Source: Actinomyces sp. oral taxon 448 str. F0400
GTDB lineage: Bacteria; Actinomycetota; Actinomycetes; Actinomycetales; Actinomycetaceae
Direction: 5' to 3'
Assembly (NCBI RefSeq): GCF_000220835.1
Contig: NZ_GL985606.1
Location: forward strand, 999,401-1,032,911
DNA: 33,511 nucleotides
Part shown: piece by piece, positions 1-33,511 of the stretch
How the letters are laid out: each line of letters begins with the position of its first letter
Position numbering within the stretch: the stretch's first letter is position 1
Notes under the pieces: generated by a model
The model's database searches: none
Seen by the model: only the letters and a program-made list of their open reading frames with translations
What the model was told of the DNA's origin: nothing
Made by a program: the position numbers and the translations under genes

Positions 1-2
1 CC

Positions 3-179
3 ACCACCCCGGCGCCGCGCGACACCGCGACCGCCGAGGACGGGGCGAGCCCGTCCGCGTCGCCGACCCCGACCCCGACGCCGCTCGACCCGAATGCGGC
101 CGGTGCGGGCACCTACCGGTTCCGTCTCCGGCTCGATGGGGTCGACCTCACCGGCGAGCAGACCTTCATCGTCACGTGA
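3..179 (+). CDS. C-terminal end of an unidentified, probably exported protein (partial, runs off the left edge)
   Basis: An open frame enters from the left edge and stops at TGA 177-179. The 58 visible residues begin with a low-complexity stretch rich in Ala, Ser, Thr and Pro, including an SPTPTPTP run. A short beta-strand-like tail follows (TYRFRLRLDGVDLTGEQTF). Pro/Thr linkers of this kind are common in actinobacterial lipoproteins and cell-wall proteins, so an extracytoplasmic location is likely, but no family can be named from this fragment. It converges on disA with 29 bases between the stops. The N-terminus, including any signal peptide, lies outside the window. Confidence 0.6.
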   Translation, partial: TTPAPRDTATAEDGASPSASPTPTPTPLDPNAAGAGTYRFRLRLDGVDLTGEQTFIVT

Positions 180-208
180 GCGAGCGTCTGATGCGCCGGG
201 ACTGCGGC

Positions 209-1288
209 CTACGCGTAGCGGTCGACGATGGAGACCTCGGCCAGCCGCGACAGCCCGTCGCGCAGGGTGCGCGCCTGGCCGGCCCTCACGCCGTCGGTGG
301 CCTCGATCTCCTCGACGGTCGCGCCCAGGATCGCCTGCAGTGATCCCCAGCCGCGCACGACCGCTCGCGCTGTCAGTAGCGGCAGGCGCGGGATCTTCGC
401 CAGGATCCGCAGGCCCCGCGGCGAGATCGACGAGTCCAGATCCTGGCCGTCGTCGCCCCCGATGCCCATGGAGCGGGCGACCATGGCCATGTCGAGCAGG
501 GCGGGCGAGCCCACCCATTTCAGCCGCGCGTCGACGGCGGCGGCGTCCAGCCCCGCCGGCAGGTAGTCGGACAGGAGGAAGTCGCGCTCGGCCATCAGGC
601 CGCGCGTGAGCTCCTCGAGTTGGAGGGCGAGCAGACGCCCGTCGGTGCCGAGCTCGACAACGTAGCCGTCGATGTCGGAGGCGATGCGACGCACCATCTC
701 CAGCAGCTGAAGGACTGAGGTGACCTCGCGGACGGTGACGAGGTCCTCGATCTCGAGGGCGTCCAGGCCGGCCGTCGTCTCGTCGAGGCGCGCCTTGTAC
801 CGCTCAAGAGTGGCCAGCGCCTGGTTGGCGCGGGCGAGGATCGCTTCGCTGGGCTCGATGACGTGACGGCGCCCGTCGACGTACAGGGAGATGATCTGCA
901 TCGACTGGCTCACCGAGATGACCGGGTAGCCGGTCTGACGGGCGACGCGCTCGGCCGTGCGGTGCCGCATGCCGGCCTCGGCGGTCTCGATGGAGGCGTG
1001 GGGGAGAAGTTGGACGTTGGCGCGTCGGATGCGTCCCGCGGTGCGGTCCACGACGACGGCGCCGTCCATTTTGGACAGTTCGCGCAGCCGGGCGGCGGAC
1101 AGCTCGACGTCGAGGTTGAAGCCGCCCGAGGAGATCGACTCCACCGTCTCGTCGTAGCCGAGTACGATGATCGCGCCGGTGCGTCCGCGCAGGATGCGCT
1201 CCAGGCCGTCGCGCAGCACGGTCCCGGGCGCGAGAAGCGCCAGGGTCTCGCGCACCAGGGTGCCGGGCTTGCCGGTCGGCTCAGTCAT
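209..1288 (-). CDS. disA: DNA integrity scanning protein DisA, diadenylate cyclase
   Basis: DisA condenses two ATP into cyclic di-AMP and, in characterised homologues, scans DNA and slows synthesis at branched or damaged structures. The 359 residues match the usual length. The N-terminal DAC domain carries DGA at residues 75-77 and RHR at 108-110, the residues that bind metal and ATP. A helical spine follows, and the C-terminal region (about 290-345) is a helix-hairpin-helix-type DNA-binding domain. The ATG at 1286-1288 is preceded by GGAG at a suitable distance. It lies downstream of radA on the same strand, 183 bases away. The radA-disA pairing is common in Gram-positive bacteria, and RadA is known to interact with DisA in Bacillus. 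Confidence 0.96.
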   Translation of the reverse strand: MTEPTGKPGTLVRETLALLAPGTVLRDGLERILRGRTGAIIVLGYDETVESISSGGFNLDVELSAARLRELSKMDGAVVVDRTAGRIRRANVQLLPHASIETAEAGMRHRTAERVARQTGYPVISVSQSMQIISLYVDGRRHVIEPSEAILARANQALATLERYKARLDETTAGLDALEIEDLVTVREVTSVLQLLEMVRRIASDIDGYVVELGTDGRLLALQLEELTRGLMAERDFLLSDYLPAGLDAAAVDARLKWVGSPALLDMAMVARSMGIGGDDGQDLDSSISPRGLRILAKIPRLPLLTARAVVRGWGSLQAILGATVEEIEATDGVRAGQARTLRDGLSRLAEVSIVDRYA

Positions 1289-1407
1289 TCGCGTCTCCAG
1301 GCGGGGGAACGAGGTCCGGGGGCTCCGGTCGGCGCCCCCGGATCGGGCGGCGTCATCGTATCCGTGTCCCCGCCGAGCCGCCGTGAGGTGTGTCGCGCGG
1401 TCGAACG

Positions 1408-1444
1408 GCCCTTCAGCGCCGTGCAGTGCCCTTCAGCGCCGTGC
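1408..1444. repeat. Short direct repeat in the radA-disA intergenic region
   Basis: A 17-base sequence (GCCCTTCAGCGCCGTGC) occurs exactly at 1408-1424 and again at 1428-1444, a period of 20 bases. It lies just beyond the radA stop and upstream of disA. I see no clear promoter or terminator associated with it; it may be a small tandem duplication. Confidence 0.7.
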
Positions 1445-1471
1445 CCGCCGGGGGCGGGGTGCGGGCTCCTG

Positions 1472-2893
1472 TCAGCCTCGGGGCAGGGCGGCGCCGACCG
1501 CCTCCCCCACGTGGCCCACGGGCACCACCCGCACGCCGGCGGCGTCGCGCAGTTCCTCGCTGCCGGCCAGGGGCACGACGGCCCGGTCGAAGCCCAGACG
1601 GGCGGCCTCCGCCAGGCGCCGCTGGATGCCGACCGTAGCCCGCACCTCCCCGGTCAGACCCACCTCCCCGAAGGCGATCAGTCCGGCCGGCGTGGGCAGA
1701 TTCCGCGCCGCACTGACCACGGCGAGCGCCACCGCCAGATCCGTGGCCGGCTCGACGGCGCGCGCCCCGCCCACCGTGGAGACGTAGACGTCGGTCCCGG
1801 ACGTGTCCACGCCCAGACGCGCGGCGAGGACGGCCAGCGCCATGGCCACGCGCGAGTGATCCACGCCCGAAGTGGTGCGCCGAGGCGAGCCCGCGGCGGT
1901 GCCGGCCACGAGCGCCTGAATCTCGACGGGCATAGGGCGGCGCCCCTCCAGGGTGACGGTCGCGCAGGTGCCCGGCACCTGCGAGCGCGCTGCGGACAGG
2001 AACAGGCCCGACGGGTCGGCCAGCCCCACGATGCCGCGTTCTCCCAGGTCGAAGCAGCCGACCTCGTCGGTGGGTCCGTAGCGGTTCTTGATCGCGCGCA
2101 GCAGCCGCAGGCGGGCGTGCCGGTCGCCCTCGAACTGGCAGACGACGTCGACGAGGTGCTCGAGCACCCGCGGTCCGGCGATGCCGCCGTCCTTGGTGAC
2201 GTGGCCGACCAGCAGCACGGGGATGCCGCGCTCCTTGGCCACGGCGATCAGTGCTCCGGCGACCGCCCGCACCTGGGTGACGCCGCCGGCCGACCCCTCG
2301 ATGCGGGTGGAGGCGATCGTCTGCACCGAGTCGACGACGAGCAGCGAGGGCCCGACCGCCTCCACGTGTCCGAGCAGAGCTCCGAGCCCGGTCTCGGCGG
2401 CGAGCAGGAGGGCCGGGTCGACGGCGTCGATGCGCTCGGCTCGCAGTCGCACCTGGCTGGCCGATTCCTCGCCGGTGACGTAGAGGACGGGCCCCTCCCC
2501 CCGCCGCCTGGCCACCGTCGCCGCCCGGGCGGCGACGTCGAGCAGGAGGGTCGACTTGCCGACTCCCGGTTCTCCGGCCAGCAGCACGACGGCGCCGGGA
2601 ACGATTCCTCCGCCCAGGACCCGGTCGAGCTCGCCGACGCCGGTGGGCCGGGCGCGGGCCTCCTCGGCGCTGACCTCGCCGATGGGGCGGGCGGGGGTCG
2701 CGGGCCGCGCGGTCGCGGCCCGGACGAGCTCCGGCCCGTTCGCGCACGAGGCGTCAGCCCCCGGGGTCTCGGTGAGTTCCTCGAGCGTGCCCCACGCCTT
2801 GCAGCCGCGGCACTGGCCGAGCCACTTCGGGCTCGTCCAGCCGCACTCCGTGCAGACGTAGGAGGTGCGCACTCGCGTGGTTCTGGAGGCCAT
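1472..2893 (-). CDS. radA: DNA repair protein RadA (Sms)
   Basis: RadA is a RecA-like, hexameric DnaB-type helicase that helps process recombination intermediates. The 473 residues show the full architecture: a zinc finger with Cys14, Cys17, Cys28 and Cys31; Walker A GEPGVGKST at 107-115; a Walker B-like LLVVDSVQT near 184-192; the RadA-specific KNRYG motif at 269-273; and a C-terminal Lon-protease-like domain (about 300-473). The ATG at 2891-2893 has no evident Shine-Dalgarno sequence just upstream (the 15 bases before it lack AGGAG), so translation may be leaderless or weakly initiated. It is followed by disA on the same strand. There is no sign of truncation. Confidence 0.97.
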   Translation of the reverse strand: MASRTTRVRTSYVCTECGWTSPKWLGQCRGCKAWGTLEELTETPGADASCANGPELVRAATARPATPARPIGEVSAEEARARPTGVGELDRVLGGGIVPGAVVLLAGEPGVGKSTLLLDVAARAATVARRRGEGPVLYVTGEESASQVRLRAERIDAVDPALLLAAETGLGALLGHVEAVGPSLLVVDSVQTIASTRIEGSAGGVTQVRAVAGALIAVAKERGIPVLLVGHVTKDGGIAGPRVLEHLVDVVCQFEGDRHARLRLLRAIKNRYGPTDEVGCFDLGERGIVGLADPSGLFLSAARSQVPGTCATVTLEGRRPMPVEIQALVAGTAAGSPRRTTSGVDHSRVAMALAVLAARLGVDTSGTDVYVSTVGGARAVEPATDLAVALAVVSAARNLPTPAGLIAFGEVGLTGEVRATVGIQRRLAEAARLGFDRAVVPLAGSEELRDAAGVRVVPVGHVGEAVGAALPRG

Positions 2894-2972
2894 GACGGCA
2901 GACTAACGGGCGCCGCCGACACGGGGCGGGCGGGCCTCCGCCGGTAACCGGTCCGGCCCGCGGTCGTCCGGT

Positions 2973-3929
2973 TCACGCGTTCTGCAGCAGCGCCCGCGCC
3001 GTCGGCTCGTCGGTGACCAGGGCGGACAGGTAGCCCCCGCGCAGCGCCGCGAGGATGGCCATGACCTTGTCGGAACCGGCGGCCACGCCGATGACCAGCG
3101 GGATCTCGTTCAGCCTGTCCGGGTCGAGACACAGGGTGCGGTCGCACAGGGAGGTGCGCACGTGGCGGCCGGCGGCGTCGAGGTGGTGGCCGCACACATG
3201 GGCCACCACGTTGCGTTGACGGCACTCGCGGACGACGCCGGGAGTCATCCAGCGGCGCAGCAGCGGGCTGACGGAGGATCCGACCGTGCCGATCCCCGTC
3301 AGGGCGACATCGCTTCGGGCGGCCAGCTCGAGAGTGGTGGCGACCTGGTCCTCTTTGCGCACGGCCCGGGCCAGGGATGGGGAGTCGAAAACGAGCGGCA
3401 CGGTCAGGGACCGGAATCGGCCGCCCAACCGCAGGGACAGATTGCGGCACACGTCGGGCCCGTCCTCCAGGTTGAAGGACTCCCCGACGCTGCCGAGCAT
3501 CGCCACAGTGGTCGAGGCCGGCCAGCTGCGCTCGGCCACATGGTGGACGACGGCGGCCACGGCCCGCCCGTTGGACACTGCGATCACGCTGCGCGGTCCG
3601 CAGTTCTCGACCAGCAGGTCGGCCGCGCTGCGGGCGACGTCGGGGCCGATGCCGGAGCCGCCTGCGGGCGCCGTCTCGCTCACGCGTGCGGTCGTGAGAC
3701 CGAAGGCGGCCACGAGCCGCTCCTCCAGAGCCATGAGGCGCTCGATGGGGTGGGCCACGGTGACGGTGACGATGCCGACGCGGCGCGCCTCGGTGAGCAT
3801 GCGCGAGACCGTGGGCCGCGAGTAGCCCGTGCGGCGGGCGATCTCCGCCTGGCCGAGGTCCTCCTCCCAGTAGAGGCGGGAGACCTCGAGCAGCACGGCG
3901 GCGCGGTCGCGAGTGAGGTCGGCGCACAC
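2973..3929 (-). CDS. SorC/DeoR-type sugar-responsive transcriptional regulator
   Basis: This 318-residue protein has an N-terminal helix-turn-helix (about 26-50, GQAEIARRTGYSRPTVSRML) followed by a SorC-type sugar-phosphate-binding domain. The hallmark C-terminal segment GGYLSALVTDEPTARALL is present. SorC regulators usually bind a phosphorylated sugar intermediate of the pathway they control and may activate or repress. The start is GTG at 3927-3929, with an AGGA about 8 bases upstream. It is transcribed divergently from the lactonase at 4159, with 229 bases between the starts, so the five-gene set to its right is the likely target. The inducer cannot be read from sequence; by analogy it would be a phosphorylated intermediate of that pathway. 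Confidence 0.88.
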   Translation of the reverse strand: MCADLTRDRAAVLLEVSRLYWEEDLGQAEIARRTGYSRPTVSRMLTEARRVGIVTVTVAHPIERLMALEERLVAAFGLTTARVSETAPAGGSGIGPDVARSAADLLVENCGPRSVIAVSNGRAVAAVVHHVAERSWPASTTVAMLGSVGESFNLEDGPDVCRNLSLRLGGRFRSLTVPLVFDSPSLARAVRKEDQVATTLELAARSDVALTGIGTVGSSVSPLLRRWMTPGVVRECRQRNVVAHVCGHHLDAAGRHVRTSLCDRTLCLDPDRLNEIPLVIGVAAGSDKVMAILAALRGGYLSALVTDEPTARALLQNA

Positions 3930-3980
3930 GTGTTCATCCTAGAAGGATCGCGTCGCTCGTACTCCTTCTTCGTCCGGAGA

Positions 3981-4001
3981 ATTCAATGAATCGACGAATC
4001 G
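3981..4001. promoter_or_regulatory. Candidate operator in the SorC/lactonase divergent promoter region
   Basis: An odd-length perfect palindrome ATTCAATGAAT (3981-3991) overlaps a direct repeat GAATCG at 3988-3993 and 3996-4001. A related inverted pair CATTC/GAATG occurs at 4066-4070 and 4078-4082. These lie in the 229-base gap between the divergent regulator and lactonase genes, in sequence more AT-rich than its surroundings. Binding by the SorC protein is inferred from position only. Confidence 0.35.
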
Positions 4002-4038
4002 GTCGGGGCTGGAGAAAACGCATCCGCACGAATGTTCT

Positions 4039-4058
4039 CTTCCGCCCTCCGGCGGAAG
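4039..4058. promoter_or_regulatory. Perfect inverted repeat upstream of the lactonase gene
   Basis: Arms of 8 bases (CTTCCGCC and GGCGGAAG) flank a 4-base loop CTCC. The element lies 100 bases before the lactonase start and is not followed by a T-run. An operator or an mRNA 5' leader hairpin fits better than a terminator. Confidence 0.4.
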
Positions 4059-4158
4059 CGCGGCTCATTCCTACCGTGAATGTCACCGGTCGGCGGGGCC
4101 CCTGATGAGAGCGCCGTCGCCGGATCGCTCGCAGATCACCAGTTCGAAGGAGAGCCTC

Positions 4159-5151
4159 ATGGGTATCGTCCGCACCATCCACGGCGACGTCGACCCGTCG
4201 ACCCTCGGCGTCGTCAACGCCCACGACCACCTCATCCGCGTCGGCGCCGGCGAGGTCTACATCGACCCCGATCACCTCCTCGTCGATGAGGACAAGGCAG
4301 CTCAGGAGGCCGCCTACTTCGTCGAGGCATCCAAACGCTTCGCCCCCACCGCCACCATCGTCGACATGTGCCCGGCCTCCTCGGGCCGCGGCGTCGTCAA
4401 GCTCAAGCGCGTCGTCGACCGCGTCCCCGACCTCCAGGTCGTCGCGGCCACCGGGTTCCACCAGCAGAAGGTCTACCTGGAGTGGCGCCAGTCCTGGGCC
4501 AATCAGTACACGGTCACCGAGATCGCCGACCTGCTCATCGCCGACGTCGTCGAGGGCATCGATGCGGGCGACTACATGGGCCCTCTGGTCAAGCGCACCG
4601 ACGTGCGCGCCGGCGTCATCAAGTGGGCCACCGCCTACGGCAGGATCACCGACTGGGAGGTCAAGACCGGGAAGGCCATCGCTATTGCGTCGAAGGAGAC
4701 CGGCGCCCCGATCAACACCCACGTCACCGCCGGCACCTGCGGCCCGGAGCAGGCCCGTTTCCTCATCAATGAGGGCGTGGCGCCCGAGAAGATCGCCATC
4801 GGTCACATCCAGCGCAACTGGGACCCGTGGATCCACGAGCAGATCGTCTCCGCCGGCGCCTACGTCGAGCTCGACGGCACCAACCGCATCAAGTACGTGC
4901 CCGACAACGCTCGCGTCAACCTCATCAAGACGCTGAAGGAGAAGGGCTACGGCAAGCAGGTCCTGCTGGGCACCGACTCGGGCAAGGCGTCCTACCAGAA
5001 GGTCTACGGCTCGGTTTCGGGCATCGACTATGACCCGGCCGTCTTCTGCCCGCGCCTGATCGACGACGAGGGTGTGGACCCGGACTACGTCCAGGACCTC
5101 CTGGTGGACAACGCCGCCGCCTTCTTCGCCTTCGAGCCCCTCGCGGGCTGA
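4159..5151 (+). CDS. Phosphotriesterase-fold (COG1735-type) lactonase, probably acting on a phosphorylated sugar lactone
   Basis: This 330-residue amidohydrolase has every ligand of the binuclear metal site of the phosphotriesterase family: HxH at His22/His24 (NAHDHL), the bridging Lys155 (RAGVIKWA), His188 (NTHVT), His216 (IGHIQ) and Asp273 (GTDSG). Characterised COG1735 members hydrolyse sugar lactones, including pentono-lactone 5-phosphates. I infer a lactone or lactone-phosphate substrate because the next genes encode UlaD- and UlaE-like enzymes, so this protein would stand where UlaG (ascorbate-6-phosphate lactonase) acts in enteric bacteria. ATG 4159 is chosen because GAAGGAGA lies just upstream; an in-frame ATG at 4105 has no such site. 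It is the first gene of the SorC-linked set, and the stop is 16 bases before the next start. An organophosphate substrate is unlikely. Confidence 0.88.
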   Translation: MGIVRTIHGDVDPSTLGVVNAHDHLIRVGAGEVYIDPDHLLVDEDKAAQEAAYFVEASKRFAPTATIVDMCPASSGRGVVKLKRVVDRVPDLQVVAATGFHQQKVYLEWRQSWANQYTVTEIADLLIADVVEGIDAGDYMGPLVKRTDVRAGVIKWATAYGRITDWEVKTGKAIAIASKETGAPINTHVTAGTCGPEQARFLINEGVAPEKIAIGHIQRNWDPWIHEQIVSAGAYVELDGTNRIKYVPDNARVNLIKTLKEKGYGKQVLLGTDSGKASYQKVYGSVSGIDYDPAVFCPRLIDDEGVDPDYVQDLLVDNAAAFFAFEPLAG

Positions 5152-5167
5152 GCGGGGGCGAGTCGAG

Positions 5168-5821
5168 ATGGCACCCAAGCTGCAGATCGCCTTGGACACC
5201 TTCGACCTGCCCGGTGCGCTGGGACCGCTGCAGAAGGCGGCCCCCCACGTCGATATCGTCGAGTGCGGCACCATCCTCGTGCTGTGCGAGGGCTACCGCG
5301 CTGTGCGGGCGATCCGGGCCCTCTTCCCGGACAAGCAGATCCTGGCCGACGTGCGCATCGCCGAGGCCGGCTCCACGATCGCCCGACTCGCCTTCGAGGC
5401 CGGCGCGGACCTGGTCTCCTGCGTGGCGGGGGCCTCCCTGGCCACGATTGAGCAGGTCTGCAAGGTCGCTGCCGAGTTCAACGGCGAAGTGCAGGTCGAG
5501 CTGGCCGACGAGTGGTACGACGCCGATCGGGCTCGCGCCTGGCGCGCGGCCGGAGTCCAGCACGTCATCGTCAAGCGTTCGCGGGACCGCGAGGCGGCCG
5601 GCGACCTGTCCTGGAGGCCCGAGGACATGGACCGCGTCGACGAGCTGGCCGCGATGGGCTTCACCGTCACCGTCACCGGCGGGGTCAGCGCCGCGGATCT
5701 GCCGGCCTTCGCGGGCCGCAGGGTCGGCATCGTCATCGCCGGCCGGGCCATCGTCGCCGCCGACGACCCGGCGGCCGCGGCCGCCGAGCTGCGCACCACC
5801 GTGGAGGAGGTGTGGCCATGA
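5168..5821 (+). CDS. UlaD/HPS-family (OMPDC suprafamily) decarboxylase or aldolase with altered active site
   Basis: The 217 residues align along their whole length with 3-keto-L-gulonate-6-phosphate decarboxylase (UlaD/SgbH). Shared features are LQIALD at 5-10, VECGT at 31-35, a strand-3 motif at 59-68, VTVTGG at 167-172 and the phosphate-binding AGR at 191-193. UlaD decarboxylates 3-keto-L-gulonate-6-phosphate to L-xylulose-5-phosphate. Two residues differ from characterised UlaD. The DxK motif reads DVR (Arg63 in place of Lys), and the HRSR motif reads KRSR (Lys136 in place of His). Asp61 and Arg139 are kept. Family membership is clear, but the reaction may be modified. It follows the lactonase by 16 bases and overlaps the next gene by ATGA, so the two are translationally coupled. 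The start ATG has only a weak purine-rich site. Confidence 0.85.
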   Translation: MAPKLQIALDTFDLPGALGPLQKAAPHVDIVECGTILVLCEGYRAVRAIRALFPDKQILADVRIAEAGSTIARLAFEAGADLVSCVAGASLATIEQVCKVAAEFNGEVQVELADEWYDADRARAWRAAGVQHVIVKRSRDREAAGDLSWRPEDMDRVDELAAMGFTVTVTGGVSAADLPAFAGRRVGIVIAGRAIVAADDPAAAAAELRTTVEEVWP

Positions 5822-6765
5822 GCTCCGACGTCGCGCAAGCGGATGCCGCACGGACCGGTGCCGCGGCCGGCACGGGCCTCAGGGCGGGTATCAGTCTCGG
5901 CATCTATGAGAAGGCGCTGCGCAGCGGCCCGTTGGGAGGCTCCGGGAGCCGCGCGAGCGGCGAGGTCTGGCGGGACTTCCTCGACCAGGTGCCCCGGGCC
6001 GGCTTCTCCTACCTGGACATCTCCATCGACGAGTCCCCTCAGAGGGAGGCCCGCCTGGAGTGGGGACCGCGCCAGTGCCGCGGGGTTCGTGACGCCGCGG
6101 ATGCGGTCGGCACCGACGTCGGCGGCATCTGCCTGTCGATCCACCGCAGGATCGCCCCGGGCTCGGCCGATCCCGCGGTGCGTCGCCGGGCCCGCGAGGT
6201 CATGGCGCGGGGTCTGGAGGTCTGCCACGACCTCGGCGCCCCGGTCATCCAGCTCGCCGGCTACTACTGCTACTACGAGGACCCGAACCCCGACGCGGAG
6301 CGCTGGTACGGCCAGCTCCTGGCCGACGCGGTCCCCATGGCCGCCCGACTGGGAGTGGTCATGGGCATCGAGAACGTCGACGGCACCGACGTCACCTCGA
6401 TCCGCAAGGCCATGGAGTTCGTCGACGCCGTCGACTCCCCCTACCTTCAGGTTTACCCCGACCTCGGCAACATCGCCGAGCAGGGGCTCGATCCCGCCGT
6501 CGAGCTTCAGGCCGGGACGGGGCACATGGTGGCGATGCACGCCAAGGACGTGCGCCGCGGCGAGCCCCGCCGCGTCGACGTGGGCACCGGCATCGTCGAC
6601 TGGGACCGCTCCTTCGAACTGCTCCGGGACCAGCACTGGGCGGGTCGCCTCATGATCGAGATGTGGAACGACGACGCGCCGGACTCCCTCGAGCGGTGCG
6701 CGGCCGCCCGGGAGTTCATCGAGCGCAAGGCGGCCGGTGCCGGGATCGATGTCCTGTCGCCCTGA
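5818..6765 (+). CDS. ulaE: L-ribulose-5-phosphate (L-xylulose-5-phosphate) 3-epimerase, UlaE/SgbU type
   Basis: UlaE-type enzymes interconvert L-xylulose-5-phosphate and L-ribulose-5-phosphate. This 315-residue TIM-barrel protein has the four expected metal ligands: Glu185 (GIENVDG), Asp215 (VYPDLGN), His241 (MHAKDV) and Glu281 (LMIEMWN). GISLGIYEKAL near residue 24 is also typical of the family. ATG 5818 overlaps the preceding stop as ATGA, and GAGGAGG lies just upstream. The N-terminus is some 20 residues longer than the conserved core and looks unstructured. Its product is the substrate of the AraD-type epimerase encoded at 10616-11401, which would complete conversion to D-xylulose-5-phosphate. 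A 211-base gap separates it from the next gene of the set. Confidence 0.88.
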   Translation: MSSDVAQADAARTGAAAGTGLRAGISLGIYEKALRSGPLGGSGSRASGEVWRDFLDQVPRAGFSYLDISIDESPQREARLEWGPRQCRGVRDAADAVGTDVGGICLSIHRRIAPGSADPAVRRRAREVMARGLEVCHDLGAPVIQLAGYYCYYEDPNPDAERWYGQLLADAVPMAARLGVVMGIENVDGTDVTSIRKAMEFVDAVDSPYLQVYPDLGNIAEQGLDPAVELQAGTGHMVAMHAKDVRRGEPRRVDVGTGIVDWDRSFELLRDQHWAGRLMIEMWNDDAPDSLERCAAAREFIERKAAGAGIDVLSP

Positions 6766-6908
6766 GCGGTACCGCCGCGGGGAGCGTCGCGCCGCGGTTC
6801 CGACCGCTGGTGCGGCACCCCGCCTCAACGCCGGCCCGCAGCACCATACGGCGCCGCTCCGGCGTCCATCCTCAGCCACCCCTACACCCCCAGCACCTTG
6901 AGCAACCC

Positions 6909-6960
6909 CGACGGCCAGGTCCGCGGACCCGCCGCGAGACGGTCCGACGAACGGCCGTCG
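6909..6960 (+). promoter_or_regulatory. Leader stem-loop with inner palindrome before the PfkB kinase gene
   Basis: An 8-base outer stem (CGACGGCC at 6909-6916, GGCCGTCG at 6953-6960) encloses a perfect 12-base palindrome GGTCCGCGGACC at 6918-6929. The right arm ends directly before the GAGAAGGA ribosome-binding site of the kinase. The rest of the 211-base gap (6766-6976) shows nothing else clear. It could be an operator, a processing or attenuation hairpin, or chance in GC-rich DNA. Confidence 0.35.
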
Positions 6961-6976
6961 GAGAAGGATTCGAACA

Positions 6977-7924
6977 ATGACGTACGACCTGACAACCATT
7001 GGCGAGGGACAGATTCGGTTGACGTGCGAACGCGGCGACCGTCTGGCCACCGCCCGCTCGCTGCGCATGACCGCCGCCGGCTCCGAGGCGAATGTCGCGG
7101 GGCTGTTGGCCGAGCTCGGCCGCTCCACGGCCTGGACGACCAAACTGCCCCGAGGCGAGCTGGCCGACCGCATCGCTCTGGAGTACTCCGCCGTCGGTGT
7201 GGATATGAGCCGCATCGTCATGGCCGATGAGGGCCGCGTCGCCCTCTACTTTCTCGAGCCCGGTGAGTTCCCCCTGCCCGGCAAGGTCACCTACGACCGC
7301 CAGTACACGCCCTTCCGCTCCATCGTCCCCGAGGAGTTCGACTGGGACGCGCTGCTCGATACCCGCGTCGTCTTCCTGACCGGAATCACGGCGGCCCTCA
7401 CGCCCGAGACCGCCCGCGTGGTGCGCTACTGCGCCGACGCCGCCTGCGAGCGGGGCGTCGACGTCGCTCTGGACGTCAACTTCCGCTCCCTGCTGTGGGA
7501 CGGCGACCAGGCCCGCACAGTGCTCGAGCCCATCGCGCGGCGGGCGGCGATCCTGTTCTGCTCGCGCTCGGACGCCGGCATCGTCTTCGGCATCGACGGC
7601 GAGGGCGTGACCGTGTGCCGCGCTCTGCGCGAGGAGATGGGCGCGCCCACGGTCGTGTCCACTGACGGCCGGGCGGGGACCTACCTGTCCACCGAGAGGA
7701 AGGATCGTGTCTTCGAGATCAAGTCGGTTCCGGTCATCGACCGTCCCGGCGCCGGCGACTCCTTCGTATCCGGCACCCTGCACGGGTGGCTCGACGGCGA
7801 CGTCGAGCACGGCATCGAGATGGGCACCAAGGTGGCTCAGCTCGCACTGACCCACCACGGCGACCTCACGCACGTGCGGCTCGGCGAGCTCCAGTTCCTC
7901 GGCAGCTCGGACATCGTCCGGTGA
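6977..7924 (+). CDS. PfkB-family carbohydrate kinase, 2-keto-3-deoxygluconate-kinase-like
   Basis: This 315-residue protein is a ribokinase/PfkB-fold sugar kinase that transfers the gamma-phosphate of ATP to a sugar hydroxyl. The N-terminal GSEANVAGLLAELG (about 35-48) is the sugar-binding signature. LDVNFR at 165-170 resembles 2-keto-3-deoxygluconate kinases, and DRPGAGDSF at 255-263 is PfkB signature 2 with the catalytic base Asp261. GAGAAGGA precedes ATG 6977 at good spacing. It is followed after 45 bases by an MFS transporter. Because that transporter does not phosphorylate its cargo, I infer that this kinase makes the phosphorylated intermediate used by the lactonase and decarboxylase-like enzyme. 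No KDG-phosphate aldolase is encoded nearby, which argues against a plain KDG kinase role. Confidence 0.86.
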   Translation: MTYDLTTIGEGQIRLTCERGDRLATARSLRMTAAGSEANVAGLLAELGRSTAWTTKLPRGELADRIALEYSAVGVDMSRIVMADEGRVALYFLEPGEFPLPGKVTYDRQYTPFRSIVPEEFDWDALLDTRVVFLTGITAALTPETARVVRYCADAACERGVDVALDVNFRSLLWDGDQARTVLEPIARRAAILFCSRSDAGIVFGIDGEGVTVCRALREEMGAPTVVSTDGRAGTYLSTERKDRVFEIKSVPVIDRPGAGDSFVSGTLHGWLDGDVEHGIEMGTKVAQLALTHHGDLTHVRLGELQFLGSSDIVR

Positions 7925-7969
7925 CGACGTCAACTCCCATTGATTCACAGTAATAAGATTGGACGGCAT

Positions 7970-9364
7970 ATGAGCGCGCAACGAGCAGTGGCGTCTGCGG
8001 CGCCTCAGGGGAAGACGGCCCCTGAACAGATCGACAACCACCGTCTCACCGGGCACCAGATCTCCCTCATCTCGATGGCCATCATCGGCAACGTGTCGGA
8101 GTTCTTCGACATGTTCCTCATCGGATTCATCGTTAACCTTTTGACCAACGCGCCCGGCTGGGAGCTCACCGGGTTCCACTCGGGCATTATCCTGGCCGGT
8201 GCCGGTCTAGGGACCGTGCTGGGGTCCATCGCCTGGGGCCGGCTGGCCGATAAGATCGGGCGTAAGCAGGCATTCATCTGGTGCATCGGCGTCCTCGTGG
8301 CCTTCACCGCGGCCTCGGCCTTCACGCCCGTCAACGGGTGGATCGTCCTGGCGATCCTGCGCACGGGCGTCGGTTTCGGCGTCGGCGGTCTCAACATCAC
8401 CTCGGTGCCCTACGTTCAGGAGTTCGTGCCCGCCAAGCAGCGTGGTCTGCTGGCGGGGCTGACGAGCGTCTTCATTCCGGCCGGCATCTTCCTGGGCGGG
8501 CTCGTCACCAAGTACCTCGGTGACGACCTCGGGTGGCGCGGCCTGATCGCCGTCGGCTGCATCCCGATCATCCTGCTGGCCTGGGCCAGGATCATTCCCG
8601 AGTCCCCCCGCTTCCTGCTCATGCGGGGCCGTGAGCAGGAAGCGAGGGACGCCTACGCCTGGGCCATGGAGATCCCCGTCGACCAGGTGGCGGAGCTCCC
8701 CGCGCTGCCGAAGGAGATCTCTGCCTCCTACTCGGTCATCTTCACCAAGTACCCCAAGCAGCTGCTCGTCGTCTCCCTCGGCTCCTTCTGCTTCATCCTG
8801 GGCTCCTTCACAGTCCAGTCCTGGGGGCAGACGCTGCTGGGCCAGTCCTTCACCTTCGCCCCCAAGACGGTGGCGACCCTGTTCATGTTCGTTTCGCTCG
8901 GCGACCTGCTCGGACGGTTGGGTTCGGCGTGGATCTCGGATCACATCGGGCGGCGCTGGACCATGTTCGGCTACGGCCTCATCGGCGCCGCCGGCGCCCT
9001 CGTAGCCGCCCTGTCCACCCGTATGGTCCACGGCGACGACGTCGGCAGCGCCGGCCACATCTTCTTCGCCGGCATCTTCATCATCATGATGTTCGGCGAC
9101 GGCGCCTTCGGCATTCTCAATGCCTTCGGCGGCGAGCAGTTCCCCACCGAGGCCCGCTCGACCGGCCTGGGGCTGGGCTACGGCATCGGCGCGGTCGCCA
9201 AGGTCGTCGGCCCGTACGTCGTCGGGGCTCTCATCGGCAATAGCGACTTGACCGCGGAGGTCGTCTTCCTGCCCTTCATGATCTTCGCAGTCCTCCTGCT
9301 GCTGGGAGGCGTCATCTACCTCTTCGCCAGGGAGACGAAGGGAGCGTCCCTGGAGGACATCTGA
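7970..9364 (+). CDS. MFS transporter, sugar or organic-acid proton symporter type
   Basis: This 464-residue integral membrane protein has about 12 hydrophobic segments in two halves. The loop 2-3 motif of the major facilitator superfamily is present (GRLADKIGRKQ) and recurs as SDHIGRRW in the second half. PESPRFLL follows segment 6, as in sugar porters and aromatic-acid/metabolite symporters. It would import an unphosphorylated solute using the proton gradient. I chose ATG 7970; an in-frame TTG at 7940 would add ten poorly conserved residues. It is the last gene of the SorC-linked set, next to the PfkB kinase, so its cargo is probably the kinase substrate or a precursor: a sugar acid, sugar lactone or ascorbate-like molecule. 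The cargo cannot be fixed from sequence. Confidence 0.88.
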   Translation: MSAQRAVASAAPQGKTAPEQIDNHRLTGHQISLISMAIIGNVSEFFDMFLIGFIVNLLTNAPGWELTGFHSGIILAGAGLGTVLGSIAWGRLADKIGRKQAFIWCIGVLVAFTAASAFTPVNGWIVLAILRTGVGFGVGGLNITSVPYVQEFVPAKQRGLLAGLTSVFIPAGIFLGGLVTKYLGDDLGWRGLIAVGCIPIILLAWARIIPESPRFLLMRGREQEARDAYAWAMEIPVDQVAELPALPKEISASYSVIFTKYPKQLLVVSLGSFCFILGSFTVQSWGQTLLGQSFTFAPKTVATLFMFVSLGDLLGRLGSAWISDHIGRRWTMFGYGLIGAAGALVAALSTRMVHGDDVGSAGHIFFAGIFIIMMFGDGAFGILNAFGGEQFPTEARSTGLGLGYGIGAVAKVVGPYVVGALIGNSDLTAEVVFLPFMIFAVLLLLGGVIYLFARETKGASLEDI

Positions 9365-9391
9365 CCCGCCCCCTCCTCCCTCCCCCGCGGA

Positions 9392-9465
9392 GACCGGCGG
9401 TGGGAACCGGTCGCACCGTCCTGGTGGCCGCCGTCGACGAGCGCCGCCCCTGCCCGGGGAGCGGC
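9392..9465 (+). terminator. Possible terminator region between the MFS gene and the convergent membrane-protein gene
   Basis: Two modest hairpins lie in this gap: GACCGG/CCGGTC at 9392-9397 and 9407-9412, and an 8-base-pair stem with one bulge at 9443-9465 (GCCGCCCC against GGGAGCGGC). Neither has a clear U-tract. Position between convergent genes is the main support. Confidence 0.35.
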
Positions 9466-9526
9466 GGCGGCTGCGTCGAGAAGTTGTGAAAGTTACGGAA
9501 GTGTGCGGGAGACCGCGGAGGAGGAG

Positions 9527-10351
9527 TCAGGCCGACGACGAGTCATCGTCGCAGGCCGGTGGTCGTCTCCCGCGAGGTGCGTTCTGCTGCGCGGACGGCT
9601 GAGGGTCCGTCGGAGTCCGGCCGTATTCGGACTGGGCCCGCCCGTCGGGAGGGGTGTAGCCGGTCGGGATCTGTCCGTAGGGAGCGTGCGGGGTCTGCCC
9701 GTAGGGATTGGTGTAGCCGGTCGCGGAGGTCGGGGCCTGTCCGTAGGGAGCGTGCGGGGCTTGTCCGTAGGGATTGGTGTAGCCGGTCGCGGAGGTCGGG
9801 GCCTGTCCGTAGGGAGCGTGCGGGGTCTGCCCGTAGAGGTTGGTGTAGCCGGTCGCGGAGGTCGGGGCCTGCCCGTAGGGAGCGTGCGGGGCCTGCCCGT
9901 AGGGAGCGTGCGGGGCCTGCCCGTAGAGGTTGGTGTAGCCGGTCGGAGTCCGCCCTCCGCCCGCTGCCGCCTGGACCCCCACCGGTTGGGCCGGCGGCGC
10001 AGCGCCCCAGGGCTGCTGGGGGACGGCGGCCTGGCCGGGGGCGAGCCGCAGGAGATCCGGCGGTAGGCCGGTGACCGGATCCCGGCCGAGCTTGTGGGCC
10101 AGCAGAGCCCGGTCGCGATTGCGGACCATGCGAGGGGCGATCTTGAGGACGAGGTCGTCGAGCAGCTGGGCGATGCCGATGAGGATGACGACCGGAATGG
10201 CGATCAGAAAGAAGGGGATGCGCACGCGGGGCCCCTTCGAGAGCCAGGCCAGGAACATGATGAATCCCACTGCCCCCAGAATGAGTATGAGGGTGAGGAT
10301 GAGGGGGTAGAGCTTCGAGCGCGGTTCCTTCGGCTTGTCTGCGTCTGCCAT
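9527..10351 (-). CDS. Small membrane protein with repeated Tyr/Pro/Gln-rich C-terminal tail
   Basis: The family is not recognised. The 274 residues begin with a short charged N-terminus, then two transmembrane segments (about 14-36 and 44-67) separated by a short basic loop. A basic region (about 70-95) follows, then a proline/glutamine-rich tail. Residues 138-230 of the tail are tandem repeats of a 22-residue unit built from GYTN[LP]YGQ, [AT]PHAPYGQ and APTSAT blocks. One copy carries an extra eight-residue PHAPYGQA block. The tail is low-complexity and probably disordered, in the style of Gly/Tyr/Pro-rich actinobacterial tails that may promote multimerisation; this role is an inference. ATG 10349-10351 is preceded by AAGGAGCCTCC. 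It sits alone between two sugar loci and shows no link to sugar metabolism. Confidence 0.82.
   Translation of the reverse strand: MADADKPKEPRSKLYPLILTLILILGAVGFIMFLAWLSKGPRVRIPFFLIAIPVVILIGIAQLLDDLVLKIAPRMVRNRDRALLAHKLGRDPVTGLPPDLLRLAPGQAAVPQQPWGAAPPAQPVGVQAAAGGGRTPTGYTNLYGQAPHAPYGQAPHAPYGQAPTSATGYTNLYGQTPHAPYGQAPTSATGYTNPYGQAPHAPYGQAPTSATGYTNPYGQTPHAPYGQIPTGYTPPDGRAQSEYGRTPTDPQPSAQQNAPRGRRPPACDDDSSSA
9662..9940 (-). repeat. In-frame 66-base tandem repeats encoding the Tyr/Pro/Gln tail
   Basis: About four units of 66 bases (22 codons), one enlarged by 24 bases (8 codons), encode residues 138-230 of the membrane protein. All length differences are multiples of three, so the frame is kept. The last unit is cut short before the unique C-terminus. 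Unit-to-unit differences are a few bases (for example NLYGQ/NPYGQ and QAP/QTP), suggesting recent expansion. Confidence 0.9.
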
Positions 10352-10615
10352 GAGGAGGCTCCTTCGCGGGGTTGGGACACGGTGACGTCGGACGCCCGGC
10401 CACAGCATCCGTCCTCACCCCGGCTGTCGCAAGGCCGTGCGTCTCTACGTCCCTCGACGAGGACTGGGCGAATGGGAGACGGACGTACCGACGACCCGCC
10501 GTCTCCGAACCGTCTCCCGCGCCCTCGCATGCTCTCATGGTCCCGGGGGAGCCGACGCGTCGGCGTTGTCGGGCTGCGCGGTTGCGTGCGGGGCGATCAG
10601 CCCGGTGCCCGCCGA

Positions 10616-11401
10616 TCAGTGCTGCCCGTAGACGTTCTGGTAGCGGTCGTTGAGCTTGTCGACCAGGTTCTGGTCGATGAGTGTGATCTCGCCGCCGGCG
10701 CGGGCGATGTGGATGGTGCGGGCGACCTCCTCGCACATGGCGGCGGCCTTGACGGCGGCACGGGCGTCCCTTCCGATGGTGAAGGGGCCGTGGTTGGCCA
10801 TGAGGACGGCCGGGGACTTCGAGTCGGACAGGGTTTCGACGATGCCGCGCCCGATGGAGTCGTCCCCGATGAGGGCGAAGGGTCCTACGGGGATGTCGCC
10901 GCCGAACTCGTCGCCCATCATGGTCAGGGCGCAGGGGATGGGCTCGCGGCGCGCCGCCCAGGCGGTGGCGTAGGTGGAGTGGGTGTGCACGATGCCGCCG
11001 ACCCGGTCCATGTGGCGGTAGACGTAGGCGTGGGCGGCGGTGTCGGAGGACGGGGTGAGAGAGGCCGGCGTGCCGTCGTCGATCTTGTCCCCCTCCAGGG
11101 TGCACACGACCATGGTGTCGGCTCTCAGCTCGTCGTAGGAGACGCCGGAGGGCTTGATGACGAACAGATCGGTCGTGATCGTCTCGCCGTTGCGCGTGAG
11201 GGTGACCCGTTCGGAGACGTTGCCGGCGGTCCACACCACCAGGCCCCACCGGGGCAGTTCGGCGTGCAGGGCCGAGACTCTCTCGCGGGTTGCCGCCACC
11301 GCCTCCTGGATATCGGCGTCCAGCTCGGACAGGACGATCTGGTCTGGTGAGGTGTGTGTCTGGGGCAACTCGGGCACCGTTCTTTCGTTCTCTCTACTCA
11401 T
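10616..11401 (-). CDS. araD: L-ribulose-5-phosphate 4-epimerase (AraD/UlaF type)
   Basis: AraD converts L-ribulose-5-phosphate to D-xylulose-5-phosphate with a zinc ion. In this 261-residue class II aldolase-fold protein, TAGNVSER (58-65), KPSGVSYDEL (83-92) and PSSDTAAH (117-124) form the phosphate- and substrate-binding loops. HTHSTYA supplies zinc ligands His139 and His141, NHGPF supplies His204, and the C-terminal DRYQNVYGQ holds the conserved tyrosine. ATG 11399-11401 is the start chosen, although it lacks a clear Shine-Dalgarno; a GTG eight codons downstream (11375-11377) follows a purine-rich stretch and is an alternative. It is divergent from an FGGY kinase with 283 bases between. It can serve arabinose catabolism or finish the UlaD/UlaE-like route. 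Confidence 0.93.
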   Translation of the reverse strand: MSRENERTVPELPQTHTSPDQIVLSELDADIQEAVAATRERVSALHAELPRWGLVVWTAGNVSERVTLTRNGETITTDLFVIKPSGVSYDELRADTMVVCTLEGDKIDDGTPASLTPSSDTAAHAYVYRHMDRVGGIVHTHSTYATAWAARREPIPCALTMMGDEFGGDIPVGPFALIGDDSIGRGIVETLSDSKSPAVLMANHGPFTIGRDARAAVKAAAMCEEVARTIHIARAGGEITLIDQNLVDKLNDRYQNVYGQH

Positions 11402-11552
11402 CAGCGTGCGTGTTGTTGTGGTGACGCCCGCACGAGCGGCGGGCCTCGCCGGTACGCCCCACTGTGCCGGTTCCGGTGCGGCGGAGCACCCGCCGCGGTG
11501 AACGGACGTGCGCCGCTGCGCAGGGGCGGCGCAGCAGGGGTGCGCCAAGCCT

Positions 11553-11601
11553 AGAGGCAAGCATTCACGTCGGGTGCGGCATCGGGCTAGCATCTGCCTC
11601 T
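11553..11601 (+). promoter_or_regulatory. Candidate promoter flanked by inverted half-sites upstream of the FGGY kinase
   Basis: TTCACG (11564-11569) and TAGCAT (11588-11593), 18 bases apart, resemble -35 and -10 elements reading toward the kinase. They are flanked by AGAGGCA (11553-11559) and TGCCTCT (11595-11601), exact inverted complements that could be half-sites for a regulator. Nothing else stands out in the divergent gap 11402-11684. Confidence 0.33.
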
Positions 11602-11684
11602 GACGTCGTCGCCGCGCTCTGGTCGGCGCCCGCCGGGCGGGGCGAGGGCGCCGCCACCCCGAGAAGCAACGGAGCAGGATTCGG

Positions 11685-13283
11685 ATGACCCCTTCCACCA
11701 CGACACCACCGCAGGCCGTCGCCCTGGATCTGAGCAGGACCGCGCTGGGCATCGAGCTCGGCTCGACCCGCATCAAGGCCGTCCTCATCGACCGGTCCCA
11801 TGCCGTCGTCGCCTCCGGCTCCCACGAGTGGGCCAACGACCTGGTCGACGGCGTGTGGACCTACGCCATCGACGACGTCGTCGCGGGGCTGCGGGCCGCC
11901 TACGCCGGGCTCGCCTGCGACCTGCGGGACCGGTACTCCATCGAGCTGACCACGGTCGGGGCCATCGGCATCTCCGCGATGATGCACGGCTACATCCCCC
12001 TGGATGCCGACGGCGAGCTGCTGACCGCCTTCCGCACCTGGCGCAACACCTTCACCCAGGAGTCCTCGGCGGTCCTGTCGGGGCTGTTCGGGCTCAACAT
12101 CCCCCAGCGCTGGTCGGTGGCCCATCTCCACCACGCCATCGTCCGCGGCGAGGAGCACGTGGCGCGCATCGCCCGCATCACAACTCTGGCGGGCTACGTC
12201 CACCACCGTCTGACGGGTCGCCACGTTCTGGGCGTGGGGGAGGCCTCGGGCGTCTTCCCCATAGGGACGGACGGCCGCTCCTTCGACGCCGGGATGGTCG
12301 CCGCCTTCGACGAAGCGGTGGATGTGCCATGGTCCCTGATCGACGTCCTGCCGCGAATCGCCGTCGCCGGTCAGGATGCCGGCACGCTGACCGCCGCCGG
12401 CGCGGCCCTGCTCGACCCCACCGGCATGCTGCGTCCCGGGGTGCCGCTGTGTCCGCCCGAGGGCGACGCCGGCACCGGCATGGTGGCCACCAACTCGGTG
12501 CGCCCGCGCACCGGCAACGTCTCGGCGGGCACCAGCGCCTTCGCCATGATCGTCCTGGAGCGGCCGTTGCGGACCCTGGTGGAGCAGATCGACCTGGTCG
12601 CCACGCCGTCGGGAGCGCCTGTGGCCATGGCCCATTCCAACAACTGCACGAGCGACCTCAACGCCTGGGTCGAGGTCTTCGACCAGTTCGCTCGGGCCAT
12701 CGGCGCCCCGGTCGAGCGCGGCCGGCTCTTCGACGTCCTGCTGGGTGCAGCGGACGACGGTTCCATGGACGACGCCGGGGTGGTGGCCTTCAACTTCCTG
12801 TCCGGGGAGCACCTGGTGGGTCTGGCCTCGGGCAGGCCCATGGTGGTGCGCCGCCCCGAGAGCACGCTGTCGCTGGCGGCCCTTATGCGCGCCCACCTGT
12901 TCGCCGCCTTCGCCTCGATGGCCTATGGCGTCAGAGTGCTGCGCGCCAATGCCGATGTCCCCATCGACTCGATGTTCGCCCACGGGGGCATCTTCGCCAC
13001 GCCCGAGATCCCTCAGCGCGTCCTGGCCGCCGCTTTCAACACGCCCGTGTCGGTGGGCGCCACCGCCTCCGAGGGCGGGGCATGGGGCATGGCCCTGCTC
13101 GCCGGTTACATGCTGTGGGCCGAGGGCCGGCCGCTGGAGGACTACCTCTCACAGGTTGTTTTCCGCGACATGGAGATCCTCACCATTGCGCCCGCGCCCG
13201 AGCAGGCCGAGGAGTATGCCCGCTACCTGGAGACGTTCATGCGGGCACTGCCGGTCGAGGCCGCGGCCGCCGAGGTCTTCTGA
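11685..13283 (+). CDS. FGGY-family pentulose kinase, probably L-ribulokinase-like
   Basis: This 532-residue FGGY kinase phosphorylates a ketopentose or related sugar with ATP. The first phosphate-binding motif is GIELGSTRIKAVLID (22-36). The catalytic aspartate is probably Asp261 in PEGDAGTGMVATNS, and a second phosphate motif GNVSAGTSAF follows at 277-286. HSNNCTSDLN (317-326) and FAHGGIFATPE are characteristic of this subgroup and differ from the xylB product at 25552. AGGA lies 8 bases before ATG 11685. Its divergent partner is araD, which uses L-ribulose-5-phosphate, so L-ribulose is the best guess; L-xylulose (LyxK-like) is possible because UlaE can act on that product. No araA isomerase is present in the window. 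It converges on transketolase. Confidence 0.85.
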   Translation: MTPSTTTPPQAVALDLSRTALGIELGSTRIKAVLIDRSHAVVASGSHEWANDLVDGVWTYAIDDVVAGLRAAYAGLACDLRDRYSIELTTVGAIGISAMMHGYIPLDADGELLTAFRTWRNTFTQESSAVLSGLFGLNIPQRWSVAHLHHAIVRGEEHVARIARITTLAGYVHHRLTGRHVLGVGEASGVFPIGTDGRSFDAGMVAAFDEAVDVPWSLIDVLPRIAVAGQDAGTLTAAGAALLDPTGMLRPGVPLCPPEGDAGTGMVATNSVRPRTGNVSAGTSAFAMIVLERPLRTLVEQIDLVATPSGAPVAMAHSNNCTSDLNAWVEVFDQFARAIGAPVERGRLFDVLLGAADDGSMDDAGVVAFNFLSGEHLVGLASGRPMVVRRPESTLSLAALMRAHLFAAFASMAYGVRVLRANADVPIDSMFAHGGIFATPEIPQRVLAAAFNTPVSVGATASEGGAWGMALLAGYMLWAEGRPLEDYLSQVVFRDMEILTIAPAPEQAEEYARYLETFMRALPVEAAAAEVF

Positions 13284-13428
13284 CCGGGCCCCGCCCCGTC
13301 GCGGGACGCGGCGCGGCGGGGCCGGACGGCCCGGCATCTCGCACGTCAGCCCCGTCTTCAGCGCCGAGATCCGGACCGTCGGGATTCCAGGTGTCCTATT
13401 GCCCACTGCTGACGGGCGGTAGCGGATA

Positions 13429-13470
13429 ACGCCGGGGCCGGCCGCTCGCACGAGCGGCCGGCCCCGGCGT
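13429..13470. terminator. Strong bidirectional terminator between the FGGY kinase and transketolase genes
   Basis: A perfect inverted repeat with 20-base arms (13429-13448 and 13451-13470) and a 2-base centre, almost entirely G and C, lies between the convergent stops at 13283 and 13485. It can fold equally well in either transcript. U-tracts are poor, as is common in high-GC actinobacteria. Confidence 0.85.
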
Positions 13471-13484
13471 CGTCCCCGACTCGG

Positions 13485-15569
13485 TCAGGCCCGAGCGAGG
13501 GCTTCGCGCGCCCGGGCGGCGACGTTCTCCCCCGTGAAGCCGTACTCGTGGAACAGGTCGGCGGCCGGGGCGGAGGCGCCGAAGTGGTCGATGGAGACGA
13601 TCGCCCCGCCGCTGCCGACGCGCTCGCGCCAGCCCATGGCAATGCCGGCCTCGACGGATACGCGCACGCCGTTCTCGGGCAGGACCGAGGCGCGGTAGGC
13701 CTCGTCCTGCTGGTCGAACCACTCCAGGCAGGGGGCGGAGACGACGCGCGTCGGCGTTCCCCCGGCCTGGAGGAGCTCGCGGGCCTCGACCGCGACCGAG
13801 ACCTCGGAACCGGTGGCGATGATGGTCACCTCAGGGGTGACGGGGACGCCCTCGGCGTCGGTGGCGTCGACCAGGACGTAGGCGCCGCGGCGCACGCCCT
13901 CGCGGGCGGCGAGCGCCGAGGTCAGGACCGGGAGGTTCTGGCGCGACAGGATGATGCCGGCGGGCTCGTGACGGCGCCGCAGCATCTCGACCCAGGCGGC
14001 TGCGGTTTCGTTGGCGTCGGCCGGTCGGACGACGTCGAAGCCGGGAATGGCGCGCAGGGAGGCCAGGTGCTCGATGGGCTGGTGGGTGGGGCCGTCCTCG
14101 CCCACGCCGATCGAGTCGTGGCTCCACACGAAGATGGTGGGGATCCGCATGAGAGCGGCCAGGCGAACGGCTGGGCGCATATAGTCAGCGAAGACCATGA
14201 AGGTGCCGCCGTAGGCCCGAGTCAGGCCGTCCAGAACGATGCCGTTGAGGGCCCCGCCCATGGCGTGCTCGCGCACTCCGAAGTGGATGATGCGCCCCCA
14301 GGGGCCGTCGCCCTCCTCCGCAGCCAGGGAGGCGGGCAGGAAGGAGGGCTCTCCGGCCATGTCCGTCTTGTTGGAGCTGCCCAGGTCGGCCGAGCCGCCC
14401 CACAGCTCGGGGACCACGGGGGCCAGGGCGGAGAGCGTCTCGCCCGAGGCGTTGCGGGTGGCCGCCGAGTCCCCGACCTCCCAGGTCGGCACGGCGGCGT
14501 CGAGACCCGCGGGCGGCTCGCCGGCCAGTAGACGGTCCAGCAGACCGGCCCGCTCGGGGTTGGACGCCCGCCACGCGGTGAAGCGGGCGTCCCAGTCGGC
14601 GCGCTCGGCAGCGGCGCGCTCGGCAGCGTGGGCGCGGGTGCGCTCCAGGACGCCATTGGTGGCGAAGGCCTTCTCGGGGTCCAGGCCGAGAGTCCGCTTG
14701 AGTCCGGCGAGCTCCTCAGCGCCCAGCTTGGCCCCGTGGCTGGACTCCTTGCCCTGTTTGGTGGGGGCGGGCCAGGCGATGATCGTGCGCAGGCGGATGA
14801 GGGAGGGGCGGGCGGTCTCGGCGCGTGCCGCCGCGATGGCCTCGTGGAGGGCGGCGAGATCCTCGTGGTACTGGCCGCCGGCGGTCCAGTCGACCTCGAG
14901 GACCTGCCACCCGTAGGCGGCGAAGCGGGCGGAGGGGTCCTCGGTGAAGGAGAGGTCGGTGTCCCCCTCGATGGAGATGTCGTTGTCGTCGTAGATGGCG
15001 ATGAGGTTGCCCAGCTGCTGGGTGCCGGCCAAGGAGGCGGCCTCGGAGGATACGCCCTCCTGCAGGCAGCCATCGCCCATGAGCGTGTACACGTAATGGT
15101 CGAACACCGACTCGCCGTCGGGTGCGGTGGGGTCCAGCAGGCCGTGCTCGTAACGGGCGGCCATGGCCATGCCCACCGCGTTGGAGAAACCGGCGCCCAG
15201 GGGGCCGGTGGTGGTCTCGACGCCCTTGGTGTGACCGAACTCCGGGTGCCCCGGTGTGAGCGACCCGGCGGTACGCAGCGCTGCGATGTCGGAGACCTCC
15301 AGACCGTAGCCCGCCATGGCCAGCTGAATGTACTGCAGCAGCGAGGCGTGGCCCTCCGAGAGCACGAAGCGGTCGCGACCCAGCCACCGGTCGTCGGCCG
15401 GGTCGCCGATCATCTCGTACTGGTAGAGCAGGTAGGCCGCAGGAGCCAGGGAGATGGCGGAGCCGGGGTGGCCCGAACCGGCCTTCTCCACGGCGTCGGC
15501 GGCCAGGGCCTTGGCGACGTTGATCGCCTTGAGGTCGAGGTCGGTGAGCTGGAGGGTCTCAGCACTCAC
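13485..15569 (-). CDS. tkt: Transketolase
   Basis: Transketolase moves two-carbon units between pentose and hexose phosphates using thiamine diphosphate and a divalent metal. The 694 residues are full length. SGHPGS near residue 32 starts the N-terminal diphosphate domain. The thiamine-diphosphate motif begins MGDGCLQEG and ends about 29 residues later at DDND. The central pyrimidine domain contains FGVREHAMGG with the cofactor-activating Glu, and RPADANE marks the later part. The start is GTG 15567-15569 with AAGGAG 8-9 bases upstream; longer in-frame reading into the upstream region is not conserved in character. It is divergent from the ABC operon and convergent on the FGGY kinase. It would channel D-xylulose-5-phosphate made by both the xylose and ribulose routes. 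It may be the only copy or a locus-specific one. Confidence 0.96.
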   Translation of the reverse strand: MSAETLQLTDLDLKAINVAKALAADAVEKAGSGHPGSAISLAPAAYLLYQYEMIGDPADDRWLGRDRFVLSEGHASLLQYIQLAMAGYGLEVSDIAALRTAGSLTPGHPEFGHTKGVETTTGPLGAGFSNAVGMAMAARYEHGLLDPTAPDGESVFDHYVYTLMGDGCLQEGVSSEAASLAGTQQLGNLIAIYDDNDISIEGDTDLSFTEDPSARFAAYGWQVLEVDWTAGGQYHEDLAALHEAIAAARAETARPSLIRLRTIIAWPAPTKQGKESSHGAKLGAEELAGLKRTLGLDPEKAFATNGVLERTRAHAAERAAAERADWDARFTAWRASNPERAGLLDRLLAGEPPAGLDAAVPTWEVGDSAATRNASGETLSALAPVVPELWGGSADLGSSNKTDMAGEPSFLPASLAAEEGDGPWGRIIHFGVREHAMGGALNGIVLDGLTRAYGGTFMVFADYMRPAVRLAALMRIPTIFVWSHDSIGVGEDGPTHQPIEHLASLRAIPGFDVVRPADANETAAAWVEMLRRRHEPAGIILSRQNLPVLTSALAAREGVRRGAYVLVDATDAEGVPVTPEVTIIATGSEVSVAVEARELLQAGGTPTRVVSAPCLEWFDQQDEAYRASVLPENGVRVSVEAGIAMGWRERVGSGGAIVSIDHFGASAPAADLFHEYGFTGENVAARAREALARA

Positions 15570-15850
15570 TGTGGAACTCCTTACGTCATAGCTGATGGGT
15601 CTGCGTCCGCGCGCCGGGCGGTTCGATGCGGTGCCGGTCGGCATCCTCATGCGGTGCCGGGGAGCGTGGCAAGAAACGTCGTGAACGGATGCTCGCCTCG
15701 GCGTGTCGGATCCGGAGGACATCCTGCCACGGATAGTCCTCCAACGGAACAAAAATATCGGCACGTGCGAGTCAGGCCCGGGATGGTGCGGGTTTACCGA
15801 GTTGACGAGCATCATGGAGAGTCCTTGTTCATGGGGTATCGATCGTCCGC

Positions 15851-15879
15851 TTGACTTTGCAGTTGCGTGGTGCCACACT
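15851..15879 (+). promoter_or_regulatory. Candidate promoter of the ABC sugar-import operon
   Basis: TTGACT (15851-15856) is a good -35 hexamer, followed after 17 bases by CACACT (15874-15879), a weak -10. The predicted start lies just before the operator at 15893, consistent with repression by the operon's LacI protein. Confidence 0.45.
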
Positions 15880-15892
15880 TCATCCGCCGCGT

Positions 15893-15908
15893 TTTGAACC
15901 GGTCCAAA
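15893..15908. promoter_or_regulatory. LacI-family operator upstream of the ABC operon
   Basis: TTTGAACCGGTCCAAA is a 16-base palindrome with a central CG and one mismatched pair, the usual layout of LacI/GalR operators. It sits downstream of the candidate promoter and about 65 bases before the lipoprotein gene. The LacI regulator encoded last in this operon (20780) is the natural candidate to bind it, giving autoregulation. Confidence 0.6.
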
Positions 15909-15973
15909 GAAGGGGCGGACGACGACGGCGTGTGCTCGACGGCGAGCGCAACGAGTTCCGATGGAGGATTGAC

Positions 15974-17008
15974 ATGAAGCGTGGTTTCAAGTCCGCACTC
16001 GTGGCCGGCGTGGCCTGTGCGGCGCTCGCGCTGGCCGGTTGCGCGGGCGGCAAGGGCGCCAGCTCATCCGGGGGCACCGCCGGGGCGGGAGGGGACTCGG
16101 GTTCCACCTCGGTGGCCTTCGTTCCCAAGGTCCAGGGGATTCCGTTCTTCGAGGCCATGAACTCCGGCGGCCAGGACGCCGGCGAGGAGTTCGGCTTCCA
16201 ATGGGTCTACAGCGGTCCGACCACCGCCGACCCTGCGGCCCAGAGCGAGGTCGTCCGCTCCCTCATGCAGCAGCGGGTCGACGCCCTCATGGTCGCCCCG
16301 AACGATCCCGACTCCATGGCACCGGTTATCACCGAGGCCCAGGGGCAGGGCATCAAAGTCGGTACGGCCGACACCGATGCCTCGAGCTCCAGCCGTGAGG
16401 TCTTCGTGACGCAGGCGACCGAGGAGGCCATCGGAACCGCCCTCCTGGAGCAGATCGCCGCGCCCCTGAACGGGGAGGGCGAGGTCGCCATCGTCTCGTG
16501 CGGCCAGACCGCGGCCAACCTCAACGCCTGGATCAAGGTCATCCAGGACAAGGCCGCCACCGACTACCCCGACCTCAAGATCGTCGAGACCGTCTACGCC
16601 GACGAGGACCAGGCCAAGGCGGTCACGATGGCCAAGAACCTCATCAATGCCTACCCCGACCTCAAGGGTCTCATCGGCCCGTGCACCACCGCGGCGCCCG
16701 GTGTCGCCCAGGCGGTCCAGGAATCGGGCAAGACCGGGCAGATCCACACCACCGGTGTCGGCACGCCCCAGGCGATGCTGCCCTACCTCCAGGACGGCTC
16801 CTCATCGGCCTCCGTTCTCTGGGACGTGGAGAACCTCGGCTACCTCACCGCCTGGGCCGGGTGGAAGCTGGCCCAGGGCGAAACCTTCGCGCCGACCCAG
16901 GACGTCGGCCGCATCTCAGGGGTCACCTACGACGAGTCCTCCAAGACTCTGGTCATGGGCCGCCCACTGATCCTGACAGCGGACAACGCCGGAGACTACG
17001 ACTACTGA
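15974..17008 (+). CDS. Sugar ABC transporter substrate-binding lipoprotein, RhaS/LsrB-like
   Basis: This 344-residue periplasmic-binding-protein-fold lipoprotein captures a sugar outside the membrane. A lysine/arginine-rich start and hydrophobic stretch lead to the lipobox LAGC with Cys23, followed by a Gly/Ser linker. The mature protein has VAFVPKVQGIPFFEAMNSGG and YSGPTTADPAAQ near its start, typical of rhamnose- and autoinducer-2-type binding proteins. ATG 15974 is preceded by GGAGGA. It heads a five-gene unit with an ATPase, two permeases and a LacI regulator. No rhamnose catabolic genes and no lsr kinase or aldolase are present, so the true ligand is unknown. The nearby TIM-barrel isomerase at 21921 may use it. 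Confidence 0.9.
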   Translation: MKRGFKSALVAGVACAALALAGCAGGKGASSSGGTAGAGGDSGSTSVAFVPKVQGIPFFEAMNSGGQDAGEEFGFQWVYSGPTTADPAAQSEVVRSLMQQRVDALMVAPNDPDSMAPVITEAQGQGIKVGTADTDASSSSREVFVTQATEEAIGTALLEQIAAPLNGEGEVAIVSCGQTAANLNAWIKVIQDKAATDYPDLKIVETVYADEDQAKAVTMAKNLINAYPDLKGLIGPCTTAAPGVAQAVQESGKTGQIHTTGVGTPQAMLPYLQDGSSSASVLWDVENLGYLTAWAGWKLAQGETFAPTQDVGRISGVTYDESSKTLVMGRPLILTADNAGDYDY

Positions 17009-17126
17009 CCCACCGATCGTGCGGCGACGCTCGACCCGGGTGCGGGGTCGCAGGCCGGCCCCGCACCCGGTGCCCGCGCGGACCGTCGCAGAGCGGTCGG
17101 GGAAGCCGGTCGGAAAGACGCGGAAC

Positions 17127-18674
17127 ATGACAGATGATGCGATGACTGAGGACTCGCCGAACGACGTCCTCCAGGTTCGCGGTATTGACAAGAGATACGG
17201 CGGGGTGCATGCACTGCGCCAGGTGACCTGGTCGGTCAGGAGCGGCGAAGTGCACGGCCTGGTCGGGGAGAACGGCGCCGGCAAGTCCACCCTGATCAAG
17301 ATGATCAGCGGCGCCGAGATGCCCGACGAGGGGATCGTCCTCGTCGACGGCTCGCAGGTTCCCTCGGGGGACACGCAGGCGGCGCTCGCGGCCGGCGTCT
17401 CCCCGGTCTACCAGGAGCCGCAGCTGTTCGCCGACCTCACCGTCGAGGAGAACATCTTCCTGGGACGCGAGGAGACCCGGTTCGGGAAGGTCGACTGGGC
17501 GGATCAGCGCGGCCGCGTCGAGGCGCTCCTCGAACGTCTGAAGCTCGAGCCCGGCATCATGCACAAGCGGGTCGCCGACTTGCCGGTCGGCGAGCAGCAG
17601 CTGGTGTCGATCGCCAAGGCCTTCGCCGTCGACGTGCGGCTGCTCATTCTCGACGAGCCCAGTGCGATCCTCGCCAGCTCCGACATCGACCGTCTCTTCG
17701 AGATCGTCAGGGGTCTGCGGGACGAGGGCATCGGCGTCATCTACATCTCTCACCGCCTCGATGAGCTCGGGCGGATCACCGACAGGATCACCGTCATGCG
17801 CGACGGATCGGTGATCGGGACCTATCCCGCGCGCGAGATGTCGCCGACGAAGATCGCCCGGGCGATGGTCGGAGACAAGTTCGAGGTCGCCGACCGTTCC
17901 GACAGGCGCAGCGTCGTGACCGACGAGGTCGTTCTGTCCGCCAGCTCCCTGTCTCAGGGGCCTCGGCTGACGAACGCGTCCTTCGACCTGCACCGGGGTG
18001 AGATCCTCGGGATCTACGGATTGATCGGTTCCGGGACCACCGAGTTGGTGCGCGCCCTGTACGGGATCGTGCCCGCCGCCTCCGGCGAGATCCGCGTCAA
18101 GGGGGAGAAGGCGGAGATCCGCTCTCCTCATCAGGCGATGAGACTGGGCATGGCCATGCTGCCGGGCAACCGGAAGCTCCAGGGCGTCTTCCTGCCCAAG
18201 AGCCTGTCCTTCAACCTCAGCTCCAGTCACCTGCCCTTCTTCTCCCGGCTCGGGTTCTTCAGCTATGCGCGGGAGAGGCGGTCCGTGGAGGAGTTCATCG
18301 CCCGTCTTCGGGTCAAGGCGCCGGGCCCGTCCACCATTATCGGGTCGCTGTCAGGAGGCAACCAGCAGAAGGTGGTCATGGCCAGGCAGCTGGTCGAGGC
18401 CCCCGAGATCCTCCTGGTCGAGGAGCCGACCCAGGGGGTGGACGTCGGGGCGAAGGCTGAGATCCACCAGTTGATCCTCGACCACGCGGCGCAGGGGCGC
18501 TCCGCGATCGTCGTCTCGACGGACCTGGAGGAGATCCGTTTCCTCTCCGACAGGATCCTCGTCATGAGGCACGGGGAGTCGACGGTGGAGATGGACGGGG
18601 AGGTCTCCGCCGTCTCCCTTCTGAGCGCCGCGTCGGGCGAGGTGGAAGAGGCGGAAGTGGAGGAGAGGGTATGA
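17127..18674 (+). CDS. Sugar ABC transporter ATP-binding protein (two ABC domains)
   Basis: This 515-residue cytoplasmic ATPase has two ABC domains, as in RbsA/LsrA/RhaT proteins. The first has Walker A GENGAGKST at 47-55, a degenerate signature (LPVGEQQ near 152) and Walker B LLILDEPSA at 172-180. The second has the family's usual degenerate Walker A (GLIGSGTTEL) but a good signature (LSGGNQQK) and LLVEEPTQGVD. The start ATG 17127 has GGAA upstream; in-frame ATG 17142 is an alternative. It follows the lipoprotein stop by 118 bases and overlaps the next gene by four bases (ATGA). It powers the two permeases that follow. Confidence 0.95.
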   Translation: MTDDAMTEDSPNDVLQVRGIDKRYGGVHALRQVTWSVRSGEVHGLVGENGAGKSTLIKMISGAEMPDEGIVLVDGSQVPSGDTQAALAAGVSPVYQEPQLFADLTVEENIFLGREETRFGKVDWADQRGRVEALLERLKLEPGIMHKRVADLPVGEQQLVSIAKAFAVDVRLLILDEPSAILASSDIDRLFEIVRGLRDEGIGVIYISHRLDELGRITDRITVMRDGSVIGTYPAREMSPTKIARAMVGDKFEVADRSDRRSVVTDEVVLSASSLSQGPRLTNASFDLHRGEILGIYGLIGSGTTELVRALYGIVPAASGEIRVKGEKAEIRSPHQAMRLGMAMLPGNRKLQGVFLPKSLSFNLSSSHLPFFSRLGFFSYARERRSVEEFIARLRVKAPGPSTIIGSLSGGNQQKVVMARQLVEAPEILLVEEPTQGVDVGAKAEIHQLILDHAAQGRSAIVVSTDLEEIRFLSDRILVMRHGESTVEMDGEVSAVSLLSAASGEVEEAEVEERV

Positions 18675-19681
18675 CACCGCGCATCATCGAACGACTGTCC
18701 CTGTTGGGAGCGGGACGGCGCAGGAGCCGCCGCCTCCTCGAGGGGCAGGAGGCCGTTCTCATCGTCGTGATCGCCCTCCTGTGGGTGGCCATGGGGGTGA
18801 CGACACCGACCTTCATGGAACCGGCGAGCGTCTTCGCGATCTTCTACACGATCGCCCCCATCGCGGTGATCGGGATCGCCATGACGCCCATCATGTGCAC
18901 GGCGGGGATCGACGTGTCGGTGGGCGCCTCGCTCGCCGTCGTCATGGTTGTCGTCTCCAAGCTCATCCGCGACGCGGGGGTCGGCGCGCCCGTGGCGATC
19001 CTGGCCGCCCTGGCCATCGGGGCGCTCCTGGGCGCGGTCAACGCCGTGCTCATCGCCTTCGGACGGGTGCCCGCCATGGTGTGCACCTTCGGGACGCTCA
19101 ACGTCTTCCGTTACATCGCCCTTCAGATCTTCGGGGACGCCCAGGTCTCCGGAGTCCCGGGCACCCTCGGGTTTCTGGGCGGCAACCTCCAGCAGGCACA
19201 GTTCCTCGGCCTGCCGTACGCCATGTGGCTCGCCCTCATTCTGACCGCGGCGGTCTGGTACTACATGAGGAATTGGGCGACGGGTCGGCACATCTACGCC
19301 ATCGGCAACGACCCGAACGCCGCCCGGCTCGCCGGGGTCAAGGTCCGACGCCGGTTGTTCGAGCTCTACGTCTTCTGCGGGATGATGGTCGGCCTGGCCG
19401 CGGTCATCTCCGTGGGCGGCGGCGGCCTCATCCAGCAGAACGTCGGCTACGGCATGGAGATGTCGGTTATCGCGGCCTGCGTCATCGGCGGCACCTCCGT
19501 CGTCGGCGGTCGCGGGACGGTCCTGGGCACGCTCCTGGGCGCAGTCCTGGTCGGCTCCGTCCAGGCGGCCGTCATCCACCTCCACCTTCCCACCGAGATC
19601 ACCCAGCTCTTCGTCGGGGTCATCATCCTCGTCGCCGTGGGTGTCGACCTGCTTCGCCAGTCCAGGAGGGCCCGCGCATGA
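18671..19681 (+). CDS. Sugar ABC transporter permease 1 (RbsC/LsrC/RhaP family)
   Basis: This 336-residue membrane protein has about 9-10 hydrophobic segments and the carbohydrate-uptake-2 permease motif GIDVSVGAS near residue 78. Two Gly-rich segments close to the end (GGGGLIQQNVGYG and CVIGGTSVVGGRG) are also typical. The basic N-terminus (GRRRSRR) fits an inside orientation. ATG 18671 overlaps the ATPase stop as ATGA, and its own stop overlaps the next start the same way, so the three proteins are translationally coupled. It pairs with permease 2 as a heterodimeric channel. Confidence 0.94.
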   Translation: MTPRIIERLSLLGAGRRRSRRLLEGQEAVLIVVIALLWVAMGVTTPTFMEPASVFAIFYTIAPIAVIGIAMTPIMCTAGIDVSVGASLAVVMVVVSKLIRDAGVGAPVAILAALAIGALLGAVNAVLIAFGRVPAMVCTFGTLNVFRYIALQIFGDAQVSGVPGTLGFLGGNLQQAQFLGLPYAMWLALILTAAVWYYMRNWATGRHIYAIGNDPNAARLAGVKVRRRLFELYVFCGMMVGLAAVISVGGGGLIQQNVGYGMEMSVIAACVIGGTSVVGGRGTVLGTLLGAVLVGSVQAAVIHLHLPTEITQLFVGVIILVAVGVDLLRQSRRARA

Positions 19682-20775
19682 CCTCAACCACCACAGCACC
19701 GGGGACGGCGCCCGCGCACAAGGACCCCGTCGAGGACCGCGTCGGCGAGTCGCTTCCCGCCCGCATGCTCCGCGTCCTGCTCACCGAGAGAGTGGCCGCC
19801 CTCGCCCTGCTCACCGTCATGCTGGTGGCGGTCTTCATGGCCCTGAGCAGCCAGGGCTACCTGTTCGCGCCCTTCGACGCCATCTACATGGCCTCCTCCC
19901 TTCAGTCGCTGGTCCCGATCGCCCTGCTCGCGCTCGCGGAGATGTTCGTCATCATCTCCGGGTACTCCGGGATCGACTTGTCGGTCGGTGCCATCGTGTC
20001 CCTGGCCGGGATGCTCTTCGGTTATCTGGTGCAGATCGCCGGGATGCCGTTGCTGCCGGCCGTTCTGGTCACCGTGATCGCGGGCGGGGTCCTGGGAGCC
20101 GTCAACGGCGTCCTCGTCGGCTACTTCCGGTTCCCGCCTCTGATCGCCACCCTCGCGACCCAGTACGCCTACGCGTCGATCGCCATGGTCGTCAGCGGTC
20201 AGGCGCCGATCTCGGGCGACAGGATCACCGCCTCCAACGGGGTGCTCACCGGTCGCATCGCGCTGTGGGGCGATGTGCTCCTGCCCGTCCAGGTTCTGAC
20301 CTTTCTGCTGCCCAGCGTCGTCGTCGCCTGGATCCTGCTGGAGAGGATGGCCTGGGGGCGCTCCCTGCTGGCGGTGGGGACCAACGAGGTCGCTGCCGAG
20401 TACGCGGCCCAGAACGTCAGGGCGGTGCGGGCGTCGGCCTATCTCGCCTCGGGTCTGCTGTGCGGCCTGGCCGCCGTCGTCAACGTGGCCCAGTACGCCT
20501 CGGCTCGCCCTGACGCCGGTACGACCGGCAGCGGGATGGCCCTGCCGGCCATCACCATCGCCGCCCTCGGCGGGGTGCTCATCCAGGGAGGATTCGGACG
20601 CGTCAGCGGCGTGATCACGAGTGCGCTGCTGATCACCTGGCTCAATGCCGGACTGCTGATCTCCATGGAGGGGTCCGCCGGCTCTCGCGCCCAGCTGCTC
20701 GCACTGGGCCTGGTCCTGATCGCTTCGATCCTGGTCAACAGCTATGCCGCTCGCCGTTACCGGATGAGAGACTGA
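19678..20775 (+). CDS. Sugar ABC transporter permease 2 (RbsC/LsrD/RhaQ family)
   Basis: This 365-residue multi-spanning protein has the same family motif (SGIDLSVGAIVSLAG) and the C-terminal ALGGVLIQGGFGRVSG segment. A cytoplasmic N-terminal tail of about 45 residues, rich in Thr, Ala and Pro, precedes the first membrane segment. The start ATG overlaps the permease 1 stop (ATGA). Only four bases separate its stop from the LacI regulator's GTG. Two distinct permeases in one operon are the arrangement of rhamnose, autoinducer-2 and erythritol importers, in contrast to the single-permease transporter at 31212. Confidence 0.94.
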   Translation: MTSTTTAPGTAPAHKDPVEDRVGESLPARMLRVLLTERVAALALLTVMLVAVFMALSSQGYLFAPFDAIYMASSLQSLVPIALLALAEMFVIISGYSGIDLSVGAIVSLAGMLFGYLVQIAGMPLLPAVLVTVIAGGVLGAVNGVLVGYFRFPPLIATLATQYAYASIAMVVSGQAPISGDRITASNGVLTGRIALWGDVLLPVQVLTFLLPSVVVAWILLERMAWGRSLLAVGTNEVAAEYAAQNVRAVRASAYLASGLLCGLAAVVNVAQYASARPDAGTTGSGMALPAITIAALGGVLIQGGFGRVSGVITSALLITWLNAGLLISMEGSAGSRAQLLALGLVLIASILVNSYAARRYRMRD

Positions 20776-20779
20776 CCCC

Positions 20780-21796
20780 GTGGACTCGGACCGCAACAGG
20801 AAGCTGAGCATCCGGGAGGTCGCACGCCTGGCGGGCACGTCCGTGGGCACCGTCTCCAACGTGTTCAACCACCCCGAGCGCGTCAGCGGCGCTCTGCGCC
20901 GTAGGGTCGAGCGGGTCGTCGAGGCGAGTGGATTCTCCCCGAACGCGACCGCACGAGCCCTGAGCCTGGGTCGGTCCTCCCTCGTCGGCACGGTGTTCTT
21001 CGACATCTCGAACCCGTTCTTCGCTGAGACGGCCCACGGGCTGGGGCGGTGCTTCGAGGCCTCGGGGTGTTCGATCGTCGTGGCCGAGACGGGGCAGATC
21101 GCCGAGGTGGAGAAGCGGGCTCTGCTCAGCCTGGAGCGCGTGGGTGTCGACGCGGTCATTGTGTGCTCGACCGGCGGGTGCTGGGAGGAACTGGCGCGGC
21201 TGAGGGACTGCGGGGTACCCGTCCTGCTCATGGCCCAGCGCAGCGAGCGCCCCGGCTTCCCGGCGGTCGGCGTGAACGACTACGAGGGGATGCGCAAGAT
21301 CGCCGCGCACCTGTGCTCCAGGGGGATGACCAGGTTCTGCTTCGTCAATGAGGGGATCCGGGCGACCCAGCACAAGGACCGGTGGTCGGGATTCGCCGAC
21401 GAGCTCGCGAGCCGGTCGCTGGACCTGGAGTCGGTCGACGTCCAGTGGGCCTCCGGGCCGACCTGGGACGGCGGTTACGAGGTGGCCCGGCGCGTGCTCG
21501 CTGGCGGGCGCGGGCACTGGCCGGACGCTTTCGTGTGCCTCAACGACTACCTGGCGCTCGGCGTGTCCAAGGCGGTCACTGAGCTCGGACTGCGCGTCGG
21601 CGCCGACGTCGGGGTCTCGGGCTTCGACGACGTTCCCTACGCCTCGGTCGTCGAGGCGCCCCTGACGACGGTGCGTCAGCCGATCGCCGAGATGTGCGAG
21701 TTCATCGCCGGTGAGGTCGTCTCCAGCTTCGAGAACGGCGCCCCGGTATCGGGCAGGACTTTCGAGGCCGAGTTGGTCGTCAGGCAATCGGCATAG
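20780..21796 (+). CDS. LacI-family transcriptional regulator of the ABC operon
   Basis: The 338 residues start with the LacI helix-turn-helix and hinge (IREVARLAGTSVGTVSNVFNHP near 11-32, then a hinge helix at NATARALSLGRSS). A periplasmic-binding-protein-like effector domain follows, ending with VSGFDDVPYASVVEAPLTTVRQP. These proteins normally repress sugar operons until they bind the sugar or a derivative. The GTG start is four bases after the permease 2 stop, so it is co-transcribed with the transporter and probably autoregulates through the operator at 15893-15908. A strong terminator follows its stop. Confidence 0.92.
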   Translation: MDSDRNRKLSIREVARLAGTSVGTVSNVFNHPERVSGALRRRVERVVEASGFSPNATARALSLGRSSLVGTVFFDISNPFFAETAHGLGRCFEASGCSIVVAETGQIAEVEKRALLSLERVGVDAVIVCSTGGCWEELARLRDCGVPVLLMAQRSERPGFPAVGVNDYEGMRKIAAHLCSRGMTRFCFVNEGIRATQHKDRWSGFADELASRSLDLESVDVQWASGPTWDGGYEVARRVLAGGRGHWPDAFVCLNDYLALGVSKAVTELGLRVGADVGVSGFDDVPYASVVEAPLTTVRQPIAEMCEFIAGEVVSSFENGAPVSGRTFEAELVVRQSA

Positions 21797-21798
21797 CC

Positions 21799-21843
21799 CG
21801 GTCACCGGTGGTCCGCTCAGGTTGAGCGGACCACCGGTGACCG
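21799..21843 (+). terminator. Strong rho-independent terminator ending the ABC operon
   Basis: Perfect 21-base arms (21799-21819 and 21823-21843) flank a 3-base loop GGT. They begin three bases after the LacI gene stop, and the downstream sequence is T-rich (TTATTCCTCACATTTTAT). It isolates the ABC operon from the isomerase gene at 21921. Confidence 0.93.
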
Positions 21844-21855
21844 CAGTTATTCCTC

Positions 21856-21892
21856 ACATTTTATATTTCACACATCCCATATTTCGTACATT
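21856..21892 (+). promoter_or_regulatory. AT-rich regulatory stretch before the TIM-barrel isomerase gene
   Basis: In very GC-rich surroundings, this stretch is mostly A and T. It contains a direct repeat ATATTTC at 21863-21869 and 21879-21885 (period 16). Placed right after a terminator and 30-60 bases before a GTG start, it is probably the promoter, possibly with an operator. I cannot assign clean -35 and -10 hexamers. Confidence 0.5.
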
Positions 21893-21920
21893 GGAATGAC
21901 GAATCGGAGAGGAGCCCGGC

Positions 21921-22877
21921 GTGGCGGATGAGCAGAACGTCGACATTTGGCGTCGCGAAGTCGAGGAGCAGTACCTCGAGGCGAAGAGGAAGGACCCCGG
22001 CCGTTTCGAGCGGAGGCTGAACATCTCGTGGTCGAACTGGGGATTCGGTCTGGAGGAGCTGGAGAGGTCGGCCGAGCGGCTGGCCGGCAACGGGCTGTCC
22101 TTCATCGAGCTGCACGGGAACCATTACGGGCCCTCGCTCGGGTACGAGGTCGAGGAGACCCGGCGGGTGCTGTCCCAGTACGGCCTGCGGACTTCCGGGG
22201 TGTGCGGCATGTTCTCCGACGATAACGATCTGTCGTCCAACCGGCCGGTCAAGCAGCAGGCGGCGTTGGACTATATTCGCCGGGAGGTGGAGTTCACTCA
22301 CGCGATGGGCGGCCACTACCTGCTGGTGGTGCCCGGGTCGTGCGGGCGCTCGGAGGCGTACGACGCCTATGAGCTCCAGCGCTCGGTGATCGCCCTGCGC
22401 CGGGTCGCCGGTCTCTTCGAGGAGCTGGGAGTCAAAGCGGCCATCGAGCCCATCAGGTCGGCGGAGGTGTCCATCGTCCATACGGTCGCCGATGCGCTGA
22501 CCTACATCGACGCCGTCGACTCCCCGGGCGTCCAGTGGATCAATGGCGACGTGTACCACATGCAGGTCGAGGAGCAGAACATCGCGCGCGCCATCCTCCA
22601 GGCGGGCGAGCGCCTGGTGAACCTCCACCTGGCGGACTCCAACCGACGTGCCCTGGGCGATGGCTCGATGGACCTGGACACGATCCTCATGGCCGCCTAC
22701 CTGGTGGGGTGCAATACGGAGGGCCGCTTCCTGACCCCGGAGCCGTTGGGGCCCGGCGCGGGCCCCTACCCGGCGCGCAACGGCGTGCCCGACGTCCCGG
22801 CGCTCGATCGGCTCGTCAAGGACACGGTGAGCTACTTGCGCGAGCGCGAGGAGGCAGTCCGCTCCCGCCGGGCCTAG
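21921..22877 (+). CDS. TIM-barrel sugar (phosphate) isomerase/epimerase, substrate unknown
   Basis: This 318-residue member of the xylose-isomerase-like/AP-endonuclease-2 TIM-barrel family has a likely metal site made of Glu176 (AAIEPIRS), Asp210 (INGDVYHM), His236 (NLHLADSN) and Glu274 (LTPEPLG). The same pattern occurs in ketose 3-epimerases of the D-tagatose/D-psicose epimerase type. It would isomerise or epimerise a free sugar or sugar phosphate. GTG 21921 has GAGGAG upstream. It has its own AT-rich promoter region, follows the orphan ABC operon after a terminator, and converges on the ROK repressor. A link to the ABC transporter's cargo is plausible but only positional. It is clearly different from the UlaE-like protein at 5818 and from XylA. 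Confidence 0.82.
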   Translation: MADEQNVDIWRREVEEQYLEAKRKDPGRFERRLNISWSNWGFGLEELERSAERLAGNGLSFIELHGNHYGPSLGYEVEETRRVLSQYGLRTSGVCGMFSDDNDLSSNRPVKQQAALDYIRREVEFTHAMGGHYLLVVPGSCGRSEAYDAYELQRSVIALRRVAGLFEELGVKAAIEPIRSAEVSIVHTVADALTYIDAVDSPGVQWINGDVYHMQVEEQNIARAILQAGERLVNLHLADSNRRALGDGSMDLDTILMAAYLVGCNTEGRFLTPEPLGPGAGPYPARNGVPDVPALDRLVKDTVSYLREREEAVRSRRA

Positions 22878-22887
22878 GATCCGTCGG

Positions 22888-22909
22888 CCGGCGCTGATTG
22901 CCGCGCCGG
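22888..22909. terminator. Bidirectional terminator between the isomerase and ROK genes
   Basis: A 7-base-pair stem (CCGGCGC at 22888-22894, GCGCCGG at 22903-22909) with an 8-base loop TGATTGCC lies in the 38-base gap between convergent stops. It is short, with no U-tract. Confidence 0.5.
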
Positions 22910-22915
22910 TCCGCG

Positions 22916-24169
22916 TCAGATCCAGGCAGCGGGATCAGCGACAACGGTCTCGAGCAGGGACCAGGCTGCGCCGGTGGCGCCCGGCATGTGATCGTCGGGA
23001 GCCGTGACGATCGTCGGGCGGGCCCACGGCGAGGCCAGCACCCTGTGCTCGAGCTCGGCCTCGAGTTCGGGACGCAGGATGTCGGTGAGCGGGGCGAGGT
23101 GCCCGCCCAGGACCACCGTGGAGACGTCGAGGAGATTGATGGCGGCGCCGAGTCCGACGCCCAGCGCCCGGGCTGTCCGGGAGACCGCCTTGCGCGCGGC
23201 GGGTGCTCCGGTCCGCCAGGCCGCGACGAGCTCATCGGGTCGGGCCGTCGTCGGCAGCCCGGCGGCGGCGAGGATGAGTCTGCGGCCCGCGTACCGTTCG
23301 AGGCACCCGCGGTTGCCGCAGGTGCATTCCGGCCCGTCCGGGTCGACCTGGATGTGCCCGATCTCCCCGGCGAAGCCGTGATCTCCCTCGACGAGGCGGC
23401 CCTCGCGCACTAGGGCGGCGCCGATGCCGATCTCGCCCGACAGGTAGATGCAGGAGGGTGTCGAATAGGGGCCGGCCGGTCGCGTCCGCCCGGCCGTCAG
23501 TGCGCCGAAGCTCGCCTCGTTTCCCAGGTGCAGGTCGAGGGAGTCGGGAGCCAGGGCGTCGGCGAGCAGAGGCGCCGGGGCGAGGTCCCGCCAGGCGAGG
23601 TTGGGGGCCCGCAGCAGGCGGTTGTGGTAGACGAGGCCGGGCAGAGCGAGCGCGACGCCGACTTTGCGGGCGCGGCGGACGGCATCCAGGGCGAGGACGT
23701 CGGTGGTCAGGGCCGCCAGCCGGGGGAGGACCTCGGCGGGGTCGGAGGATTCGAAATCGTCGACGACGACGCGCTCGGCCAGGACCTCGCCGGACAGGTC
23801 GATGACGCGCACCGCCATGCGCGAGACGTTGACCTCCTGTCCGACGGCGACGAAGGTGCCCGACGCCGGCGCGAGCGGGACCGCGGGGCGGCCCGGCCCG
23901 GTGGGGTGAGTCGGCTCGAGTTCGGTGAGGATGCCGGCCGCGACGAGTTCGTCGGCCAGTCGCGAGGCCGTCGAGCGGGTCATCCCGGTCGCCGCGGCGA
24001 CGTCGGCCCGGGAGATGGGATCGCCGGAGGCGAAGACCTGATTGGCGAGCAGTGCGAGGTTGGAGGTGCGCAGACTGGACTGGCGTGCTGAGGCGGCCGG
24101 CGAGGCGGGGGCCGCTGCGGCCGGTCGGGTGGGCGGCGTCGGCCCCGCCGTCTTCTGCGTTCGAGACAC
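22916..24169 (-). CDS. ROK-family transcriptional repressor, probable xylose regulator (XylR-like)
   Basis: This 417-residue protein has an N-terminal winged helix (about 35-85, [23 protein letters not shown]) followed by a ROK sugar-binding domain. The ROK zinc motif is complete: His272, Cys282, Cys284 and Cys289. At the position of the sugar-kinase catalytic Asp (NDAN in ROK kinases) it reads NEAS, which fits a sugar-sensing repressor rather than an active kinase. GTG 24167-24169 is preceded by an AAGGTCAAGA stretch. It is divergent from xylA with only 70 bases between, and a palindrome there overlaps the xylA promoter. Control of xylA, perhaps relieved by xylose, is the natural inference. 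The N-terminal 30 residues are low-complexity. Confidence 0.9.
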
Positions 24170-24173
24170 GCTC

Positions 24174-24213
24174 TTGACCTTACCCCATCGCCATGTCATA
24201 GTTGTCCCAACAA
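24174..24213 (+). promoter_or_regulatory. xylA promoter with overlapping operator
   Basis: TTGACC (24174-24179) and CATAGT (24197-24202), exactly 17 bases apart, form a good sigma-70-type promoter toward xylA. The palindrome TTGT-CCCA-ACAA (24202-24213) starts at the last base of the -10 and covers the expected start site, the classic place for a repressor. ROK/XylR repressors in Gram-positive bacteria often bind TTnGT-type palindromes, which supports the ROK protein as the ligand. Confidence 0.65.
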
Positions 24214-24239
24214 ACAAATTCTGGCTCAAGGAGGAGACC

Positions 24240-25421
24240 ATGGTTCGCACGCCCACCAAGGAGGACAGGTTCTCGTTCGGTCTGTGGACGGTCGGTTGGC
24301 TCGCCGCCGACCCCTTCGGTGAGACGACGCGCTCGGCGCTGAGGCCGTGGGAGTACGCCGAGCATCTCGCCGAACTCGGCGTCTGGGGCATCACCTTCCA
24401 CGACAACGATGTCTTCCCCTTCGACGCCACGGATGCTGAGCGGGACAAGATCGTCGCCAGGCTCAAGAAGACCGTCGACGCCGCCGGTCTGACTATCGAG
24501 ATGGTCACCACCAACACCTTCACCCACCCGATTTTCAAGGACGGGGGGCTGACCAACAACGATCGCTCCATCCGCCGGTTCGGGCTGCGCAAGATCCTGC
24601 GCAATGTCGATCTGGCCGCCGAGCTGGGCGCCACCACTTTCGTCATGTGGGGCGGACGCGAGGGGGCCGAGTACGATTCCTCCAAGGACTTGAATGCCGT
24701 CTTCGACCGTTATAAGGAGGGCCTGGACACCGTCGCCCAGTACATCAAGGACAAGGGGTACGATCTGAGGATCGGTCTGGAGCCCAAGCCCAACGAACCC
24801 CGCGGCGATATCTTCCTGCCCACCGTCGGCCACGCCCTGGCCCTGATCGCCCAGCTCGACAACGGCGACGTCGTCGGGCTCAACCCCGAGGTCGGTCATG
24901 AGCAGATGGCGAACCTCAACTACACCCACGCCCTGGCTCAGGCGCTGAACGCCGGTAAACTCTTCCACATCGACCTCAACGGCCAGAAGGGTCTGAAGTA
25001 CGATCAGGACCTCGTCTTCGGTCACGGCGACCTGCTGTCGGCGTTCTTCACCGTGGACCTCCTCGTCAACGGCTTCCCGGGCGGCGGCCCCCGCTACGAA
25101 GGTCCCATCCACTTCGACTACAAGCCCTCGCGCACCGACGGGATCGAGGGTGTGTGGCAGTCGGCGGCGGCCAACATGGAGATGTACCTCCAGCTCGCCG
25201 AGAAGGCCAGGGCCTTCCGCGCCGACCCCGAGGTTCGCGAGGCTCTCGAGATCGCCGGCGTCTACGAGCTCGGCCAGCCGACCCTCGGCGCCGGCGAGTC
25301 CCTGGACGACTTCGTCGCCGACCGCTCCGCCTTCGAGGATGTCGACGTCCGAGCCGCTGCCGCGCGCGACTATCACTTCGTCGACCTTTACGAGAAGGCG
25401 GTCCAGCACCTCATCTCATAG
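24240..25421 (+). CDS. xylA: Xylose isomerase
   Basis: XylA converts D-xylose to D-xylulose in the cytoplasm. The 393 residues are the length of the compact class I (actinobacterial) enzymes. Catalytic and metal residues are all visible: His54 and Asp57 (FHDND), Glu181 and Lys183 (GLEPKPNEP), Glu217 and His220 (NPEVGHEQM), Asp245 (HIDLNGQ), Asp255 and Asp257 (KYDQDLVF) and Asp293 (HFDYKP). The start ATG 24240 is preceded by AAGGAGGAG. It is divergent from the ROK repressor and followed after 130 bases by xylB. The gap shows no strong terminator, so co-transcription is possible. Confidence 0.98.
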
Positions 25422-25551
25422 TTCACAGGATTATCCCCGGCTCTTTTAAACTCGTCCGGGCTCCGCCTGCATCGTCCCATCGACGGCACGATTCGGCGTT
25501 CCGCATCACCGCTTCTCAATACCGCCGCCTTCACCGTGGAAGGAATTCAGC

Positions 25552-27057
25552 ATGACCCTGGTCGCTGGCGTCGATTCCTCGACGCAGTCCTGCAAGATCG
25601 TCATCCGCGACGCCGCCGACGGCGCGCTCGTCCGCGAGGCCAGAGCGGCTCATCCCGACGGAACCGAGGTCCATCCCGATCAGTGGTGGCGGGCTCTGGG
25701 GGAGGCGGTCGACGCCGCCGACGGCCTGGACGACGTGGCCGCGCTGAGCGTGGGCGGCCAGCAGCACGGCATGGTCGTCCTCGACGCCGGCGGCGAGATC
25801 ATCCGGCCCGCGCTCCTGTGGAACGACACCCGCTCGGCGTCCGCCGCCCACGATCTCATCGTCGAGCTGGGCTGTGGCGATGAGGCGGCTGGGCGCGCCG
25901 CCTGGGCCGACGGGGTCGGCAGTGTGCCGGTCGCCTCACTGACGATCACCAAGCTGCGGTGGCTGGCCGACCACGAGCCCGAGGCCGCCGCGCGCATCGC
26001 CGCCGTCTGCCTGCCGCACGACTGGCTGACCTGGAGGCTCTCGGGCGCGACGTCGTTGGACGAGCTCGTCACCGATCGCTCGGATGCCTCCGGGACCGGG
26101 TACTTCGATTCCGTGCGCAACGTGTACCGCCGTGACCTGCTGGCTCTGGCCCTGCGCCGCAGCGAGGAGGAGGTCGGGCGCATCATCCTGCCGCGCGTGG
26201 CCGGCCCCGGGGAGGTCGTCGCCCACGGCGGGTCCGACGTCCTTGGCCGCGACCTGTCGCATATGGCGCTGGGACCCGGCTGCGGGGACAACGCCGGGGC
26301 CGCTCTGGGACTGGGGCTGCGGCCCGGGCGCACGAGCGTGTCCCTGGGGACTAGCGGCGTCGTCGCGGCCGTCTCCGCCACGCCCACGCATGATGCCAGC
26401 GGTCTGGTGTCCGGTTTCGCCGACGCCACCGGCGCCTACCTGCCGTTGGCCTGCACCCTCAACGGCGCGCGCGTGCTCGACGCCGCCAAGCGGATCCTCG
26501 GCGTGGGGTACGAGGAGTTCGATCGCTTGGCCTTGTCCGCCGAGGCGGGCGCCGGCGGTCTGGTTCATGTGCCCTATCTCGAGGGTGAGCGCACGCCCAA
26601 CCTGCCCGACGCCACGGGGCTGCTGACGGGCATGACCCTGGCGAGCCTGACGCCGGCCAACTGTGCCAGGGCCGCCGTCGAGGGGCTGCTGTGCCTCATG
26701 GGGGCGTGCATCGACGCGGTGCGCGCCCAGGGCGTTGATGTAACAGCCGTCACCATGGTCGGCGGGGGAGTGAAGTGGGCCAGCGCCAGGCGGCTGGCTC
26801 CGGCCGTGCTCGCGGTCCCGGTGGACGTGCCCGAGCCCGGGGAGTACGTCGCCAACGGCGCCGCCAGGCAGGCGGCCTGGATCCTGACCGGAGGGTCCGA
26901 GCCCCCCATGTGGGAGGCGGGACCCGTCGAGCGGCTGGAGGCGGCTCCGCAGCCGGCGGTGCGCGCTGCCTACGACCGGGCGGCCGCGCTCATCTCCGAC
27001 GCCCCGCGTGAGGACTCCGGCGGCGTCCTGCGCGTTCCCGGCGTCCGTGCGGTCTAG
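25552..27057 (+). CDS. xylB: Xylulokinase
   Basis: XylB phosphorylates D-xylulose to D-xylulose-5-phosphate. The 501-residue FGGY protein has the first phosphate motif with Asp8 ([10 protein letters not shown]), the xylulokinase substrate loop [11 protein letters not shown] at 68-78, WNDTRS at 90-95 and catalytic Asp246 in [10 protein letters not shown] second phosphate loop SLGTSGVV follows. GGAAGGAA precedes ATG 25552. It lies downstream of xylA and upstream of a SorC regulator. It is distinct from the ribulokinase-like FGGY gene at 11685: GGQQHG is present here and the NNCTSDLN motif is absent. Confidence 0.97.
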
Positions 27058-27062
27058 GCTGG

Positions 27063-27091
27063 CGGCGACCCGCAGGAGGTGCGGGTCGCCG
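27063..27091 (+). terminator. Hairpin between xylB and the second SorC gene
   Basis: Perfect 12-base arms (27063-27074 and 27080-27091) flank a 5-base loop that reads GGAGG. The hairpin starts five bases after the xylB stop and ends 20 bases before the next ATG. It is probably the xylB terminator or an attenuator; the GGAGG in the loop resembles a ribosome-binding site. Confidence 0.6.
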
Positions 27092-27111
27092 ACGCCTGGG
27101 AGGGCCGTTCC

Positions 27112-28071
27112 ATGTCGACTCGTGCAGACACCGCGCAGCTGCGCCTGATGGCCAGAATCGCTCGGATGTACCACGAGCTGGGTATGCGTCAGGCCGACAT
27201 CGCCTCCGAGCTGCACGTCTCCCAGCCGCGCGTCTCCCGCCTGCTCAAGCGGGCGGCCGCCGAGGGGGTCGTGCGGACCGTGGTCTCCGCGCCCGAAGGC
27301 ACGTACACCGACCTGGAGAAGGACCTCGAGCGTCGTTACGGGCTCGCCGAGTGCGTCGTCGTCGACACCGGACGGGAGGAGGCCGAGATCGACGTCGCCC
27401 TGGCCTCGGCCGGTTCGACCTACCTCGAGACCACCCTGACCGGCGGGGACGTCATCGGCCTGTCCTCGTGGAGTTCCACTTGGCTGGGCGCTGTCCAGCA
27501 GCTCCCCTCCTTTCGTGCGCCGGTCGCGCAGAAGGTCATTCAGCTCTTCGGCGGCGTCGGCAATCCCGAGGTGCAGGTCAAGGCGACCCGTCTGATCGAC
27601 CTGCTCGCGCACGCCACCGGAGCGGAGCCGGTCTTCTTCCCCTCACCGGCGGTTCTCGGCTCGGCGGCGGCGGCCGGTCAGCTCGCCGAGGACGCCTCGG
27701 TGCGCGGCGTCCTGGACCTTCTGCCGAGCGTCACTACGACTCTGGTGGGCATCGGCAGTCTGGAGTCCCCGGCGCTGCTGCGCCGCTCGGGCAGCATGAC
27801 CACCGAGGCGGACGTGGCCGAGCTGACGGCGGCCGGGGCGGTCGGCGACGTGTGCCTGCGGTTCTTCGACGCGCAGGGGGCTCCCGTGGCCAGCGACTAC
27901 GACGCGCGGCTGGTGGGGGCGAGTGCCGAGCAGCTGCGCGCCGTCCCGCGTCGTGTGGCGGCCGCGGGCGGCGAGCGCAAGCACGCGGCCATCCGCGGAG
28001 CCCTTCTGGGGGAGTGGGTCAACGTCCTGATCACCGACGTCCACAGCGCCCGGGCCCTGCTCGGGGGCTAG
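27112..28071 (+). CDS. SorC/DeoR-type transcriptional regulator (second copy)
   Basis: This 319-residue protein has an N-terminal helix-turn-helix (about 26-48, RQADIASELHVSQPRVSRLLK) and a SorC sugar-binding domain ending in NVLITDVHSARALL. It is related in architecture to the regulator at 2973, but the C-terminal hallmark is less typical (KHAAIRGALLGEW in place of the common AIxAALRGGY), so it may respond to another ligand. ATG 27112 has GGGAGGG upstream. It sits between xylB and a ChvE-type sugar transporter, all on the plus strand. Control of that transporter or of xylose genes is likely but not shown. A 364-base gap follows. Confidence 0.87.
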   Translation: MSTRADTAQLRLMARIARMYHELGMRQADIASELHVSQPRVSRLLKRAAAEGVVRTVVSAPEGTYTDLEKDLERRYGLAECVVVDTGREEAEIDVALASAGSTYLETTLTGGDVIGLSSWSSTWLGAVQQLPSFRAPVAQKVIQLFGGVGNPEVQVKATRLIDLLAHATGAEPVFFPSPAVLGSAAAAGQLAEDASVRGVLDLLPSVTTTLVGIGSLESPALLRRSGSMTTEADVAELTAAGAVGDVCLRFFDAQGAPVASDYDARLVGASAEQLRAVPRRVAAAGGERKHAAIRGALLGEWVNVLITDVHSARALLGG

Positions 28072-28264
28072 TCCTCTCCCTCCTCTCCCGCCTCGAGGGC
28101 GGCGCGGTCGCCCGACCGGTCCACGCAGCGCGACGCCGGTGCTGCCCGAACGATCATCTGTGCGGCGAGGCGGTCGTGGCGCCTTCGAGTTCGTCCGGGC
28201 TCCGCACGCCGTGCGTGGTCGGCGGCATGCGGCCGTGAACGTCGGTTGCCCCTCACTCATTTCG

Positions 28265-28275
28265 TTGACTGTCAA
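28265..28275. promoter_or_regulatory. TTGAC-T-GTCAA palindrome, possible operator or -35 region
   Basis: An 11-base perfect palindrome whose left part, TTGACT, is also a good -35 hexamer; no matching -10 lies exactly 17-18 bases on (CAATAC/AATACG). It may be a regulator half-site pair for the SorC protein encoded just upstream. Confidence 0.35.
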
Positions 28276-28368
28276 TACAATCTGGTTCAATACGTGCATG
28301 TTCGGTGCTCTCATGCTATCGGCGATCGTCGTAGACGCTTGCGACCTGCTTGCCAAACCCGGGATCGA

Positions 28369-28384
28369 TGGATAACGTTTTCCA
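28369..28384. promoter_or_regulatory. LacI-family operator upstream of the ChvE-type operon
   Basis: TGGATAACGTTTTCCA is a 16-base palindrome with one mismatched pair and the central AACGTT typical of LacI/GalR and CcpA-like sites; the flanking A and T also pair. It lies 52 bases before the GTG of the binding protein gene. Its sequence differs from the operator at 15893, so a regulator outside the window, perhaps a global one, is likely. Confidence 0.6.
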
Positions 28385-28435
28385 TGAAACATTCAGGACG
28401 GCGATGATGCCGCCTGCAAGGCAAGGAGGCCAGAG

Positions 28436-29554
28436 GTGAATCTGACACGTAGGACGTTCGTCGCTGGGAGCGCGGCCGTCCTCGCGGGGACGCTCACGGC
28501 GTGCACCGCTGAGAGGACCGCCGACTACTACAGGGGAGCGAACGGGGGCGACGGCGCGCTCATCGGCGTGTCGATGCCCACGAAGAACCTCGAGCGCTGG
28601 AGCCGGGACGGGGAGAACCTCAAGTCCCTGCTGGAGGACCTCGGGTACGTCGTGGAGCTCCAGTTCGCGGACAACAAGGTCGAGCAGCAGAACTCCCAGA
28701 TCCAGACGATGATCAACAAGTCCCCGGCTGTGATCGTGGTCGGCTCGATCGACGGATCGGCTCTGGGGCCGGTTCTGGAGACGGCCAGCGGCCTGGGCAT
28801 CAAGGTCATCGCCTACGACCGTCTCATCCGCGATACGAAGGCCGTCGACTACTACGTGACTTTCGACAACTACAATGTCGGGGCCCTGCAGGGAAGATAC
28901 ATCGTCGACGCGCTCGATCTCGACCACACGGCCGGCCCCTTCAACTTCGAGCCCTTCGCCGGGAGTCCGGACGACAACAATGCGCGGTTCTTCTTCGCCG
29001 GGGCGTGGGACGTCCTGACCCCCTACATCAGCTCCGGCAAGCTCGTGTGCCCGTCGGGCAAGCTGCCGGCCTCGGTCGACGACTGGCAATCCATCGGCAT
29101 CCAGGCCTGGTCCAATACCACGGCTCAGGCGGAGATGGAGAACCGGCTCAACTCCTTCTACAGCGCAACCACTCGAGTCGACGTCGTCCTGTGCCCCAAC
29201 GACGCCATTGCGCTCGGCGTCGGCCAGGCGCTCGACTCCGCCGGCTACGGCGGCTCCGACTGGCCGGTGCTCACCGGCCAGGACGCCGACCAGGCCAATG
29301 TCGCGAATATCGTCAACGGGAAGCAGTCGATGACGGTCTTCAAGGATACCCGCGCGCTGGGGGAGCGCTGCGTCACCATGGTCGATCAGATCGCTCAGGG
29401 GCGCGACGTCGAGGTCAACGACACCGCGTCCTACGACAACGGAGCCCTCGTGGTTCCCTCCTATCTTCTCGATCCGGTGACGGTTGACGCCGGGAACGTC
29501 AGGCAGATCCTGGTCGATTCCGAGTACTACACGGCCGAGGAGGTCGGACTGTGA
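28436..29554 (+). CDS. chvE: Multiple-sugar ABC transporter substrate-binding lipoprotein, ChvE-like
   Basis: This 372-residue lipoprotein matches the ChvE family, which binds pentoses and hexoses such as xylose, arabinose, glucose and galactose. Its signal peptide combines a twin-arginine-like motif (TRRTFVAG) with a lipobox ending at Cys23 (LTAC), suggesting Tat export and lipid anchoring. ChvE signatures include GVSMPTKNLERW, an SIDG stretch near residue 103, and VIAYDRLIRDT. GTG 28436 is preceded by AAGGAGG. The stop overlaps the ATPase start (GTGA). Given xylA, xylB and a SorC regulator directly upstream, xylose is the best guess for the main ligand, but ChvE homologues are broad. Confidence 0.92.
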   Translation: MNLTRRTFVAGSAAVLAGTLTACTAERTADYYRGANGGDGALIGVSMPTKNLERWSRDGENLKSLLEDLGYVVELQFADNKVEQQNSQIQTMINKSPAVIVVGSIDGSALGPVLETASGLGIKVIAYDRLIRDTKAVDYYVTFDNYNVGALQGRYIVDALDLDHTAGPFNFEPFAGSPDDNNARFFFAGAWDVLTPYISSGKLVCPSGKLPASVDDWQSIGIQAWSNTTAQAEMENRLNSFYSATTRVDVVLCPNDAIALGVGQALDSAGYGGSDWPVLTGQDADQANVANIVNGKQSMTVFKDTRALGERCVTMVDQIAQGRDVEVNDTASYDNGALVVPSYLLDPVTVDAGNVRQILVDSEYYTAEEVGL

Positions 29555-31215
29555 CCGGGGAGGCGGCGCGCGAGACGCGCGAGCCCGTTCCGGGCGGGGA
29601 GCCGAACGATCTCATCCTCCGGATGCGGCACATCACCAAGGCCTTCGGGGAGTTCAAGGCGCTCGACGACGTCACCTTCGATGTCCGCCGCGGTGAGATC
29701 CACGCCGTGTGCGGCGAGAACGGCGCCGGCAAGTCCACTCTCATGAACGTTCTCTCCGGCGTCTGGCCGCGCGGGACCTACGAGGGCGAGATCATCTATG
29801 ACGGCCACGTTCGCGAATTCCGCTCCATCCGGGATTCCGAGGCCGTGGGCATCGTCATCATCCACCAGGAGCTGGCGCTGAGCCCCTACCTGTCGGTCGC
29901 CGAGAACATCTTCCTCGGCAACGAGAAGCACAGGCGCGGAGTCATCGACTGGGACGCGACCAACGAGGCGGCCGCCCGGCTGCTGGCGGAGGTCGGCCTC
30001 GACATCCGCCCCCAGACCCGGGTGGCGGACCTGGGCGTGGGCCACCAGCAGCTCGTCGAGATCGCCAAGGCCCTGTCCAAGGACGTGCGCCTGCTCATCC
30101 TCGACGAACCGACCGCCGCTCTCAACGACACCGACTCCGCCCACTTGCTCGACCTCATGCGGGGTCTGCGCGAGCGCGGCATCTCCATGATCATGATCTC
30201 GCACAAACTCGGCGAGGTCTCGCACACCGCCGACCGCGCGACCATCATCCGCGACGGCCGGACCATTGACACCGCGCCTCTTCACGGACAGGGCATGATC
30301 GGCGAGGACGAGATCATCCGCCTCATGGTCGGGCGCTCCCTGGGCAACCGCTACCCCGACCACGTCTCCACCGTGGGTGAGGAGATCCTCCGGGTTTGCG
30401 ACTGGAGCGTGCACCACCCCATCGACGTCTCCCGCAAAGTCGTCGACGGTGCGGGGCTGACCCTGCGGCGCGGAGAGATCGTGGGACTGGCCGGGCTCAT
30501 GGGGGCCGGACGCACCGAGCTGGCCATGAGCCTGTTCGGACGCTCCTACGGAACCGATATCTCCGGCACGGTTCTCAAGGACGGTGAGGAGATCTCGACC
30601 TCCACTGTCGCCAAAGCGATGGGGCACGGGCTGGCCTACGTCAGCGAGGACCGTAAGGTCCTCGGCCTCAATCTCATCGCGGACGTCAGGACCAACACGG
30701 CGGCGGCCGCTCTGAGCAAGATCTCCAGGCACGGCGTTGTCGACGATTCAGCCGAACGCGAGGTGGCCGAGCGCTATCGACGCGAGCTGCGCATCAAGAC
30801 GGCCTCGCTCGCCGCGCCCGTCGGCTCGTTGTCGGGCGGTAACCAGCAGAAGGTCGTCCTCGCCAAGTGGATCTTCACTGACCCTGACGTCCTCATTCTC
30901 GATGAGCCCACTCGCGGCATCGACGTCGGGGCGAAACTCGAGATCTACCAGATCATCGATTCGCTGGCCGATTCGGGCAAGGCGATCCTCGTCATCTCCT
31001 CGGAGCTCCCCGAGCTCCTAGGTATCTGCGACCGTATCTACGCGATGAGTCAGGGTCGTATCACCGGACAGCTTCCACGTGCTAAGGCCGATCAGGAGAA
31101 CCTCATGAAGCTTATGACTATGGAGAATTCAGCGATCCCAGCGGGTCCGGACGACCCGGGCGTCCCGGGTGGCCGGGGCGGCGAGGACGGGAGTGCGAAG
31201 GCGGTGGCGAGGTGA
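29551..31215 (+). CDS. gguA: Multiple-sugar ABC transporter ATP-binding protein, GguA/MmsA-like
   Basis: This 554-residue ATPase has two ABC domains. The first has Walker A GENGAGKST (55-63) and Walker B LLILDEPTAAL. The second has the degenerate P-loop GLMGAGRTEL, the signature LSGGNQQK and LILDEPTRGIDVGAK. It couples ATP hydrolysis to import through the single permease encoded next. GTG 29551 overlaps the binding protein stop, and the stop overlaps the permease GTG (GTGA), so all three are translationally coupled. The N-terminal 20 residues and the Gly/Pro-rich C-terminal tail (PAGPDDPGVPGGRGGE) are extensions that look disordered. Confidence 0.95.
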   Translation: MTGEAARETREPVPGGEPNDLILRMRHITKAFGEFKALDDVTFDVRRGEIHAVCGENGAGKSTLMNVLSGVWPRGTYEGEIIYDGHVREFRSIRDSEAVGIVIIHQELALSPYLSVAENIFLGNEKHRRGVIDWDATNEAAARLLAEVGLDIRPQTRVADLGVGHQQLVEIAKALSKDVRLLILDEPTAALNDTDSAHLLDLMRGLRERGISMIMISHKLGEVSHTADRATIIRDGRTIDTAPLHGQGMIGEDEIIRLMVGRSLGNRYPDHVSTVGEEILRVCDWSVHHPIDVSRKVVDGAGLTLRRGEIVGLAGLMGAGRTELAMSLFGRSYGTDISGTVLKDGEEISTSTVAKAMGHGLAYVSEDRKVLGLNLIADVRTNTAAAALSKISRHGVVDDSAEREVAERYRRELRIKTASLAAPVGSLSGGNQQKVVLAKWIFTDPDVLILDEPTRGIDVGAKLEIYQIIDSLADSGKAILVISSELPELLGICDRIYAMSQGRITGQLPRAKADQENLMKLMTMENSAIPAGPDDPGVPGGRGGEDGSAKAVAR

Positions 31216-32381
31216 GCGGCGCCAGGGCCTATCTCGGGCGTAATCTGCGTCAGTACGGGATTCTCGCGGCGCTGGTCGCGATCATCGTTTTCTTCCAGGT
31301 CATTACCGGTGGTCTGCTGCTGTCGCCCAATAACTTGGCGAGTCTCATCCAGCAGAACGCCTATGTGATGATTCTGGCTGTCGGCATGGTCATGGTCATC
31401 ATCGCTCGGCACATCGACTTGTCCGTCGGCTCGCTGGTCGGTTTCATCGGCGGCGTCATAGGTCTGCTCGTGGTCAACGCCGGGGTGCCGTGGCCCGTGG
31501 CGGTGCTCATCGCGGTGGCCATCGGGCTGATCATCGGCTGCTGGCAGGGCTTCTGGGTTGCCATTATGGAGATTCCCGCCTTCATTGTGACGCTGGCGGG
31601 TATGCTCATCTTCCGCGGCCTGACCGTCGTTCTCGTTCAGCGCACGGTCTCCGGTCTTCCGGGCAGCTTTGTATCCATCGCCAACGGGTCTTTGCCGGCC
31701 TGGCTCGGCTACCTCAAGAACTACGACGGCGTTACCATCCTTATCGGGCTGCTCGCTCTGGGCGGGCTGGTGCTCTCTCAGATCCGTGCTCGGCGGCGGG
31801 CTCGTACTGCCGGGCACGTGGTCGAGGGCACGGTGGCGTTCGTCGTGCGTCAGGTCGTCTTCGCGTCGGCGATTGCGGTGATGACGGCGCTGCTGGCCTA
31901 TTCCGCCGGCGGCACCCCGATCGTGCTCGTCATCGTCGGTCTGGTCATCCTCATTTACTCCTTCGTCATGAATAAGACGGTCTTCGGGCGTCACATCTAC
32001 GCGGTGGGCGGCAATCTCAAGGCGGCGCGGCTGTCGGGGGTCGATGTGCGCCGGGTCGACTTCCTGGTGTTCGTCAATATGGGCTTCCTGTCCGCGTTGG
32101 CGGCCATCGTCACCACCTCACGCGCCGGGGCGGCCGTCTCCACGGCGGGCAACCTCTACGAGATGGACGCGATCGCGGCGGCCTACATCGGCGGCGCCGC
32201 AGTCAGCGGAGGGATCGGCCGGGTTTCAGGCGCGATCGTCGGGGCCCTCATCATGGGGGTGCTCAACATGGGTCTGTCGATCATGGCGGTCGACTCCGCC
32301 TGGCAGCAGGCCATCAAGGGCCTCGTGCTCCTGCTGGCCGTCGCCGTCGACATCGTCGGCAAACGCCGCTCGAATGCCTGA
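31212..32381 (+). CDS. gguB: Multiple-sugar ABC transporter permease, GguB-like
   Basis: This 389-residue membrane protein has more than ten hydrophobic segments and an insertion between segments 6 and 7 with a cytoplasmic RARRRARTAG loop. Both are features of GguB/XylH-type permeases that work as a homodimer with ChvE and GguA. The family motif ARHIDLSVGSLVGFIGG starts near residue 65, and IGGAAVSGGIGRVSG lies near the C-terminus. The start GTG 31212 overlaps the ATPase stop. It is the last gene of the operon, and a hairpin terminator follows 27 bases after the stop. A short copy of its DNA (31399-31441) recurs downstream, overlapping that terminator. Confidence 0.94.
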   Translation: MSGARAYLGRNLRQYGILAALVAIIVFFQVITGGLLLSPNNLASLIQQNAYVMILAVGMVMVIIARHIDLSVGSLVGFIGGVIGLLVVNAGVPWPVAVLIAVAIGLIIGCWQGFWVAIMEIPAFIVTLAGMLIFRGLTVVLVQRTVSGLPGSFVSIANGSLPAWLGYLKNYDGVTILIGLLALGGLVLSQIRARRRARTAGHVVEGTVAFVVRQVVFASAIAVMTALLAYSAGGTPIVLVIVGLVILIYSFVMNKTVFGRHIYAVGGNLKAARLSGVDVRRVDFLVFVNMGFLSALAAIVTTSRAGAAVSTAGNLYEMDAIAAAYIGGAAVSGGIGRVSGAIVGALIMGVLNMGLSIMAVDSAWQQAIKGLVLLLAVAVDIVGKRRSNA

Positions 32382-32407
32382 CGGATACCGACGCGCTCCT
32401 GCATAGG

Positions 32408-32446
32408 GTGCCGGGCGGTGACCCATCACGGGTCACCGCCCGGCAC
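32408..32446 (+). terminator. Terminator after the ChvE/GguA/GguB operon
   Basis: Perfect 17-base arms (32408-32424 and 32430-32446) with a 5-base loop ATCAC lie between the permease stop and the convergent GH2 stop. It can serve both strands. The right arm overlaps a 43-base near-copy of part of the permease gene. Confidence 0.85.
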
Positions 32447-32475
32447 ATTGACTTGTCCGTCGGCTCGCCGGTCGG
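32433..32475 (+). repeat. 43-base near-copy of a permease gene segment in the intergenic region
   Basis: Bases 32433-32475 match 31399-31441 inside gguB with four differences in 43, all transitions, including an exact 19-base run (GACTTGTCCGTCGGCTCGC). In the permease it encodes the conserved RHIDLSVGSLVG segment. The copy would read RHIDLSVGSPVG, in no gene of its own. It may be the relic of a second, deleted permease copy or a small ectopic duplication. Confidence 0.75.
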
Positions 32476-32485
32476 CGATCCGACG

Positions 32486-33511
32486 TCAGGAGGTGATGGG
32501 CGCCGTCACGATCGCGCGGATGAGGGCGGCGTCGATCTTGGGACGACGGCGGGAGTCGGCCAGACCGTTGGCCTCCTGCATGGTGTCGGTCAACTGGGTG
32601 TAGCAGAAGCCGGCCAGATGCGGGCTCGCCTGGAGGGCGCTGAAGGCCCTGCGCAGGCGGGCTTCGAAATCCGTGGGGGACTCGGCACTCGTGTAGCCCC
32701 AGCTGGTCTCCTCCGCGGTCCCGCCGTCGGCACTACCGTCGCCGTCCGCGTCGGCCCCGCCGCGCAGGTAGCGGATGCCGCCGAACTCGGTGACCATGAC
32801 CGGTAGGTCGCGATCCGCCGTCCCCTGCGCCATGATGCGGCGACCGGCCGGGCCGAAGTCGTCCAGGACCGTCTCCAGCCGGTCGGCCTCGGCGTAGCGC
32901 AGCGTGGTCGCGACGTCGTCGCCGTCGTAATCGTGGATCGTGATGATGTCGGAGCAGGTGTGCTCCCAGCCGTCATTGGAGACCACCGGGCGGGACGGAT
33001 CGAGGGCGCGGGTCAGATCGGCCACGGCGCGGCTCAGGGCTCGCTGCTCAGGGCGGTCGGCCAGGCGCTGCACGCCCCAGGACTCGTTGAACGGCGCCCA
33101 GGTGACGATGCTCGGGTGGGAGCGGTCGCGGCGCACCACCGCCGTCCACTCCGTCACCAGGCGGGCGGCCGATTGGGTCGTGAACTCGTAGGCCGCCGCC
33201 ATCTCCCCCCACAGGAGCAGCCCGAGGCGGTCCGCCCAGTACAGCATCCGCGGGTCCTCGACCTTCTGGTGGATGCGCGCGGTGTTGAAACCGAGGGATT
33301 TGATGAGGGCGACCTCGTCGCGGCGGGCGTCGTCGTCGGGGGCCGCCAGGTGCGAGTCCGGCCAGAAGCCCTGCTCCAGGACGGCCCGCACGTAGTAGGG
33401 GCGGCCGTTGAGCAGGAAGCGGCGGCCGGCCGTGCCCACCGAGCGCAGCCCCAGGTAGGAGGAGACGACGTCGGGGGCGGGCCCGCCCGCGTCCGGTGCG
33501 GCGGGCCGGTC
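32486..33511 (-). CDS. Glycoside hydrolase family 2 enzyme, C-terminal part (runs off the right edge)
   Basis: The frame is open to the right edge, giving 341 residues of the C-terminal (beta/alpha)8 catalytic domain; the N-terminal sugar-binding and immunoglobulin-like domains lie outside. Visible signatures are SSYLGLRSVG and LLNGRPYYVRAV at the start of the barrel, SLGFNTARIHQK, the acid/base Glu in FNESWG (codon 33083-33085), and the nucleophile Glu in VTEFGG (codon 32786-32788). GH2 includes beta-galactosidases, beta-glucuronidases, beta-mannosidases and arabinosidases, and I cannot choose between them. Just after the nucleophile is an acidic insert DADGDGSAD resembling a calcium-binding loop. 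It converges on the sugar transporter operon, so a link with released sugars is plausible. Confidence 0.9.
   Translation of the reverse strand, partial: DRPAAPDAGGPAPDVVSSYLGLRSVGTAGRRFLLNGRPYYVRAVLEQGFWPDSHLAAPDDDARRDEVALIKSLGFNTARIHQKVEDPRMLYWADRLGLLLWGEMAAAYEFTTQSAARLVTEWTAVVRRDRSHPSIVTWAPFNESWGVQRLADRPEQRALSRAVADLTRALDPSRPVVSNDGWEHTCSDIITIHDYDGDDVATTLRYAEADRLETVLDDFGPAGRRIMAQGTADRDLPVMVTEFGGIRYLRGGADADGDGSADGGTAEETSWGYTSAESPTDFEARLRRAFSALQASPHLAGFCYTQLTDTMQEANGLADSRRRPKIDAALIRAIVTAPITS

What the first reader, a model, noticed from the sequence alone, without database searches (positions are those of the whole stretch)
2973..9364. PTS-free, UlaG-free ascorbate/ketogulonate-like catabolic set under a SorC regulator
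Lactonase (phosphotriesterase fold), UlaD-like, UlaE-like, PfkB kinase and MFS transporter lie together, divergent from a SorC regulator. In the known ula route the sugar enters through a PTS as ascorbate-6-phosphate and UlaG opens the lactone. Here import and phosphorylation appear to be split between an MFS carrier and a PfkB kinase, and an unrelated metal-dependent fold would open the lactone. AraD (10616) and transketolase (13485) in the same window would complete the path to central metabolism. The set is coherent, and I know of no described pathway with exactly this combination. The substrate, and whether phosphorylation precedes lactone opening, are inferred.
Basis: partly seen in the sequence, partly recalled or inferred. 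Interest (0 to 1): 0.72.

Follow-up and report, generated by a model that had tools for sequence, protein, structure and literature searches.

The report
PTS-free vitamin C breakdown operon
Oral and skin actinobacteria carry a conserved gene set that most likely takes up vitamin C and breaks it down without the usual phosphate-coupled importer, with a kinase predicted to add the phosphate to vitamin C and a decarboxylase whose normally fixed catalytic residues are changed.

Summary
SorC / PTE-fold lactonase / KGPDC-like / UlaE-like / PfkB kinase / MFS form a real, widely conserved cassette; an AraD (UlaF-type) gene usually goes with it, the transketolase does not. Of 200 family genomes 30 have the KGPDC gene, each time within about 50 bp of the lactonase gene. 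The window's genome has neither the PTS ascorbate permease family nor UlaG.

A natural swap sharpens the reading. In Micropruina the cassette lacks the PTE lactonase and ends with a UlaG (586 bits, cut-off 306). A second genome also has UlaG instead, with an ABC importer; a third has both. So the PTE protein most likely does UlaG's job, opening L-ascorbate 6-phosphate, and the PfkB kinase acts first, as a predicted ascorbate 6-kinase.

PTE in place of UlaG is not new: mycoplasma ula operons have it, and it is proposed in print (PMC4866288). New are the kinase-plus-importer entry and a KGPDC with D-x-R-x-x-E for D-x-K-x-x-D (239 of 240 listed homologues). Verdict: new variant of the ula pathway; biochemistry untested.

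The parts
2973..3929 (-). SorC/DeoR-type sugar-binding transcriptional regulator, divergent from the operon
   Evidence: PF04198 185 bits; a SorC relative in 52 of 56 cassette stretches
3923..3936 (.). candidate operator, imperfect palindrome CGCACACGTGTTCA (one mismatch to TGMACANNTGTKCA); it overlaps the first codons of SorC as listed, so SorC may start further in
   Evidence: motif within 2 mismatches in 44 of 49 SorC/PTE intergenic regions against 2.4% of base-shuffled ones; pattern derived from the same set
4159..5151 (+). PTE-fold (amidohydrolase) lactonase; predicted L-ascorbate 6-phosphate lactonase standing in for UlaG
   Evidence: PF02126 136 bits; best NCBIfam match phospho-furanose lactonase 217 bits, below its cut-off 630; best PDB match 3msr/3ovg; metal ligands and K/Y/Y plus basic phosphate-site residues kept
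5168..5821 (+). KGPDC (UlaD)-like decarboxylase with D-x-R-x-x-E in place of D-x-K-x-x-D and K in place of H136
   Evidence: 1kv8 E=1.7e-50; motif
5818..6765 (+). UlaE-like L-xylulose/L-ribulose 5-phosphate 3-epimerase
   Evidence: NF009688 321.6 bits, cut-off 317; 3cqh E=3.9e-59
6977..7924 (+). PfkB kinase, nearest to 2-keto-3-deoxygluconate kinases; predicted ATP-dependent L-ascorbate 6-kinase
   Evidence: PF00294 108 bits; NF041332 202 bits, below cut-off 440; 6 of 7 recalled pocket positions of T. thermophilus KDG kinase invariant in 29 of 29 aligned, the seventh G in 16 and C in 13
7940..9364 (+). MFS transporter, predicted ascorbate importer (start may be the ATG near 7970)
   Evidence: PF00083 141.6 bits; TIGR00895 aromatic acid:H+ symporter 173 bits, below its cut-off 418; PDB kin GlcP and SLC22
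10616..11401 (-). AraD/UlaF-type L-ribulose 5-phosphate 4-epimerase, convergent neighbour (start approximate)
   Evidence: NF005123 355 bits, cut-off 251; aligns with 1jdi, Asp120 column kept (roles recalled); AraD-type gene inside (5) or beside (11) the cassette in 16 of 17 loci

Best explanation
A PTS-independent L-ascorbate catabolic operon. SorC senses the sugar or a phosphorylated intermediate and controls a divergent operon. The MFS protein imports ascorbate as the free anion. The PfkB protein phosphorylates it with ATP at O6 to L-ascorbate 6-phosphate. The PTE-fold metalloenzyme opens the lactone to 3-keto-L-gulonate 6-phosphate (UlaG's reaction). The KGPDC-like enzyme, with a changed D-x-R-x-x-E catalytic motif, decarboxylates it to L-xylulose 5-phosphate; the UlaE-like and AraD-type epimerases make L-ribulose 5-phosphate and then D-xylulose 5-phosphate. 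Shown here by sequence and neighbourhood: gene set, conservation, no UlaG or EIIC-GAT match in the genome, UlaG/PTE alternation, residue changes. Inferred: substrate, order of steps, every catalytic activity, direction of transport.
For: Synteny. UlaG (586, 616 and 577 bits against cut-off 306) in three cassettes, in two of them without PTE; one of these two is nested in the PTE clade with starred support. Mycoplasma operons PTE-UlaABC-UlaD-UlaE-UlaF in 3 of 3 read. PTE phosphate pocket: the K-Y pair and the later Y invariant in 19 of 19 aligned, the two other basic positions K or R in 19 of 19 (that these bind phosphate in MS53_0025 is recalled). No oxidoreductase among the conserved genes, so the input must already have the oxidation state of a 3-keto acid, as ascorbate does (pathway knowledge). 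UlaE plus AraD beside KGPDC are needed only if the product of decarboxylation is L-xylulose 5-phosphate, which points to L-ascorbate and not, for instance, D-erythorbate (own derivation). No UlaG or EIIC-GAT match in the genome although HPr is present; controls over the cut-off in 1 of 14 (UlaG), 4 of 14 (EIIC-GAT) and 7 of 14 (HPr).
Against: No activity, growth or expression data. The kinase's nearest kin use open-chain keto acids and the pocket positions are kept, which fits phosphorylation after lactone opening. K64, D67 and H136, part of the published KGPDC signature, are replaced, so the decarboxylation could be altered or lost. The lactonase and KGPDC fall below the NCBIfam cut-offs. UlaG in G663 lies about 7.7 kb from KGPDC, across SorC, in an ABC-transporter stretch. 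UlaE was not found in L115 and L117 and is only 34% identical and displaced in L120. In Micropruina a dehydrogenase-like ORF (L048 7462-8457, named by eye) lies upstream of SorC. No operator-like site lies near AraD.
Confidence: 0.66

Rival explanations
1. Same substrate, other order: ascorbate is opened first to 3-keto-L-gulonate (by PTE or UlaG acting on the free lactone, or the acid is imported as such) and the KDG-kinase-like PfkB protein phosphorylates the open acid, as LyxK does in the E. coli yia-sgb route (recalled).
For: PfkB is closest to KDG kinases and keeps the residues aligned to Tyr89, Tyr103, Arg105 and Arg167 of T. thermophilus KDG kinase in 29 of 29 (roles recalled).
Against: The PTE protein keeps a basic phosphate pocket shared with mycoplasma and Listeria homologues that lie beside PTS genes, so that their substrates presumably enter phosphorylated, and UlaG, which replaces it, is an ascorbate 6-phosphate lactonase by family.
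Confidence: 0.2
2. A different lactone or keto acid: the changed KGPDC motif marks a new specificity and the cassette degrades another sugar-acid lactone that converges on a pentulose 5-phosphate.
For: R64 and E67 are fixed or nearly so in the cassette clade, and PTE-family relatives act on pentonolactone 5-phosphates (recalled).
Against: UlaG interchange; UlaE and AraD score above their family cut-offs; no oxidoreductase among the conserved genes for an aldonolactone substrate.
Confidence: 0.12
3. The KGPDC-like protein is not a decarboxylase any more but, for example, an HPS-like aldolase.
For: Catalytic lysine and aspartate replaced; TIGR03128 HxlA 147 bits, below its cut-off 200.
Against: E112, R139, T169 and R192, which differ between the KGPDC rows and the HPS row of the published table, are kept; no HxlB gene was seen in the cassette; both epimerases for the ula product are usually present.
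Confidence: 0.04

Closest known systems
E. coli-type ula operon (UlaABC PTS, UlaG, UlaD, UlaE, UlaF); read here in Pantoea
   Same: UlaD/E/F-type steps and end product; UlaG itself in three sister cassettes
   Different: no PTS; MFS (or ABC) importer plus PfkB kinase; SorC regulator; PTE lactonase in the window; changed UlaD catalytic motif
Mycoplasma ula operon with 'phospho-furanose lactonase' (PMC4866288, passages)
   Same: PTE-family lactonase in place of UlaG beside UlaD-UlaE-UlaF
   Different: mycoplasmas import by PTS and keep D-x-K-x-x-D; the lactonases are 34-35% identical to the window's
E. coli yia-sgb (2,3-diketo-L-gulonate) route (recalled)
   Same: PTS-free entry with a kinase feeding KGPDC, UlaE- and UlaF-type enzymes
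   Different: TRAP importer, reductase YiaK and an FGGY kinase there; here MFS, no reductase, PfkB kinase and a lactonase
Ralstonia L-ascorbate oxidation pathway (Stack et al. 2020, recalled)
   Same: PTS-free ascorbate catabolism
   Different: oxidative route to 2-oxoglutarate, no KGPDC
2-keto-3-deoxygluconate kinase
   Same: PfkB fold and most pocket positions
   Different: below the family cut-off (202 of 440 bits); beside KGPDC and UlaE here

Membership tests
ula ascorbate operon | PTS permease UlaABC | tested here: not met
   no EIIC-GAT (PF03611) match in the genome, 4 of 14 controls over the cut-off; no UlaABC in 56 cassette stretches
ula ascorbate operon | UlaG lactonase | tested here: not met
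   no match in the genome, 1 of 14 controls over the cut-off; but UlaG present in 3 sister cassettes
ula ascorbate operon | UlaE and UlaF-type epimerases | tested here: met
   NF009688 and NF005123 above cut-off; AraD is a convergent neighbour here, not in the operon
[quoted passage not shown]
   1kv8 1.7e-50; but below the NF009832 and NF009831 cut-offs
[quoted passage not shown]
[quoted passage not shown]
   signature as printed in PMC5980557 (passages)
[quoted passage not shown]
   needs an assay
phospho-furanose lactonase (NF045706) | family score | tested here: not met
   217 bits, cut-off 630
phospho-furanose lactonase (NF045706) | binuclear metal ligands and phosphate-binding residues | tested here: met
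   HxH, K, H, H, D and R/K/Y/K/Y kept in the window (residue roles recalled)
2-keto-3-deoxygluconate kinase | family score and KDG context | tested here: not met
   202 bits, cut-off 440; context KGPDC-UlaE

The most novel reading that the evidence does not exclude
The PfkB protein is an ATP-dependent L-ascorbate 6-kinase (the term 'ascorbate kinase' occurs in none of the 23 papers that one search returned), and the operon defines a PTS-independent vitamin C fermentation route in human-associated actinobacteria whose decarboxylase runs the KGPDC reaction with an Arg/Glu (and Lys) catalytic set in place of the Lys/Asp (and His) set of KGPDC and HPS.
Probability: 0.5. Interest if true: 0.75.

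Novelty: new variant of a known kind. Interest (0 to 1): 0.62.

Why it matters
If true, Actinomyces, Cutibacterium and relatives can consume vitamin C by a route that annotation looking for UlaABC and UlaG misses. It also predicts a new kinase activity, gives a clean case of two unrelated folds exchanged at one step, and offers a natural experiment on the best-studied catalytic motif of the OMP decarboxylase suprafamily: what happens when its lysine and aspartate become arginine and glutamate.

Tried and rejected
Transketolase as part of the set: rejected (beside 2 of 17 loci). FGGY kinase as the pathway kinase: rejected (beside 1 of 17). D-erythorbate as substrate: rejected on stereochemistry, since its product would be D-ribulose 5-phosphate and need no UlaE or AraD (own derivation). 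An ascorbate-type PTS elsewhere in the genome: not found, although HPr is present. PTE-for-UlaG as a novelty: rejected. An AraD operator: none found. Kinase residues as proof of an open-acid substrate: inconclusive, because the positions and roles are recalled and ascorbate is also an anion. Ten paper searches ran; several lists are capped (e.g. 20 of 66, 20 of 3,955, 15 of 4,536). Among the papers listed I saw none on this actinobacterial cassette; led to PMC4866288. Structure prediction was not run.

Limits. UlaG absence in 200 family genomes has no positive in that set; the same query rings in 3 of 197 genomes of the Micropruina family. The phylum search gave 51 of 396 genomes at E <= 1e-10, of which two (G000, G139) are cassette type; the other 49 are 27-37% identical, and the 26 of them aligned look like HPS. 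The operator pattern was derived from the set on which it was counted, and shuffles kept base content only. Genomes are related, so the chance figure (1.2e-33) overstates independence. The Micropruina genome is a MAG of unstated completeness. G663 was not searched whole for PTE: none by tblastn in L122, none seen among the ORFs of L149.
Full report
What is there. The window is part of a 2.83-Mb, 12-contig genome, 99.96% complete. Among the 17 named loci its KGPDC is closest to that of Actinomyces israelii (91%). KGPDC and UlaE genes overlap by ATGA at 5818-5821, and the lactonase starts at 4159 behind a ribosome-binding site.

It is one functional unit. Of 17 loci (Actinomyces, Cutibacterium, other Actinomycetaceae and Propionibacteriaceae, Micropruina) 17 have KGPDC, UlaE, PfkB and MFS and 16 have PTE; AraD-type genes lie inside the operon in 5 (L033, L041, L042, L046, L048), beside it in 11, and none was found in 1 (L035). 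In 200 genomes of the window's family, drawn from a larger group, KGPDC matches at E <= 1e-30 in 30 and PTE in 32; all 30 have both. In the 29 besides the window the two genes lie on one strand with 4-51 bp between the matched ends; in the window 16 bp lie between them. The two PTE-only genomes are G402 (a 37% relative beside an ascorbate-type PTS) and G533 (a decayed cassette). Adding 10 further genomes of the order and 20 of the Micropruina family, 60 genomes had KGPDC; PTE lies beside it in 57. The other three are G595 and G663 (UlaG instead) and G1131 (KGPDC itself broken, neither lactonase found).

The lactonase step. In Micropruina (L048, genome G595) the cassette is SorC-KGPDC-UlaE-AraD-PfkB-MFS and ends with a UlaG of 586 bits against a cut-off of 306; that genome gave one weak partial PTE match only (29% over 119 residues, E=1.5e-4). 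G663 has SorC/KGPDC-UlaE-PfkB with UlaG (616 bits) in a neighbouring stretch of ABC-transporter genes, and no MFS or PTE was found near. G1067 has both PTE and UlaG (577 bits) in one cluster. All three UlaG proteins keep the HxHxDH and GDSHYS motifs. On a KGPDC tree of 36 rows (window, 30 chosen loci, 5 PTS-linked) the Micropruina row sits inside the PTE-bearing clade (12-row set, 96/93, starred), so a swap is the simple reading; G663 lies outside on a long branch and its place is unsure. UlaG acts on L-ascorbate 6-phosphate (PMC3219644, passages), so the PTE protein most likely does too. Mycoplasma operons show the same replacement with a PTS in 3 of 3 read, and PMC4866288 proposed it from gene context (passages). 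The PTE pocket agrees: among 19 aligned sequences the K-Y pair and the later Y are invariant and the two other basic positions are K or R throughout; that these bind phosphate in MS53_0025 is recalled from a paper I could not open.

The phosphorylation step. The window's genome gave no EIIC-GAT and no UlaG match, with positive controls, while HPr is present. No UlaABC was found in 56 cassette stretches. If the lactonase needs a phosphorylated substrate, the only kinase of the cassette must act first. Against this stands the kinase's kinship to KDG kinases with most recalled pocket positions kept. I weigh the swap more heavily; the ascorbate anion could fill the same pocket.

The decarboxylase. 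PMC5980557 lists D62, K64, D67 and H136 in its KGPDC rows, with equivalents in its HPS rows (passages). The window has D, R, E, K. R is at position 64 in 120 of 120 and E at 67 in 119 of 120 (one K) of the best-listed homologues, and both in 120 of 120 of the list, where position 136 is K in 78 and H in 42. These lists are the best 120 of 839 and of 812. Every cassette locus with an intact KGPDC has R and E. The 6 PTS-linked UlaD proteins and the 26 HPS-like proteins aligned have K and D. Charge is kept and side chains are longer, so I expect the same reaction with altered geometry; this is inference.

Regulation. A palindrome close to TGMACANNTGTKCA occurs within two mismatches in 44 of 49 SorC/PTE intergenic regions (L086, the window's own second copy, left out), against 2.4% of base-shuffled ones; the pattern was derived from the same set. 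In the window it lies at 3923-3936; the only other site within two mismatches is at 5449, inside a gene.

Novelty. The term 'ascorbate kinase' had no occurrence in the 23 papers, and I saw no paper on this cassette in the lists, several of which are capped. The library omits most subscription journals, so this is weak evidence of absence. The pathway logic is that of ula, hence a new variant of a known kind.

Noticed in passing
window 9527-10408: ORF (-) with a 66-bp tandem repeat (9662-9905, 3.7 copies, 92% matches) coding for repeats rich in YGQAPHAPYGQ, lying between the MFS gene and AraD.
   Followed up: partly
window 11685-22877: FGGY kinase, transketolase, a sugar ABC importer (binding protein, ATPase, two permeases), a LacI-type regulator and a ketose 3-epimerase-like protein (21921-22877): looks like a separate sugar or polyol cluster (partly named by eye).
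   Followed up: no
window 24042-32381: Xylose isomerase-like, xylulokinase-like, a second SorC-type regulator and a second sugar ABC importer: xylose-type cluster, named by eye from the ORFs.
   Followed up: no
L107 (G533) and L144 (G1131): Cassettes in decay: PTE and KGPDC are fragments (L107), or KGPDC is broken and PTE not found (L144), while other genes remain.
   Followed up: partly
L106 (G402), L054 (Listeria), L148 (G979): PTE relative (L106, L054) or UlaG (L148) beside an ascorbate-type PTS without a KGPDC found in the stretch read: other lactone pathways of unknown substrate.
   Followed up: no
L136 (G1067): PTE and UlaG in one cluster around SorC, a possible intermediate of the lactonase swap.
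   Followed up: partly
L048 7462-8457: Dehydrogenase-like ORF (Gfo/Idh type by eye) upstream of SorC in Micropruina; not seen as part of the cassette elsewhere, but not searched for.
   Followed up: no
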